IMG/VR virus record: IMGVR_UViG_3300025770_000026
Span: 1 to 51,528 of that record
Direction: 5' to 3' (one strand)
Source of the DNA: a virus
Length of the DNA: 51,528 nt
Made by a program: the position numbers and the translations under genes. The notes beneath the pieces are model-generated. The model worked only from the letters and a program-made list of their open reading frames with translations, did no database searches and was not told the DNA's origin. Below, in pieces: positions 1-51,528 of this stretch (position 1 is the first letter of the stretch; each line of letters begins with the position of its first letter).

Positions 1-394
1 TCTCTTCTTTAGTAATGACATGACTTATTCCACGCATTCGTTTCTTTATCCAATTATTCGCCATTTTATCTTTCATAAGCAAATCGAATAAATCTTCAGG
101 AAGACATTGCATGTATAGATGTTTATTAGAGAACTTGCCATTGACCTTGAACATACCCTCACAAACATAATAATTTGCATTAGTCTTATCCTTAATGAAT
201 GTAATGGTAGTATCTACACCAACCAATGTTTCCATATAGAGTGAAAGACTTATTTTAGAATAAGCAGGTAAACAATATTCAAGTTTTTTTAGGCGATGCT
301 TCGTCTTTTCAATAATATCTAAGGGAGCATTGATGTCTTTGAATTTCTTCAAGCGATGTTTAAGGTATTTGTATTCTTGAACGGTTGTTTGCAT
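1..394 (-). CDS. Hypothetical protein, C-terminus cut by window edge
   Basis: An open frame runs from an ATG at 394 off the left edge (131 codons visible). The protein starts MQTTVQEYKYLKHRLKKFKD and is basic, with lysine/arginine-rich helices first, then a hydrophobic middle (YMETLVGVDTTITFIKD) and a second basic stretch (NNWIKKRMRG). I do not recognise a family or any catalytic motif. It is followed at its 5' side by an AT-rich gap of 50 bp and then by another minus-strand gene, so it is probably the distal gene of the transcript that starts at the late promoter near 776. Confidence 0.75.
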   Translation of the reverse strand, partial: MQTTVQEYKYLKHRLKKFKDINAPLDIIEKTKHRLKKLEYCLPAYSKISLSLYMETLVGVDTTITFIKDKTNANYYVCEGMFKVNGKFSNKHLYMQCLPEDLFDLLMKDKMANNWIKKRMRGISHVITKEE

Positions 395-444
395 ACTAAT
401 ATTATAACATCATTATTTACGAATTAAACCATTTTTATTATTAT

Positions 445-750
445 TTAATGCTTTTTTACTGGGTTATGTGTTGTATCATTTTCGCCATTTGAGTGAAAAA
501 GGGGTGTCACTATATGCACAAAGGACATCGGTATTTTTTCAAGTGTACTGCTCAGGTGTTCGCCAAGTGTACTTACCAAAGCAATATGATGTTCATTCCT
601 GTACACGACATACCCGACACTCCGCAATAACGGCAAAGGTTTCTTGGCGTACGCCAACTGTTCTTTGAAATCGTTCCAACCAACATCACCTCGCTCTTCA
701 GCATCATACCAAGTGACTTCCACTAACGGATATTGTTTTTTCTTCGCCAT
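445..750 (-). CDS. Hypothetical phage protein, 101 aa
   Basis: Reads MAKKKQYPLVEVTWYDAEER and onward, a soluble mixed alpha/beta protein with the recognisable phrase VTWYDAEERGDVGWND. I infer a conserved phage protein of unknown role; the VEVTWxDA opening is a pattern I associate with small T4-like phage proteins. It has its own late promoter (TATAAATA at 769-776, minus) about 19 bases upstream, and lies just after the cobT terminator, so it is probably expressed late and independently of cobT. Confidence 0.8.
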   Translation of the reverse strand: MAKKKQYPLVEVTWYDAEERGDVGWNDFKEQLAYAKKPLPLLRSVGYVVYRNEHHIALVSTLGEHLSSTLEKIPMSFVHIVTPLFHSNGENDTTHNPVKKH

Positions 751-768
751 ATACTACTCCAGTTATAA

Positions 769-776
769 TATTTATA
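769..776 (-). promoter_or_regulatory. T4-type late promoter TATAAATA
   Basis: Perfect TATAAATA on the minus strand, 19 bases before the ATG of the 445-750 gene. This is the consensus recognised by the T4 late sigma gp55 in known relatives. It sits directly downstream of the cobT terminator. Confidence 0.65.
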
Positions 777-805
777 AAAGAAAACCCCACCATCACTGGT
801 AGGGT
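776..805 (-). terminator. Rho-independent terminator of cobT
   Basis: On the minus strand ACCC-TACCA pairs with TGGT-GGGGT around a GTGA loop (784-805, one mismatch), followed by TTTTCTTTT. It lies about 30 bases after the cobT stop. The U-tract runs into the next late promoter. Confidence 0.75.
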
Positions 806-834
806 CTTCAAGGTGTATCACCGCAAGGTATGAG

Positions 835-3177
835 TCAGGCGGCGATTACATCAATAATCTTAGAAGAGATGACTCGACTAGTCTTCTTGGAGTTGTTACC
901 CTTCATGAATGCGTTCTTGATTTTGGCGTAACTCGCATCATCATCAAGGTTTTCGAGAGCATCAGTGACGACTTCAAGATTTCCCTTAACTACTACGAAG
1001 AGGTCGTAAGCAGTGTTTTCGAGAGTAAAGCAATTGTGCTTCTTATAAGACTGAACAGCACTTTGGAACTCTTTATCACGCATTTCATAATCCGAAACAC
1101 CAGTTGTACCGAAGAATCGGTAACGAAGGTTCTTGATATGGTTGCTATCGTGAAGACGGATACCAATCAAGTTGCATCCAGTGCGTTGCTTGAGGATTTC
1201 AAGGAATGCGAAGGTTTCAGAATCATGTCCAAGGTCACTGTTCAGTGTCACAGTCTTCTTGGTCTTATTATCACGCAAGATTGTTTTACCGTTGTTGTAT
1301 CGTGAGTTATACATCATTCCGTGTCCGTCACCGTCAGTCAAGAACACAGTGTTCACGATTTGAAGGTTATGGGCGTCTTTGAATGCAGGAATGATATCAA
1401 TCGCACAGAGAATTGCTTCATTCAGTGGCGTACTTCCCAAACCGAACTGGCGAGGATAACTGATTGAGTGGCGTTGACGGCCACCGTAGTTGTTTGCTTG
1501 CACGGTCAACCAGAATCGGCGAAGTGCTTTTTTATATTCATTTGATTTCATTGAACTGCTCAAGAAGTTGAATAGACTAAATTCGTGAGGCTTCAAAGAA
1601 TCTTCATCAGTTCCCGTGTACTGTTCGCCAATTGCTGAATCTACTATGCTCTGGTATTCTTCTGACCATCGGTCGACTCTTGAAAGGCCGGGGATGAATC
1701 GGTTACTTGAAAAAGCATAAACCTCAAAAGGAATATTGACTTTTTGACAGAACTCAGTGAGAATCATGAGTTGTTCAGCAGTATCATTCAGGATACTAGA
1801 CATTGAACCAGACCAGTCAAGGAATATAACGATACCGTGACTCTTACCGTCACTATGTACCTCATTCTTGAGGAAGATGTCTTCGCTCCAACGATAATTA
1901 ATCATCGTAGTGGTATCAAGAATACCAGTTTTGGCGATGTTCGTTCGTTTATCCGAATCAGCGGCTTGTTTCATTTGGAACTGTTGAACCATATGATTCA
2001 CAACTGCTTTTGAACCGTTCAAGAACGAAGTCAAATCGGCGATTGCTTCGGCGTGGTCCCTTGAGTATCGTTCAAAATTATCTGTTGCTTCGTGCATATC
2101 CCACTCTTCAGCAATTTGCTTAGGGGTCACGATGATATTGTCAAGATGCATATCAGGAAGCGAGTGATAAGTAGGCGAAGAAGCCTCATCATCACGGAAT
2201 TGTTCAATATTGGATTCATAGTTGCGTTGGGTCGAACCGGCAGAATTGACATCATTTTCATATGCCTCATATGAAAGGTCATCATCGCCTTCACCGTCAG
2301 AAGATTCGCCGGTTTGACTCGATTCAGCAGATTCACCATCATCGGTATCATCTTCCATCGAATCGCCAGCATCATCACCATTGGATTCGCCGTCACCGGC
2401 ACCCTGTGAATCAGAATCTTCATCAGATTCCTCTTCGCCCATAGCAGAACTACCAGAACCACCGTCTTGGTCGTCCGAGTCTTGCTGGTCAGCACCAGAT
2501 TCAGCACCAGAATCGTCACCCTCGTCACCGTCACCCGATGCAGATTGCGATTCGCCATTTTCATCTTGCTCTGGTTCAGGATTCTCATCTTGGTGCTTAC
2601 CGAACAAATCTTCAGCAAGTACGATGACTTCCTCAAAGGTTTCGGTTTCGCTCATACGAGTAACATATTGCTTCTCTTCGTCAGAGAAGGGAACATCAAG
2701 CAAACCGAACAAACCGAGTTTAAACTCAAGATTCAAGCGGTCAATTAATGGCGTTTCAAGGTTAATCGTTCGGTTTTTCAACTCGAACAAGTCTTGAGCA
2801 TTCAATGATTTATATGCGTTAGCAAAGTCACGGCGAAGGCCAGGAAATTTATCCTTAATCAATCGCTCAATGCGAGCATCTTCGACAATGTTCAAGAACA
2901 TATGTCGCATACCCGAAAGTTTACCCTTACCAACAAAGTCTTGCCAACCTTCAGCAGGCGTATGCAGAGCATGGGACACTTCGTGACCTACGAGCATATC
3001 ATATACAGAACTGTCCATCTCTTTCCAGACGGGCAGGCACAGGGTGCGATTCTTAGTATCGAAATATGCAGATGGAGCATCAGCACGATGGATAACATTA
3101 ATGTCTTCCATCGCCATAGCACGAGCAAGGATATCCTTGCTGGCAGTGTTGACTTTGATAGTGGGTTTCTGACTCAT
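835..3177 (-). CDS. cobT: CobT-like protein with zincin motif and VWA domain
   Basis: A 780-aa protein with CobT/MoxR-partner architecture. The N-terminal domain holds a zincin motif HEVSH (about residues 65-69) followed by VEDARIE, the place where the third zinc ligand would be. Residues about 200-330 are a very acidic, serine-rich linker. The C-terminal third is a von Willebrand A domain with the MIDAS motif DWSGSMSS. In bacteria CobT works with the AAA+ protein CobS and CobN to insert cobalt in B12 synthesis; phage homologues are known but their substrate is not. The ATG at 3177 (MSQKPTIKV) is chosen because a TGG-TACAAT promoter ends 8 bases upstream; an in-frame extension to 3219 would overlap that promoter. 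Divergent from cobS, its AAA+ partner. Confidence 0.85.
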   Translation of the reverse strand: MSQKPTIKVNTASKDILARAMAMEDINVIHRADAPSAYFDTKNRTLCLPVWKEMDSSVYDMLVGHEVSHALHTPAEGWQDFVGKGKLSGMRHMFLNIVEDARIERLIKDKFPGLRRDFANAYKSLNAQDLFELKNRTINLETPLIDRLNLEFKLGLFGLLDVPFSDEEKQYVTRMSETETFEEVIVLAEDLFGKHQDENPEPEQDENGESQSASGDGDEGDDSGAESGADQQDSDDQDGGSGSSAMGEEESDEDSDSQGAGDGESNGDDAGDSMEDDTDDGESAESSQTGESSDGEGDDDLSYEAYENDVNSAGSTQRNYESNIEQFRDDEASSPTYHSLPDMHLDNIIVTPKQIAEEWDMHEATDNFERYSRDHAEAIADLTSFLNGSKAVVNHMVQQFQMKQAADSDKRTNIAKTGILDTTTMINYRWSEDIFLKNEVHSDGKSHGIVIFLDWSGSMSSILNDTAEQLMILTEFCQKVNIPFEVYAFSSNRFIPGLSRVDRWSEEYQSIVDSAIGEQYTGTDEDSLKPHEFSLFNFLSSSMKSNEYKKALRRFWLTVQANNYGGRQRHSISYPRQFGLGSTPLNEAILCAIDIIPAFKDAHNLQIVNTVFLTDGDGHGMMYNSRYNNGKTILRDNKTKKTVTLNSDLGHDSETFAFLEILKQRTGCNLIGIRLHDSNHIKNLRYRFFGTTGVSDYEMRDKEFQSAVQSYKKHNCFTLENTAYDLFVVVKGNLEVVTDALENLDDDASYAKIKNAFMKGNNSKKTSRVISSKIIDVIAA

Positions 3178-3185
3178 AAGTGTAT

Positions 3186-3196
3186 ATTGTACCATA
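3186..3196 (-). promoter_or_regulatory. Extended -10 promoter of cobT
   Basis: The minus strand reads TATGGTACAATATACA: a TGG-TACAAT extended -10 ending 8 bases before the cobT ATG, so the mRNA would be leaderless or nearly so. The same 16-mer (one end base differs) stands on the plus strand before cobS at 3593-3608, which supports a shared promoter type. No TTGACA-like -35 is visible. Confidence 0.6.
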
Positions 3197-3203
3197 AATC
3201 GTA

Positions 3204-3215
3204 CCCCATATGGGG
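3204..3215. repeat. Perfect 12-bp palindrome CCCCATATGGGG
   Basis: Perfect inverted repeat in the -35 region of the cobT promoter. Its place and symmetry fit an operator for a dimeric regulator. No second copy was noticed in the window. Confidence 0.45.
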
Positions 3216-3279
3216 GCAAGGGTGCGAATCGGGTGAAAATAGATGATTTTGTTGAAAATAGACTGACACTATGTCGTCA

Positions 3280-3478
3280 CCTAACAATACCCTAACAAGA
3301 TTTATTTCAATAAAATCCTTGTTTTTCGTCTAAAAATCCACTTTTTGTCATTTATTTCGACTTTTTAGTCATTTTCTGACGATTTTGTTGATTTTGGTAT
3401 GCCGTTTGCAACGCACGGGCGTTCCTATTTATAGGACAGCACACCAAAAGTTATCCACAAGTTATCCACATCCTAACA
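3280..3478. other. Candidate replication origin with two DnaA boxes
   Basis: Within the 483-bp gene-free divergent region 3178-3660. It holds two perfect DnaA boxes TTATCCACA at 3451-3459 and 3462-3470, spaced 11 bp so that they lie on one helix face. On the left is an AT-rich stretch (about 3300-3400) with near repeats (ACTTTTTGTCATTT and ACTTTTTAGTCATTTT). CCTAACA occurs three times (3280, 3291, 3472). Boxes next to an AT-rich unwinding-like zone are the layout of bacterial origins. T4-like phages normally start from R-loops or recombination, so function is an inference. Confidence 0.5.
3426..3433 (-). promoter_or_regulatory. Late promoter TATAAATA upstream of cobT
   Basis: Minus-strand TATAAATA inside the 12-mer CCTATAAATAGG (3424-3435). 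The identical 12-mer occurs on the plus strand at 17128-17139. It would give a long cobT leader of about 240 bases crossing the AT-rich zone. Confidence 0.45.
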
Positions 3479-3564
3479 GAACCCGAACAAATAAAAATAA
3501 TTTAGTTTTCGCCCCGTAAGTGCCTGCCATTACTACATTTACGCAAAATTCTTTGGAAATCTTC

Positions 3565-3608
3565 TATAATAGGGGTAGGAAGTGCGCCGTATTATGGTAC
3601 AATATACA
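3565..3608 (+). promoter_or_regulatory. cobS promoter region
   Basis: Two -10 elements are visible: TATAAT at 3565-3570 and TGG-TACAAT at 3595-3603. The second matches the cobT promoter in opposite orientation. No good -35 is seen for either. Confidence 0.5.
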
Positions 3609-3613
3609 TTCAC

Positions 3614-3633
3614 GAGTGGGGTTTTTCCCACTC
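3614..3633 (+). promoter_or_regulatory. 5' leader hairpin of cobS
   Basis: GAGTGGG and CCCACTC form a perfect 7-bp stem around GTTTTT, between the promoter and the GGAG ribosome binding site of cobS. There is no U-tract after it, so it is more likely an mRNA-stabilising or regulatory hairpin than a terminator. Confidence 0.5.
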
Positions 3634-3660
3634 TCTTCCCGCAATCCTTCGGAGATTCAA

Positions 3661-4899
3661 ATGAAATTAAATTTACGACAAACGCAACTTTTGTCCGCCT
3701 TGAAGGCGAACGGTTGCACTTCACCTGTAAGTCGCCAAGATATTGTCGATGCGTGTACCACATCTGGTGCGTATGCGTGTCCTCCATCTTGGTTGACTCA
3801 AGACTCTGCCCGCAAAGTCGGTCGTGGTCTTTATGATTGTCCTGAACTGTCTGAAATTGACGGTTCTGTTGTCGCATCCGTTCCGAAGACGGTATCACCT
3901 GCTCCCGCCCCTGTCGTAAAGGAAAATGTCGATATACAGACTGGTCCTGTACAGGGTGCGGTTGAAGCGGTTGACAATACTGCATTGCTTGCAATGGGTA
4001 TGACCGGCGGTGAACGACAAACACTTGTGCCGCCACGATTTGACGGTTATGTCGCTTGGGGTCACTTTAGTGATGTCGAGAAAATCGTCCGAAGTCGCCG
4101 AAACTACAATGTTTTCGTGACTGGTCTTTCTGGTAACGGCAAAACTCTCATGGTAGAGCAGGTTTGTGCGAAATTGAAACGAGAATGCTATCGTGTCAAT
4201 ATTACTCGTCAGACTGACGAAGATGACCTGTTGGGTGGATTCCGCCTAATCAACGGTAACACCGTCTGGATGGACGGTCCCGTGGTTTCAGCAATGAAAT
4301 CTGGTGGCGTACTGTTGCTCGATGAAATCGACCTCGGTTCTGCTAACTTGATGTGTCTGCAACCTGTCCTAGAGGGCAAGGGTGTATTCCTCAAGAAAAT
4401 CGGTCAATGGGTTACGCCCGCTGACGGTTTCACTGTGTTCGCTACTGCCAATACCAAGGGTAAAGGTTCGGATGACGGACGATTTGTCGGTACTGGGATT
4501 ATGAACGAAGCAATGCTCGACCGCTTCCCGATTACCCTTGAGCAACCTTATGCAACTAAGGCCACTGAGAAGAAGATTCTCGTGAAGGCCGGTTGTGATG
4601 ATGTTGATTTTGCTGACCACCTTACAAAGTGGGCGGAAATTATTCGCAAGTCCTTCTATGAGGGTGCTGTCGATGAAATCATCTCGACCCGCCGTCTGGT
4701 GGATATCGTGAATGCTAACGCAATCTTTGGCGATAAGTCCAAAGCAATTGCTATGTGTCTCGCTCGATTCGATGATGACACTAAAGAAGCATTCTTGAAT
4801 CTGTATTCCAAAGTGGATGCGGATATGCAGGTAGGAACTGATGAGGGTGAAGCCTCTGATGTGCCTGCTTCAGCAGAAGGTAATGCGTGTCCATTTTGA
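3661..4899 (+). CDS. cobS: CobS-like MoxR-type AAA+ ATPase
   Basis: A 412-aa AAA+ ATPase. Residues about 25-60 form a small domain with the phrase PPSWLTQDSARKVGRGLY. The ATPase core has Walker A GLSGNGKT (about 153-162) and Walker B GGVLLLDEID (about 214-223), then ATANTKG as sensor 1 and RFPITLEQP. CobS is the motor of aerobic cobaltochelatase and belongs to the MoxR group that works with VWA proteins, here cobT across the divergent promoter. The start at 3661 is set by GGAG 7 bases upstream; an upstream extension to 3520 would cross the promoter. The N-terminal domain recurs alone in the 5967-6329 gene. Confidence 0.9.
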   Translation: MKLNLRQTQLLSALKANGCTSPVSRQDIVDACTTSGAYACPPSWLTQDSARKVGRGLYDCPELSEIDGSVVASVPKTVSPAPAPVVKENVDIQTGPVQGAVEAVDNTALLAMGMTGGERQTLVPPRFDGYVAWGHFSDVEKIVRSRRNYNVFVTGLSGNGKTLMVEQVCAKLKRECYRVNITRQTDEDDLLGGFRLINGNTVWMDGPVVSAMKSGGVLLLDEIDLGSANLMCLQPVLEGKGVFLKKIGQWVTPADGFTVFATANTKGKGSDDGRFVGTGIMNEAMLDRFPITLEQPYATKATEKKILVKAGCDDVDFADHLTKWAEIIRKSFYEGAVDEIISTRRLVDIVNANAIFGDKSKAIAMCLARFDDDTKEAFLNLYSKVDADMQVGTDEGEASDVPASAEGNACPF

Positions 4900-5129
4900 G
4901 TAGTTCAGTTCTCCGTTCAAAAGACTTCTGTCTAATCAATCATGACACGGGATGCCAGTACATGTTTAAACCGCAAGACGGATGCGTTGTGGTATTAATC
5001 GATGACGGACACGGGTGGCGGACATATGATTCTGCCATGGCCGGCGGGAACTACATGACAGACCGTGCAAGAACATTTTGGAACTCCCTAATCAAACAAG
5101 GATTCACGAACAACTATGAAATCGAATGA
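4887..5129 (+). CDS. AR-x-x-W family small protein (member 1)
   Basis: About 80 aa, overlapping the end of cobS. GTG at 4887 is preceded by AGAAGG at a good distance; a TTG at 4896 that overlaps the cobS stop as TTGA is the other option. The body has a beta-hairpin-like core (CVVVLIDDGHGWRTYD) and ends in RARTFWNSLIKQGF, the C-terminal signature shared by at least five other small proteins in this window. Function unknown. Confidence 0.8.
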   Translation: MSILSSSVLRSKDFCLINHDTGCQYMFKPQDGCVVVLIDDGHGWRTYDSAMAGGNYMTDRARTFWNSLIKQGFTNNYEIE

Positions 5130-5619
5130 AATAAACAAATTCCGTGAGAACTACACCAAGTACGAAAAAGAATGCGTATTTGAGGGGTATAGGCTGGCTG
5201 TTCTGTTTGACGAGAAAGATTCTGTCAAGCAACATGGCGGCCGCTGGAATCAAGAAGAGAAAACTTGGTGGATGCCGGCAGGTAAAATTCTTGAACAAAT
5301 ACATGACAATGGTACATTGGTTCGGGACTGGCTGAACGATAATGAAATGATTATCGGTCAATTCGGCAAAATCACAAAAGCACAATCCGAACGATTTACT
5401 GATGAGGCAGGCAACTTCACCGAGTATGGTATACACAAGTCAAACAACGACCCCCAATTCAAAGTACAATTCTTCTATGACCAAGATGTGGTGAAATTTA
5501 TCCCCACTGGTATGGGTGAACTGGCGACCGAATATCTCACTCTTGAAGATGGTCGTAAACGATGGGACGAAGCAATCGAAGCCGGTTATATTCGAGTAGA
5601 ATCGTGGGAAAACTCTTGA
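5116..5619 (+). CDS. DUF5710-like N-terminus with AR-x-x-W-like C-terminus (member 2)
   Basis: 167 aa. The first 60 residues contain LFDEKDSVKQHGGRWNQEEK followed by TWWMP, which resembles the DUF5710 domain (EKD..K..GA.W......W..P) found in plasmid and phage primases and in DNA-processing proteins. The C-terminal half has a beta-rich segment and ends in GRKRWDEAIEAGY, a divergent form of the family signature. The start ATG overlaps the previous gene by 14 bases. The two parts suggest a fusion of a nucleic-acid-associated domain to the recurrent C-terminal unit. Confidence 0.8.
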   Translation: MKSNEINKFRENYTKYEKECVFEGYRLAVLFDEKDSVKQHGGRWNQEEKTWWMPAGKILEQIHDNGTLVRDWLNDNEMIIGQFGKITKAQSERFTDEAGNFTEYGIHKSNNDPQFKVQFFYDQDVVKFIPTGMGELATEYLTLEDGRKRWDEAIEAGYIRVESWENS

Positions 5620-5643
5620 CCACGGTCGCCTCTGAGGTATAAT
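5616..5643 (+). promoter_or_regulatory. Early promoter TTGACC-16-TATAAT, leaderless
   Basis: TTGACC at 5616-5621, 16-bp spacer, TATAAT at 5638-5643. The ATG of the 50-aa gene begins exactly 7 bases after the last base of the -10, where transcription should start. Confidence 0.75.
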
Positions 5644-5649
5644 ATGAGT

Positions 5650-5802
5650 ATGATGAAAGAATACCTGCTATGGTTGGAAGAAAAAGGAATCGCCGAATGG
5701 GACGAAAATCTCGGCGAATGGACATTCTCTGTTGAAGACATCTATGCTGCCACACTTGTTAAAGAATATAGGGAGCGACCCGATGCCGTGGACCGACCCT
5801 GA
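5650..5802 (+). CDS. Small protein, 50 aa, leaderless
   Basis: Reads MMKEYLLWLEEKGIAEWDEN and ends in EYRERPDAVDRP. Predicted as an acidic, tryptophan-containing, mostly helical protein with no known family. The start is chosen because a strong sigma-70-like promoter ends 6 bases before the ATG and no Shine-Dalgarno is present; an in-frame ATG at 5644 touches the -10 and is unlikely. It overlaps the next gene by 20 bases in another frame. Confidence 0.65.
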   Translation: MMKEYLLWLEEKGIAEWDENLGEWTFSVEDIYAATLVKEYRERPDAVDRP

Positions 5803-5953
5803 AGAAGACCTCGCCGATGAAACTGGCGATTACGATGTTATCTGGGATGATGAAGACCCTGATGAGGCATGCCTCATTGATGAAAATGGTGGACTTACCG
5901 CCAATGGATACGAATTGTTAGCAACAATGGATGCTAACGGACAATTTTGCTGA
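5783..5953 (+). CDS. Small acidic protein, 56 aa
   Basis: Reads MPWTDPEEDLADETGDYDVI and ends in TANGYELLATMDANGQFC. Very acidic. The ATG at 5783 has GGGAG seven bases upstream and overlaps the end of the preceding gene; a longer in-frame ORF from 5732 has no such signal. The acidity hints at a decoy or inhibitor of a nucleic-acid-binding host protein, but nothing proves it. Confidence 0.65.
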   Translation: MPWTDPEEDLADETGDYDVIWDDEDPDEACLIDENGGLTANGYELLATMDANGQFC

Positions 5954-5966
5954 AGGAGCAATTACA

Positions 5967-6329
5967 ATGGAAATGATTTATAACAACTTGACAAACCGAC
6001 AGAAGGTATATGTGGATGCGATTCGCACCAATGCACCTGACCTCAACATCGACACGACCAAGACTGAATATTCTCGTGCTGAACTGCGCCAGATTTCAAT
6101 GAAGATGAAGGGAAAGATTTGGATTCCCAATTGGATTACACACGACCAGAGTCGCCGTGTTGCCCGTGGTGTCTTCCTGATTCCTGAAGTGGTCATCGAC
6201 CCTCTAGAGGACACAGATGTCCTTGCGGTATCGCCTGGTGAACACACTGAGGACGATGGAGAGATGGACTTCATTGAAGACGACCCAATGGTCAATGTCG
6301 ATGAACAAGCATATCAAGAAATTATGTAG
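5967..6329 (+). CDS. Stand-alone CobS N-terminal-like domain protein, 120 aa
   Basis: The region PNWITHDQSRRVARGVFLIP closely follows PPSWLTQDSARKVGRGLY of the nearby CobS N-terminus, so both share one small domain of winged-helix-like character. Here it is not followed by an ATPase but by an acidic tail (EDDGEMDFIEDDP). AAGGAG lies 8 bases before the chosen ATG. A free copy of an adaptor domain next to the full AAA+ protein suggests a partner, competitor or substrate linker for the CobS-CobT machine. The shared motif is seen directly; the role is inferred. Confidence 0.75.
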   Translation: MEMIYNNLTNRQKVYVDAIRTNAPDLNIDTTKTEYSRAELRQISMKMKGKIWIPNWITHDQSRRVARGVFLIPEVVIDPLEDTDVLAVSPGEHTEDDGEMDFIEDDPMVNVDEQAYQEIM

Positions 6330-6490
6330 TATATTATATGGATGTCACTTGGCAATTCTCTTATTGAGATGACTCGAAACGCCATTAGTGCTTGCCGTAT
6401 GTTCTCACTATAAAATGAACGATGGTAAGGTAGCACAGGGGAAACCCTCTGACTACCAATTTATTGACTGAAACGCAAAGGAAACACTCT

Positions 6491-6829
6491 ATGCACCCAA
6501 CAACATCCACACTCATCTCTGACGCTATTCTCGCATTACGATTGCTTGATGAGAAACTGGTCCACGCAAACTTCATACCCGAACAAGAACTCACTAACGA
6601 CCTCATCGGTGGTGCTGTGTTACTTGGTAGTATCTTCAGTGGCACGACTACCGACCACTTCAGTGAAGATGAATGTGATTATGTTGTTGCGATGGATGAA
6701 CGAATTCACGAACACTTGAATCAATTGGTTGCTGGCGATTTGGAAGGTAACTTACCAGAACCAGAGTCTGATGGATGGGATGATTATCAAAATAACACGC
6801 CACTCGATTGGGATGACGACCAGATTTGA
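6491..6829 (+). CDS. Hypothetical protein, 112 aa
   Basis: Starts MHPTTSTLISDAILALRLLD; the N-terminal 80 residues look helical and the last 20 are strongly acidic (DWDDDQI). AAGGA stands 8 bases before this ATG, so the longer TTG frame from 6464 is not used. The 160 bp before it (6330-6490) hold only ORFs of under 25 codons and a short AGGG-GAAA-CCCT hairpin. No family recognised. Confidence 0.7.
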   Translation: MHPTTSTLISDAILALRLLDEKLVHANFIPEQELTNDLIGGAVLLGSIFSGTTTDHFSEDECDYVVAMDERIHEHLNQLVAGDLEGNLPEPESDGWDDYQNNTPLDWDDDQI

Positions 6830-6846
6830 ATAAACAGTGTACAGCG

Positions 6847-6867
6847 AAAAAGGTGGTCCCTTTTTTT
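6847..6867 (+). terminator. Rho-independent terminator
   Basis: AAAAAGG and CCTTTTT form a perfect 7-bp stem around TGGTC, followed by further T residues. It begins 17 bases after the stop of the 6491-6829 gene. Its presence argues against reading the next gene from the TTG at 6826. Confidence 0.65.
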
Positions 6868-6921
6868 CGAGGGCAATACGCCGCTGGCAAAAACACCATA
6901 ATACCACGGGCAAAAAAGGTA

Positions 6922-7272
6922 ATGAACAAAACAAGACAACACGAACAAGATAGAGTGGCATCAATGACCGATAGTCAATTGTCCACTCGCTATGGCAAGA
7001 TGAGCAAACCCGAAAAGATTACTTGCTTCTATGAAGAACTCAAAAAGCAAGGGCGAAGAAGGATGGAAAAACAAATGACTCAAATGAGGATTGCACAAGA
7101 CATGGGATGTCACACCATCACACACCCAACACTAGGCACAATGAATTTTATTCCCGATGGGGATGTTGTTCGCATTGTCTGTGAGCATACCAATGAAGAC
7201 TCCCGAACAGGCATTAAGCGTGCCAGACAAATATGGGACGAGAAAATCCAAGAAGGATGGAAAAACAAATGA
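6922..7272 (+). CDS. AR-x-x-W family protein (member 3), possibly two fused genes
   Basis: 116 aa from the ATG at 6922. The first 50 residues are basic and helical (MNKTRQHEQDRVASMTDSQL). The part from Met at 7075 (MTQMRIAQDMGCHTITHPTL) to the end carries the small beta domain and the signature KRARQIWDEKIQEGW. A 27-base repeat identical to the junction with the next gene lies exactly at that internal Met, so the 65-aa C-terminal unit may be the original gene and the N-terminal part a fusion by duplication. Start is uncertain: 6922 (AAGG very close upstream) or 7075. Confidence 0.65.
   Translation: MNKTRQHEQDRVASMTDSQLSTRYGKMSKPEKITCFYEELKKQGRRRMEKQMTQMRIAQDMGCHTITHPTLGTMNFIPDGDVVRIVCEHTNEDSRTGIKRARQIWDEKIQEGWKNK
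7057..7083 (+). repeat. 27-bp direct repeat, copy 1
   Basis: Begins AGAAGGATGGAAAAACAAAT and is identical to 7251-7277. Copy 1 lies inside the 6922-7272 gene at an in-frame ATG. Confidence 0.85.
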
Positions 7273-7277
7273 CTCAA
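7251..7277 (+). repeat. 27-bp direct repeat, copy 2
   Basis: Identical to 7057-7083. Here it forms a normal gene junction: the end of one gene (EGWKNK, stop) overlapped by the ATGA start of the next (MTQ). Confidence 0.85.
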
Positions 7278-7427
7278 GAAGAAGTATTCACATACCTCGA
7301 TGAACTCCGCCTCTCTGGCAAAATCAATATGCTAGATGCCGTTCCGTACCTTATCGACCATTTCAAGATTACCAAATACGATGCACATCGCCACTTGGTA
7401 CATTGGATGCAATCTTTTTCAAAATAG
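7269..7427 (+). CDS. Small protein, 52 aa
   Basis: Starts MTQEEVFTYLDELRLSGKIN and ends HRHLVHWMQSFSK. ATGA overlap with the preceding stop indicates translational coupling. Pattern of two or three helices; resembles small helical phage proteins that pair leucine-rich helices, but no family is assigned. Confidence 0.75.
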   Translation: MTQEEVFTYLDELRLSGKINMLDAVPYLIDHFKITKYDAHRHLVHWMQSFSK

Positions 7428-7441
7428 ACAGACACACCCCC

Positions 7442-7470
7442 TTTACACACCAACACATTTAAGGTAAAAT
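7442..7470 (+). promoter_or_regulatory. Early promoter TTTACA-17-TAAAAT, leaderless
   Basis: TTTACA 7442-7447, 17-bp spacer, TAAAAT 7465-7470. The next ATG starts at 7477, 7 bases after the last -10 base. Confidence 0.7.
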
Positions 7471-7476
7471 ATACAA

Positions 7477-7812
7477 ATGAACAAAGCACACATACTACAA
7501 ACACTATTGAATGGCATCACAGAAGTCATACATGATAATGGCGAATCTGTAATGCTCACACTCGCACCTCAACATTTATCCGCAACACAAGATGGTAACA
7601 TACCCCGTGAACATATTGAGACTATCGTAGCATTCAATGTCAATTCGGAACAATGGGAGAATTATACGGTATCTTCTATTGTAAGCATTGAACAACTCAC
7701 GGGTCTCGATGCAAAAAACAATGAAAATAAATTACAAGCATCCTCTGAATATATGAGTGGTGTATTTGATGACGATTTTGCCTTTGAAGAAATGGAACAT
7801 CCCACACTGTGA
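7477..7812 (+). CDS. Hypothetical protein, 111 aa, leaderless
   Basis: Starts MNKAHILQTLLNGITEVIHD and ends in EEMEHPTL. Mixed alpha/beta with an acidic tail. It has no good Shine-Dalgarno but stands at the predicted start site of its own promoter. The stop overlaps the GTG of the next gene (GTGA). No known family; the closing HPTL phrase recurs in neighbouring genes (THPTL in the 6922 gene, QHPTL near the ligase N-terminus). Confidence 0.75.
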   Translation: MNKAHILQTLLNGITEVIHDNGESVMLTLAPQHLSATQDGNIPREHIETIVAFNVNSEQWENYTVSSIVSIEQLTGLDAKNNENKLQASSEYMSGVFDDDFAFEEMEHPTL

Positions 7813-8015
7813 GATATTCACTCGTACATACTGATGCTCTCCATAATACTATTCGTCAAGAATTTAGTTTGACGGCAAAAGGACATTGTATTAATATTCA
7901 TCTCTTCTTCAATGGTACCTTGCAAAATAGTCACACTGTAGACAATTGTACTTTGATTACAGCACGACAACACTGGGACTATTTGGTGAAAACAGGATAT
8001 ATGAGAGGCGATTAA
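7809..8015 (+). CDS. AR-x-x-W family small protein (member 4)
   Basis: 68 aa, starting at a GTG that overlaps the previous stop (GTGA). The body is a compact beta domain (INIHLFFNGTLQNSHTVDN) and the end is TARQHWDYLVKTGYMRGD, the clearest minimal form of the family. Nearly the whole protein is the family unit, so this is probably its basic form. Confidence 0.75.
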   Translation: MRYSLVHTDALHNTIRQEFSLTAKGHCINIHLFFNGTLQNSHTVDNCTLITARQHWDYLVKTGYMRGD

Positions 8016-8218
8016 TGGCGGCATCAGTACATAACTTTATATTGACTTGGGGTGAAATCAATTTACTACAGGGAATCCTTGGGGAAACGGCGAAGGGGAC
8101 TGTCGATGAGAACTCTCGTAATGAATTGCAACGATTAGCAAAAAAATTGCAAGAGCAGAGGGATTGTGGATATCCTGCGTTAGACTATCCTTTTTGGCGA
8201 AAGAGTGTGAAAAAATGA
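8015..8218 (+). CDS. Small helical protein, 67 aa
   Basis: Starts MAASVHNFILTWGEINLLQG. TAATG overlap with the preceding stop and GAGG six bases upstream fix the start. The middle is helical (RNELQRLAKKLQEQRDCG). No family recognised. Confidence 0.75.
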   Translation: MAASVHNFILTWGEINLLQGILGETAKGTVDENSRNELQRLAKKLQEQRDCGYPALDYPFWRKSVKK

Positions 8219-8715
8219 ATATCGAAGAACACAAACTTGTGAAAGAAGCAATGGCAGAAAAACTATACAAAATCCAAAACGACAAAGGTTGGGAAATCTA
8301 TTTTCGACCACTAACAGCAACAAATCGTCCTGATGAGAATAAGGATAGAGTGGAATTAATATCTTTCTATCAAGGCGACCCTTTTATGAATCCTAGAAAA
8401 CTTACTGGTGTTCGCAAAAATACTATGCAGGAAACCAATTCAAAAGATAATATAGAAGTGATGTCTGTCAAAGATGCAAGAGAGTGTTGGAACTTGTGGG
8501 TGGAACATGGCGATTATGAAGTTGCCGAAGTAGAAGACTTTCTCAAGGGTGGCAGGTCTGAATGGGCAGGTGAAAATTTTAACTATAGAAAAGAAAGTAA
8601 GACTGCCAGTTGGAGTGTACCAGAGGATGAAGATGGGAATGTAACAATGAACGGAAAACCCTGTAATATATCTGACATATCAAAAACATTAAAAAAAAGG
8701 ATGTATGCAGAATGA
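8215..8715 (+). CDS. AR-x-x-W family protein with C-terminal extension (member 5)
   Basis: 166 aa, ATGA overlap with the previous gene. The N-terminal 100 residues contain the beta-domain pattern (WEIYFRPLTA, DRVELISFYQ) and the signature KDARECWNLWVEHGDYEV. An unrelated C-terminal extension of about 65 residues follows (NYRKESKTASWSVPEDEDGN). Function unknown; located immediately upstream of the DNA ligase. Confidence 0.75.
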   Translation: MNIEEHKLVKEAMAEKLYKIQNDKGWEIYFRPLTATNRPDENKDRVELISFYQGDPFMNPRKLTGVRKNTMQETNSKDNIEVMSVKDARECWNLWVEHGDYEVAEVEDFLKGGRSEWAGENFNYRKESKTASWSVPEDEDGNVTMNGKPCNISDISKTLKKRMYAE

Positions 8716-9902
8716 ATCGGCACACGAATAAATTCCATTGCGATTTACAACATCCAACATTAAAGGAAATGAAAAAAATGAAAACAACAACACTTTTTAT
8801 ACACGAAAGACTCTACCATAAGAGTAAGACAGATGCCATTGTACAATGGGATATATGGACAGAAGGTGCAGACATCTGCACAGAGTACGGACAGATTGGT
8901 GGAAAGATGCAGACTGCAAGAAAGACTGCAACACCAAAGAATGTTGGTCGTGCAAACGCCACTACTGCGGATGAGCAAGCAATCCTTGAAGCAAAAGCAA
9001 TGCACAAGAAACGACTTGATGCCAAATACAGTCTGACGATTGAAGATGCCAAGAAGGAAGTGTTTCTTCCAATGTTGGCGGCATCTTTCGATAAACGAAA
9101 AGACAAAGTAACTTACCCAGTAGATGTCCAACCGAAACTAGATGGTGTTCGGTGTCTGGCATATTGGGATGGCGGTTCTGTGAAACTAATGAGTCGTGGT
9201 GGTAAACAGTGGAATTGTTGCCAGCATATTATTGATGAACTTGAAACCGTCTTGCCGAAGGGATGGGTACTCGATGGAGAACTCTATATTCATGGCAAGA
9301 CTTTTCAAGAGATTACTAAACTCGTCAAGAAGTATCGTCCTAATGAATCCGAAGAAGTCATGTTCCATGTGTATGATATTCCAAGAGCGGCCGGCGATGA
9401 TACCTGCCTTTGGGAAGAGAGATTTAATCTTTTAGACAAGGCATTTTATGGAATGTTGTACGAAAGTAAGATTATTTCGGTTATTACCGTGGCCACTTAT
9501 GAAGCAAGCAACGAGGACGAAGTGTACAAACTTCAATCTCAATTCCTCGAAGAAGGTTATGAAGGTGCGATTGTCCGTGAGATGGATGGCGAATATCGAT
9601 TTGGATATCGTTCTAATAAACTCCTCAAAGTGAAGAACTTTATGGACAGTGAATATAAGATTACAGATTTCACTACTGGCATTGGCAGGTTTGAAGGAAG
9701 TATCGTATGGATATGTGAAACCAAAGACGGTCAATCATTCAAAGTTGTTCCACAGGGAACAATGGAAGAACGACAGGAAACATATCAGAATGCCGAAAAG
9801 AATGTTGGCAAGTTGTTGAAGGTAAAATACTTTGAACTCACTGACGATGGTATTCCACGATTCCCTGTTGGACTTGGTATTCGCCTAACGGAGGATATGT
9901 AA
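8712..9902 (+). CDS. ATP-dependent DNA ligase with N-terminal WGR domain
   Basis: About 396 aa. Residues about 25-100 look like a WGR domain (WDIWTEGADICTEYGQIGGK), known from PARPs and some ligases. The adenylation domain follows: motif I KLDGVR (Lys acceptor), motif III LDGELYIHG, motif IV EGYEGAIVRE and motif V LLKVKNF, then a C-terminal OB-fold. It seals nicks in phage DNA during replication and repair. The ATGA overlap with the previous gene favours 8712; ATGs at 8769 and 8778 sit just before the WGR domain and are possible starts. The WGR domain may read DNA breaks. Confidence 0.9.
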   Translation: MNRHTNKFHCDLQHPTLKEMKKMKTTTLFIHERLYHKSKTDAIVQWDIWTEGADICTEYGQIGGKMQTARKTATPKNVGRANATTADEQAILEAKAMHKKRLDAKYSLTIEDAKKEVFLPMLAASFDKRKDKVTYPVDVQPKLDGVRCLAYWDGGSVKLMSRGGKQWNCCQHIIDELETVLPKGWVLDGELYIHGKTFQEITKLVKKYRPNESEEVMFHVYDIPRAAGDDTCLWEERFNLLDKAFYGMLYESKIISVITVATYEASNEDEVYKLQSQFLEEGYEGAIVREMDGEYRFGYRSNKLLKVKNFMDSEYKITDFTTGIGRFEGSIVWICETKDGQSFKVVPQGTMEERQETYQNAEKNVGKLLKVKYFELTDDGIPRFPVGLGIRLTEDM

Positions 9903-10379
9903 ATGAATATAGAATATGATAACATAGACAACAAGAAATGTTTTTGTTGTGAAAGAAGATTGATGAAAAAAGAGATGCATCATTTTCCAATACCAAAACG
10001 GTACGATGGTAAAATGGTTATTCCTCTGTGTATGGATTGCCACGATATGTCAGACAGAAGGGGATTGCGACATATACTCAAAGAACACGAAGAATTTTCT
10101 ACAGAAGCAATTGATGGATGCACAGAACTTGCAAAGAATTTTATAACATCGGTTGGTATGTTAATGTCAAACTATGAAACCCAAAAACTGATGGACGATA
10201 TACTTCCAAATTGGTTTGAGGACTATATCGAAACATTCCAAGAGAACGAAGAGGATATGTCATTCAAACTTCTTGAGGGATGTTCATTAGATGCAAAACA
10301 ACTTGTTATGAGAATAATATCTCGATATTATGATATAGTACATGAGCCAATGGGAATACTTGCATCGGAGATATTATAA
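9903..10379 (+). CDS. HNH-like zinc-binding protein
   Basis: 158 aa, starting one base after the ligase stop. The N-terminus has paired zinc ligands CFCCERR and LCMDCHD around HHFPIPKR, the arrangement of an HNH/treble-clef nuclease, although the central Asn is not evident. The rest is helical. It could be a small endonuclease or a zinc-finger DNA-binding protein, and its place after the ligase suggests DNA processing. Confidence 0.65.
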   Translation: MNIEYDNIDNKKCFCCERRLMKKEMHHFPIPKRYDGKMVIPLCMDCHDMSDRRGLRHILKEHEEFSTEAIDGCTELAKNFITSVGMLMSNYETQKLMDDILPNWFEDYIETFQENEEDMSFKLLEGCSLDAKQLVMRIISRYYDIVHEPMGILASEIL

Positions 10380-10543
10380 TGTTAGAATGGTTAGTAAAAG
10401 TATGTCCACTAATCGCCGCAATACTTTATGCAATAATTGCAGTAGGGTATCTGTTGAAAAAAGATTATGCGTGGAGTCTTGTATGGACATCGTATGCACT
10501 TGCAAATGTTGGACTTGTACTTGCGGCAGGAGATGGTAAATGA
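10379..10543 (+). CDS. Small membrane protein, 54 aa
   Basis: Starts MLEWLVKVCPLIAAILYAII and ends LANVGLVLAAGDGK. Two hydrophobic segments (about 5-25 and 33-50) joined by a short basic/aromatic loop predict a helical hairpin in the inner membrane. TAATG overlap upstream and ATGA overlap downstream place it inside a translationally coupled operon. Role unknown; size and topology are those of many phage inner-membrane effectors. Confidence 0.7.
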   Translation: MLEWLVKVCPLIAAILYAIIAVGYLLKKDYAWSLVWTSYALANVGLVLAAGDGK

Positions 10544-10905
10544 AACTGAATCCAAACACAGGCGAACCTTGGGTTGGTGATGACTTTCACTGGGAGAAAC
10601 CAGAATTTCATACCTTCTATGGTATTCGGAATCCCAAGGCATCATACAATCGGATTCTGGTGTATGTTGATGATGCGGCATCATCTACACTTGTCTTTTG
10701 GGTGAATGTGAAAGGTGATGCTACTGGTCGCTATAGCAATAAGAGAGAAGTATTGAGTCTTGAAAATGCACGGAATGTATGGGAAACTGCAATAAATAAT
10801 GGGTGGGTTCGGGACGATTCTGTTCCGCCACGGAAGGGGTCTAATATTCTTAAATTCATAACCACACCAACATCTGGGCAACCAAATTATGGAATGAAGG
10901 CATAA
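10540..10905 (+). CDS. AR-x-x-W family protein (member 6)
   Basis: 121 aa, ATGA overlap. A beta-rich core (RILVYVDDAASSTLVFWVNV) precedes ENARNVWETAINNGWVRDD, then a short proline/glycine-rich tail. This member most clearly shows the shared layout: N-terminal segment, beta domain, loop, signature helix, Gly-Trp. Confidence 0.8.
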   Translation: MKLNPNTGEPWVGDDFHWEKPEFHTFYGIRNPKASYNRILVYVDDAASSTLVFWVNVKGDATGRYSNKREVLSLENARNVWETAINNGWVRDDSVPPRKGSNILKFITTPTSGQPNYGMKA

Positions 10906-10908
10906 AAT

Positions 10909-11259
10909 ATGATTGAAGTAACAGGTAAAGTTGAAAAGTACGAAAAGTATATGGCGCATAGTGTAGTCGATTGGTGTATCAATTACTTTCAAGAGATTGA
11001 CCATCTCTATACGGACATAAATCTTGAACTAAAAGTGATGAATGACTGTGATGGTACTTGTATAGAGAATGATGATGGCGGATACGACATCGAAATTTCT
11101 ATCAATCAATCTATGCGGGACATCGTGGCAACTATTGTACATGAGATGGTTCATGTCAAACAATATATTACTGGCGAATGGCAAGGCGAGGGTGAACGAG
11201 AAGCAAACAGTCTGCAATATAAACTTGCAGACCGAATCTGGACTGAGGATGTGTTGTGA
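10909..11259 (+). CDS. Putative zinc metallopeptidase (HEMVH)
   Basis: 116 aa. IVHEMVHVKQYITGEW gives the HExxH zinc motif, and GEREANSLQYKLAD downstream supplies a Glu in the position of the third ligand, as in small zincins of the SprT/minigluzincin kind. Acidic N-terminal half. No signal peptide, so it would act in the host cytoplasm. Substrate unknown. Stands just upstream of a strong promoter. Confidence 0.7.
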   Translation: MIEVTGKVEKYEKYMAHSVVDWCINYFQEIDHLYTDINLELKVMNDCDGTCIENDDGGYDIEISINQSMRDIVATIVHEMVHVKQYITGEWQGEGEREANSLQYKLADRIWTEDVL

Positions 11260-11275
11260 ATCGTGATAAATATTC

Positions 11276-11303
11276 TTGACACTTGTTTTAATTGGTGTAT
11301 AAT
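11276..11303 (+). promoter_or_regulatory. Early promoter TTGACA-16-TATAAT
   Basis: Perfect TTGACA (11276-11281) and TATAAT (11298-11303) with a 16-bp spacer. Unlike the leaderless set, an AAGGAG ribosome site follows before the next ATG. Confidence 0.8.
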
Positions 11304-11312
11304 AAGGAGATA

Positions 11313-11432
11313 ATGATGAGTGAAGAAGATAAAAACAATCCAATGTATATTTTAGGACTTACTATTGGTATTGTCGTTATTGGATTTTTGTTTGGTATCG
11401 GTTACAACATTAGTCAAATGATGTTTAACTAA
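11313..11432 (+). CDS. Single-span membrane protein, 39 aa
   Basis: Starts MMSEEDKNNPMYILGLTIGI; an acidic N-terminus is followed by one transmembrane helix (about 12-32) ending SQMMFN. AAGGAG precedes the ATG. It is the first gene after the strongest promoter in the region and precedes a lipoprotein, so the pair may act at the host envelope early in infection. Confidence 0.65.
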   Translation: MMSEEDKNNPMYILGLTIGIVVIGFLFGIGYNISQMMFN

Positions 11433-11452
11433 AATAAAAAAAGGAGATAATA

Positions 11453-11845
11453 ATGCGTAAAGCAACTATTACAATTTTAATTGGAACTACCCTTATAATG
11501 GGTGGTTGTGGAACACTGGCGGGTGCAGGTATTGGCGCCCTTGCAGGTCAAGCGATTGGTGGTAACACTACTGCAACTTTGATTGGTGCAGGTATTGGTG
11601 CCGCTTCTGGTCTAATTCTCGAAGAAGTCGATAAGGACAATAAGCAAAAGACTGCGGCACAAGTTGCGGCGGCCGAAGAGCGTGTACGATACGAAGAGTG
11701 GCAAAGACGAGAGCGTAAAGGTTACGCAACACACAAGTCCACGACTCGGCGTATTCTAAATCCTGACGGTACTGTTACCGAAACTGGTACAGAAATCGTT
11801 ACGAGCGAACAACAAACCAGTGGTTATGAAGGACTTCCAAGATGA
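11453..11845 (+). CDS. Glycine-zipper lipoprotein
   Basis: 130 aa. Signal peptide with lipobox LIMGGC (lipidated Cys19), then glycine-zipper repeats (GAGIGALAGQAIGG, GAGIGAASG) of the 17-kDa surface antigen/OsmB type, a charged helix and a polar tail. Such proteins insert in the outer membrane or periplasm. Phage lipoproteins often block superinfection by masking receptors or DNA entry; that role is inferred. AGGAG is present, and the gene is in one operon with the 39-aa membrane protein. Confidence 0.85.
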   Translation: MRKATITILIGTTLIMGGCGTLAGAGIGALAGQAIGGNTTATLIGAGIGAASGLILEEVDKDNKQKTAAQVAAAEERVRYEEWQRRERKGYATHKSTTRRILNPDGTVTETGTEIVTSEQQTSGYEGLPR

Positions 11846-12324
11846 GTGATAAAGGTTCTGGTTATATGATTAGTCTTGGCGATGATGTAATCGCCAAAGA
11901 CATTCACGGTGATATGATTGATGCAAAGTTGGTTGAAGTTGATTTGTCTGGAGACATTGATACAATACAATTAGAGAATGGAGATTTTATGAAGATTGAA
12001 CGAACTGGGATTTTCCCAAAAAATGTTAAAGAGATTTTCTCTTATAATGTAATGAAAAATGAATTGAGCAAAGGTATTTGTGAAGTGACTTTTACAAAGA
12101 AGAATGGCGAAGAACGAGTGATGCCTTGCACATTAGACTTCTACCAAATTCCCGAAGAACACCACCCAAAAGGTAACAATACTGTTTCAAAGCAAGAAGT
12201 AATTTCTGCGTGGTGTACTGACAAAAATGGTTGGCGTTCTTTTCGTGTAGATTCGGTAAACAAATTTACAACAAGTGAAAATATTGATGTAGAGTTGAAG
12301 GAGATTGTAAATGAAAATATTTAA
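11842..12324 (+). CDS. SH3-like barrel phage protein (DUF2693-like)
   Basis: 160 aa, ATGA overlap. The C-terminal 90 residues read NELSKGICEVTFTKKNGEER, then MPCTLDF and a closing NGWRSFRVDSV. This is the conserved pattern of a small SH3-like beta-barrel domain widespread in T4-like phages, of unknown function. The N-terminal 60 residues are a second beta-rich part. Confidence 0.75.
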   Translation: MSDKGSGYMISLGDDVIAKDIHGDMIDAKLVEVDLSGDIDTIQLENGDFMKIERTGIFPKNVKEIFSYNVMKNELSKGICEVTFTKKNGEERVMPCTLDFYQIPEEHHPKGNNTVSKQEVISAWCTDKNGWRSFRVDSVNKFTTSENIDVELKEIVNENI

Positions 12325-12556
12325 TTCAAAAGTTGAAGGAAATCCATCACCATCAATCGAAGTGGTAGATGGTTTTGATAACGAATTATTGGCAACATTC
12401 AATAACTGGAATGTTAAAGAAGCGATGGATGGTTATACCGTAGACGAACTTGATAATCTTGTTGAATTGATTCTTGAAGTAAGGAATTATATTGCACAAG
12501 AAGATACCGAGCAAATGTCGTTTGATTTTGCAAAGGAAAATACAGATGAATCATAA
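12311..12556 (+). CDS. Hypothetical protein, 81 aa
   Basis: Starts MKIFNSKVEGNPSPSIEVVD, overlapping the previous gene by 14 bases. Short beta strand region, then an amphipathic helix (VDELDNLVELILEVRNYIAQ) and an acidic tail. No family recognised. Confidence 0.7.
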   Translation: MKIFNSKVEGNPSPSIEVVDGFDNELLATFNNWNVKEAMDGYTVDELDNLVELILEVRNYIAQEDTEQMSFDFAKENTDES

Positions 12557-12740
12557 TGTAGGTGATAGTGTTGTCAATTCAGATAATCTAAAAACAGGTA
12601 ATGTATTGGCAATCAATGAAGATACCAATGAGGTTCAAGTTTCATATACAGATGGACAAACCGAATGGGTAGATTCTGGCAATATTAAAAAGTTGTTGTT
12701 GGAAACCGACCCACCTTTTGGAAACACACTTTCAGGATAA
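12546..12740 (+). CDS. Small SH3/KOW-like protein, 64 aa
   Basis: Starts MNHNVGDSVVNSDNLKTGNV; the VGDSV..TGNVLAI...NEVQVSYTDGQTEWV pattern is that of a KOW/SH3-type barrel. The chosen ATG overlaps the preceding gene; a longer in-frame start lacks support. It ends 6 bases before tRNA-Glu. Confidence 0.65.
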   Translation: MNHNVGDSVVNSDNLKTGNVLAINEDTNEVQVSYTDGQTEWVDSGNIKKLLLETDPPFGNTLSG

Positions 12741-12746
12741 TTTGTA

Positions 12747-12820
12747 GACCCCATCGTCTAGTTCGGTTAGGACATCAGGTTTTCATCCTGAAAACAGGAG
12801 TTCAAATCTCCTTGGGGTCA
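12747..12820 (+). tRNA. tRNA-Glu (anticodon UUC)
   Basis: Full cloverleaf: acceptor GACCCCA/TGGGGTC, anticodon stem TCAGG/CCTGA with loop TTTTCAT, T-loop TTCAAAT. CCA is not encoded. Confidence 0.92.
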
Positions 12821-12839
12821 TTTTTCCTGAGAGAGTTAA

Positions 12840-12912
12840 GCGAGTGTAGCCCAATGGCAGAGGCAAGGGACTTAAAATCCCTCAAGTGTGGGTTCAAGTC
12901 CCACCACTCGTA
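12840..12912 (+). tRNA. tRNA-Leu (anticodon UAA), short variable arm
   Basis: Acceptor GCGAGTG/CACTCGT, D-stem GCC/GGC, anticodon stem AGGGA/TCCCT with loop CTTAAAA, T-stem GTGGG/CCCAC. The variable region is only CAAGT, so this is a class I tRNA, whereas bacterial tRNA-Leu normally has a long arm. CCA is not encoded. Confidence 0.88.
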
Positions 12913-12931
12913 TGTTACAAAGGAGTTAGTT

Positions 12932-13192
12932 ATGCAATATAGATTACATATTGACATTCCACTTGGAACAGATGAAGAGAAGGCAATTCATACTTCTCAA
13001 CATCTAATGGAATGGTTGTTTCACGATGATAGACATCAGTGTATGAAAATGGAAATGCACGGTGTCAGTAAAGTTGGTTATCGTCTTGGTTTTGATGAAG
13101 ACAGGCAGAAGTCCAATTACCTTGACAAGAATGAAAATGGTCATGTAAGTAATAAGAAGATTACTATTGACATTAAATCTACTTCACTGTAG
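12932..13192 (+). CDS. Hypothetical protein, 86 aa
   Basis: Starts MQYRLHIDIPLGTDEEKAIH with AGGAG 7 bases upstream, so the longer frame that crosses tRNA-Leu is wrong. Basic, mixed alpha/beta (MEMHGVSKVGYRLGFDEDRQ). It resembles short conserved proteins of T4-like marine phages, but no function is known. It sits between two tRNAs. Confidence 0.7.
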   Translation: MQYRLHIDIPLGTDEEKAIHTSQHLMEWLFHDDRHQCMKMEMHGVSKVGYRLGFDEDRQKSNYLDKNENGHVSNKKITIDIKSTSL

Positions 13193-13208
13193 AATGTGTG
13201 TATTATAT

Positions 13209-13281
13209 GGGACGGAAGCGGATGGTATCAGCAGTAGAGTTTATACCTCTATTTTCGTGGGTTCAAGTCCCACTCGTCCCA
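13209..13281 (+). tRNA. tRNA-Ile (anticodon UAU), odd D-arm
   Basis: Acceptor GGGACGG/TCGTCCC (one wobble), anticodon stem TAGAG/CTCTA with loop TTTATAC, T-arm GTGGG-TTCAAGT-CCCAC. The D-arm pairs poorly (two pairs at best) and position 8 is A instead of the usual U. It would read AUA codons. Confidence 0.7.
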
Positions 13282-13296
13282 CTTGGAGATTGATTA

Positions 13297-14340
13297 ATGA
13301 AAATTTTAGATGATGTGAAACTTGATTATGCAGATGTTCTTATTAGACCAAAGAGGTCAACACTAACTTCCCGCAAGCAAGTAGATTTATACCGAAACTT
13401 TATATTCAAAAATGGCAAAGAATGGATTGGTGTTCCAATTGTCGCCGCCAATATGGATACAATCGGAACACTTGAAATGGGCGAAGCATTGTCCAAGCAT
13501 AGTATGTTGACTTGTTTAAGTAAACATATAAGTCATTTGAATTATGGTGATTCGTTTGGAGATAACAACTTGGCAATTTCGTTTGGAATGAATGAAGATG
13601 CAGAGATGCAATTGCTCACTAATGATGGTGCGAGTAATCTTTCTGAATTCGCCAAACATAAACCATTCTTCTGCTTGGATGTTGCAAACGGTTACACTCA
13701 ACGATTTGTTGATTTTGTAAAAGATGTCAAGGACAAGTGGCCAGAGAAAATTATTATTGCAGGGAATGTAGTTACAGCAGAAATGACTGAAGCACTTATC
13801 CTTGCGGGTGCAGACATTGTAAAGATTGGCATCGGACCAGGTTCTGTTTGCACAACTCGCAAAAAAGCGGGAGTCGGTTTCCCGCAATTATCCGCCGTGA
13901 TGGAATGTGCAGATGCCGCTCATGGACTAAACGGATTTATTATGGCGGATGGTGGATGTCAATGCCCTGGCGACATTGCAAAAGCATTCGGTGCAGGAGC
14001 AGACTTCGTTATGTTGGGAGGAATGCTTGCAGGACACGAAGAATGTGCAGGAGAAGTCGTTACAGACGACTCAGGAGCGTCTCACAAGGTGTTCTATGGT
14101 ATGTCTAGTGATACTGCTATGAAGAAGCATAGTGGTGGTGTCGCAACCTACAAAGCATCAGAGGGTAAGACAGTGAAGGTGTCATGTCGAGGTGCTGTAG
14201 AAAATACCCTACAGGATATTATGGGTGGGGTGCGAAGTGCCTGTACTTATACAGGTGCAAGGACAATCAAGCAATTGCCGAAATGTACTACATTCGTTCG
14301 GGTAAATCGCCAGTTGAATGTGGTATTTGGGGATTCGTGA
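13297..14340 (+). CDS. guaC: GMP reductase
   Basis: 347 aa, the same length as E. coli GuaC. N-terminus [20 protein letters not shown], then PIVAANMDT, the catalytic loop [11 protein letters not shown] with the active Cys, the phosphate-binding [20 protein letters not shown], and the flap region [16 protein letters not shown]. It converts GMP with NADPH to IMP and ammonia and so moves guanine to the adenine pool. Because the phage DNA is AT-rich, it may rebalance purines from degraded host RNA/DNA. It lies among tRNA genes and has AGATTG upstream, with no strong own promoter seen. Confidence 0.95.
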
Positions 14341-14489
14341 TAAACATCTATTACAAAAAAAAAGAAACACCAGAAGCAATAAGAGAACGCCAAAGAAAAT
14401 ATAGAGTGGCACTTATATCAATTGGCGTTATCACTGTGGTTTGTATGTTAGGCATATGGACTGTGATGTATTTTGCATACACTTTGTAG
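14337..14489 (+). CDS. Single-span membrane protein, 50 aa
   Basis: GTG start overlapping the guaC stop (GTGA). A basic, lysine-rich N-terminus ([20 protein letters not shown]) is followed by one transmembrane helix ([20 protein letters not shown]). The positive-inside rule predicts a cytoplasmic N-terminus. Function unknown. Confidence 0.65.
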
Positions 14490-14517
14490 TTGACTTCCGT
14501 TCTATCTGTGGTATACT
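14490..14517 (+). promoter_or_regulatory. Early promoter TTGACT-16-TATACT, leaderless
   Basis: TTGACT 14490-14495, 16-bp spacer, TATACT 14512-14517. ATG at 14524 begins 7 bases after the last -10 base. Confidence 0.75.
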
Positions 14518-14523
14518 ATGCGT

Positions 14524-15180
14524 ATGGAAAAAGAAAAATCAAGACTATGTTCAATGACTCAAGAGGAAGTAGATTCCTACTTGACAGAAAAAAATATCAG
14601 TGTGTCTGTTATGATGGAACACGGATATGACAAAGACGGCGATTGGGCAGAAGAAATCCATGATGAAGAAGGTTACTTCGTCAAGTTTGGCGATGACTGT
14701 GTAAGAACAGTGAAGATGTGGGGATTTTCAAGTCCAAACGGATTCCATACTTTTTCTTGGGAAGAATCAAAAATGACAGAAGCGAAGGCACAGTATATGA
14801 CTGTGTTGTTTCATAAACTGTATGAAGAATATGATGTATCTTGGGCGAGTGCAGAGGCACTTGCATTTGCATATGCAATGAGCGATTTCGATATTCCTTG
14901 GGTCCCAATTGAAAAACGATTAGAACCAGATATGTCTGAAGAAGAACTTGAAGAGGTTCGTAAGAAATTGCTTGACCCAAAGTATATCTTACCGATGGGT
15001 TCTGACTGTGCATACTGCTTTGTCACTGGTGAGTTTATGGGTGCTGATGTTATTGATAACGGTGGTGCAAGGTTTACCAATGAATTCGATGCTTGGATTG
15101 GTCTGAAGGGTCAAGAGATACTGAAGACCCGTGGTGATAACGAGGCGAAGGTCATATTAAAAGAGTGGAATGATGTTTGA
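14524..15180 (+). CDS. Hypothetical protein, 218 aa, leaderless
   Basis: Starts MEKEKSRLCSMTQEEVDSYL. Acidic soluble protein with aromatic-rich middle (VKMWGFSSPNGFHTFSWEES) and helical segments. No Shine-Dalgarno; the ATG is at the predicted transcription start. An in-frame ATG at 14518 directly abuts the -10. No family is recognised. The cysteine pair CAYC near residue 163 could bind metal, but there is no second pair. Confidence 0.8.
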   Translation: MEKEKSRLCSMTQEEVDSYLTEKNISVSVMMEHGYDKDGDWAEEIHDEEGYFVKFGDDCVRTVKMWGFSSPNGFHTFSWEESKMTEAKAQYMTVLFHKLYEEYDVSWASAEALAFAYAMSDFDIPWVPIEKRLEPDMSEEELEEVRKKLLDPKYILPMGSDCAYCFVTGEFMGADVIDNGGARFTNEFDAWIGLKGQEILKTRGDNEAKVILKEWNDV

Positions 15181-15376
15181 ATATATCATTATTTGTTTTC
15201 TGATAGGTTATAACTTGTATATTTTTAACTGTATGTTACATTATAGGAAACATATGAGGATTGCTGAAAAACTTTCAGATGAACTGAGAGATGCAAATCA
15301 AAATCTTAGAGAAGTCCTTGAAGATTATTATGTTCAACAGGAAATCAAAGCACGATTTGAAGAAGAGTCAGGATGA
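15173..15376 (+). CDS. Membrane-anchored coiled-coil protein, 67 aa
   Basis: Starts MFEYIIICFLIGYNLYIFNC: an N-terminal transmembrane helix, then a charged coiled coil (SDELRDANQNLREVLEDYYV). It overlaps the preceding gene by 8 bases and the next by ATGA. The layout is like an inner-membrane spanin or a membrane-tethered adaptor, but the operon context does not show lysis genes, so function stays open. Confidence 0.7.
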   Translation: MFEYIIICFLIGYNLYIFNCMLHYRKHMRIAEKLSDELRDANQNLREVLEDYYVQQEIKARFEEESG

Positions 15377-15753
15377 ATAGACAACCAACAATCTATATCG
15401 CAGGACCGATGCGAGGATATGAGGAAGGAAACTTCCCTGCGTTCGACCGTCAAGCAACAATTCTTGAAGAACAAGGTTGGCGAGTTATCAATCCTGCTCA
15501 GATGGATAGAGAAGAGGGAGAACCCCCCGGCGGCCATTTAGAGTTTGACCCCGAAACAAATTATGAAGACCGTGAATTTATGCGTGAAGCACTCAAGAGA
15601 GACTTGGTTGTTATTTGTGAAGAATGTACTGCAATTTATATGATGTGGGGTTGGGAAGAGAGTCGTGGCGCCAAGGCCGAATGGCATACTGCAAAGGCAG
15701 TTGGACTCGACATATACTATGAAGCACCGTTACCTATAATAAAGAAACACTGA
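15373..15753 (+). CDS. DUF4406 protein, nucleoside deoxyribosyltransferase-like
   Basis: 126 aa, ATGA overlap. Begins with PTIYIAGPMRGYEEGNFPAF, has RDLVVICEECTAIYMMWGWE and ends with SRGAKAEWHTAKAVGLDIYY. These are the marks of DUF4406, a Rossmann-like family related to nucleoside 2-deoxyribosyltransferases. It may act in nucleotide salvage, alongside guaC. It ends 5 bases before tRNA-Lys. Confidence 0.85.
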   Translation: MNRQPTIYIAGPMRGYEEGNFPAFDRQATILEEQGWRVINPAQMDREEGEPPGGHLEFDPETNYEDREFMREALKRDLVVICEECTAIYMMWGWEESRGAKAEWHTAKAVGLDIYYEAPLPIIKKH

Positions 15754-15758
15754 CCTTC

Positions 15759-15831
15759 GGGTCGGTAACTCAGTCGGCAGAGTATCGCACTTTTAATGCG
15801 AGAGTCGTGGGTTCGAGTCCCACCCGACCCA
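15759..15831 (+). tRNA. tRNA-Lys (anticodon UUU)
   Basis: Acceptor GGGTCGG/CCGACCC, D-stem ACTC/GAGT, anticodon stem TCGCA/TGCGA with loop CTTTTAA, T-stem GTGGG/CCCAC. Discriminator A, no CCA. Confidence 0.95.
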
Positions 15832-15841
15832 TTATACATAA

Positions 15842-15889
15842 TTACGAGAACACGGTGTTCTCAACTTACGAGAACACGGTGTTCTCAAC
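15842..15889. repeat. Two tandem 24-bp repeats, each a palindrome
   Basis: Two perfect head-to-tail copies of a 24-mer. Each contains the palindrome GAGAACACGGTGTTCTC (8-bp arms, 1-base centre) at 15846-15862 and 15870-15886. The arms are too close for a good hairpin, so a pair of operator sites for a dimeric DNA-binding protein is more likely. TTATACATA lies just upstream (15832-15840) and a gene just downstream. Confidence 0.75.
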
Positions 15890-15922
15890 ACACAGTCGCA
15901 CATACACACAAGGAGAAATAAA

Positions 15923-16144
15923 ATGAGTGACAACCCTTACAGTTTACGGTTTGAAATTTGGCAAGAAGCAAAGCAAGGTCTATTAGACAAGTTCTATTCA
16001 GACCACGAAGTTTGGAACAACTGGCAATTTGATGAGCAACTAACAGGCGAATGCCCTGTTAAGGAAAGACCAGAATTTCCATCAACAGAAGCCATTCGGA
16101 ACGAAGCAGAAAAAATTTACGAATTCGTACAAAAAAAGACTTGA
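15923..16144 (+). CDS. Conserved T4-like phage protein, 73 aa
   Basis: Starts MSDNPYSLRFEIWQEAKQGL with AAGGAG 8 bases upstream. The opening NPY.LRF....A...L and the helical body (RNEAEKIYEFVQKKT) match a short protein common in marine T4-like phages, function unknown. It is the first gene after the tandem palindromes and thus probably under their control. Confidence 0.75.
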   Translation: MSDNPYSLRFEIWQEAKQGLLDKFYSDHEVWNNWQFDEQLTGECPVKERPEFPSTEAIRNEAEKIYEFVQKKT

Positions 16145-16168
16145 ACGGCGTTCAATATAGTCTATAAT
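16141..16168 (+). promoter_or_regulatory. Early promoter TTGAAC-16-TATAAT
   Basis: TTGAAC 16141-16146 overlaps the preceding stop; TATAAT 16163-16168 after 16 bp. The transcript would start near 16175 with a leader of about 77 bases before the helix-turn-helix gene. Confidence 0.75.
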
Positions 16169-16251
16169 ACTATTATAACAATAAGGGAACAGATGCTTGC
16201 GGTGACATCCAACCTTTGAATTTTGAAGTACCGTATATTGGAGTTTTTATT

Positions 16252-16503
16252 ATGACCTACACAAAGAAACAACGAGTTATCAACCACCTTGCCCGTGGTA
16301 ATGACATCACACCTAAGCAAGCATACAGCCGTTTTGGTGTGAAGAATCTTCGTGCAACTATGAGCAACATCAAAGGTCAAGTTGAAGCATACGGAAATTG
16401 GGAAGTTTCCACACGCACACTTGACAACGGTGTTATTTGTTATGGAATGGATTTTAGTGGTTACACTGACAACCCATTCGCAATCAAGGCAGGACTTGTT
16501 TGA
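16252..16503 (+). CDS. Winged-helix DNA-binding protein, 83 aa
   Basis: Starts MTYTKKQRVINHLARGNDIT. The N-terminal 45 residues form a helix-turn-helix (DITPKQAYSRFGVKNLRATM), followed by a beta wing (VSTRTLDNGVICYGMDF). It is the only clear small transcription-factor candidate in the plus-strand region and is a possible ligand for the tandem palindromes 360 bp upstream. GGAG lies 9 bases before the ATG. A terminator-like hairpin follows. Confidence 0.8.
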   Translation: MTYTKKQRVINHLARGNDITPKQAYSRFGVKNLRATMSNIKGQVEAYGNWEVSTRTLDNGVICYGMDFSGYTDNPFAIKAGLV

Positions 16504-16530
16504 TACAAGTTTTGAATTGACGCCCCCTCT

Positions 16531-16554
16531 GATGGTGGGGGAAACCCCATCATC
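16531..16554 (+). terminator. Strong GAAA-loop hairpin after the winged-helix gene
   Basis: A 10-bp stem (GATGGTGGGG/CCCCATCATC, one wobble) with a GAAA tetraloop, then ATTTCTTT. The U-run is broken, so termination may be partial. Confidence 0.6.
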
Positions 16555-16716
16555 GGATTTCTTTGATAATTGAATAAAAAAGTGCAGGGGTCATGACCTG
16601 TACAAACTCCGTGACTGAACAAATCGGTGGTGCATAAGCACAATCAGTAATCCCAAGTTCTAGACAGAGGGACTAATTGGACGAAGTGAAAAACGCAACG
16701 CTTATCCAAACCGCCG

Positions 16717-16724
16717 TATAAATA
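16717..16724 (+). promoter_or_regulatory. Late promoter TATAAATA before the structured RNA
   Basis: Perfect TATAAATA in a stretch without open reading frames. It would start RNA near 16730. Confidence 0.5.
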
Positions 16725-16729
16725 ATTCG

Positions 16730-16896
16730 TTCCTTCCGTTACAAGGCCTTCGGTGACACCTTCGGGTGTGAAGATGATGTAGGATTCATTAGGACTAGAG
16801 TGAGTGGCCCTCACTAGGAACGATTTAATTTTATGAAGTGGGCGGCAGGTAGAGTCTTTTTTTGGGAGAGAGAAAAGATTCCCTGCCGTCTTTTTT
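16730..16896 (+). ncRNA. Candidate late small RNA, about 165 nt
   Basis: The 16504-16896 segment has no credible gene but many stable hairpins. After the late promoter come ACACC-TTCG-GGTGT (16756-16769, UUCG tetraloop), CTAG-A-GTGAG/CTCAC-TAG (16794-16817), and a long terminator hairpin ending at 16896. Earlier hairpins (GTGCAGG/CCTGTAC at 16582-16603; GTGC-ATAA-GCAC at 16629-16640) suggest that a longer RNA may also exist. The identity is unknown; tmRNA, RNase P and group I intron signatures are absent. Confidence 0.45.
16843..16896 (+). terminator. Extended terminator hairpin abutting tRNA-Asp
   Basis: CGGCAGG (16843-16849) pairs with CCTGCCG (16882-16888), with an inner TCTTTT/AAAAGA stem, followed by TCTTTTTT. 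The T-run ends at the base before tRNA-Asp. Confidence 0.8.
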
Positions 16897-16970
16897 GGGA
16901 TGGTAGTTCAATTGGTTAGAACATCGGCCTGTCGAGCCGAAGGTTGAGGGTTCGAGTCCCTTCCATCTCG
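16897..16970 (+). tRNA. tRNA-Asp (anticodon GUC)
   Basis: Acceptor GGGATGG/CCATCTC (one wobble), D-stem GTTC/GAAC, anticodon stem TCGGC/GCCGA with loop CTGTCGA, T-loop TTCGAGT. Discriminator G, no CCA. Confidence 0.95.
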
Positions 16971-16999
16971 TTTTGCAGAGTATAGCACAGTTTATTCAT

Positions 17000-17027
17000 T
17001 TGACATTGTATAATTATAGAGTATAAT
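17000..17027 (+). promoter_or_regulatory. Early promoter TTGACA-16-TATAAT, leaderless
   Basis: Perfect hexamers TTGACA (17000-17005) and TATAAT (17022-17027) with 16-bp spacer. ATG at 17034 begins 7 bases downstream of the -10. Confidence 0.8.
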
Positions 17028-17033
17028 ATTAGT

Positions 17034-17066
17034 ATGAGTGAACGGAATATGGCGAAACTTGTATAA
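17034..17066 (+). CDS. Possible 10-aa leader peptide
   Basis: MSERNMAKLV then TAA. It sits exactly at the predicted start of the 17000 promoter, like the other leaderless genes, and its stop overlaps a TATAAATA box. So short a frame can arise by chance; position is the only support. Confidence 0.35.
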   Translation: MSERNMAKLV

Positions 17067-17069
17067 ATA
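17062..17069 (+). promoter_or_regulatory. Late promoter TATAAATA (first)
   Basis: Perfect box 5 bases before the ATG at 17074; a transcript would start at or near that codon. Confidence 0.4.
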
Positions 17070-17073
17070 CTTT

Positions 17074-17211
17074 ATGATGAAACAAACAACAAAAGACAAA
17101 ACATCAGAGAGGGACGGTAACGGAACTCCTATAAATAGGGCAAAGACTTGGGGTAAGAAAACCAAGTGTCCTAAGAATTCACGAAGGAAATCTAAAGAAG
17201 AATTGCGATGA
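17074..17211 (+). CDS. Small basic protein, 45 aa
   Basis: Reads MMKQTTKDKTSERDGNGTPI and ends KCPKNSRRKSKEELR. Lysine/arginine-rich, without hydrophobic core, so probably disordered or nucleic-acid-binding. ATGA overlap with the following gene indicates translational coupling. A second TATAAATA box lies inside it. Confidence 0.6.
   Translation: MMKQTTKDKTSERDGNGTPINRAKTWGKKTKCPKNSRRKSKEELR
17130..17137 (+). promoter_or_regulatory. Late promoter TATAAATA (second)
   Basis: Lies in CCTATAAATAGG (17128-17139), the same 12-mer as at 3424-3435 on the minus strand, and 71 bases before the 17208 gene. Confidence 0.5.
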
Positions 17212-17819
17212 GTAAACAATATAAACAATTTATCAACGAGTCATCACTCTCTCGTTTATGGAAACATAACGAAGAACACAATTGTGGTGCATTGACGGCG
17301 TTCCGCAAAGGACCAGATTGTGGTGAAGGAACACCTTTCACCAATAAACAAAACGCACAACGAAACAAGTCACTTCTTGCCAAACTAAAGAGCAAGGGAT
17401 ATGGTGTTACTAAACTACACGGCAAATATCCAGAAGGTGGCAAGAGTGTTACTGAGATTAGTTACTTCGTAGTTGACTTGGTGGACAACGGAAATCTTGA
17501 AAAGGATTTGCGAGAGTTTGGTGAGATGTTTGACCAAGATTCTATTTTGTTTGTTCCAAAGGGAGCAATCAAGGGTGACAGTAAAGCATATCTGATTGGT
17601 ACAAATAAGTGTGAAAACAATTGGTTGGGATATGGAAAGAAAGAAGTGTTTGCGAAAGGTCGTATGGGATATGATTCACCGATTTATACTTCAATGGTAA
17701 ATGGTAGACCATTCATCTTTGAAGAAGTTGGTGAAACAGTAGAATCCCCACAAACAGGATTCGGAAATTGGTCAATGCATTTGGTTGCAGAAAAAGATTG
17801 GCAAGAGATTGATATTTAA
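17208..17819 (+). CDS. Conserved T4-like hypothetical protein, 203 aa
   Basis: Starts MSKQYKQFINESSLSRLWKH. Conserved-looking blocks: LLAKLKSKGYGVTKLHGKYP, FDQDSILFVPKG, NNWLGYGKKEVFAKGRMGYD and SPIYTSMVNGRPFIFEE. I recognise the pattern as a widespread protein of marine T4-like phages without known function; the Gly-Tyr-Gly and PIYTS blocks suggest an enzyme fold. It is coupled to the upstream 45-aa gene. Confidence 0.8.
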   Translation: MSKQYKQFINESSLSRLWKHNEEHNCGALTAFRKGPDCGEGTPFTNKQNAQRNKSLLAKLKSKGYGVTKLHGKYPEGGKSVTEISYFVVDLVDNGNLEKDLREFGEMFDQDSILFVPKGAIKGDSKAYLIGTNKCENNWLGYGKKEVFAKGRMGYDSPIYTSMVNGRPFIFEEVGETVESPQTGFGNWSMHLVAEKDWQEIDI

Positions 17820-17831
17820 AGGAGAATTGGT

Positions 17832-18053
17832 ATGAATTATTATTATGGTAAAGTTGTGATTGACGGCGTTTCCGTTACAGTAATGCTAACAGAAAAAGAA
17901 ACTCAAAAAACATCAGAACGAGCAATGGATAATATTGAAAAAGTTCCATCCGAAATTACAGAAGGTGATTGTTGGGATGTTGAATGTTGCAGAACTACGA
18001 AATGTAGTTTGTTGAAACGAATTATGGGTAAGTGTTGTGACTGCGATGGTTGA
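17832..18053 (+). CDS. Cysteine-rich protein, 73 aa
   Basis: Starts MNYYYGKVVIDGVSVTVMLT with AAAGGAG upstream. Short beta region, then a cluster of seven cysteines in the last 30 residues (CWDVECCRTTKC, KCCDCDG) that could bind zinc or an iron-sulfur cluster. No family recognised. Confidence 0.75.
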   Translation: MNYYYGKVVIDGVSVTVMLTEKETQKTSERAMDNIEKVPSEITEGDCWDVECCRTTKCSLLKRIMGKCCDCDG

Positions 18054-18180
18054 CGGTCAAGCAGGAAAAGGCAGTAAGCGTAGGCCTACTGATGAAGACC
18101 AATATCGTAAGAATTGGGAAAAATGTTTTAGGAAGAAACCAAAAAAAGATTCCAAACTAATCAAACCAAAAAAAAGATAA
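18046..18180 (+). CDS. Small basic GKGSKRRP-type phage protein, 44 aa
   Basis: Starts MVDGQAGKGSKRRPTDEDQY and ends in a lysine-rich tail. The AGKGSKRRP..EDQYRKNWEKCF pattern belongs to a very common family of tiny phage proteins of unknown function. It overlaps the preceding gene by 8 bases and ends 10 bases before tRNA-Arg. Confidence 0.8.
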   Translation: MVDGQAGKGSKRRPTDEDQYRKNWEKCFRKKPKKDSKLIKPKKR

Positions 18181-18190
18181 GTAGAATTCT

Positions 18191-18263
18191 GCACCCGTAA
18201 CTCAGTGGATAGAGTATCGGATTTCTAATCCGGCAGTCGCAGGTTCGAGTCCTGCCGGGTGTG
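18191..18263 (+). tRNA. tRNA-Arg (anticodon UCU)
   Basis: Acceptor GCACCCG/CGGGTGT, D-stem ACTC/GAGT, anticodon stem TCGGA/TCCGG with loop TTTCTAA, T-stem GCAGG/CCTGC. The minus-strand gene that follows ends at the very next base. Confidence 0.93.
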
Positions 18264-18773
18264 TTACGCCATCCTATTCCAAAACCGAATATCAGAAACA
18301 GAAGAACCATATTGTTCTTTCATTAATTTCTTATATTCGTTTTGTTCGTTCTCACCAACCCAAGAATCAAACCACCCCATATCCCATTTGGAATCGGGTT
18401 GCCATTCATAGATGTCTGCGTGAACTAATCTGAAAGTTCCATCTTTCGGACAGTGTTCCCATACCATATCAATTACTTCTTGATACTTCTCTACAATGGT
18501 TACAGATTTTACATTGGGATTGTCGATGAGTGATTGGTGAATCATACCAATACCAAGACCTGCGACCAATACATCACCGTGTGCATCTTTTAGGAACTGT
18601 TCGTGTTCTTTATATTCTCTTGTGGTGTCTTGCATTATATTGTGGTGTGGATTAAAAAGAACCGTATAGGTATCTAACGGTTCATCACTGCCACAATAGT
18701 GGTCTGTTTTAATTTTCTCAATTCTAAAATCACCCGAAACTGCTTCGGGTATGTTCACTTTAATTCGTGTCAC
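18264..18773 (-). CDS. SAM-dependent methyltransferase-like (spermidine synthase type)
   Basis: 169 aa. Rossmann motif I VLVAGLGIGMI, acidic residue at the end of strand 2 (VTIVEKYQEVI) and FRLVHADIYEW as motif III, in the style of spermidine synthase-like methyltransferases. The substrate is unknown. Its position beside the glycine-rich adhesin (stop/start overlap ATGA at 18770-18773) suggests late expression with that gene. Confidence 0.75.
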   Translation of the reverse strand: MTRIKVNIPEAVSGDFRIEKIKTDHYCGSDEPLDTYTVLFNPHHNIMQDTTREYKEHEQFLKDAHGDVLVAGLGIGMIHQSLIDNPNVKSVTIVEKYQEVIDMVWEHCPKDGTFRLVHADIYEWQPDSKWDMGWFDSWVGENEQNEYKKLMKEQYGSSVSDIRFWNRMA

Positions 18774-19432
18774 GAAATGATTACTTTACCATCATCACCA
18801 TCAGCATGTGTTTGTATAGAAGAATTGTCAGAACCAATTCCACCTGCTCCTGCCGAATCACCTAAAGATAATCCACCAATTCGTGCTGAATTATTATTAC
18901 CTGATGTGTTGGTATCACCATTTGTTGCAGTGCCACCATCTCCACACCCACTACAAGACACATCTCCATCCTTACCACCGTTACCACCGCCTGCTGTATA
19001 AGTCGTACCACCAAATGTGAGTGTGGTATCTCCACCATCATTTCCGTTTGCTTCTATACCTGCACTCTTTTCTCCGCCGGCACCAACATCAAAAGAAATT
19101 ACTGTACCAGATTGTACTTCATTAAGAGTAATAACACACTTTGAACCAGAACCTGCGCCAAAACCATTGGTTGTACCACTTCTACCACCAGTTGCTCTAC
19201 CACCACCGCCACCTGCACCATACATTGTGATGATGAGTGTGTCTACACGACTTGGTACAGTATATGTTTGTGTTCCTGTGGATGATATAGTAGTAGTTGA
19301 TGGTGGTGATATATTATAATTGGCAAAATTATGAGGTAATCGTTTTTTACGACTAACCGCCCGCATAGAATTCACACCTCTATGTCTACCTTTACGGCCG
19401 CCTGGACCACTTTTTAATCTATCAAATCCCAT
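18770..19432 (-). CDS. Glycine-rich tail tip adhesin-like protein
   Basis: About 220 aa. A basic N-terminus (MGFDRLKSGPGGRKGRHRGV) is followed by TGTQTYTVPSRVDTLIITMY and then long glycine-rich runs (GAGGGGGRATGGRSG, GAGGEKSAG, GAGGIGSDNS). This is the layout of poly-glycine sandwich receptor-binding tips of T4-like tail fibres and of related phage adhesins. It probably sits on the virion surface and is likely to vary between strains. The ATG at 19432 is preferred to an upstream TTG that overlaps the previous gene. Confidence 0.7.
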   Translation of the reverse strand: MGFDRLKSGPGGRKGRHRGVNSMRAVSRKKRLPHNFANYNISPPSTTTISSTGTQTYTVPSRVDTLIITMYGAGGGGGRATGGRSGTTNGFGAGSGSKCVITLNEVQSGTVISFDVGAGGEKSAGIEANGNDGGDTTLTFGGTTYTAGGGNGGKDGDVSCSGCGDGGTATNGDTNTSGNNNSARIGGLSLGDSAGAGGIGSDNSSIQTHADGDDGKVIIS

Positions 19433-19442
19433 TAGATATTTC

Positions 19443-19775
19443 TCAACTTGCAATAAAAGTCAATGCGGAGGCGCCACTTTGATTTTTAATATAAACATTA
19501 GATAGTTGTCTAACCTCTAAAAATACCTCTTCGCCGCCTGTCAACCAGAACCCTTCTGCTGTTAATCCTGTTACAGATATCAATGCGATATTGGCTGCAT
19601 CTGTGTTTTTAATTCTTACACCATTTTCCAATGTAGCACCAGTTGTATCTAATTGGACCCAAGAAGCAGTTGTTGTTGAATTTCCAATTACCGCAGGGTC
19701 AAAAATCTGCATTGTGCGGATATCGGTAAAATTGGGTCGTCTAGGGATGTTTGGGTATGTTGATTCGTCTGCCAT
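19443..19775 (-). CDS. Small virion-associated protein, 110 aa
   Basis: Starts MADESTYPNIPRRPNFTDIR. The body is a beta-sandwich-like unit (ASWVQLDTTGATLENGVRIK, AEGFWLTGGEEVFLEVRQLS, VYIKNQSGASALTF), typical of small phage structural or fibre-associated proteins. It lies first in the late operon with the adhesin, behind a bidirectional promoter region. Function inferred from context. Confidence 0.65.
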   Translation of the reverse strand: MADESTYPNIPRRPNFTDIRTMQIFDPAVIGNSTTTASWVQLDTTGATLENGVRIKNTDAANIALISVTGLTAEGFWLTGGEEVFLEVRQLSNVYIKNQSGASALTFIAS

Positions 19776-19815
19776 TTTATGTTATTCCTTTTTTGGAGTA
19801 ATAGTTTATTCCCTA

Positions 19816-19827
19816 TATGTATAAATA
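19816..19827. promoter_or_regulatory. Bidirectional late promoter region
   Basis: Plus strand TATAAATA (19820-19827) faces the 19859 gene. Minus strand TTATACATA (19816-19824) faces the 19775 gene; the same motif stands before two other minus-strand genes. Confidence 0.55.
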
Positions 19828-19858
19828 CCTACATAGTAACGGAGAAGAAATAATAGAT

Positions 19859-21064
19859 ATGAAAAAATTTACACAATACATTCCTGAATCAAAAAACACC
19901 CATATGGAACACATCGAAGATTCTGTATGGAATGATGGTTCTAATGGTGTAAAAACAGCATTATATTTTATGGGGTCCGTAACAGAAATGTTATCTGGAC
20001 ACGCAAAAACAAAAATAAATGTGACTGTCAAATGGGATGGCGCACCTGCTGTTTTTGCAGGTATTCATCCCGAAACCAAAAAATTCTTTGTGGCGACCAA
20101 ATCCCTATTCAATGTTACACCGAAGGTGAATTACACCAACGCAGACATTGATAAAAACCACGAAGGTGGATTGGTCACTAAATTAAAAATCGCACTAAAA
20201 CATCTTTCTAAGTTAGGAATCAGAGGAATCCTTCAGGGTGATATTATGTTCACACCTGAAGACTTATCAACGCAAAATATTGACGGTGAAAATTACCTCA
20301 CATTCCAACCAAATACGATTACATATGCAGTTCCCGCAGATTCGGATTCAGCAAAGGAAATTGAAAAAGCAAAGATAGGAGTAGTATGGCATACCAATTA
20401 TACTGGCAAGACAATTAAAGATTTAAAGGCATCGTTTAATCCGCAAGTAAGTAGACTTGCAAAAACTAGGGATGTTTGGTTTAGGGATGCCGATTTTAAA
20501 GACACATCAGGCACATCAACATTTACGAAAACCGAATCAGAAGTAATTACAAATATACTCAATGATGCTAAATCATCCTTGAAATCTTCAAGCAAATTTA
20601 TTGATGAAATTGCAGGGAAGAGTAACATTGTATCGGAACTAAAAATCTATGGTAACGCACTTATTCGTCAGGGAGGCAATAAGTCGGGTTCTGCGGAAGA
20701 TTTTATAATTTATATTGAATCTAAGATGCAGAAAGCCATAGATTCGCTCCAAACAGATAAAAGTAAACTGAATAAAACACTTGGTAAAAATGAACTACTT
20801 TCGTATTTACGAAAGAACTCTAAAAATCTGAATAGTGTTTTCGCTTTACACTCTGCTCTGGCCAAGGCGAAAACTTTCATCATACGGAAACTTGAACAAG
20901 TAAAAGACATAGGAACTTTTATCAAGACAGGAGATGGATTTAAAGTTACTGCACCAGAAGGGTTTGTCGCTGTCGATAGATTAAGCAACACGGCACTCAA
21001 ACTGGTAGACAGATTAGAATTTTCGATGCAGAATTTTACTGCGGCGAAAAATTGGGATAAATAA
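19859..21064 (+). CDS. KxDG nucleotidyltransferase/ligase-like protein (DUF6267-like)
   Basis: 401 aa. VKWDGAPAVFAGIHPETKKF (about residues 55-74) contains a KxDG motif like the lysine nucleotide acceptor of DNA/RNA ligases and capping enzymes; ILQGDIMF (about 125) and IGVVWHTNYTG (about 174) are placed like motifs III and IV. I recall a T4-like family, DUF6267, with this look. So it may form a covalent nucleotidyl-lysine intermediate; the partner (RNA, DNA or protein) is unknown. The ATG at 19859 starts after the late promoter. It is upstream of the tridomain nucleotidyltransferase/ATP-grasp fusion. Confidence 0.7.
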   Translation: MKKFTQYIPESKNTHMEHIEDSVWNDGSNGVKTALYFMGSVTEMLSGHAKTKINVTVKWDGAPAVFAGIHPETKKFFVATKSLFNVTPKVNYTNADIDKNHEGGLVTKLKIALKHLSKLGIRGILQGDIMFTPEDLSTQNIDGENYLTFQPNTITYAVPADSDSAKEIEKAKIGVVWHTNYTGKTIKDLKASFNPQVSRLAKTRDVWFRDADFKDTSGTSTFTKTESEVITNILNDAKSSLKSSSKFIDEIAGKSNIVSELKIYGNALIRQGGNKSGSAEDFIIYIESKMQKAIDSLQTDKSKLNKTLGKNELLSYLRKNSKNLNSVFALHSALAKAKTFIIRKLEQVKDIGTFIKTGDGFKVTAPEGFVAVDRLSNTALKLVDRLEFSMQNFTAAKNWDK

Positions 21065-21082
21065 TTAAAAGGAGATAGAGTT

Positions 21083-21196
21083 ATGGAAAGTATTATAGGA
21101 ACAGTTTGGTTTACGGCACTTGTATTTGTTGCAGGTGCATTTATTGGGACCCCAATGTGGAATTGGGTTAAACAAAAATTCCCTTGGAATCAATGA
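21083..21196 (+). CDS. Single-span membrane protein, 37 aa
   Basis: Starts MESIIGTVWFTALVFVAGAF and ends WNWVKQKFPWNQ. One transmembrane helix with an aromatic, basic C-terminus. AAAAGGAG precedes it. It lies between the two enzyme genes, 3 bases before the next start. Confidence 0.65.
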   Translation: MESIIGTVWFTALVFVAGAFIGTPMWNWVKQKFPWNQ

Positions 21197-21199
21197 TAG

Positions 21200-23230
21200 A
21201 TGAAAAAAGTTTTTGACTTTTTAAACGAAGCAAAAGAGAAAGCAATCGTTGTAACCTTCGGTCGTTTTCAACCACCCACAATTGGTCATAAGAAACTGAT
21301 TGATGCGGTGGTATCTATTGCTCGTAAAGAACGAGCAGAACTTCGTATCTATCCAAGTAGAACTAACGACCCAAAGAAGAATCCACTTACACCAAAAGAC
21401 AAAATTTCCTTTATGAGAAAATTGTTTCGTGGTGTCGATATTATAGATGATAGTTCTATAAGAAACCCCTTTGAAATGATGCAAAAATTAAGTGATGAGG
21501 GTTACAAGAAAGTCATTCTTGTTGTTGGTGGAGATAGAGTAGAAGAATTAGAAAAAAGCATTTCAAAATATGTTGGACCAGAAGGATATCAATTTGACCA
21601 CTTTGAAGTAAGAAGTGCTGGTCATCGTGACCCAGATGCTGATGGTGTTGAAGGTATGTCTGCTTCAAAGATGAGAGCGGCAGCAACAACAGGTGATTTT
21701 GATTCTTTTGAAATGGGTGTTGGAAATAAAACTGTTGCAAAACAGATGTATAATAAATTGAGAAAAGCAATGGGGGTAAAAGAATCACTGGAAGAGGATT
21801 GGAATCGACTTATCAAATTGGAAGAATCCAAAGATAAGAAGTTACCAACACTTATCGCAATTACAAAGTCCACCTCTTCTGATGAAATGTCGGATACGGT
21901 TCAACGAATTGCAGATACCTGTAAGAAACGAGGCGTTACATTTTTCCCTGTCCACACCAATCACGCATTCATTGTAGATAAAGATTTAGATGACAACAAA
22001 CTCGTCATCCACAACTACAATGGCGAAAACAAAAACATTACACTACAAACTGACAACACAGTTTGTTTGGTTCGTGGTGGTGCATTGGTTGATAATGCAG
22101 GAATGGGTTTGGTGAAGGTACTTCAGGAAGCAGGTATGTTCACAGTGAACGACCTAGAGTCTATGAAATTCTGCCAAAACAAAATGAGTACTGCCCTCGC
22201 ACTCGAACAAAATCAAATCTCTTCGCCAAGAACAGCCTTTGTAAACGGCGAAGATTCGATTGAGATTGCATTGGATAAAATCGGCGGCAAATTCCCCGTC
22301 ATCGTCAAGACAATAACTGGTGCTGAAGGTATCGGAGTGATGAAGATTGAGTCTCAGGAGTCCCTCAAGAGCGTCCTACAGACTCTCTGGAAGCAAGATG
22401 CAGAGGTTATCCTTCAGGAGTATATGAAGATTACTCACGATGTCCGTACCCTTGTACTAGACGGTAAAATTATTGCAGCCGTTAAACGCATCAAAGGCGG
22501 CAAAGACTTCCGAACCAACAAGGCATTAGGTAGCGATACGGCTCCATACAAATTAAGCAAAGCCGAACGAGAACTCGTAATGCAAGCCTACAAAATGTCA
22601 GGCTGTTATTTTGCTGGCGTTGACCATATCACCAATAAGGGAACTCATTATATTCTCGAAGTGAATGGTTCGCCTGGCTCTGGTGCGGCTCCTTATATGG
22701 GATATAATCCAACACGAGAATTATCCAGCGACAATCTAATCAATATCATTCTGGACCATATCTTAAACAAAGAGAATTGGAAATTTACTACAAAAGAAAT
22801 TGGCCTAGTAGAATGGATTACTATTGGCGGTGTTGGTAAATTGAAAGCAAAAATAGATACAGGAAACGGTTCAGTAAATTCTATTCATTCTGACAATGTA
22901 AAGTCAGATGGAAAAACTGTATCGTTTAGTATTCTTGGTAAAAAATATAAGAAACCCATTGTTCAAACTCAACGAATTAACATAGGTTCAGACCAATGGG
23001 AAAAACGATATATCGTCAAATTTGATGTAAAGTTTGGCGGTAAAGAATATAAGGATGTCAAATTCAATTTAAGTGACCGTGATGATAATACATATATGGT
23101 GCTTATAGGGAAACGATTCCTTGAAACACTTAATTATAGTGTGAATGTTCAAAAGACATTTACATTAGCAGAACAGATACAATTACAAGAAGCAGATGTG
23201 AACTTTGAGTTTGCAATCTTGTGGGACTAA
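21200..23230 (+). CDS. Tridomain fusion: nucleotidyltransferase, RimK-like ATP-grasp, retropepsin-like
   Basis: 676 aa. Domain 1 (about 16-190) is a cytidylyltransferase/NMNAT fold: TFGRFQPPTIGHKKL carries the HxGH-type motif (here T-I-G-H), GGDRVEE follows, and SASKMR matches the ISSTxxR loop. Domain 2 (about 215-500) is an ATP-grasp amidoligase like RimK: RGGALVDNAG, FPVIVKTITGAEGIGVMKIE, and HYILEVNGSPGSGA with metal-binding Glu-Asn. Domain 3 (about 534-660) matches the retropepsin-like RimB/ATP-dependent zinc protease family: KLKAKIDTGNGSVNSIHSDN with Asp-Thr-Gly. RimK and RimB are known partners in glutamylation of ribosomal protein S6. The three-way fusion suggests making and trimming of an amide-linked modification with a nucleotide step; the target is unknown. 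Confidence 0.85.
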   Translation: MKKVFDFLNEAKEKAIVVTFGRFQPPTIGHKKLIDAVVSIARKERAELRIYPSRTNDPKKNPLTPKDKISFMRKLFRGVDIIDDSSIRNPFEMMQKLSDEGYKKVILVVGGDRVEELEKSISKYVGPEGYQFDHFEVRSAGHRDPDADGVEGMSASKMRAAATTGDFDSFEMGVGNKTVAKQMYNKLRKAMGVKESLEEDWNRLIKLEESKDKKLPTLIAITKSTSSDEMSDTVQRIADTCKKRGVTFFPVHTNHAFIVDKDLDDNKLVIHNYNGENKNITLQTDNTVCLVRGGALVDNAGMGLVKVLQEAGMFTVNDLESMKFCQNKMSTALALEQNQISSPRTAFVNGEDSIEIALDKIGGKFPVIVKTITGAEGIGVMKIESQESLKSVLQTLWKQDAEVILQEYMKITHDVRTLVLDGKIIAAVKRIKGGKDFRTNKALGSDTAPYKLSKAERELVMQAYKMSGCYFAGVDHITNKGTHYILEVNGSPGSGAAPYMGYNPTRELSSDNLINIILDHILNKENWKFTTKEIGLVEWITIGGVGKLKAKIDTGNGSVNSIHSDNVKSDGKTVSFSILGKKYKKPIVQTQRINIGSDQWEKRYIVKFDVKFGGKEYKDVKFNLSDRDDNTYMVLIGKRFLETLNYSVNVQKTFTLAEQIQLQEADVNFEFAILWD

Positions 23231-23243
23231 CGGAGAATAAAAT

Positions 23244-23531
23244 ATGAGCAACCCATTTTCAGACCAATCAGATAGTTTAGTAAATAGTATTAGAGATACG
23301 ATGAATACAAACCGTGCGAATGCAGAACAGATGCCGGTACACTTATCGACTGCGGCGAAGGCAGCAGGTGCAGAAGCAAGAGGTTCAAATGCTAAAACTA
23401 TCGAAACACGAAATACGATATACAATAAGCATATGACAAATGCGGCGGGGGATACACCAGTATCTAATACAACTCGTCAAGAATTTGAGAAAATTGCCGA
23501 CCAAGAGTGGAACAGAAACTCTGCCGATTGA
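23244..23531 (+). CDS. Hypothetical protein, 95 aa
   Basis: Starts MSNPFSDQSDSLVNSIRDTM. Polar, alanine-rich and helical, without hydrophobic core segments, and rich in Asn/Thr, so probably a small structural or scaffold-type protein. ACGGAG-like site upstream. It lies between the fusion gene and conserved T4-like genes. Confidence 0.7.
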   Translation: MSNPFSDQSDSLVNSIRDTMNTNRANAEQMPVHLSTAAKAAGAEARGSNAKTIETRNTIYNKHMTNAAGDTPVSNTTRQEFEKIADQEWNRNSAD

Positions 23532-23549
23532 AATAAGAAGATTTTTGTA

Positions 23550-23930
23550 ATGGCGGTACACACCTTGAATAATGAAAACTATATTATGTTTGCAATGAAT
23601 AACTACACAAACCCTCAATGTGAAGGGATTGAAGAATTTAATGACGATTTGAATAGAACGAAATACTTAAAGCGACTATTCAAAAAATATGATTCTAGTG
23701 GTGTACTGAAAGAAAGATTAATTCTGAATCATATTATTATTTTTTATAATGTGTTTGGATTAGAAGCAGGAACAAGATTATTGTTCTTTAGAACGGAAGA
23801 AGATTTTCATCCAATATTGAAAACCTTTTTAGTATTTTTGAATTATCTACCAGAGAAGGATATACCAGAAGCAGATTTAATTTCAATACCACTTGAAGTA
23901 AATGCAATGAATATATTAAGAGAGATTTAA
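23550..23930 (+). CDS. Conserved T4-like phage protein (DUF7207-like), 126 aa
   Basis: MFAMNNYTNPQCEGIEEFND, then RTKYLKRLFKKYDSSGVLKE and RLILNHIIIFYNVFGLEAGT. This is a well conserved small protein of marine T4-like phages, of unknown function, usually next to the following gene. All-helical pattern. Confidence 0.8.
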   Translation: MAVHTLNNENYIMFAMNNYTNPQCEGIEEFNDDLNRTKYLKRLFKKYDSSGVLKERLILNHIIIFYNVFGLEAGTRLLFFRTEEDFHPILKTFLVFLNYLPEKDIPEADLISIPLEVNAMNILREI

Positions 23931-24476
23931 ATGGGACTAGGATTAGTAGACACATACTTAGCATATAAGTTTATAAAATTATTAGCAACTCCGTGGAAGA
24001 AAACGGAGGCCTATAAACTTGGTATCATTGATGCAAAAGGGAAACGAATCAAGACTGAAGAAGCAGATGATGCGGCACGCAGAGCAGGTTCAAAGTACAC
24101 CAACATCCACAAAGTTATCTTTAATATAAAACGACTTGTTAGTAAAGTTCCAGGCGGTAAAACCAGACTCGGTGGCGCGGCAGCGGCGTTGTGGTTGTTG
24201 AAAGAGGAAGCAAAGAAAATGGGTGTTGAAAATGCCAATATTCTTGAGGATGTTTTCTTGAATTACCTAGAAGACAATGACATAAAAACAGATGGAATTA
24301 ATGAATCGTTTAGTAAAATTGATTTATCTATTCCAAGAGGCACATACATTCTAAATGGTAGACAGATTACATTGAAAGAGAATTTAGAAATATTCGATAC
24401 TGTTATTGGTATATCACTTTTTCGTTTGGGCGAAGAAGTATTTTCTCAAGAAGAAATTGAAAGGGCAGAACAATGA
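23931..24476 (+). CDS. Conserved T4-like phage protein, 181 aa
   Basis: Begins MGLGLVDTYLAYKFIKLLAT, then TPWKKTEAYKLGIIDAKGKR and KVPGGKTRLGGAAAALWLLK. I recognise this as the usual neighbour of the preceding gene in T4-like phages; it is often present near virion genes. The last third carries NESFSKIDLSIPRGTYI. Function unknown. It starts one base after the previous stop and overlaps the next by ATGA. Confidence 0.8.
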   Translation: MGLGLVDTYLAYKFIKLLATPWKKTEAYKLGIIDAKGKRIKTEEADDAARRAGSKYTNIHKVIFNIKRLVSKVPGGKTRLGGAAAALWLLKEEAKKMGVENANILEDVFLNYLEDNDIKTDGINESFSKIDLSIPRGTYILNGRQITLKENLEIFDTVIGISLFRLGEEVFSQEEIERAEQ

Positions 24477-25267
24477 AAAATTTCAATGATTTTAAAAACG
24501 AATTGCCAATTATAGAAACCGTTCTTTTCGGCAAACAAATTCAAATGGGCGACAGAAGAGGCAGAGTCGTTAAAGTAATCTCACACGGAGATATTAGTAG
24601 ATATGATACAGTATATTCTGTAAAATTTCACGATGGAACTCAAGTGCAAATGCACGATTCAATGATTAGACCATTTATTGTTGAAGAACACGGTGCGGGC
24701 GAAGAAGGCACAGATGAATTAGATGATACCTATCGTGAAGAAACTCCAGGCGAAGAAGTACAAGAGGCAAGAAAAGATGTATATGCAATCGTAGATAAAA
24801 AGGGCAAAGTTGTTGCCGCAAATCTTACAAAGCAAAACGCACACAAAGAAATCTCAAGACATCGAGATGGTACAATCGTTCTTGACCCAGATGCAAAGGT
24901 TGGAGATGTTCTAAAGACTTTTGCATCAGAATCTGTTGAAGAATCTGCACCAATGAACTCAGTGGGTGGTGGAATGTCACCCCATATGGGCGGTGAAGGT
25001 AATGTGCAAGGTACTGATGCTATCCTAATGAAAAAGAAACGAAAGAAGTTCGCAGGCGCAGAAGTATTTGAATTGACAAGTGATGACTATCATAATTGTA
25101 TGCACGGCAGACAACGATATGAAAGATGGAACAAGAGAATGAATATGGAAAATATTGACAATCAGGAAATTCGTTCTTATGCTCATAAGAATCCTGGCAA
25201 ACCTATTGTTGTTCAAGATATGACAACAGGTATAATGTCATATTTAATTCATGGAGATAGTAAATAA
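24473..25267 (+). CDS. Hypothetical protein with KOW-like N-terminus, 264 aa
   Basis: Starts MKNFNDFKNELPIIETVLFG. Residues about 20-60 (MGDRRGRVVKVISHGDISRY) look like a KOW/SH3-type barrel. The acidic middle (GEEGTDELDDTYREETPGEE) and the C-terminal globular part (VFELTSDDYHNCMHGRQRYE) have no recognised family. The linker composition resembles T4-like virion assembly proteins. Confidence 0.75.
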   Translation: MKNFNDFKNELPIIETVLFGKQIQMGDRRGRVVKVISHGDISRYDTVYSVKFHDGTQVQMHDSMIRPFIVEEHGAGEEGTDELDDTYREETPGEEVQEARKDVYAIVDKKGKVVAANLTKQNAHKEISRHRDGTIVLDPDAKVGDVLKTFASESVEESAPMNSVGGGMSPHMGGEGNVQGTDAILMKKKRKKFAGAEVFELTSDDYHNCMHGRQRYERWNKRMNMENIDNQEIRSYAHKNPGKPIVVQDMTTGIMSYLIHGDSK

Positions 25268-25291
25268 TACCCTATTCGGGAAAGGTAAAGT

Positions 25292-26221
25292 ATGAAAAAT
25301 TTAATAATGATTGTAGCACTTACATCAACTTTATTCGGATGTGAAGCATTTGAACAATGGGAAGTGAATAATCCAGAGAACACATCATCAACCGTTGTCG
25401 ATTCTCTAAGAGAACAAAAAGAACAAACAGAAGAAATTGGAAATGCCACTAATGAAATTGGTGGTGGTTTGCAAACTATTGATGGTCACGCAGATGCAAT
25501 ACTAAATGAAATTGCAGTTATTCCCAATGACCGAAATTATAACATTGACCCAACTGTAGATTCTATCGAAGATTCCGCAGAAGCAATCAAAGAATCTGTT
25601 GATGAAGCACAAAAAGAAAACATCAGAATTGAAGAAGCATTAGAAGATTTGGAATCTGCCAATGCAAGAGTATCCGCCGCAGTGGGACAGATAGAAGACC
25701 TTGAAGATTTAGTCAAAGAGTACGAACAATCTGATAGGGAAATTCGCAAAGAGGCGATTGAGAACCTACACGAAAACATCACTCTATTCTTTACTTTAGG
25801 ATTCGGTATGCTTGTTGCAGGGGCATTCATTACATTCTGGGTGAACGGACGGTTAGGTGCTGTCCTGCTTGCTGTGGGTGTCCTCACAGTTGGATTCTCG
25901 ACTGCATCACAATACTATATGGAAGAGATTGCACAGGTAGGATTGATTGTATTGATTGGTGGGTTTATCATCACGATGGGTGTTATTGCGTATATGCTAT
26001 TAACCGGCAAGAACAATGAAAAGGCACTAGTAGAGATTGTCGAACTTATTGAAGAGATGAAAGACCATCTTAATGACGAAGAACGAAAAGAAATATTTGG
26101 TCGTGATGGATTCGCCAGCAGATTACAATCTCCTATGACTAAGAAGATTGTTGCTCAGGTGAAAATCAAAAATGGATTTAAGTATCTTGGACAAACGAAG
26201 AAGAATACCACCGATTCATAA
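25292..26221 (+). CDS. Coiled-coil lipoprotein with transmembrane helices
   Basis: 309 aa. Signal peptide with lipobox TLFGC (lipid Cys17), then about 140 residues of coiled coil (IEEALEDLESANARVSAAVG, EDLEDLVKEYEQSDREIRKE), three hydrophobic segments (about 165-183, 188-203 and 213-235), and a charged C-terminus. A protein with a lipid anchor at one end and inner-membrane helices at the other could bridge the periplasm, as spanins do, or modify injection. Its end overlaps the convergent GIY-YIG gene by 44 bases. Confidence 0.75.
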   Translation: MKNLIMIVALTSTLFGCEAFEQWEVNNPENTSSTVVDSLREQKEQTEEIGNATNEIGGGLQTIDGHADAILNEIAVIPNDRNYNIDPTVDSIEDSAEAIKESVDEAQKENIRIEEALEDLESANARVSAAVGQIEDLEDLVKEYEQSDREIRKEAIENLHENITLFFTLGFGMLVAGAFITFWVNGRLGAVLLAVGVLTVGFSTASQYYMEEIAQVGLIVLIGGFIITMGVIAYMLLTGKNNEKALVEIVELIEEMKDHLNDEERKEIFGRDGFASRLQSPMTKKIVAQVKIKNGFKYLGQTKKNTTDS

Positions 26222-26609
26222 TATTTGCGTTGTAGTATTCTCGTTCGCCATTTTTCAATTTAGCAGTAAGCACATCTAACTTGATTTGAAATTCCACTTC
26301 AGAAAAAGTAAGTTGTCCTTTGGTCTTACACAATCGTAAAACCTCAAAGACAAACTTATCTTTTCCGAGTGTTTCTATTTCTTCGTTTAGGTTATCACAA
26401 GAACCAGTGTATTCACGCCACTTTGATTCGGTGATTACCTTCTTGCGGTTCTTTCTGCCTTTGACTTTCTTGCGGCGATACGAATGAATTTGTTTCTTAC
26501 CAATGTATTTTCTCTCGGTGTCTTTGCGAGTAATACAATAAACAAACCCAAACCAATCGTCTGGGTTAAAGTCATCGGGTAAATTGTTCCAGTGTCCATA
26601 ATGTTCCAT
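26178..26609 (-). CDS. GIY-YIG-like nuclease
   Basis: 143 aa. DWFGFVYCITRKDTERKYIG has the two halves of the GIY-YIG motif (FVY and YIG), followed by a very basic loop (SYRRKKVKGRKNRKKVI) and SKWREYTGS. Members of this group in T4-like phages are homing or DNA-processing endonucleases; this one is free-standing, not in an intron. A TATTTATC (GATAAATA on minus) just upstream could be its late promoter. Confidence 0.75.
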   Translation of the reverse strand: MEHYGHWNNLPDDFNPDDWFGFVYCITRKDTERKYIGKKQIHSYRRKKVKGRKNRKKVITESKWREYTGSCDNLNEEIETLGKDKFVFEVLRLCKTKGQLTFSEVEFQIKLDVLTAKLKNGEREYYNANIMNRWYSSSFVQDT

Positions 26610-26612
26610 ATA

Positions 26613-26705
26613 CTATTTATCATCGGAATCTTTCTTCACCATGCATTCGGTAAGGAAATACAAAGAGATAATGAGAAGTAATTCTAATCCCTTATCCCAC
26701 TCCAT
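26613..26705 (-). CDS. Membrane miniprotein, 30 aa
   Basis: MEWDKGLELLLIISLYFLTE then CMVKKDSDDK. One transmembrane helix. The start overlaps the previous stop (TGATG), which supports real translation despite the size. Confidence 0.5.
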   Translation of the reverse strand: MEWDKGLELLLIISLYFLTECMVKKDSDDK

Positions 26706-26845
26706 CAATGATTACCTAATATTTCGATAAATTTTACTAATAATATACCAATGAAGAAACCACTAACACCAACACAGGCACCTATGGGTGTCATTAATAA
26801 ATTCAATCTATTCTTTAACCAATCCTTCAATTTCAATTTCCTCAT
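26705..26845 (-). CDS. Membrane miniprotein, 46 aa
   Basis: MRKLKLKDWLKNRLNLLMTP followed by one transmembrane helix (IGACVGVSGFFIGILLVKFI). A basic amphipathic N-terminus precedes it. The start lies in the end of the protease gene (38-base overlap) and it couples to the next miniprotein by TGATG. The pair resembles small holin or anti-holin proteins in size only. Confidence 0.55.
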   Translation of the reverse strand: MRKLKLKDWLKNRLNLLMTPIGACVGVSGFFIGILLVKFIEILGNH

Positions 26846-27602
26846 TTATCCAATTCAAATACTTTGCAATGTTCACTGCCGAACATTCTGATACGATTTC
26901 TTCTCCGCCAAATACTCTAATCATTTTAAAGTAACTAATGATACCAACAACATATTTTCTACCTTGAAACTCTGCGAACACTCCACCACCCGAATCACCA
27001 AACCAAATTGGAATTGGTCGTGGTAAGAACTTCATAGAGTTGGGTTCAGATGATACTGTCCCAAAGTATCGAAATACACTTAGTCTACTAAACTTCTTAT
27101 AACCGTGCGAGTAACCAACTGTTGTTATATCTTGATATCGCTCCATCCAATCTACGCACCCAATCGTTGCAGGTTCGTAAATAGAATCACATTCGAGGAT
27201 TATCAATCCAATATCGTTTTTTACCCGGCCAGATGTGTCGCTGTAATGGGGGTGAAGAATCATATCTTTTACCATTATCTCCTCTTCACCTATAATTATA
27301 GAGTAGATATTGTCCTCATCTATGCAATGACCTGCCGTTAGAACGACATTTGGTCGGATAAGTATACCACTGCCCAATAAAGAACCATCGTGCGTATGTA
27401 AACTACACACTGATGGATACGGGTCATTTTCTATTGTGATTGGTTGAAACCAGATGTCAAGTGGATTGACTTCAATTGGTTCTTCGATTACTAAATCGGA
27501 AAAATAATGTTGAGGTAGAGATGTTGCGGTCTGTGAGTTTATACAACCCACATTCAAAATACATAATATAGTTGCTAAGGCATATTTAATTTTTCTGAAC
27601 AT
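26808..27602 (-). CDS. Trypsin-like serine protease lipoprotein (S1 family)
   Basis: 264 aa. Lipoprotein signal with lipobox LNVGC (Cys20). The catalytic triad is complete: His92 in VVLTAGHCID, Asp130 in KNDIGLIIL and Ser204 in FGDSGGGVF, in the usual chymotrypsin order, with an S1-like end YVVGIISYF. It should be anchored to the inner or outer membrane and act in the periplasm or at the cell surface. Possible roles are removing surface receptors or host envelope proteins, or defence against other phages. A TTATACATATA promoter-like motif ends a few bases before the ATG. Confidence 0.9.
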   Translation of the reverse strand: MFRKIKYALATILCILNVGCINSQTATSLPQHYFSDLVIEEPIEVNPLDIWFQPITIENDPYPSVCSLHTHDGSLLGSGILIRPNVVLTAGHCIDEDNIYSIIIGEEEIMVKDMILHPHYSDTSGRVKNDIGLIILECDSIYEPATIGCVDWMERYQDITTVGYSHGYKKFSRLSVFRYFGTVSSEPNSMKFLPRPIPIWFGDSGGGVFAEFQGRKYVVGIISYFKMIRVFGGEEIVSECSAVNIAKYLNWINEEIEIEGLVKE

Positions 27603-27608
27603 CTATTA

Positions 27609-27617
27609 TATGTATAA
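27609..27617 (-). promoter_or_regulatory. TTATACATA promoter-like motif of the protease gene
   Basis: Minus strand TTTTTTATACATATAATAG directly precedes the ATG at 27602. Nearly the same 19 bases precede the 28230 gene and, in part, the 19775 gene. Confidence 0.45.
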
Positions 27618-27640
27618 AAAACGGCTGAAAAATTAGACTG

Positions 27641-27690
27641 AAAAAACAAAAAACCCCAAGTAATTATTGGTATATTCTTACAAGGGGTTT
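27641..27690 (-). terminator. Rho-independent terminator of the 27709-28230 gene
   Basis: Minus strand AAACCCC/GGGGTTT stem with an inner GTAA/TTAC stem, followed by TTTTTTGTTTTTT. Confidence 0.8.
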
Positions 27691-27708
27691 ATGTTTAGTT
27701 ATGTAAGT

Positions 27709-28230
27709 TTAAAATCCACCAGAGTCTGTTCGTTCATCAGAACTATTGACTTTTTCAAAGTGGGCAAGTTCTGCTTCTGTAAATGTAACAGATTCGTTCT
27801 TTTCACCCTTCCAATTCTTATCAACATAGTCAAAGAATTCTTTCTTCTTATCATCTTCTAGGTCTGCCGGTGAATCTACACCGAACTTTTTAAGGGCAGA
27901 TTTGAAGAACTTTTCATACTCTTCTTTGCCACCTTCTTCAAGTTCATTTTCAACTGTCCCTGCTTCATCCGAATCTTTAACAGACTCGTTACAGGTATTA
28001 TTATTGCAACTTTCAGTGGCGAGTTCCATATTACCTACAGGAATTTCTTTAGTTGAACCGTCTTCAAATTCAACTTCATATACTTCGCCTGTGGCATCGG
28101 CAGCAAGTTCTTTGGTTACTGTTCCTGCTTCGCCCGCTACGATAACGGATTTTCCTATCATATGGTCTTCTTGGATTTCTTCGGCAGAGAAGTTAATTCT
28201 CGATGCCCAAATTCTATCTTGTAGTGTCAT
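27709..28230 (-). CDS. Hypothetical T4-like protein with KOW-like and helical domains, 173 aa
   Basis: Starts MTLQDRIWASRINFSAEEIQ with AAAGGAG upstream. The middle has GKSVIVAGEAGTVTKELAAD, a KOW-like barrel. The C-terminal part ALKKFGVDSPADLEDDKKKE followed by FFDYVDKNWKG is a short helical module that I recognise in many marine T4-like phage proteins, including virion ones. Own promoter motif and terminator make it a single-gene unit. Confidence 0.75.
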   Translation of the reverse strand: MTLQDRIWASRINFSAEEIQEDHMIGKSVIVAGEAGTVTKELAADATGEVYEVEFEDGSTKEIPVGNMELATESCNNNTCNESVKDSDEAGTVENELEEGGKEEYEKFFKSALKKFGVDSPADLEDDKKKEFFDYVDKNWKGEKNESVTFTEAELAHFEKVNSSDERTDSGGF

Positions 28231-28267
28231 TTTAAACTCCTTTGTTAGTTTTTAGATTAATCTACTA

Positions 28268-28276
28268 TATGTATAA
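28268..28276 (-). promoter_or_regulatory. TTATACATA promoter-like motif
   Basis: Minus strand GTTTTTTATACATATAGTAG, about 40 bases before the ATG at 28230; overlaps the U-tract of the porin terminator. Confidence 0.45.
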
Positions 28277-28308
28277 AAAACAACCCCTCAGATTTCTCTA
28301 AGGGGTTG
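28275..28308 (-). terminator. Rho-independent terminator of the porin gene
   Basis: Perfect 8-bp stem CAACCCCT/AGGGGTTG with a 12-base loop, followed by TTTTTT on the minus strand. Confidence 0.85.
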
Positions 28309-28337
28309 CGAAAAGTGTCGAGAAATGAATCTCGTTA

Positions 28338-29468
28338 TCAGAATCGAATCTGAAGTTGTGTACGGAGAAGGTATTCGCCCTCTGCACTCGATGTATTCCA
28401 TCCAGTGTTATCCGTGTTCCAACCTGCATCGACTGTATTGAATGAATAACCAAGGTCGGTAGTCCATTTAATATTCTCGTTTACTGTATAGTTTACACCG
28501 AAAGTGCCAATACTGAGGTTATCAGTAACACCTTCTAATTCACCATATTGGTACTGAACGAATGGTTGCCATTTACCCATTGAGTAAGCGGCAGTCAAAA
28601 CTGTTGCCCAGTTAGAACCAATATCTCCACTCTGTGCAACATATGCACTAGTGAAATCAAAACCTCTAAGACTTGTGGAAGCATCCACAGTCCAAGTGTT
28701 GTAATCCGTCACATCAAGGTCGTTGTGTGATACTGCGGCGCCAAGGTTGAACCAAGCACCTTCGTAATCAAGACGACCAGTAAGTGCATAACCATTTTGA
28801 ACACCTGCACCATTGTCGGAATTGAATCCGTCAGTGTATGCGGCAGTGAACTTTAGACCAGAACTGAAGTCATATCCGTATTGGATACCTTGACTTCTAC
28901 CCTGACCAAATGTGTATGCAACAATCGAACGGTCTGCTGTCAAAGTGTCAGCACGGTAAGTCAACCATTCCTTCATAAAAGGACTCTTGAATTGACCAAC
29001 TCGGAAACCATTCCAATCTGCGTATGCATCCTTCAATGTGAATGCACCACCATCATCCCATTGTCCACTAACTCGATATGACCAATCATAGATGTCACCA
29101 TCGAATTCAAGACGAACAGCAGGAAGACTAAATCCGTGAGTTTCAGTGACAGCATCTTGCTTCGTGTCATTGATTGACCAACGGAATTGTGCGAAACCAT
29201 GAACATTTACAGTGACGGGTGAACCGTCACCCTGCATTGATGCCCGTGTGTCTGCATCAGCAAGAACATCGTGAACGAGTTGACGAGTTTCTTCTGCTCG
29301 TTGGTCGTTCATCCAGTTATCGCTATTTGATGCAGTCAGTTCAGCAATTCGTGCTTCTGCCTGTTCAATTCTTGCTTGAAGGTCTGCGTTGGTATCAGCA
29401 TTTGCCATTGTTGCAAGTCCTGCAACAACTGAAGCAATACCAAACTTTGTAATCATTGAGATATTCAT
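28338..29468 (-). CDS. Outer-membrane porin, phosphate-selective porin-like
   Basis: 376 aa. Sec signal peptide ending MANA (about residue 24), then a coiled-coil segment (ADLQARIEQAEARIAELTAS) and alternating beta strands to a C-terminal LQIRF, the Phe end recognised by the BAM complex. FAQFRWSIND, LKDAYADWNGFRVGQFKSPF and TADRSIVAYTFGQGRSQGIQ are the strands and loops usual in the phosphate-selective O/P porin group. It should be placed in the host outer membrane, where it could increase uptake of phosphate or other nutrients, or replace a receptor. AAGGAG fixes the start. Confidence 0.85.
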   Translation of the reverse strand: MNISMITKFGIASVVAGLATMANADTNADLQARIEQAEARIAELTASNSDNWMNDQRAEETRQLVHDVLADADTRASMQGDGSPVTVNVHGFAQFRWSINDTKQDAVTETHGFSLPAVRLEFDGDIYDWSYRVSGQWDDGGAFTLKDAYADWNGFRVGQFKSPFMKEWLTYRADTLTADRSIVAYTFGQGRSQGIQYGYDFSSGLKFTAAYTDGFNSDNGAGVQNGYALTGRLDYEGAWFNLGAAVSHNDLDVTDYNTWTVDASTSLRGFDFTSAYVAQSGDIGSNWATVLTAAYSMGKWQPFVQYQYGELEGVTDNLSIGTFGVNYTVNENIKWTTDLGYSFNTVDAGWNTDNTGWNTSSAEGEYLLRTQLQIRF

Positions 29469-29480
29469 AGGTTATCTCCT

Positions 29481-29514
29481 TTTTTTAAAAATTCAAGGCA
29501 TCAGACGCCTTGAA
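29481..29514 (-). terminator. Hairpin terminator between the 57-aa gene and the porin
   Basis: Minus strand TTCAAGGC/GCCTTGAA stem (29492-29499 with 29507-29514) then TTTTT. It overlaps the stop codon of the 57-aa gene, so readthrough to the porin may be regulated. Confidence 0.65.
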
Positions 29515-29674
29515 TAAGACCCCAAAGTTCACGAATAGCACCACCAACCCAAGTAACACCGTTCCATGCAAATGGAAGAAGTGCTAATGTGATTAGCATA
29601 CTGCGACATACACCGACCTTACCTAACGCATTTGTCACAACATCTGTGCCGCAACTTTCTGTACATTTAGCCAT
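29501..29674 (-). CDS. Small cysteine-containing membrane-associated protein, 57 aa
   Basis: Reads MAKCTESCGTDVVTNALGKV and ends VGGAIRELWGLIQGV. A central hydrophobic segment (SMLITLALLPFAWNGVTWVG) could span the membrane; three cysteines are near the N-terminus. AAAGGAG precedes the ATG. It lies between a structured leader and the porin gene. Confidence 0.65.
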   Translation of the reverse strand: MAKCTESCGTDVVTNALGKVGVCRSMLITLALLPFAWNGVTWVGGAIRELWGLIQGV

Positions 29675-29700
29675 TTTAATTTCTCCTTTAAAGAATTAAA

Positions 29701-29834
29701 CCTCTGGCAAAAGAGGGTGGTGCGGAATGCACCGTGAAGTCAACTCCGACTTCGTTTTATTATGTCTGTTATTTAGACACACCATCAACTCCGATGGAAT
29801 TTCAACCCTTCATTATACCTTAATATTGAAGGGT
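29701..29834 (-). other. Array of six hairpins in 134 bp
   Basis: Consecutive perfect hairpins at 29701-29716, 29719-29733, 29736-29753, 29763-29779, 29782-29797 and 29805-29834 (stems of 5, 5, 6, 5, 5 and 8 bp). Hairpins 3 and 5 present the same GGAGTT loop on the minus RNA. It is the 3' end of the nrdJ transcript and the leader of the 57-aa gene. Possibly a processing, stability or protein-binding element. Confidence 0.6.
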
Positions 29835-29851
29835 GTCAATAATTATTTAAT

Positions 29852-31780
29852 TTAATTTGTTAAATCAACGATTTCGCAAATGCCAGCACTGCACGCCAAG
29901 GTCTGTGTTCCAGTAGTATTGTCTTCTTTTTCAAAGTTTTCCAATTCACTCCAATCAACTTCCTTTGGCATTCGCTTTAAAAGTTCGTTATATTCCTTCT
30001 TTGTGGAATCCTGATATGGTGCTTGACGATAGATATGGTCACTATGAGGAAGGAACGAAACACCACTCACCTCATCAAAATGGTCATACACCCAAGCACC
30101 GACTTCCATCCATTCGTGTTCCCTTACGGAAATTGTAACTGATGGTTTATGTTCGCACCAATGTCGTTGATATAGCAACCAATGTTCAAGTTGCTCAATG
30201 GCGGTTTTGTCATCACGGAAGATTGAGTTCTTCGGTGATTCCATAGGGAATGAGAATACCATTGTGTGTTCTGGTTTAGTCACATCAGGTTCGTTTGGGA
30301 AACCTTTCTCAATCATAAATTGACACAGAGGGTCTTTGATGTCTGCACGAACGGTACGAATATAATAGTCTGCGTGTCGTGAGTGAATACCTGATGCGGA
30401 ATCAACTAATTGCGAAACTGTGCCTGATGGTTTGACTGTTGTAATTGCGGCACTTTCGTTAATCTTAAACTTCTTTGCCCATACTTTGTTTGTATCAATT
30501 GCAACTTGACGAAGTTCTTCTAATGATTTCTTGAGTTTAGCAGAACCCATATTACCGTTTGTCAAATCGTTGTCCATAATACCTGTCATTGAAACACCAA
30601 GCAATCGTTCTTCCTCACAATTCTTTTTCCATTCACTTGATAAGTATCGGAAGTTTGTGAGTGTGCTTTGCCAAGTTCCAATGATTGTGGCGAGTCTTAC
30701 TTTCTCTTTGAGTGTTGTAAGAGTATCATCTTTACGAATAACAACTTCGGACAAGTTGCAAAACTCTCTGTCACGCAACAAGATTTCGGAACAAGGATTG
30801 CAACCGAAGTCATATGTTGCATCTCGTCTGTCACCAAGTTTCTCAACGGTCTTCTGTGCCGCCTCTCTGTTGAAGATTCCTCTTTCACCAGATTTAGATT
30901 TATACAATGACAACCATTCTTCCATAAATGTACCAATTTCTGGTTTGCATTTATATGCAACAGAGTTATTAGACAATGCTCGTTGTCCGTTCTCGTACCA
31001 CCATTGACCTGTCTTTGCATCACGCATTCGTTCATCAGTCAATGAAGACAAAGATAAAAGTGCAGACCTACGAACACCACCAACCACTACAATCTCTGCA
31101 ATCTTGCAAATGATGTCATGGCATTCGATGGATGTTAGTTTCCTGCCTTTTGCACTTTGATAAGTTCCAACCGTGAAGTTGAATAAATCTTCAAGTGGTC
31201 CAGGACCAGATGCTCTACCACCAAATGTTTTTAGTCTTGCTCCTGCGGGTCTAATCTTTGACACATCCCATTGTGGAATTTGTCCGCCAATTAAAAGTGA
31301 AGTGAGTTCTTTGTATGCTTTTGCCCAACCAATCTTGCTGTCTTGAATAACAATAGTTGTGTCTGTGTTTTCAAATTCATCTGCAAGGGTTGGAAGTTTG
31401 TCAAGGAATCCTCGTTCAACACTAAACCCTACTCCTGCACCACACATCAAAACATAAAGTATCTCATCGAACGAACGCACACGACCTGCTGTGCAATACG
31501 CACAATTGTATCCTGCAACATTATCTCGTTTGAGTGCATCACCTGCACACATCAAAGAACGCATAGAAGGCATCACTTCTTGATTGAGGATTGCTTCTTC
31601 AAGTTCTTTACGGTCATTCTTTGTTACTTTGTAGTTGTTGTTTTCTAAGAGGTGTTCCTCAAAGAAATCAAAATATCGTGCTATAGTTTCATCCCAAGTT
31701 TCTCTACGACCTTCTTCTTCCATCCATCTGGAGTATCGACTAAGGTGTATAAAATTTTGGTATTCTGTGGGTAGATTCAT
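29852..31780 (-). CDS. nrdJ: Class II adenosylcobalamin-dependent ribonucleotide reductase
   Basis: 642 aa, like the monomeric class II triphosphate reductase of Lactobacillus leichmannii. Active-site residues: Cys93 (in YNCAYC), Asn328-Pro-Cys330-Ser-Glu332 (NPCSEI; Cys330 is the thiyl site), and the C-terminal redox pair Cys630/Cys635 in ACSAGICE with the family spacing. It reduces ribonucleotides to deoxynucleotides with AdoB12, without oxygen. AAGGAG precedes the ATG. It heads a run of nucleotide and replication genes, and fits with CobS/CobT elsewhere in the window if those affect cobalamin. No intein is seen. Confidence 0.95.
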   Translation of the reverse strand: MNLPTEYQNFIHLSRYSRWMEEEGRRETWDETIARYFDFFEEHLLENNNYKVTKNDRKELEEAILNQEVMPSMRSLMCAGDALKRDNVAGYNCAYCTAGRVRSFDEILYVLMCGAGVGFSVERGFLDKLPTLADEFENTDTTIVIQDSKIGWAKAYKELTSLLIGGQIPQWDVSKIRPAGARLKTFGGRASGPGPLEDLFNFTVGTYQSAKGRKLTSIECHDIICKIAEIVVVGGVRRSALLSLSSLTDERMRDAKTGQWWYENGQRALSNNSVAYKCKPEIGTFMEEWLSLYKSKSGERGIFNREAAQKTVEKLGDRRDATYDFGCNPCSEILLRDREFCNLSEVVIRKDDTLTTLKEKVRLATIIGTWQSTLTNFRYLSSEWKKNCEEERLLGVSMTGIMDNDLTNGNMGSAKLKKSLEELRQVAIDTNKVWAKKFKINESAAITTVKPSGTVSQLVDSASGIHSRHADYYIRTVRADIKDPLCQFMIEKGFPNEPDVTKPEHTMVFSFPMESPKNSIFRDDKTAIEQLEHWLLYQRHWCEHKPSVTISVREHEWMEVGAWVYDHFDEVSGVSFLPHSDHIYRQAPYQDSTKKEYNELLKRMPKEVDWSELENFEKEDNTTGTQTLACSAGICEIVDLTN

Positions 31781-31819
31781 TCACTTCTCCTTCATAGTGT
31801 AACGACAAATATATCTATG

Positions 31820-32506
31820 TTACTTTGTTAGTTCTGGCCACGAAATAGGGAACAACGGTTCAATAATTTTTCCAATTGCATCAGCATATTCTCTCACTTC
31901 CCATTGTGCGTGAGAATGACTTCGTTGTTTATACACTCTTGCAAATGCAGACAACGAACCTGTCCAATACCACTGTGTATACATTCCTTGTGGAAGTGCA
32001 AACCTTGCTTGCTCTGGTGCAACTCCCATTACAATCAAATCTTCATAGAGTTTAATTGATTCTTTCATATGTGCATCATAATCCCGATACAGGGGATGGT
32101 AAGATATACCACCAGACACTTCTCCACCATCATCGTCTGGGTCGATAAACTCACCACTCCCCTGCTTCATTGACTTATCGGGTTTCTTTCGCCACTGCGG
32201 ATGGTAAAATTCTGGTTCAATTGAAACATATCTGCGTGACACTTCATTCTCGGTAAATCCAACTTTGTGTTTGAAAAGTTGTGTTCGGATTGGAATGGGT
32301 GCTTTGATTCTCAAAGTTATTTGCGGATGTGCGAAGGGCGTCCAATGATTATGTTCTGCAAGATACTTAATGAGTTTTGCATCCTTGTCATCAAACTCCT
32401 CTTTGTGGTTGTTGAAACTAACACGAGCAGAGTTACAGACTGTTAAATCTGAGCCGAGGTGGTCGATGTAATCAACAAAACCATTATCTAATACTTTAAT
32501 TTTCAT
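31820..32506 (-). CDS. thyX: Flavin-dependent thymidylate synthase ThyX
   Basis: 228 aa. The ThyX signature region reads TQLFKHKVGFTENEVSRRYV, a variant of RHRxxSxNExSxRY in which both Arg of RHR are Lys, as in other marine phages. HNHWTPFAHPQITLRIKAPI and EQARFALPQGMYTQWYWTGS are further conserved blocks. It makes dTMP from dUMP with methylene-folate, FAD and NADPH. The ATG at 32506 has GGAG upstream; the longer ORF to 32530 contains that ribosome site. Confidence 0.93.
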   Translation of the reverse strand: MKIKVLDNGFVDYIDHLGSDLTVCNSARVSFNNHKEEFDDKDAKLIKYLAEHNHWTPFAHPQITLRIKAPIPIRTQLFKHKVGFTENEVSRRYVSIEPEFYHPQWRKKPDKSMKQGSGEFIDPDDDGGEVSGGISYHPLYRDYDAHMKESIKLYEDLIVMGVAPEQARFALPQGMYTQWYWTGSLSAFARVYKQRSHSHAQWEVREYADAIGKIIEPLFPISWPELTK

Positions 32507-32558
32507 TTTCTCTTTCTCCGTTGCCACCACAATAGCAATTTACCAAACCAATCAATTT

Positions 32559-32729
32559 TCACTCTGCTACTTCTTTGGAGTTAGGTTCAAAATCTTTACC
32601 GTCATTTAGTTCTTTATATGATTCACGAATTGCTTGCCAATTCTCTCTACTAATATATCTCGGATGTCCCCACAAATATCCATATTGTAACATTGCCCAT
32701 AGTGCATCTTTCAATTTATCTTTGTTCAA
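32559..32729 (-). CDS. Small protein, 56 aa, TTG start
   Basis: Reads (M)NKDKLKDALWAMLQYGYLW and ends NDGKDFEPNSKEVAE. The TTG at 32729 overlaps the primase stop as TTGA and has GGAG 6 bases upstream, so it is preferred to the next TTG at 32741. The WAMLQYGYLWGHPRYIS block is helical and aromatic. Unknown function; between primase and thyX. Confidence 0.65.
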   Translation of the reverse strand: MNKDKLKDALWAMLQYGYLWGHPRYISRENWQAIRESYKELNDGKDFEPNSKEVAE

Positions 32730-33781
32730 ATCTTTCTCCAAACCTGCAATCTCAATTTCGCCTCAAGACCGCTATATGTGTTCTCGTCAATCATCTTTTG
32801 AATTTTACGAGTTGATATTCTATATGCCATATCGTTGATGTCTTTCTCTTCAATGTTATCAGGCCAAATACAAACTTCTTTCCCCAACTCAATCAACCGT
32901 TCAACATATGCAACGATATGTTTGTTGCGTGGTTCGTTGTCAAGGATATATGTTATCTCTGAATTTTCAAACCGAAGTGGAACATCTTTTAATGCACCCG
33001 CACCAACAAGTGCTGTTGCATTTTTAAGGAACAGAGAATCAATAGGACCTTCTACAACATACACTCGTTTCTTCGGGTCAACTCTCCACAATCCATACCA
33101 CAATCTATCAATACTTTTGTCACCTTTAATGGTGATATACTTGACAGTATTTCGTGCGTTGTGTTCATCTGACATATTTAATGCACGACCTTGACACGCA
33201 ACAACATCACCATGACTATTGAAAAATGGAATTACTAATCGTTCGTCCTTACCATAGAGAGTATTATCTGAATCTAATTTGGTGGCGAATGCGGTAAAAT
33301 CATCAGTGTAGTATAGAAGTTTCCAATGCTCTTTTGGAATCTTTCGCATATTGGCAAACATCACAGCAGGGTGTTCATTAGACAAATCATTAAGACAGAC
33401 CAACTCGTTTAAGAGTTTGTCTTTCTTTTTGAATTCTGGTTTATTGTCTTTGAATTTAAACAAGTCTTTACCTTTAGGTTTTTTATAGTTTGATTTGCCC
33501 GTTTCCCCATTACGGTATCTTTCCATTGAATACTCTTTACATAATGTCGGGGAAGTTTCCTTTAAGAAATTATAAAGATTGTGACCTACACCACAGTTAT
33601 GGCATTTATAAAAGAAGTCGTTTCCTTTTTGATAAAAGAATCCCCTTGCTTTAGATTTGTTCTTGGTAGAATCCCCACAAATGGGACAAGAGCAATTAGC
33701 AAGATTATCTTTCTTCCATTTAAAGTTTCTTAATGTAGAAGAAACTCTATTTATAAACTGTTTGTCGATGAATGTTGCCAT
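32726..33781 (-). CDS. 61: DNA primase (T4 gp61-like)
   Basis: 351 aa. N-terminal zinc-binding domain CPICGDSTKNKSKARGFF followed by YKCHNCG, then the TOPRIM catalytic region (KRVYVVEGPIDSLFLKNATA with the Glu, and YILDNEP with Asp). It makes RNA primers for lagging-strand synthesis with helicase gp41, whose gene is just upstream. Start ATG directly follows the 38-aa gene stop. Confidence 0.92.
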   Translation of the reverse strand: MATFIDKQFINRVSSTLRNFKWKKDNLANCSCPICGDSTKNKSKARGFFYQKGNDFFYKCHNCGVGHNLYNFLKETSPTLCKEYSMERYRNGETGKSNYKKPKGKDLFKFKDNKPEFKKKDKLLNELVCLNDLSNEHPAVMFANMRKIPKEHWKLLYYTDDFTAFATKLDSDNTLYGKDERLVIPFFNSHGDVVACQGRALNMSDEHNARNTVKYITIKGDKSIDRLWYGLWRVDPKKRVYVVEGPIDSLFLKNATALVGAGALKDVPLRFENSEITYILDNEPRNKHIVAYVERLIELGKEVCIWPDNIEEKDINDMAYRISTRKIQKMIDENTYSGLEAKLRLQVWRKI

Positions 33782-33898
33782 CTATTTTTCTTCTTTATCC
33801 TTTTTTTCTTCTTTCATTTCTTCAACCCACTCTTCAGCCCATTTCTTCCATTCTTGAAGTTCGGCTTCTTCTAATTTTTCTTTGTTATCTTTGTCCAT
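33782..33898 (-). CDS. Tiny charged helical protein, 38 aa
   Basis: MDKDNKEKLEEAELQEWKKW followed by AEEWVEEMKEEKKDKEEK. One long, highly charged amphipathic helix with periodic Trp. AGGAG precedes the ATG; its stop abuts the primase ATG. Its place between helicase and primase suggests a linker or modulator of the primosome, by location only. Confidence 0.6.
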   Translation of the reverse strand: MDKDNKEKLEEAELQEWKKWAEEWVEEMKEEKKDKEEK

Positions 33899-33908
33899 AT
33901 TTGTTCTC

Positions 33909-35336
33909 CTAAATTTTCCAATCAACAAAGTTTTCTTTCTTTGTTTGTTTGTTGAACTTACTATCGAAGTTATCACCATCAAATCCTGAACCAAATCCAC
34001 CACTGGTGGCAACTTGACCTGTATTTAATAATCCTGCTTGGGCATTATCTTCTAAGTCAAATAATTTCATCTTTGCTCTGTTGATGCCTATTACAAATTT
34101 CCTATTTGATACTGCATCATTGTACCTATTCTTTAGTTGCTTTACCATAATTTGATTTAGTTCATCAAGTTCTTCTGTACCAATTAACGCAAGCATAAAG
34201 TCTGCTGTTGCGGGCAATCCAAACGATTCTGATGTATCTTCCAAACCAAAATCACTTGAAGTAAAACCAGTACGGTTTACTTGTGTTGCAGACCAGATTG
34301 GCACATTCCGTTCAACAGCAAGTCCACGAAGTTCTTCAGCAATTGCTTTGATGTATGTGTATGAGTTTATACTTGAACCCATTTTAATTCTGGATGAAGC
34401 ACATATATTTAAGTAATCTACAAAGATAATATCTGGTTTAAAATCCTTCTTAATATTCAACTCATCAAGCAAATGTCTAAAGTGACTTGTACTTGCTGTT
34501 GCTGTTGGATATTCTTTTACAATCAATTTGCCATTGTTTTTATTTTGAATCTTGCTAATCTTCTTGGCATATGACATTTTTGGTAACTCTTTAAGTTCAT
34601 CCATAGTAATGTCCATAAGATTTGCATCAATTCGTTCAGCAATCCGTTCCTCTGCCATTTCGCAAGTGATGTATAGTACATTTAATCCTTGTGCAAGACA
34701 ACTTGATGCGTGATGACACATAAACAATGATTTACCAACACCTGTACCTGCCATAACAATATTCAAGGTTTTCCTTGGTGTCCCACCGTTTGTAATTGTG
34801 TTGAGTAAACTAATATCGAATGGAATTTTCGATTCTGTTTTGTGGTAGAATTTAAATCGTTCCTCTGCATCTTCAATATAATCGTGACCAATATGTGCAT
34901 CGAAGGAAACAGATAACGCATCGGTGAGTATTTCTGGTATGGCATTTTCAGTCTTTTCACTTGTAGATTTACCATCAATAATATGAATGGATTCCATAAT
35001 AGCATTGTATACTGCTTTGTCTTTACAGAACTTTTCAGTCTGTTCCAACAACCATTCTGCGTTACAATCTGTAGAACCACTGTCAATTAATTCTATAAGT
35101 TCATTTGCCTCTTTAAATTCATCTTCCGTTACCGTTGTGTTTGAACCCAAATTAATGCTAAGTGATTCTTTTGTTGGTAATGAATTGTACTTAGTAATGA
35201 ATGAAGAGGCGGACACATAAACAAGTCGTTCAATCTTATCCATAAAATACTCTTCTTTAAGAAAAGGTACAACCTTTCTTGTAAACTCTTCATTCTTCAG
35301 AAGACTGTGTAGTATTATTTTCTCTATAGTCTGCAT
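33909..35336 (-). CDS. 41: Replicative DnaB-type helicase (T4 gp41-like)
   Basis: 475 aa, equal in length to T4 gp41. N-terminal helical domain, then the RecA-like motor: Walker A AGTGVGKS (about residues 197-204), Walker B DIIFVDYLN, and SATQVNRTGFTSSDF with the DnaB-family sensor. It unwinds the fork and binds primase. The start overlaps the previous gene by 47 bases. Confidence 0.95.
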   Translation of the reverse strand: MQTIEKIILHSLLKNEEFTRKVVPFLKEEYFMDKIERLVYVSASSFITKYNSLPTKESLSINLGSNTTVTEDEFKEANELIELIDSGSTDCNAEWLLEQTEKFCKDKAVYNAIMESIHIIDGKSTSEKTENAIPEILTDALSVSFDAHIGHDYIEDAEERFKFYHKTESKIPFDISLLNTITNGGTPRKTLNIVMAGTGVGKSLFMCHHASSCLAQGLNVLYITCEMAEERIAERIDANLMDITMDELKELPKMSYAKKISKIQNKNNGKLIVKEYPTATASTSHFRHLLDELNIKKDFKPDIIFVDYLNICASSRIKMGSSINSYTYIKAIAEELRGLAVERNVPIWSATQVNRTGFTSSDFGLEDTSESFGLPATADFMLALIGTEELDELNQIMVKQLKNRYNDAVSNRKFVIGINRAKMKLFDLEDNAQAGLLNTGQVATSGGFGSGFDGDNFDSKFNKQTKKENFVDWKI

Positions 35337-35604
35337 TATCTACCAAAACTCCATTTGCGTTTTCTTTGAATTCTCTTTCGAGAATGTCCACTACAACATC
35401 CCCAAGAATATTATTAAAATCTTCGTTATCGGGGTCATTTCCTTCCAATACAGTATAATCAAATTTTATATGTGGGGAGTCATCAACTTCATAAAAACTA
35501 ACACGACCAAATGTAAATACTATATTTTTATATTTACCTTTTAGAATCTTTATTGCTTGATTTTCTTCTGCTAGTTCGTGCGGAACATAGGTATAATTAA
35601 GCAT
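35290..35604 (-). CDS. Conserved T4-like protein between uvsX and helicase, 104 aa
   Basis: [20 protein letters not shown] followed by [17 protein letters not shown]. In marine T4-like phages a protein with this opening regularly lies between uvsX and gp41; function unknown. The ATG at 35604 overlaps the uvsX end by 8 bases. Its fixed place suggests a role in recombination-dependent replication. Confidence 0.8.
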
Positions 35605-36664
35605 CGGTTGACTCAACTTCAATCTCTACTTCTTCCTCTACCGCATCACTGCCATATTTAAATTCGGAAGCAACAGCAATTTCAAGTTGTGCCATTATAT
35701 CATCAGTAAAATACTTTTCGGGTGTCTTATAGATTACCTTCTCGTAAACCTTTGTTCCGTCTGGCATTTCAATGCGTGTTGATACTTTATTGAAAATTTC
35801 ATACTTCAATGCAATGTCTACAAGACCATAGTAAGGATTCAATCCTTTTTTGTAATCTAACATCACATCCACCAAAGCATTTTCTTTAGTTAATCGTGAT
35901 TTGTAAAGTTTACAATGGATGATATTGCCAATAATATCCGTGCCTTCTTTTACCTTCCTCTTTGAAAGATAGATGATTGTCGAAGCGGCGTACTTCAAAC
36001 CAGAACCCCCACTCATTTCTTTTGTGGGGAACATAGAACCAATTACTGCATAAGTGTGGTTGGTAAGAATCAACGGAATTCCTGCTTGACCAAGTTTAAG
36101 TGTAAGCACACGGAATGTTGCTTTCACAATTTGGGCACGGGTCATATCCCTTGTTGTCTTTCCATCCGCAGTATCTGCCATTTCCTTTTCAGTAGAAAGC
36201 ATACCAAGGGAATCCAATACAATCATAATTGGTTTCCTTTGGTCTTTTGTTAATGTATTATATGAATCAACAATCTTAATTGCTTGATGTCGGAATTCTT
36301 CAACTGTTGTTACAGGAAAAATGCCAACTTGTTCTGGGTTGATTCCTCTATCTGAAATCATCTCTGATGTAACTGCCGACTCTGTATCAAAATACACAAT
36401 ATTTCCATCGGGATTGTCACGCAAAAACTTATTACAAATACCTAACGCAAAGTAAGTCTTACCTGTTGCTGATTCGCCTGCTAATGCAGTGATTTTATTA
36501 GAAGGTATACCCCCAAACAAAGAACCACTAACCAAGGCATTAAGAGCATAACATCCAGTATCAGTCCAACTATTAACATCAGACCCATCAATACCATCTG
36601 CCGCAATCGTTGCATATTTATTTCCTGTTTCCTTAATTATACTATTTAAGAATGAATTTCTCAT
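35597..36664 (-). CDS. uvsX: UvsX RecA-like recombinase
   Basis: 355 aa. Walker A GESATGKT (63-70), Walker [11 protein letters not shown], and the DNA-binding loop region [18 protein letters not shown]. The last 20 residues are acidic, as in T4 UvsX. It catalyses strand exchange for recombination-dependent replication and repair. Confidence 0.95.
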
Positions 36665-36678
36665 ATCACACTCCTCAT

Positions 36679-36990
36679 TTATGTTGTCAATTTTAAATCG
36701 TTAGGTGTTACGATTTTGGAATTGGGTTTAATTAGACCACTTCCAAATTGTGATTCATATTGAGTTTCAATTTCATCAATAACTTTCACAACCACCAATA
36801 CTGCATCTTTGGGAATTTCAATACCTTCGTTTTTGAAGTCTGTAAATGGCATCCAAGGCGCCATTGCAATCCCTGTTTGTCCCGATGGGACAAGAACACA
36901 AGGATTTTTCATATTATATGAATTTTCTTTTTCTTCAACTTCGCAAAGAATTTCTTCACCACTTCGTAGTTTTATGTTTCTAATAATCAT
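36679..36990 (-). CDS. Conserved T4-like protein, LSM/SH3-like, 103 aa
   Basis: [20 protein letters not shown], then [20 protein letters not shown], ending [13 protein letters not shown]. The opening IKLxSGEEI.CEVEE is like an Sm-fold strand pattern, and I know the block structure from other marine T4-likes, always near uvsX. Function unknown. ATGA overlap with the upstream gene. Confidence 0.75.
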
Positions 36991-37211
36991 TTCTTTTTGC
37001 TAACCTTTTTCTTCTGTGATTTCTTTTTTACTGAAACCTTATTTGTAGGACTCTTACCAGATGTGTACGCCTCGTTCGTCTTTACAGTTGAGGGGTCGTC
37101 TGCTCTATATGTTCCGTCTGCTTCTCTTGCTCGTCTGCTAACACCAAGCATTCTGTCTAGTCCGTCAAATGCACTGTCAATCAATGCTTCTAATTTTGTA
37201 CCTTCAATCAT
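36987..37211 (-). CDS. Small basic-tail protein, 74 aa
   Basis: MIEGTKLEALIDSAFDGLDR followed by MLGVSRRAREADG and a strongly basic tail ([15 protein letters not shown]). The tail probably binds nucleic acid or acts as a flexible anchor. Coupled both sides by overlapping stops and starts. Confidence 0.75.
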   Translation of the reverse strand: MIEGTKLEALIDSAFDGLDRMLGVSRRAREADGTYRADDPSTVKTNEAYTSGKSPTNKVSVKKKSQKKKVSKKK

Positions 37212-37395
37212 AATGTTTCTCCATCTGTTGTATAGTATACTCTAATTCTGTGCAGTTGTCTACTAATTTTTCGTAAGTTTGTAAATCACAATTCTTATCT
37301 TCCAACATTAGTTTGGCACTTACACGCCATTCTTTCAATTTTGATTCTAATATATTTAGAACCATTTTCTTCTGTTCTCTTTTGCTTAGATTCAT
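37204..37395 (-). CDS. Small helical protein, 63 aa
   Basis: MNLSKREQKKMVLNILESKL, then WRVSAKLMLEDKNCDLQTYE and ELEYTIQQMEKHYD. Two long helices, predicted coiled coil. ATGA overlap with the end of gp43, so it is translated with the polymerase. Unknown function. Confidence 0.75.
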   Translation of the reverse strand: MNLSKREQKKMVLNILESKLKEWRVSAKLMLEDKNCDLQTYEKLVDNCTELEYTIQQMEKHYD

Positions 37396-39962
37396 CCAAA
37401 GAAACCTTCCAATGTTGAAATGTGTTCCCAGTTCCATCCAATATTTTCCAAGATAGTTTTCAATGGATTCAAAAATGCTTTATCAAATTGATGGTCGTAA
37501 TCAATAAACTCATCAAGACCAAACTCGGTTGGTAAATCGTTCGGGAATGCAATCACTTGGTCCTGTCCCGCAACTCCACCAACTGGATTCGGTTTCTTCA
37601 AATGAACAAACTTGATTTTATCACCGTCCACAATCTTTCGATGCTTTTTGCCAAGTTTCAATTTACTAACATAGTGGTTGTAAATCAAACTTCCCTTGAC
37701 TGCAATGGGTGTGGATTTCTGATAGATGCTTCCTCTGTCTGCATACTTCACCATACCATTCACACCTCTTGGGAATGCAATTTCTTCAATTGAAAAGTTC
37801 TCAAACTTCTCTCGGAAATCTTCAATGAATTCAATTACCGAGTCTTCATCGGTAGTTAGAATCAAATTGATTGCTTCTTTCAAAGAGTCACGAACCACCT
37901 GTGGTGTAGAACTTCGTGTTGTTTCAATACCCATAATCTTTTGCTTCGGTGGGTCATAACGAACACCTTCCGAATCAAACACACGCATCATGTATCGTTT
38001 CTTTGCAGTCCATACTGCTTTGTCTGCGATGACTTCTCGTTCCATCATAATAACATCAGGTTGCATTGCACCCATTATATCTGACAATTCTGTGTATTGC
38101 TTGTCAATGAACGGAACTAAGATTCCCTCTGATGCTTTGTTGAGGAATTCTACTACCTGTTCTTTTCTTCTGTTAGGACAAAGTTTATCCACAAGATTCC
38201 CAAGGCGGAGATAAACACTATCTGTATCACTTGCGACAACATAATCATAATCCTCTGTTCCGATTGTTTTGTTTAGATATTCGTTGAGTTTATTTGCAAT
38301 CCATTGAATAATCAACTGACCACTTAGTGTGATTGCTTCTGCCAAATCTAAATCGTAATATCGTCCATACTCATTTCCCAATGCACCATAACAACTATTC
38401 AACTGAATCTTCCGAACCAACTGAAAGTTGTGGTACTTGGTTATTTCTTTGTCTGTTTCGTGGAGTAGTTTTGTCACATCACCACCCAATGCACCAGATT
38501 TCAGAATGCTTTGTCGTTTCTTCTGTGTATCAATCATCTTCCCCTTATACATCTTCCGTTCGTTGTATAACTTCTCCATGAGTGCAGGGAGGAAACCTTG
38601 ATGCTTCTGATGGTATGTTGTACCATTGGCGGCAACACACAATCCCTTATCTGTTCTTTCCTTTATCATCTCCATCGCAATGTCGTTGTTGTTAAGTATA
38701 GAATCAACCCCAAACATTTTTCTGAATCCATCATCTGTCTTTGTTTCTGGTGAAAGATTCAACCAACGAATGATTGAAGGATACAAACTGGCAAGGTCAA
38801 ACGACACAACCCAATCATGCATACCTGTGATTGGTTCTTTCACATATGCACCTGCATACTTTTCATTCTTACTTTGTCCACCCTTCTTCGGTGGAATAGC
38901 AATTTTGTGTTCGTGTAGGAAGTGGTAGATGATTGAATCCCAAGTTCTCAACTGACCGAACACTTCCATATAGTTTCCGAGTTTGGCAGAATACCCAAGA
39001 GTGATTGCAAGTTCCAAGAGTTTCATCTTGTCTTCTAATCGCATCACCAAACGAGTATCGAGAACATTGTATTCCATAAACTTCTGGAAGTCGTTCCGAT
39101 AGAAATCTGCCATTGAATCGTATTCAGAGTAATCTAACTTCTTCTCGCCAAGTTCCACCTCTGCAATATGATTGAGTGCATAGGATGCTTGATTGACATA
39201 AGTGAATGTCTGATACAATTCGTAATAGTCGAGTGTTGCAATTCCACTTAACTCATAGACAACATTTTCTCTGTTGAATTTGGTTACAGTTCTTTCACGG
39301 AAAAACTTCCAAGGGGAAAGTCGTTTTGCTTCTTTTCCACTAAGAACCTTTGTTATTCGATTGACAAGATAGGGGATATCAAAGAATCGAACATTCCACC
39401 CTGTAACAACATCGGGAGATTCTTGTTCCCAAATATCAAGGAATGCTTTGAGCAAATCTTCTTCTTCTGAAAATTGTTCTTGGTAATGTACATCGTCTTC
39501 TGGTAATGTAAACTCACCAAGACCAAGAACATACATCTTTCCGTTGAAGTCTACGGAGATTGCATTCACTCTTTCAAGTGGATTGTTAATCTCTGGGAAA
39601 CCATATTCGGATTCAGTTTCAATATCAATATTGGCAACAACAATTTTGTCGAGGTCGTATTCAACATCCCCTGTATAATTCTCTGCGATATATTGACAAA
39701 CATAATCAGTGTTTCCGTAAATGTCGAAACCTTGAATGTCTTTGTATTGCTTTATGAATTCTCTGGTATCTGTCATATCGCCTGGTTGTACAGGTTCTAC
39801 ATAGAAACCATCAAGAGTTGTCCATTCTGTTTTAGATTGTGAAGGGACAAACATCGTTGGATGAAATTCTTCTTTGCGTGAAATACGATTTCCAAGTTCA
39901 TCCACACCCCGATAGAGAATATACTTTCCCCTCATTGAGATATTTGTATAAAATTCAGTCAT
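37392..39962 (-). CDS. 43: DNA polymerase, family B (T4 gp43-like)
   Basis: 856 aa. 3'-5' exonuclease motifs: ANIDIETE (Exo I), VVTGWNVRFFDIPYL (Exo II) and EYNVLDTRLVM (Exo III). Polymerase motifs: DLASLYPSIIR (A), KIQLNSCYGALGNEYGRYYD (B) and ASDTDSVY (C). No intein or intron break is seen. It is the replicative polymerase and starts 8 bases inside the end of the lysozyme gene. Confidence 0.97.
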   Translation of the reverse strand: MTEFYTNISMRGKYILYRGVDELGNRISRKEEFHPTMFVPSQSKTEWTTLDGFYVEPVQPGDMTDTREFIKQYKDIQGFDIYGNTDYVCQYIAENYTGDVEYDLDKIVVANIDIETESEYGFPEINNPLERVNAISVDFNGKMYVLGLGEFTLPEDDVHYQEQFSEEEDLLKAFLDIWEQESPDVVTGWNVRFFDIPYLVNRITKVLSGKEAKRLSPWKFFRERTVTKFNRENVVYELSGIATLDYYELYQTFTYVNQASYALNHIAEVELGEKKLDYSEYDSMADFYRNDFQKFMEYNVLDTRLVMRLEDKMKLLELAITLGYSAKLGNYMEVFGQLRTWDSIIYHFLHEHKIAIPPKKGGQSKNEKYAGAYVKEPITGMHDWVVSFDLASLYPSIIRWLNLSPETKTDDGFRKMFGVDSILNNNDIAMEMIKERTDKGLCVAANGTTYHQKHQGFLPALMEKLYNERKMYKGKMIDTQKKRQSILKSGALGGDVTKLLHETDKEITKYHNFQLVRKIQLNSCYGALGNEYGRYYDLDLAEAITLSGQLIIQWIANKLNEYLNKTIGTEDYDYVVASDTDSVYLRLGNLVDKLCPNRRKEQVVEFLNKASEGILVPFIDKQYTELSDIMGAMQPDVIMMEREVIADKAVWTAKKRYMMRVFDSEGVRYDPPKQKIMGIETTRSSTPQVVRDSLKEAINLILTTDEDSVIEFIEDFREKFENFSIEEIAFPRGVNGMVKYADRGSIYQKSTPIAVKGSLIYNHYVSKLKLGKKHRKIVDGDKIKFVHLKKPNPVGGVAGQDQVIAFPNDLPTEFGLDEFIDYDHQFDKAFLNPLKTILENIGWNWEHISTLEGFFG

Positions 39963-40401
39963 TCAACTCTTTCTTGATATTGTTCCAGTATATTACGGTT
40001 GCTGTTTTCTTGTAACCGTTAGGACCACCATTATGAATCCTCGCACGGTCTTCGTCTGTTGGGATTCGTCCAAGTCGTTTCATTGTAGCATACCTGTTCC
40101 AGTATGCAAGGACAATCTGTTGTGCATATTCGTCATCAAGAACATCTTCGTATTCTCCACCGATACCAGAAAACTCTGTTGCATCTAACCAGTATGCGTA
40201 TTGGATTTGGTATGCACCAATCGAATCTCCGTTGTCGCCAACTTTGGACGAGTCGCAGTTTGATTCAACATTACAAATGGCATCCATCAGATTTTTCTTT
40301 CTAATTTGTGCTTCACATTTACCAGTGAAAATACTTGCGGATACTACAATGGCACATACTGCGGTTGCGATAATATGATGTTTCTGAATAGGGTTTTTCA
40401 T
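39955..40401 (-). CDS. Secreted i-type (destabilase-like) lysozyme
   Basis: 148 aa. A signal peptide of about 31 residues (core IIATAVCAIVVSASIF) ends near KCEA. The mature part reads LMDAICNVESNCDSS, with Glu46 as the likely catalytic acid, GDNGDSIGAYQIQYAYWLDA and RARIHNGGPNGYKKTATVIY. These blocks follow invertebrate-type lysozymes, a family rarely seen in phages. Export by Sec would put it straight in the periplasm. ATG at 40401 stands at the start of a TTGAAT-16-TATAAT promoter with no leader; the extension to 40419 crosses the -10. Confidence 0.8.
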   Translation of the reverse strand: MKNPIQKHHIIATAVCAIVVSASIFTGKCEAQIRKKNLMDAICNVESNCDSSKVGDNGDSIGAYQIQYAYWLDATEFSGIGGEYEDVLDDEYAQQIVLAYWNRYATMKRLGRIPTDEDRARIHNGGPNGYKKTATVIYWNNIKKELND

Positions 40402-40407
40402 ACTTAA

Positions 40408-40435
40408 ATTATACCACATATTACTGGAAATTCAA
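40408..40435 (-). promoter_or_regulatory. Early promoter TTGAAT-16-TATAAT, leaderless
   Basis: Minus strand TTGAAT (40435-40430), 16-bp spacer, TATAAT (40413-40408), then six bases and the lysozyme ATG. Confidence 0.7.
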
Positions 40436-40752
40436 TTGTTTTCTTTTGTGGAAACATATCCATAGAAAAGTATAGAGTAGTTGATGATATCCAAAATGGC
40501 ATCTTCATAACTTTCGTTATCTGCTTTGAGTTCTCCCGCACTGGCGAAAGTAGAAAGTCGTGACAACTTATCACACATCCGTACCAAAAATCCTTGTTCG
40601 GTAGAACATATGCCCATTGCTTCCGACCGAGTAAAATTGGCGAATGGTGTTTCGCCACCCTGTCCTGCATAGTCGTGATTTTTCTTTTTCATAATGTCCA
40701 ATGCCGTTTGGCATAGTTCACCGTGCAATTTGAATAGTTCTTGTCTGTTCAT
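40432..40752 (-). CDS. MazG-like/nucleotide-modification-associated protein, 106 aa
   Basis: MNRQELFKLHGELCQTALDI, then MKKKNHDYAGQGGETPFANF and FLVRMCDKLSRLSTF. The KNxDYAG...PFxNF block followed by R..DKLSRL and an EDA.LDIINY helix is typical of the DUF1599/Nmad1 group, all-alpha proteins related to MazG-type nucleotide hydrolases. It shares one base with the dUTPase stop (TGATG), supporting work in the same nucleotide pathway. Confidence 0.75.
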   Translation of the reverse strand: MNRQELFKLHGELCQTALDIMKKKNHDYAGQGGETPFANFTRSEAMGICSTEQGFLVRMCDKLSRLSTFASAGELKADNESYEDAILDIINYSILFYGYVSTKENN

Positions 40753-41285
40753 CAATTAACTCCTGTACTTCCAAAACCGCCTGCTCGTTCGGTCACTTGT
40801 TCTGGTTTTTGGAGTGTTTCTTCAATAGTATAATATTCTGTTTGTACCAATTCACCTTGGGCGATTCGTTCTTTGTCTGAAATATAAGCAGTATCGGCAG
40901 ATGCATTCAATAGCATCACATAAGTTTGATGATAATAATCACTGTCAATAATACCTTCACCGTTTGGCATAATAATTCCCTTCTTCAGAGAAACACTTGA
41001 ACGAGTATGTAATCTCATAGAATAACCAAAAGGGATTTTGAATATGATTCCTGTCGGAACTAATACCCTATCAGCAGGGTCGAGTCGCAAACAGAGTTTT
41101 TCTTTTCCATCAATTGTATGGTATTCTGGTGTTCGTTCTATTTTAGCATTACTCATATCATAAACAGTAACAAGAACATCTTCTCTTAGATAAGAAGAAA
41201 TATCAAAGCAGGCAGAACCTGCTGTTGCTTTTTCTGGTAGAGTAGCATCATCATATAAACGGTAACAATCTAAATTAGTATTCAT
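40752..41285 (-). CDS. dut: dUTP diphosphatase
   Basis: 177 aa. All five trimeric dUTPase motifs are seen: AGSACFDI (1), TRSSVSLKKGI (2), GIIDSDYYHQ (3), DKERIAQGELV (4) and RAGGFGSTG (5). It removes dUTP and supplies dUMP to ThyX. About 35 residues between motifs 1 and 2 form an extended loop. Next to the MazG-like gene. Confidence 0.95.
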   Translation of the reverse strand: MNTNLDCYRLYDDATLPEKATAGSACFDISSYLREDVLVTVYDMSNAKIERTPEYHTIDGKEKLCLRLDPADRVLVPTGIIFKIPFGYSMRLHTRSSVSLKKGIIMPNGEGIIDSDYYHQTYVMLLNASADTAYISDKERIAQGELVQTEYYTIEETLQKPEQVTERAGGFGSTGVN

Positions 41286-41302
41286 AATAAATCCTTTATG
41301 GG

Positions 41303-41788
41303 TTAAACAACATCTTCATATACAACCGTACCATTCTTTTTTACCCAAGAAATGGAAAATCCTAAATGGGCAATATCATTTGAACTTGCATCCAATTGCC
41401 TATTTGCTTCTTGAAGCATAATTGATGGTTCTATTTTGTATATTACTTTACACTTAATTTGGTTTGATTTGTAGAATACTGCATAGTATATCATAGAGTT
41501 TCTTGAGATTCTGTCGAGAGACTTTTCTCGTTTATCTATTGGTGTCTTGAACATTCTGTCAAGTTGACCACTGCCACCTTCTTTACAGGAGAGGTATTCA
41601 TATTTTTCTGTTGGGTCGTTTGGGTGATGTGCATCAGCATCGTGCTTGGTAAGAATGATTTTGTGGTTTAGTATATCCGCAATTATCATTTCTTTAACAA
41701 GACCAGGTTGAAGAATATTAGTAATACCAATTTTTCTTGCTGACTCTGATGCTTTTATAATATCTTCAACGATGTTGTTGTAATTCAT
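41303..41788 (-). CDS. Hypothetical protein, possible nuclease fold, 161 aa
   Basis: MNYNNIVEDIIKASESARKI, then GLVKEMIIADILNHKIILTK, HDADAHHPNDPTEKYEYLSC and KEGGSGQLDRMFKTP. The order of a helix with Glu, then Asp, then E-x-x-x-K resembles a PD-(D/E)xK restriction-like nuclease, but the match is loose. Near dut; function open. Confidence 0.65.
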   Translation of the reverse strand: MNYNNIVEDIIKASESARKIGITNILQPGLVKEMIIADILNHKIILTKHDADAHHPNDPTEKYEYLSCKEGGSGQLDRMFKTPIDKREKSLDRISRNSMIYYAVFYKSNQIKCKVIYKIEPSIMLQEANRQLDASSNDIAHLGFSISWVKKNGTVVYEDVV

Positions 41789-41808
41789 TCTATACCATAT
41801 TCACTAAG

Positions 41809-41919
41809 TTAAACAGTTTTGATTACAAGTATTCTATCATCTTTCTGTTTGATTACAATACTATTCTTTGAAGATACTGTAATTTTTGGTGGTAGTTGTT
41901 CTCTTACAACAATTTTCAT
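41809..41919 (-). CDS. Small basic beta-strand protein, 36 aa
   Basis: MKIVVREQLPPKITVSSKNS followed by IVIKQKDDRILVIKTV. Alternating hydrophobic/charged residues predict a beta hairpin. ATGA overlap with the end of the preceding gene supports expression. Confidence 0.6.
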   Translation of the reverse strand: MKIVVREQLPPKITVSSKNSIVIKQKDDRILVIKTV

Positions 41920-42344
41920 CTTGTTACCTCTGCATCAACTTCAAACCTGCCATTTAGAATTTTATCTACCGTTCCAGAATTTGTTAATTCAAAATCGTAA
42001 CGATGTTTTCCGTGTGGTACATTCTTCATTGTGTCTGCATCAATTTTAATATAGATACCACCTGTTGTTCCTGCGGCGCCAACGACAGAAGCATTAAGTG
42101 TCATACCCCCGACTCCTGCTGAACCACCACCTGAACTATATTCTCCTGTGCTTCCACCACCAGTAACACCGCCAGCACTTGAAATATCAAGAAGGATGTC
42201 TGGGTCAGTTGTGGAACGGCGTACCTGCATTGATGCGGTATAACTTGACAAGTCGATAGCAGTCCCACTAGAGTCTTGGTAGGTTAAGTGAAAAACGAAG
42301 GTAGAACCTTGGTCTAACGATATGTCGTAGTTTCCTGCTTTCAT
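41916..42344 (-). CDS. Small virion protein, BppU N-terminal-like
   Basis: 142 aa: MKAGNYDISLDQGSTFVFHL, then TYQDSSGTAIDLSSYTASMQ and VRR. The pattern QGdtf.f.ltY.D..G...DLssyta.mqvR is that of baseplate/upper-fibre N-terminal domains (BppU type). A glycine/serine-rich loop follows (TGGGSTGEYSSGGGSAGVGG). The ATG at 42344 follows the GT2 gene by 7 bases. Probably part of the tail or a decoration protein, oddly set beside sugar-modifying genes. Confidence 0.7.
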   Translation of the reverse strand: MKAGNYDISLDQGSTFVFHLTYQDSSGTAIDLSSYTASMQVRRSTTDPDILLDISSAGGVTGGGSTGEYSSGGGSAGVGGMTLNASVVGAAGTTGGIYIKIDADTMKNVPHGKHRYDFELTNSGTVDKILNGRFEVDAEVTR

Positions 42345-42351
42345 AATATAT

Positions 42352-43680
42352 CTATGCCTTTTGCTTTTTCTTGGTTCGTTTCTTTTTATCTTTTTGTGCT
42401 TTTGCTTTATTTTTATTTTGAACAGCAACCTTAACTGCTCGTTCTTCTTTCTCTTTGGCGAGTCTTTCAGAACGGACTTGTTCAATCTCAGCATTTATTT
42501 TTTCGTTCTTTTTAACCTGCTCTTGTTGCATCTGTTGAATCTCTTGCATCTTTATTTGATATTGTTCAAGGTTATTCATAATGCGTTGTCGTTCACCTTC
42601 AGGAAATTTATTTTCCTTGAGTAGTTGCATACAAGCATTATATCCATCTTCAAATTGTCCCGCATAGAACGCACAAGAACCAATCTCGTCAAGAACTTGC
42701 CAATCCCAAACTTCATTCGCAAGGAATAAAATATCTTGATGTGGGTAAGGAATCGACTGTGCTTGTTTGGCAAAAAGATAACCGAGTCTTGGGTGTCCAG
42801 ACAAACGATAGATTCGTGCAATTTGATATAGTGGTTCTGCACGAACTGGTCGATAGTTCCAAGCACTAAGGAAATATTGCATTGTCTTTTCCCAAGGTTC
42901 TTGTGTGATACTACTACAAATAGCAGTACGGAACAATGAGTAAAATACTTCTTCTTCCCAACCACCTGCTTCTGCTCGTTTCATATACCATTCTTTTGCC
43001 AAATCAAATTGCTTTGAATCGAAATATGATTGAGCAAGATAGAAAAGATATCGTGTGTTTTCTGGTTCGTAGTTTTGGTCGTCTTCATTTGTCAAGCAAC
43101 TAAGAAATACTTCTGCATCTTTCTTGTATTTGTCTATGGGGTCAATACCAACATTTCTTGCACCGAGTGTTCGTGCTTCGATGTGATATCCCTCTGTTCC
43201 AATTCTTCCTTGTCGGAGAGAACCGTCTGCTTGTTTATCTGGACACTCAGCAAATTCGTGAAGGACTCCTGTATACACCCAATTAGAATCTGTCTTGAAG
43301 ATTTGATTTCTCCACCAAGTGAAGTCACCTCGCTTGATTTTTAATGAATATGAATCAAGAAGTAAATCTTCTGGAAAGTTGAATGTGCCTTGAAGTGTAT
43401 CATCTGCATCAATCACCCAAGCATAGTCTGCTTTACCATCGCAATTACGCAATGATTGTGTTCGTGACTTACCAAATCCATCCCATTCATGGTCGTGGAT
43501 TTCGCCAGGAATTCCTTTTTCCTCAAAGAAATCTGTGATGATTTTCTTTGTATTGTCGGTAGAACCTGTATCGGTAATATCGTATCTGTCGATTTGTGTG
43601 TGCATAGATTCCAAGCATTCAAGAATGATATGCTCCTCGTCTTTCACAATCATACACAATGTTACTGTTGGTTTGCTCAT
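42352..43680 (-). CDS. Family 2 glycosyltransferase with TPR-like and coiled-coil region
   Basis: 442 aa. GT2 core PTVTLCMIVKDEEHIILECL, DITDTGSTDNTKKI and ADYAWVIDADDTLQG (DxDD metal site). The middle has TPR-like helices (NTRYLFYLAQSYFDSKQFDL, AKEWYMKRAEAGGW). The C-terminal 80 residues are a Gln/Lys-rich coiled coil (EQYQIKMQEIQQMQQEQVKK). Such TPR-GT2 proteins make glycosides on carbohydrates or peptides. First gene of the cassette side nearest the dUTPase. Confidence 0.88.
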   Translation of the reverse strand: MSKPTVTLCMIVKDEEHIILECLESMHTQIDRYDITDTGSTDNTKKIITDFFEEKGIPGEIHDHEWDGFGKSRTQSLRNCDGKADYAWVIDADDTLQGTFNFPEDLLLDSYSLKIKRGDFTWWRNQIFKTDSNWVYTGVLHEFAECPDKQADGSLRQGRIGTEGYHIEARTLGARNVGIDPIDKYKKDAEVFLSCLTNEDDQNYEPENTRYLFYLAQSYFDSKQFDLAKEWYMKRAEAGGWEEEVFYSLFRTAICSSITQEPWEKTMQYFLSAWNYRPVRAEPLYQIARIYRLSGHPRLGYLFAKQAQSIPYPHQDILFLANEVWDWQVLDEIGSCAFYAGQFEDGYNACMQLLKENKFPEGERQRIMNNLEQYQIKMQEIQQMQQEQVKKNEKINAEIEQVRSERLAKEKEERAVKVAVQNKNKAKAQKDKKKRTKKKQKA

Positions 43681-44624
43681 AATTTAATTTCCTTTTGTTG
43701 GGATTGAATCCAATCTTCTAGTTTCACCTTTGGAGTCCAGTTTAAAACACTCTTTGCTTTATTTATACAAGATAAAGATTCTTGTAATTCCCCACTTCTC
43801 TCTTCTATGTTTATATGATAATCAGAAATCATTGTTGCAATTTCTTTTATAGTGTGGTTTTTTCCAGTTCCTATATTGATAACTTCTCCATAATCAACAC
43901 GCTCATATCTATTGTTTTCTATTTGAAACAATTCATCTAACTGCACCGTTGATGCTAGTATATTTGCTTCAACCACATCTTTCACATTTACAAAATCTCT
44001 TTTTTGTTTTCCGTCACCAACAATGGTTAATGGTGATTCTATTAAATTTTGCTCTATAAACTTGCCTACCACTGGAGCATATTGTCCACGAATTGGTTGT
44101 CGTTCACCATATACATTAAAATATCTAAACATTATAGTTTCTAATCCATATAATTCATAGTACATTGTACATAATTTTTCCCCCGATACCTTCGATACTG
44201 AATATGGGTTTAGACAGTTTTCAATTTGTGTTTCTTTATTTGGTATAGAATTTTTTGTTCCGTATGCAGAAGCAGTGGAAGAATACACAAACCTTCTTAC
44301 ATTATTCTCTCTGGATGTTTGTAGTACATTGCAAGTACCAAATGTATTTGTTTTTACTGCTTGTGTTGGATTGATAATGGTTGGTTGAATTCTTGATTCT
44401 GCCGCCAGATGAAAAACAGTATCCACATCTTCAAATAAAGGAGCAATAATATCATAATCACATATATCATATTTGTAGTATTTTGCGGAATTGTTATGGT
44501 AGAATTGGTCGTGTGATTCTGCTGATTCATTATCAATTATTATAACTTCATTTCCATCATCCACCAACCTATCCACTATATGTGAACCGATGAATCCTGC
44601 TCCGCCTGTTACGATATATTTCAT
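43677..44624 (-). CDS. NAD-dependent sugar epimerase/dehydratase
   Basis: 315 aa extended SDR. NAD motif VTGGAGFIGSHIVDRL, FHLAAESRIQPTI, catalytic STASAYG and Y-x-x-x-K in NPYSVSKVSGEKL, then FRYFNVYGERQPI. Of the UDP-galactose/UDP-GlcNAc 4-epimerase type. It would supply a nucleotide sugar to the glycosyltransferases in the cassette. ATGA overlap with the GT2 gene. Confidence 0.92.
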   Translation of the reverse strand: MKYIVTGGAGFIGSHIVDRLVDDGNEVIIIDNESAESHDQFYHNNSAKYYKYDICDYDIIAPLFEDVDTVFHLAAESRIQPTIINPTQAVKTNTFGTCNVLQTSRENNVRRFVYSSTASAYGTKNSIPNKETQIENCLNPYSVSKVSGEKLCTMYYELYGLETIMFRYFNVYGERQPIRGQYAPVVGKFIEQNLIESPLTIVGDGKQKRDFVNVKDVVEANILASTVQLDELFQIENNRYERVDYGEVINIGTGKNHTIKEIATMISDYHINIEERSGELQESLSCINKAKSVLNWTPKVKLEDWIQSQQKEIKL

Positions 44625-45257
44625 TCAAATTTTCCTAAACGCTACTTGTTGGTGATATAAACCAATACTATCTATTGTGCCAGTTTTGTGGTCTATTTCT
44701 TCTAGTTTGTTCAACAACCACTCGTTAAATTTAATTCTATCATTTGTGTGAGAACAATTATTTAAGTGCATTCCAGGCCAACCTTGAGATTCTGCTGTCA
44801 AATCACGATAGGTGGTGGAAGTATCTTCTATAATGTAATGCCCTTTTTCTGTAACACTGGGGAATAAATATTCAAAGGATGATATCATATGTTCCACTAA
44901 GTGACTACCATCATCAATGACGGCATTTAACTTACCACCACATTCTTCTATGACAGCATCCAATGTATCGGGGTCATCTTGTGAGCCTATAAATATTTTG
45001 ATTCTATCAGTTTCAAATACTTTCGCGGTAGGATTTATATCCAGCCCTAAAATTTTTGCATTTGGAAAATATTCTTCCCAAACTCTAAGAGAACATCCAC
45101 CATAAACACCTATTTCTAGAAAGTATTCTACTTCCTCTCTTATGGGCGAGAACAAGTATTCATATCTGTGCATATAGTTTTTATTAGCAAATGTATGACA
45201 ATCTTTTGTTTTGTCTGTTCCGTATTTACCCGCAAGTTCTTGTAATTTATTCATCAT
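44625..45257 (-). CDS. Class I methyltransferase (CmcI/Methyltransf_24-like)
   Basis: 210 aa. YFLEIGVYGGCSLRVWEEYF, PNAKILGLDIN, then AVIDDGSHLVEHMISSFEYL with the metal-binding DDGSH typical of cephalosporin hydroxylase/rhamnosyl O-methyltransferase relatives. It probably methylates a sugar or lipid head group. It is directly next to the epimerase gene. Confidence 0.85.
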   Translation of the reverse strand: MMNKLQELAGKYGTDKTKDCHTFANKNYMHRYEYLFSPIREEVEYFLEIGVYGGCSLRVWEEYFPNAKILGLDINPTAKVFETDRIKIFIGSQDDPDTLDAVIEECGGKLNAVIDDGSHLVEHMISSFEYLFPSVTEKGHYIIEDTSTTYRDLTAESQGWPGMHLNNCSHTNDRIKFNEWLLNKLEEIDHKTGTIDSIGLYHQQVAFRKI

Positions 45258-45260
45258 TGT

Positions 45261-45857
45261 TTATCCTATCGATACCAGTGGGAGAGAATGATATGCATCA
45301 AAATATTCTCCATATTTTTGTTTTAATCTATCTTGTATTTCTTGTGGTTCGTTCTGCCAATCACTACTTCTTTTTCTAAATTTAAACTCTAAATTTTTTG
45401 GTAAGTCCCAATAATCTATAAATGAAGATACACCATTTTCACTCAGTTCTTCATATCGCATCATCACCAAATCATAATTTCTTTCATTGTAGGTTGCCCA
45501 TTTATCATAATGCTCTCTTAAAAAGAAAGGGTCATACTCATCCTTTAGAAAATTTTCAATTATTCTATTTTCAGGATTTTTAAAATAGTCAACATCTCCA
45601 CCGATATTGGTAGTGTGTGGAAACAAAAAACCACCATTACAATTAAACTCCACTTTATCTCTTCTAAAATACGACAATATTGTGTCATATGGATTTGCAA
45701 ATAAATAAACAACTCTGGAATCTTTGGGTGGTGTGTTTGGGTTGTTGGAATGTGTGTTCCAAGGTATTTTATATCCATAATTAAAATACTCTCCCATACA
45801 ATATTTTAGTGCATATGTTCCACAAGAACCTTGCGTTATTAAAAAATTATTCATCAT
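45261..45857 (-). CDS. Sulfotransferase-like protein
   Basis: 198 aa. LITQGSCGTYALKYCM near the N-terminus is like a phosphosulfate-binding loop; VVYLFANPYDTILSYFRRDK has the R/NP.D...S.f.R pattern of the PAPS 3'-phosphate site; NYDLVMMRYEELSE is also typical. It would transfer sulfate to a sugar or lipid. The identity is an inference from motifs. Confidence 0.65.
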   Translation of the reverse strand: MMNNFLITQGSCGTYALKYCMGEYFNYGYKIPWNTHSNNPNTPPKDSRVVYLFANPYDTILSYFRRDKVEFNCNGGFLFPHTTNIGGDVDYFKNPENRIIENFLKDEYDPFFLREHYDKWATYNERNYDLVMMRYEELSENGVSSFIDYWDLPKNLEFKFRKRSSDWQNEPQEIQDRLKQKYGEYFDAYHSLPLVSIG

Positions 45858-46539
45858 TTATTTTCCTTATGTGTTCTGCTAGTGTACCATAGTCATCTAA
45901 ATTTTGATAGTCAAAAATCCAATGCAAAACAATATATTTTGTTTTTTTTGTTAGGTTGTTGATAACTGTTTTTATGTCTGCTGATTCTTTGTTTGATATG
46001 GCAATCATATTATTTAGATTCCCATAATTGAATCTATTGTGGTTTTGTTGTTCGTTACATATAGAAGTGTCGTGTATTGTACTTACTTTTGTTTCTTCGT
46101 TTAGAAAATCCAAAAGATTTTGTGTTATGGCATTAAATGGGGGTATGAAATGATTTTCATCATACCGCAATATGTCTTTCATATATTTGTTGCAGAGGTT
46201 ATATCTAATTGACAATTCTTTTCTATTCCAATTTACAAATTCTCCACCATTGTTCCAAGTTGATGTTATTGGTATGTTTAGCGATTGTAATATTTTCCAA
46301 GAAGCAAAAGAATGGTCAAACCCGTGCATAACTATTCTTCCGTGTTTTATATGTTCATTTAAAAATTCGATATCTGATTCGTCTATTAGTAGCGGAGTCA
46401 CGCCCAAGATGTAATCTATTTTATGTTTCTCAAACGGAAGAATCCATTGTAATGCCTTTTCTTTATAATCATCAAAATACAAATGACCGTGAAACTCTTT
46501 TGGGGACAGGTGAGGGAAATCATCAACTCTAACTAACAT
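45847..46539 (-). CDS. Polysaccharide-deacetylase-like protein
   Basis: 230 aa from the ATG at 46539, which has AGGA 8 bases upstream; a longer frame to 46641 overlaps the previous gene. LVRVDDFPHL (Asp-Asp) and IVMHGFDHSFASW (His-x-x-x-His-type zinc site), then FIPPFNAI fit the NodB/DUF2334 group. It may remove acetyl groups from a surface sugar made by the cassette. Confidence 0.7.
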   Translation of the reverse strand: MLVRVDDFPHLSPKEFHGHLYFDDYKEKALQWILPFEKHKIDYILGVTPLLIDESDIEFLNEHIKHGRIVMHGFDHSFASWKILQSLNIPITSTWNNGGEFVNWNRKELSIRYNLCNKYMKDILRYDENHFIPPFNAITQNLLDFLNEETKVSTIHDTSICNEQQNHNRFNYGNLNNMIAISNKESADIKTVINNLTKKTKYIVLHWIFDYQNLDDYGTLAEHIRKINDE

Positions 46540-47086
46540 TTCCATAATCCTTTTTGTATAATTTACTAACCATATTGTCTTCTCTTGTATGGTCGTTATG
46601 AGTCGAAATGCAAACAAACCCATTTTCCAATAATAAATCATTTTCTATTGGATTTTTGTATAATATGAGAATATCTCTTGGTTTATTAATACGAGATTTG
46701 TTTATGTTGTCCAAAACACTCTTCATTGTTTTGTTACCAAATGGATTGTACATATAAACGAAATCAATATTTTCATAATCGTTAAAATCATTAGCATCTA
46801 AGTTGTAGATTTTACAATTTTTTAATTCCTTTAGATTGTCCAAACAAACCTCATAACATTTTTTATTTCTCTCTACCCCAATAGCATTATTGAATATATC
46901 AGATGCCAAAAATATGACTCCACCCTTACCGCATCCAATATCAAGAAAATTCATTTTGTTCGTGTTGGTGATGTTTGAAACGATATCCAAAAAATGATTA
47001 TTTGCAGAATTGGCATACCAAGTACCGTCACCTGAAGCACAATTCACCCATTCCAAATCAAGATTGTCTAATTTTTTATTTTCCAT
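46529..47086 (-). CDS. SAM-dependent methyltransferase, 185 aa
   Basis: MNFLDIGCGKGGVIFLASDI is motif I, with NAIGVERNKKCYEVC and YMYNPFGN (NPFG, similar to NPPF) as motif IV. Substrate unknown. ATG at 47086 (MENKKLD) overlaps the previous gene's end. Confidence 0.8.
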   Translation of the reverse strand: MENKKLDNLDLEWVNCASGDGTWYANSANNHFLDIVSNITNTNKMNFLDIGCGKGGVIFLASDIFNNAIGVERNKKCYEVCLDNLKELKNCKIYNLDANDFNDYENIDFVYMYNPFGNKTMKSVLDNINKSRINKPRDILILYKNPIENDLLLENGFVCISTHNDHTREDNMVSKLYKKDYGNVS

Positions 47087-47879
47087 AAACCCCAATACAA
47101 TCTAAAAAAGATTTTTGCTTATAGCAACCCCTATCTTTTGATATACCACAATCAAAAGACATTTTTCCATTTTCACAACACCATTTAATGATTTCACAAC
47201 AAAGAATAACTCCATACGAATACTTTGTTCTTTTTGCAGTAGTGTTTAATAAGGAAATGCTATTATTATCAACTAATATGGGAGCCGTTGCAACAACTTC
47301 ATCTTCGTGATACAGATATGCCATTTTTTTCCATTCTTCTGGAGAACTAGACCAACCAACGCCTGGGTGCTGTAAGTATGTGGCCGCACCCGCGTGCCAG
47401 TCTGCCTTTTGGTTTCTTTCGATTTCACTATAATTCTTCAAATTAAAATCAAAAATCATTAATCTAATATTTTCATTATTTTTTAGTTTGTTATAACTAG
47501 AAATTGTGGGGAAATGATTCTGCTTCTTCGCTCTTTTTGTTCTTATATTTAAATAATCATCGAAATTATTCGTTATAGTTCTCCAAAAATAGAAAGTATC
47601 TTCATTGGGGGTGATGTCGATTTCTTGAAGACTATAGTGCAACGGAATTGCGTTCCCATCCAGTGTCCAAATTGGTAGAGGACTCCAAGGTCCCAATAAG
47701 TTTTTATAGTCTAAATAAACAATTTCATTTATTTTATCATAGAGAAGTCCACACTTCTCATAAAATATTTCAATATTGTAATTAAAGTGCCAACTATTTT
47801 GTATAGTCTTCAGTCCTTTATCCTTTATGAGAGATATGGCATCTTTTGTTGAAATACTTAAAGCAGTCATTTTATTCAT
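47076..47879 (-). CDS. GNAT-like acetyltransferase (FemAB/BioF2 group)
   Basis: 267 aa. The C-terminal half reads KKMAYLYHEDEVVATAPILV, LLNTTAKRTKYSYGVILCCE and FDCGISKDRGCYKQKSFLDC; the D.G.s.d...yKqkfl pattern fits the C-terminal GNAT domain of the BioF2-like/FemAB group. N-terminal half unassigned. It probably acylates a sugar amine, downstream of an aminotransferase or deacetylase step. Confidence 0.6.
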   Translation of the reverse strand: MNKMTALSISTKDAISLIKDKGLKTIQNSWHFNYNIEIFYEKCGLLYDKINEIVYLDYKNLLGPWSPLPIWTLDGNAIPLHYSLQEIDITPNEDTFYFWRTITNNFDDYLNIRTKRAKKQNHFPTISSYNKLKNNENIRLMIFDFNLKNYSEIERNQKADWHAGAATYLQHPGVGWSSSPEEWKKMAYLYHEDEVVATAPILVDNNSISLLNTTAKRTKYSYGVILCCEIIKWCCENGKMSFDCGISKDRGCYKQKSFLDCIGVYGK

Positions 47880-48702
47880 TTCTTAGTAGTTCTTCTACTC
47901 TATTATTATATGTGTTATTCAAAGAAAGTTCAAAACCTTTGTTTGCAATTTCTTCAACATTATTAGTTTTGATGAACTGAATTTTTTCTTCTAGTTCATT
48001 TTGATTTTTGTACATTAGGCAATTTTTACCATCAACAAAACCAAGTTCTTCATACTGATAGTTGTGGTTCGTAAGAAGAAGTGTACCACAACCTATAGTT
48101 TCAAACGACCTATAGTTTATATCGTTTCCAATATTAAGATTAAATTGACATTTATAAGAATTGACTGCTTCTACCATAGCATCACCGATTACGAATATGT
48201 CCAGATGTAGTCCGTGATTCTGTTCTAACCATTCCAGAATTGGTTTTCTGTTTACATAGTTTCCACAGAAACCCAATTCGTATTTTGTTTCGATGTCCAA
48301 TGGTTTTATTAATGAATCATCGAATGCATTCGGAAACCAACGATGGTATTTTTGTTTTACAAAGTCTTTCGTGGAATGTAAGAGAATATCATAATTGCCT
48401 ATTCTAAAAGTATTTTCGTAAATTGCCTCTCCCCTGCAATGTGCATCGATACTCCACAAAAACTTCTTTGGATTCTTTACACCAGACAAATCAGGCACCC
48501 ATCCAGTGCTATCATAATTTTCTAAATTAATAATCCAATCATAAGATTCCCAATCAGGAACAACATCAAAGTTGTCGTGTCCAAATCCCCACACATCACA
48601 GTCATTTCCAAACTTTTCAAACGACCTTTGCAACGAAAAACATTCTCTGTAGTTTCTATTCTCTTCGTGTCTTCCATTTTCTTGGATTAATAATATTCTC
48701 AA
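47872..48702 (-). CDS. CgeB/Glyco_trans_1_2-like glycosyltransferase, TTG start
   Basis: 276 aa. GT-B fold: N-terminal LRILLIQENGRHEENRNYRE and C-terminal NIGNDINYRSFETIGCGTLL with YEELGFVDGKNCLMYKN, like YkvP/CgeB glycosyltransferases. The TTG at 48702 overlaps the preceding stop as TTGA and has GGAG 7 bases upstream; an ATG at 48729 would overlap that gene by 31 bases. Confidence 0.8.
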   Translation of the reverse strand: MRILLIQENGRHEENRNYRECFSLQRSFEKFGNDCDVWGFGHDNFDVVPDWESYDWIINLENYDSTGWVPDLSGVKNPKKFLWSIDAHCRGEAIYENTFRIGNYDILLHSTKDFVKQKYHRWFPNAFDDSLIKPLDIETKYELGFCGNYVNRKPILEWLEQNHGLHLDIFVIGDAMVEAVNSYKCQFNLNIGNDINYRSFETIGCGTLLLTNHNYQYEELGFVDGKNCLMYKNQNELEEKIQFIKTNNVEEIANKGFELSLNNTYNNRVEELLRNE

Positions 48703-49337
48703 ACCATATCTCCGTGCTTTGTTTCGCACTCACTGTTATCCTCATTAAATGCCTGACCTACAAACTCTCTTGGTTTTCTTTTTGTTGGAAATGGTTTCTT
48801 CTCAAAAAATTCATCGTGTACAAAAGTGTTGTTTTGTATTTTTGGATATATCATCTCCCTTAAGAAGTTCTGGTCTACTTGCCAAAAATCTCCTTTGGTG
48901 TATTTTTCCATCCATTCACTTATACCTTTTAATATTCCGTTTCTGCATCCCCACATCCCACCAAGAATTTGTGTTCCGTGGTATGGATGGTCACGCATAA
49001 TATGAAAATCTTTATCTGATTCCAACCATTCAGATACAGCATCCACTTCTCGTTGTGTGATTCGTGAATCTGTATCCCTCGATAACATAACATCATCACT
49101 ATCTGCTGAAAGGAATCGCCAAAACATCCCTGTCCAATCTCCATCTTCATCCATCAATATAACTTCTGTATTTGGAGTTTGCTTTAATTCTTTAATAATT
49201 TCAGAAGGAACACTTTGTCCACAATAAAATCTTCCAATCCATTCTGGATATAATTCACAAATTCCTTGTGCATTCTTTATTGCACCTACTGTATATTTTG
49301 GGTCTTCTCCCCATAAACTATATGCCACTACTTTCAT
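48699..49337 (-). CDS. Glycosyltransferase-like protein with DxD motif
   Basis: 212 aa. MKVVAYSLWGEDPKYTVGAI, FWRFLSADSDDVMLSRDTDS (RDTDSRI as a DxD metal site), then HIMRDHPYHGTQILGGMWGC. Related proteins occur in marine phages and are GT-A-like, linked to surface sugars. ATGA overlap with the preceding gene. Confidence 0.75.
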   Translation of the reverse strand: MKVVAYSLWGEDPKYTVGAIKNAQGICELYPEWIGRFYCGQSVPSEIIKELKQTPNTEVILMDEDGDWTGMFWRFLSADSDDVMLSRDTDSRITQREVDAVSEWLESDKDFHIMRDHPYHGTQILGGMWGCRNGILKGISEWMEKYTKGDFWQVDQNFLREMIYPKIQNNTFVHDEFFEKKPFPTKRKPREFVGQAFNEDNSECETKHGDMV

Positions 49338-49981
49338 TGTCCACCCCTTACAGGTATCTGCATTTGTCGTAAAGGTATTCTAGTTACATTGTTGTTATGT
49401 CCATCATTTTGATATAGCATCGGAACAACACAAGAATATACATTATGGTTTTTCATATCTATTGCGATAGGTTCATCACAATACATTCCATTATCTTTTG
49501 CACCTAAAAGATTTTCAATGGCCTTTTGTTTATATGATTCTGTTAAATATAATACTGCGTGAATGCCTAACATATTGAGTGGCTTATCCCAATTATCATC
49601 TATTTTTTTATATTGTGTACCATTTGGTGTGGATATACCATTCACCATTCCGTATACAGAAGTACCCAAATACACTGCATCAGCATCAGAAGGAATGTTA
49701 TTAATAATTGGCACCATTGCCTCTGTGAACCAGACATCATCTTCAAGAATCAACACCTCACCCTTCTGTCCGAGTGCTTGTTCGTGGGTTTCTGCAACTG
49801 CGTGACTCTTTAGTTTTTGGATTTCTATAAATGTTTTATTTGATTTATCGACTAGTCTACCATTAATTTGATTTGTGTTGCTGAAACCAAATGTATCAAA
49901 CAACACAGACATTCTGTGATGTCTTTCCTTGGCAAGTTCAACAGTAATCCAATCTATCCGTACATCTTTACGCAAGTCCAT
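49334..49981 (-). CDS. Family 25 (LPS) glycosyltransferase
   Basis: 215 aa. KERHHRMSVLFDTFGFSNTN, then KSHAVAETHEQALGQKGEVL and LILEDDVWFTEAMV (EDD metal site), LGIHAVLYLTESYKQ. This is the GT25 layout of beta-galactosyltransferases that build LPS cores. Confidence 0.85.
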   Translation of the reverse strand: MDLRKDVRIDWITVELAKERHHRMSVLFDTFGFSNTNQINGRLVDKSNKTFIEIQKLKSHAVAETHEQALGQKGEVLILEDDVWFTEAMVPIINNIPSDADAVYLGTSVYGMVNGISTPNGTQYKKIDDNWDKPLNMLGIHAVLYLTESYKQKAIENLLGAKDNGMYCDEPIAIDMKNHNVYSCVVPMLYQNDGHNNNVTRIPLRQMQIPVRGGQ

Positions 49982-50615
49982 AAGTCATCCCCATCTTTCC
50001 AGTGATGGTTTCAGTGCTACCCCAGTATTGGTTAGCATAAACCTTTTCGTTACCATTATACTCTAATCCACTGTAATGTCTAGGAATAAAATAATGAGAT
50101 GGGTAAATTCTTAATTGGTTATATGCAGATTGTTTTACAGTGTCTGTTAGGAATGCTGGTCCTGTAATCTTCCATGCAGTAAGATTTGGTGCAGATTCTA
50201 ATATTTCGGTTGGAATTAGTCCAACTCTATTGATTAGTTTTTGCATCAACAAATTATTCTTGGATGCACCAAGATAACCATTCGACATTAGACCAGTTCG
50301 TACATATTCATTTTCCCAACAACAAAATGAATCATTGTCTACAAAAAAATCATCAAGGGGATTTAGACATTCTGCATCTGCATCTATAAACATACCACCA
50401 ATATTATAAAGCAGTTCATACCTAAGTATATCTGCTTTGCCTGGCAATTCTTTCATTGCATCAAATTGTGGTTTATTGAATATCTCTGGAAGATTTTCAT
50501 CCGTCCAAAGCATATGTTCCCAAGTTGGATTTTTCTCACACCAAGTTTCAATTAAATTGTCTGGTCGTTTTGACTGGTCACCAATCCAGATTTGGTGAAT
50601 AATCTTTGGTATCAT
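49968..50615 (-). CDS. Family 32 (OCH1-like) glycosyltransferase
   Basis: 215 aa. IPKIIHQIWIGDQSKRPDNL, MKELPGKADILRYELLYNIG and GGMFIDADAECL with the DxD motif, then TGPAFLTDTVK. This matches the DXD-containing Gly_transf_sug family (mannosyl/galactosyltransferases). It is the first gene of the sugar cassette after regA. Confidence 0.9.
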   Translation of the reverse strand: MIPKIIHQIWIGDQSKRPDNLIETWCEKNPTWEHMLWTDENLPEIFNKPQFDAMKELPGKADILRYELLYNIGGMFIDADAECLNPLDDFFVDNDSFCCWENEYVRTGLMSNGYLGASKNNLLMQKLINRVGLIPTEILESAPNLTAWKITGPAFLTDTVKQSAYNQLRIYPSHYFIPRHYSGLEYNGNEKVYANQYWGSTETITGKMGMTYGLA

Positions 50616-50630
50616 AATATAAATCCTTCA

Positions 50631-51044
50631 TCATCTTTTCTTACCTATATGGTATTTAGGACACAATTCCCACTCATCTTTTTCCCTGTGCGGTAAAATC
50701 TTAATCTTACCCACAGAAATTATTGGTTCTTCTGACTTCTCTTGGTCTACTATTTCCAACAGTTCCCATTCCTCTAAAAGGTTTGCTATGGTGTTCCTTC
50801 TAGCAAGGTCTTCGTCTGATAGATTTGTTGGTAGTCCATCTAACGCAAAAAGTTCTTTAAAGTGTACTATGTAATACTTGCCTCTTTTGTGCAAGATATG
50901 ACACGATTGCCACAGTTTCTTTTCTTTGCGAGATGAAACGCCAATTCTGGTAAGGGTTTCCTTTACCTTCAAGAAATCATCTTCTTTCTTGAGAGTGATT
51001 TCTAATAAGTCACTCACTTCTATTTCAATATATCGTTCTTCCAT
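50631..51044 (-). CDS. regA: RegA translational repressor
   Basis: 137 aa. LEITLKKEDDFLKVKETLTR, then KKLWQSCHILHKRGKYYIVH and a basic end CPKYHIGKK match T4 RegA almost block by block. It binds ribosome sites of early mRNAs and blocks translation. The ATG at 51044 has GGAG upstream and gives about 13 residues more than T4 at the N-terminus; an in-frame start at 51083 is less likely. Confidence 0.95.
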   Translation of the reverse strand: MEERYIEIEVSDLLEITLKKEDDFLKVKETLTRIGVSSRKEKKLWQSCHILHKRGKYYIVHFKELFALDGLPTNLSDEDLARRNTIANLLEEWELLEIVDQEKSEEPIISVGKIKILPHREKDEWELCPKYHIGKKR

Positions 51045-51103
51045 ATTAATACTCCATATTATTTCATAATTGAGATGTGCCACAATAATATGCTAACACA
51101 GAG

Positions 51104-51111
51104 TATTTATA
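51104..51111 (-). promoter_or_regulatory. Late-type TATAAATA upstream of regA
   Basis: Perfect TATAAATA on the minus strand, 60 bases before the regA ATG, overlapping the end of gene 62. It may be fortuitous, as regA is an early gene in T4. Confidence 0.35.
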
Positions 51112-51116
51112 TTTTT

Positions 51117-51500
51117 TTACTTTTTGCCACCTTTATCCATATCTAACTTCATATTTGCAATATCATCAGCATTTAATATGTCCATCACTTCTCTTGTCTT
51201 CCTATCGGAATATCCAAAATACTCTTTGACTACTGCAAAGTCTTCTGGTTTAACATCTTTCAGCCATTTACTAAATCGTTTTCGTGTTCTTGTGCCATTC
51301 AAAAGAAAATCAAAATGCATCTTCTTGTCGATACTACACCAAAAATTCATCTCGTTGACTTGCAGAAGTGTATCGGGAAAATTAGATAAACACCTGTTAA
51401 TGATATAAGGTGTATATTCTTTCTCCACTGTGGTATCTTCTGTGTCAAAGAGAGGTTCTTTGGAATAGTTAATTGCTGTTAGATATTCTCCGAGTTTCAT
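51117..51500 (-). CDS. 62: Clamp loader small subunit (T4 gp62-like)
   Basis: 127 aa. INRCLSNFPDTLLQVNEMNF and MHFDFLLNGTRTRKRFSKWL correspond to T4 gp62 blocks (NALSQFPE..., HFNYL...PRGKRYGKW). It loads the gp45 clamp with gp44. Shorter than T4 gp62 (187 aa), mostly at the C-terminus. ATGA overlap with the upstream gene. Confidence 0.88.
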   Translation of the reverse strand: MKLGEYLTAINYSKEPLFDTEDTTVEKEYTPYIINRCLSNFPDTLLQVNEMNFWCSIDKKMHFDFLLNGTRTRKRFSKWLKDVKPEDFAVVKEYFGYSDRKTREVMDILNADDIANMKLDMDKGGKK

Positions 51501-51528
51501 CCGATTTGGGTATCCTCGTCAATTATCG
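51497..51528 (-). CDS. 44: End of clamp loader large subunit gp44 (partial)
   Basis: Only the last residues IIDEDTQIG and stop are in the window. The assignment rests on the fixed T4 order 44-62-regA and the ATGA coupling with gp62. Confidence 0.6.
   Translation of the reverse strand, partial: IIDEDTQIG

What the first reader, a model, noticed from the sequence alone, without database searches (positions are those of the whole stretch)
19859..23230. Tridomain NMNAT-like/ATP-grasp/retropepsin enzyme beside a KxDG nucleotidyltransferase
One 676-aa protein joins a nucleotidyltransferase with TIGH and SASKMR motifs, a RimK-like ATP-grasp ligase and a RimB-like retropepsin domain. The gene before it carries a ligase-type KWDG motif. 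RimK adds glutamates to ribosomal protein S6 and RimB trims them in bacteria. A fusion with a nucleotidyl carrier step suggests a self-contained system that activates, ligates and removes a peptide- or amino-acid-like group, perhaps on ribosomes, tRNA or virion protein. This is the best candidate for an undescribed system in the window.
Basis: partly seen in the sequence, partly recalled or inferred. Interest (0 to 1): 0.87.

Follow-up and report, generated by a model that had tools for sequence, protein, structure and literature searches.

The report
Enzymes addressed into a phage head
Two neighbouring enzyme genes of a marine T4-like phage, one a ligase-like protein and one a three-in-one enzyme, begin with the short address label that phage T4 uses to pack proteins into its head, so the phage probably carries them inside the virus particle and injects them with its DNA.

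Summary
Gene A (19859-21064, 401 aa) is Pfam DUF6267 with a ligase-type KWDG motif. Gene B (21200-23230, 676 aa) joins an NMNAT/CTP-transferase-like domain, a RimK-like ATP-grasp domain and a RimB-like retropepsin. Catalytic residues are conserved.

Both proteins start with a T4-type capsid-targeting sequence in the T4 register: IPIII MKTYQEFIAE|A, A MKKFTQYIPE|S, B MKKVFDFLNE|A. In 58 DUF6267 proteins, leader positions 4, 7, 8 and 10 are constrained and the others vary. These are the four positions mapped in T4. A late promoter TATAAATA lies 31 bp before gene A, as before the phage's gp23 gene. The same phage encodes the gp21 protease. A sister NTase with the same leader (MKKFSAFLNE|A, phage S-SM1) was found in purified virions by mass spectrometry.

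Best explanation: capsid-packaged effector enzymes, cut by gp21 and ejected into the host; a host protein as the RimK-like target is inferred. The proposed activate-ligate-remove pathway is weakly supported, because RimK-RimB occurs without the NTase in 67 of 80 sampled homologues. RimK-RimB hybrids are known in bacteria, with the domains in the opposite order. I found no report of this tridomain or its packaging.

The parts
19820..19827 (+). T4-type late promoter box TATAAATA, 31 bp before the start of gene A
   Evidence: same box 47 bp before gp23 in the near-identical 134.8-kb contig
19859..21064 (+). Gene A: DUF6267 ligase-like covalent nucleotidyltransferase, 401 aa
19859..19888 (+). Predicted capsid-targeting sequence of gene A, MKKFTQYIPE, cut after E10
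   Evidence: T4 comparison PMC9026906
20030..20041 (+). Motif I KWDG (predicted nucleotidyl-lysine)
   Evidence: invariant in 58 of 58 homologues
20957..21013 (+). Motifs IV (EGFV) and V (KLVDR)
21083..21196 (+). Small ORF (37 aa, one predicted membrane helix) between the two genes
   Evidence: not studied further
21200..23230 (+). Gene B: tridomain enzyme, 676 aa
21200..21229 (+). Predicted capsid-targeting sequence of gene B, MKKVFDFLNE, cut after E10
21227..21805 (+). HIGH-type nucleotidyltransferase domain (TIGH 21278-21289; GMSASKMR 21653-21676)
21842..22768 (+). RimK-like ATP-grasp domain
22802..23164 (+). RimB-like retropepsin domain (DTG 22856-22864)
24473..25267 (+). Downstream gene with a CTS-like leader MKNFNDFKNE; relatives have MKKFDEFITE and MKQFNEYIAE
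17130..17137 (+). Late promoter box TATAAATA, 70 bp before the SAM-lyase gene
17208..17819 (+). SAM-lyase-family gene with leader MSKQYKQFINE|S, probably the same class of cargo

Best explanation
Genes A and B encode T4-type internal head proteins. The window shows their 10-residue leaders and a late promoter before gene A. Inferred: they are made late, drawn into the prohead core by the leader, cut after leader residue 10 by the phage gp21 protease, kept in the mature head, and ejected with the DNA. In the new host, B's RimK-like domain would use ATP to ligate glutamate or a similar amino acid to a host protein; ribosomal protein S6 or another translation or transcription factor is the leading guess. 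The fused RimB-like retropepsin would trim that addition or stimulate the ligase, as bacterial RimB does. Gene A would form a lysyl-nucleotide and act on nucleic-acid ends or a similar acceptor. B's NTase would make a nucleotide-linked product, perhaps NAD-like. The three domains of B are best seen as co-delivered activities rather than steps of one pathway. Separate estimates: packaging about 0.85; ejection and action in the host about 0.65; amino-acid ligation to a host protein about 0.5; the exact target is unknown.
For: Leader: 65 of 83 distinct DUF6267 leaders fit F..[FYL][ILVM].[EQ] against 2.1 after shuffling (maximum 8) and 0.8 in body 18-mers. Column counts in 58 proteins: position 4 F 45, position 7 Y/F 48, position 8 L/I 56, position 10 E 56, the others variable; in T4 IPIII, positions 4 and 7 direct targeting and 8 and 10 processing (PMC9026906). 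RimK-RimB homologues: 68 of 77 intact ORFs carry such a leader, 25 distinct forms. The leaders of both AlphaFold2 models are low-confidence. Machinery: the 134.8-kb contig (99.96% identical over the window) has a gp21-type protease and gp23, and gp23 has a fitting site LME|T. Expression: TATAAATA 31 bp before gene A and 47 bp before gp23; 10 boxes in the window against 3.2 expected, 0 of 100 shuffles; such a box within 150 bp before 23 of 76 DUF6267 starts against a 2.6% background. Virion: T4-GC190, the S-SM1 NTase with leader MKKFSAFLNE|A, had peptides in purified S-SM1 virions (PMC3037559); five other cyanophages have a near-identical leader, MKKF.AFL.E. Activity: catalytic residues conserved in all domains; RimK fold E 5e-21.
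Against: No virion proteome exists for this phage or, to my knowledge, for any tridomain phage. The regular expression alone is weak in a single genome: about 1.5 chance hits expected by shuffling against 1 in S-SM1 and 5 in the 134.8-kb contig; the case rests on family-wide conservation. Some relatives lack the leader: DUF6267 of S-PM2, S-SM1, S-PRM1, S-CAM9 and S-RSM4, and 9 of 77 RimK-RimB ORFs. The YerA41 homologue is labelled structural, but that proteome also held polymerases and helicases, so it counts little. No target of the RimK-like domain was shown. The DUF6267 fold match to ligases is only E 0.06.
Confidence: 0.68

Rival explanations
1. The enzymes are packaged but act inside the prohead on the phage's own scaffold or capsid proteins, for example adding and removing acidic residues during head maturation, and are not host effectors.
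For: Packaging evidence is the same as above; RimB-type enzymes cut glutamate runs (PMC11957791); the neighbour gene 24473-25267 carries a stretch (SPHMGGEGNV) resembling this phage's gp23 N-arm (SPHMGGAGNV).
Against: T4 internal proteins and Alt, which enter the head by such propeptides, are ejected (PMC9026906). DUF6267, a SAM-lyase-family protein, a P-loop kinase and HAD-like proteins share the leader type and have no obvious head role. The families are patchy among T4-like phages.
Confidence: 0.12
2. Ordinary cytoplasmic late enzymes. The F..[FY]L.E leader is an N-terminal helix or interaction motif unrelated to packaging.
For: The motif is short; a single-genome scan gives about as many hits as shuffles; some family members lack it.
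Against: Conservation sits at exactly the four positions defined by T4 mutagenesis; it occurs on several unrelated protein families; an S-SM1 protein bearing it was found in virions (PMC3037559); late promoters precede such genes.
Confidence: 0.14
3. One reading: one self-contained pathway in which the NTase activates a group, ATP-grasp ligates it and the retropepsin removes it, with the KxDG protein as partner.
For: All activities occur in one operon and three in one chain; active sites are intact; DUF6267 and NTase are linked by adjacency and by natural fusion.
Against: 67 of 80 RimK-RimB homologues have no NTase, and DUF6267 is found near RimK-RimB only where the NTase is fused to it. RimK already activates its substrate as an acyl phosphate with ATP and needs no nucleotidyl carrier (established biochemistry of ATP-grasp ligases).
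Confidence: 0.08
4. DUF6267 is part of a delivered nucleic-acid repair kit: ligase-like protein plus kinase and phosphatase that mend host-made breaks in tRNA or incoming DNA, analogous to T4 Pnkp and Rnl1. This explains gene A and can be true together with the best explanation.
For: All covalent-ligase motifs invariant; top PDB fold hits are DNA and RNA ligases and capping enzymes, though weak; a zeta-toxin/AAA_33-type kinase lies between DUF6267 and the NTase in HTVC008M; HAD-like phosphatases and P-loop kinases with CTS leaders lie in other DUF6267 loci.
Against: No significant sequence or fold match to a ligase; no kinase or phosphatase was recognised beside gene A in this window; a separate ATP-dependent DNA ligase gene is at 8712-9902.
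Confidence: 0.35

Closest known systems
T4 internal head proteins IPI, IPII, IPIII and Alt (capsid-targeting sequence, gp21 processing, ejection)
   Same: Leader in the same register and with the same key residues as IPII/IPIII; gp21 and gp23 encoded; late promoter.
   Different: Cargo is a large multidomain enzyme and a ligase-like protein, with no noted similarity to the IPs or Alt; ejection not shown.
RimK and RimB, and the bacterial RimBK hybrid (PMC11957791)
   Same: RimK fold (E 5e-21) and RimB-family retropepsin with DTG, fused in one chain.
   Different: Phage order is RimK then RimB (bacterial hybrid has RimB first), with an added N-terminal NTase, a CTS leader and an unknown substrate.
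Cyanophage T4-GC190 cytidyltransferase and T4-GC71 (DUF6267)
   Same: Orthologous NTase domain and DUF6267, adjacent genes; CTS on T4-GC190; T4-GC190 found in the S-SM1 virion.
   Different: No RimK-RimB fusion in the cyanophages examined; there the CTS is on the NTase or on neither, not on DUF6267.
Polyvalent proteins of phages and plasmids (PMC5512222)
   Same: Several enzymatic domains in one polypeptide, thought to be packaged and injected.
   Different: That paper's text mentions neither RimK nor retropepsin nor cyanophage (term search); this protein has three domains and a T4-type leader.
Covalent nucleotidyltransferase superfamily (DNA/RNA ligases, mRNA capping enzymes)
   Same: Motifs I, III, IV and V; fold search ranks ligases first.
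   Different: Helical insertion of about 120 residues between motifs III and IV; match not significant (E 0.06).

Membership tests
T4-type internal (ejected) head proteins | N-terminal capsid-targeting sequence with key residues at 4, 7, 8 and 10 | tested here: met
T4-type internal (ejected) head proteins | gp21-type prohead protease in the same phage, with a fitting site in gp23 | tested here: met
T4-type internal (ejected) head proteins | Late expression | tested here: inconclusive
   Promoter sequence only: TATAAATA before gene A and gp23; no expression data
T4-type internal (ejected) head proteins | Present in the virion, leader removed | tested here: inconclusive
   Only by published MS of the S-SM1 orthologue of the NTase (PMC3037559); cleavage not reported in the text read
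T4-type internal (ejected) head proteins | Ejected into the host | not testable with these tools
   needs experiment
RimK (S6 glutamate ligase) | ATP-grasp fold and ATP/Mg residues | tested here: met
RimK (S6 glutamate ligase) | Ligates glutamate to ribosomal protein S6 | not testable with these tools
   needs assay
RimB retropepsin | PF05618 domain with catalytic DTG | tested here: met
RimB retropepsin | Cuts polyglutamate | not testable with these tools
   needs assay
NMNAT (NAD synthesis) | HxGH-type and ISSTxxR-type motifs of the nucleotidyltransferase superfamily | tested here: met
   T(I)GH and SASKMR conserved
NMNAT (NAD synthesis) | Specific relationship to NMNAT rather than another HIGH-type transferase | tested here: inconclusive
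   Best NMNAT/NadR hits have E 0.7-1.3
Covalent nucleotidyltransferases (ligases) | Motifs I KxDG, III, IV EG and V in order | tested here: met
Covalent nucleotidyltransferases (ligases) | Significant structural match | tested here: inconclusive
   Ligases top the list but E 0.06; profile comparison with the window's own ligase negative

The most novel reading that the evidence does not exclude
Marine T4-like phages deliver reversible protein glutamylation from the virion: a capsid-packaged RimK-RimB enzyme that modifies the host ribosome or another host protein within minutes of DNA entry, shipped together with a ligase-like DUF6267 protein, a SAM lyase and other enzymes as a standing arsenal marked by the T4 capsid-targeting sequence.
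Probability: 0.35. Interest if true: 0.88.

Novelty: new variant of a known kind. Interest (0 to 1): 0.72.

Why it matters
DUF6267 occurs in at least 465 phage records, mostly cyanophage and labelled hypothetical, and RimK-RimB homologues in at least 566 matching stretches of the viral contig collection. If their leaders are capsid-targeting signals, a common set of unexplained marine phage proteins becomes virion cargo acting at the moment of infection. A short sequence rule then predicts which proteins a T4-like phage injects, and one proteomics run on an existing isolate can test it. It would also bring RimK/RimB-type protein modification, known from bacterial ribosomes, into phage takeover.

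Tried and rejected
(1) Chance fusion or assembly artefact: rejected, since independent contigs carry the tridomain. (2) A strict genome-wide regular expression as proof of packaging: rejected as insufficient, shuffle null about 1.5 per genome. (3) The YerA41 'structural protein' label as proof of virion location: discounted because that proteome held many cytoplasmic enzymes. (4) DUF6267 against solved structures by sequence profile: no real match. (5) Profile comparison of DUF6267 with the window's DNA ligase: negative. (6) Sequence search for the NTase substrate: no significant solved relative. (7) Cellular relatives of phage RimK-RimB: one genome scan with phage patterns gave only weak ATP-grasp hits at 21-31% identity and no match covering the retropepsin part; the pattern search favours close relatives, so this does not exclude cellular ones. 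(8) First regular-expression pass for RimK-RimB loci missed most of them and was replaced by a tblastn-based pass. (9) Literature searches for DUF6267, for CTS in marine phages and for phage RimK in virions returned no report of this; only open-licence papers are held.
Full report
What is there. The window is a piece of a T4-like phage genome. It is 99.96% identical over its whole length to part of a 134,816-base viral contig (IMGVR_UViG_3300025676_000004), which also encodes a gp21-type prohead protease and the gp23 major head protein. Gene A starts at 19859, the second in-frame ATG of ORF 19817-21064, and encodes 401 aa. Gene B is 21200-23230, 676 aa. A 37-aa ORF lies between them.

Domains. 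Gene A is Pfam DUF6267 (E 1.8e-115), found in 465 phage records, mostly cyanophages, where it is mostly annotated hypothetical. KWDG, QGD, EG-V and KL-DR motifs are invariant in 58 diverse homologues. An AlphaFold2 model (pLDDT 79.5) finds DNA ligases, RNA ligases and capping enzymes among its best PDB fold matches, but at E 0.06 and worse, so membership of the covalent nucleotidyltransferase superfamily is likely and not proven. Gene B has a HIGH-type nucleotidyltransferase domain (phrog_395, E 2.8e-55; CTP_transf_like just above cut-off), a RimK-like ATP-grasp domain (E 4e-33; RimK fold match E 5e-21) and a PF05618 retropepsin domain (E 2e-9). Motif and active-site residues of all three are conserved.

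Distribution. The full tridomain was seen only in IMG/VR contigs, about a dozen. The ATP-grasp-retropepsin pair without the NTase is much commoner: 67 of the 80 best loci, out of at least 566 matching stretches. It is also in Pelagibacter phage Mosig and Yersinia phage YerA41. DUF6267 sits upstream of an NTase gene in 32 of 46 loci with enough flank. The two are fused in PHROG 455 and in S-PM2 as one 591-aa protein. In the sampled loci, RimK-RimB is near DUF6267 only where it is fused to the NTase.

The leader. T4 packs IPI, IPII, IPIII and Alt into its head. For IPIII, ten residues suffice; positions 4 and 7 matter for targeting, 8 and 10 for gp21 cutting (PMC9026906). IPIII begins MKTYQEFIAE|A. 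Gene A begins MKKFTQYIPE|S and gene B MKKVFDFLNE|A, in the same register. Among 58 aligned DUF6267 proteins, position 4 is F in 45, position 7 Y/F in 48, position 8 L/I in 56 and position 10 E in 56, while positions 2, 3, 5, 6 and 9 vary. Of 83 distinct leaders, 65 fit the pattern against 2.1 expected by shuffling. RimK-RimB proteins show the same: 68 of 77 intact ORFs, 25 distinct leaders such as MQVSKFKEFISE and MKPVKFNDFITE. AlphaFold2 leaves the leaders at low confidence. A single-genome scan with the pattern is not enough on its own (about 1.5 chance hits); the weight lies in conservation across families.

Independent support. A T4-type late promoter TATAAATA lies 31 bp before gene A, 47 bp before gp23, 70 bp before a SAM-lyase-family gene that also bears the leader, and 97 bp before another leader-bearing gene of the contig. 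The box is enriched in the window (10 against 3.2; 0 of 100 shuffles) and before DUF6267 genes in general (23 of 76 against a 2.6% background). gp23 of this phage has a fitting cleavage site, LME|T. In Synechococcus phage S-SM1 the NTase orthologue T4-GC190 begins MKKFSAFLNE|A and was one of the proteins found by mass spectrometry in purified virions (PMC3037559). Five other cyanophages have a near-identical leader on that gene.

Interpretation. The best-supported reading is that A and B are internal head proteins, delivered with the DNA. Shown: leaders, late promoter sequence, processing machinery, intact active-site residues, published virion detection of a sister NTase. Inferred: packaging of A and B themselves, cleavage, ejection, and action in the host. 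The RimK-like domain most likely ligates an amino acid, plausibly glutamate, to a protein; the RimB-like domain would trim it or stimulate the ligase, as RimB does (PMC11957791). Which protein is modified is not known. Gene A looks like an end-joining or capping-type enzyme. In relatives, P-loop kinases and HAD-like phosphatases with the same type of leader occur in the same neighbourhood, which makes a nucleic-acid repair role for A plausible.

What is known and what differs. Internal head proteins, RimK, RimB and a bacterial RimB-RimK hybrid are known; the bacterial hybrid has RimB first, the phage one last. Multidomain injected proteins are known as polyvalent proteins (PMC5512222). I found no report of this tridomain, of a capsid-targeting sequence on DUF6267 or RimK-RimB, or of virion-delivered RimK activity; the paper library is limited to open licences. 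I rate it a new variant of a known kind: T4-type ejected head proteins with new enzymatic cargo.

Limits. Several relatives lack the leader, so packaging is not universal in these families. I know of no proteome of a tridomain phage. The substrates of all four enzymatic domains are unknown.

Noticed in passing
window 17208-17819: SAM-lyase-family protein (PF23780, E 2.3e-11) with leader MSKQYKQFINE|S and a late promoter 70 bp upstream: a predicted virion-delivered SAM lyase, which would suit anti-restriction at DNA entry.
   Followed up: partly
L036:12545-14035 and L036:14043-14570 (134.8-kb contig 132545-134570): Two more leader-bearing genes (MKSFKQYIIE|G and MKSFKEYITE|V) outside the window; the second weakly DUF6934, the first without any family match.
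   Followed up: partly
window 24473-25267; L025, L098, L211, L213-L215 (NTase proteins); L024, L049-L055, L089: A short motif GAGxxGTxxLxxxYxxxTPGQ/E recurs in unrelated proteins of these neighbourhoods, including NTase C-terminal tails. Possibly a second assembly or sorting motif; unexplained.
   Followed up: partly
window 24473-25267: Contains SPHMGGEGNV, resembling SPHMGGAGNV just after the presumed cleavage site of this phage's gp23.
   Followed up: no
L054:3818-4534, L064:1244-1828, L069:2823-3506, L075:6518-7324, L024:7742-8404: Kinase-like and HAD-phosphatase-like proteins with CTS-type leaders (weaker in L024) in DUF6267 loci of other phages.
   Followed up: partly
AJ630128 / NC_006820 (S-PM2): The older S-PM2 records split the DUF6267-NTase fusion by a frame change; a 591-aa intact S-PM2 protein exists (A0A0M6VVW4), so the split may be a sequencing error.
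   Followed up: partly
window 26808-27602: Apparent secreted trypsin-like serine protease with a lipoprotein-type signal and TAGHC and GDSGGG motifs; unusual for a phage.
   Followed up: no
window 25292-26221: Protein with a lipoprotein-type signal, coiled-coil stretch and hydrophobic segments; function unknown.
   Followed up: no
window 42352-51500: Minus-strand block including a glycosyltransferase-like and a nucleotide-sugar epimerase gene.
   Followed up: no
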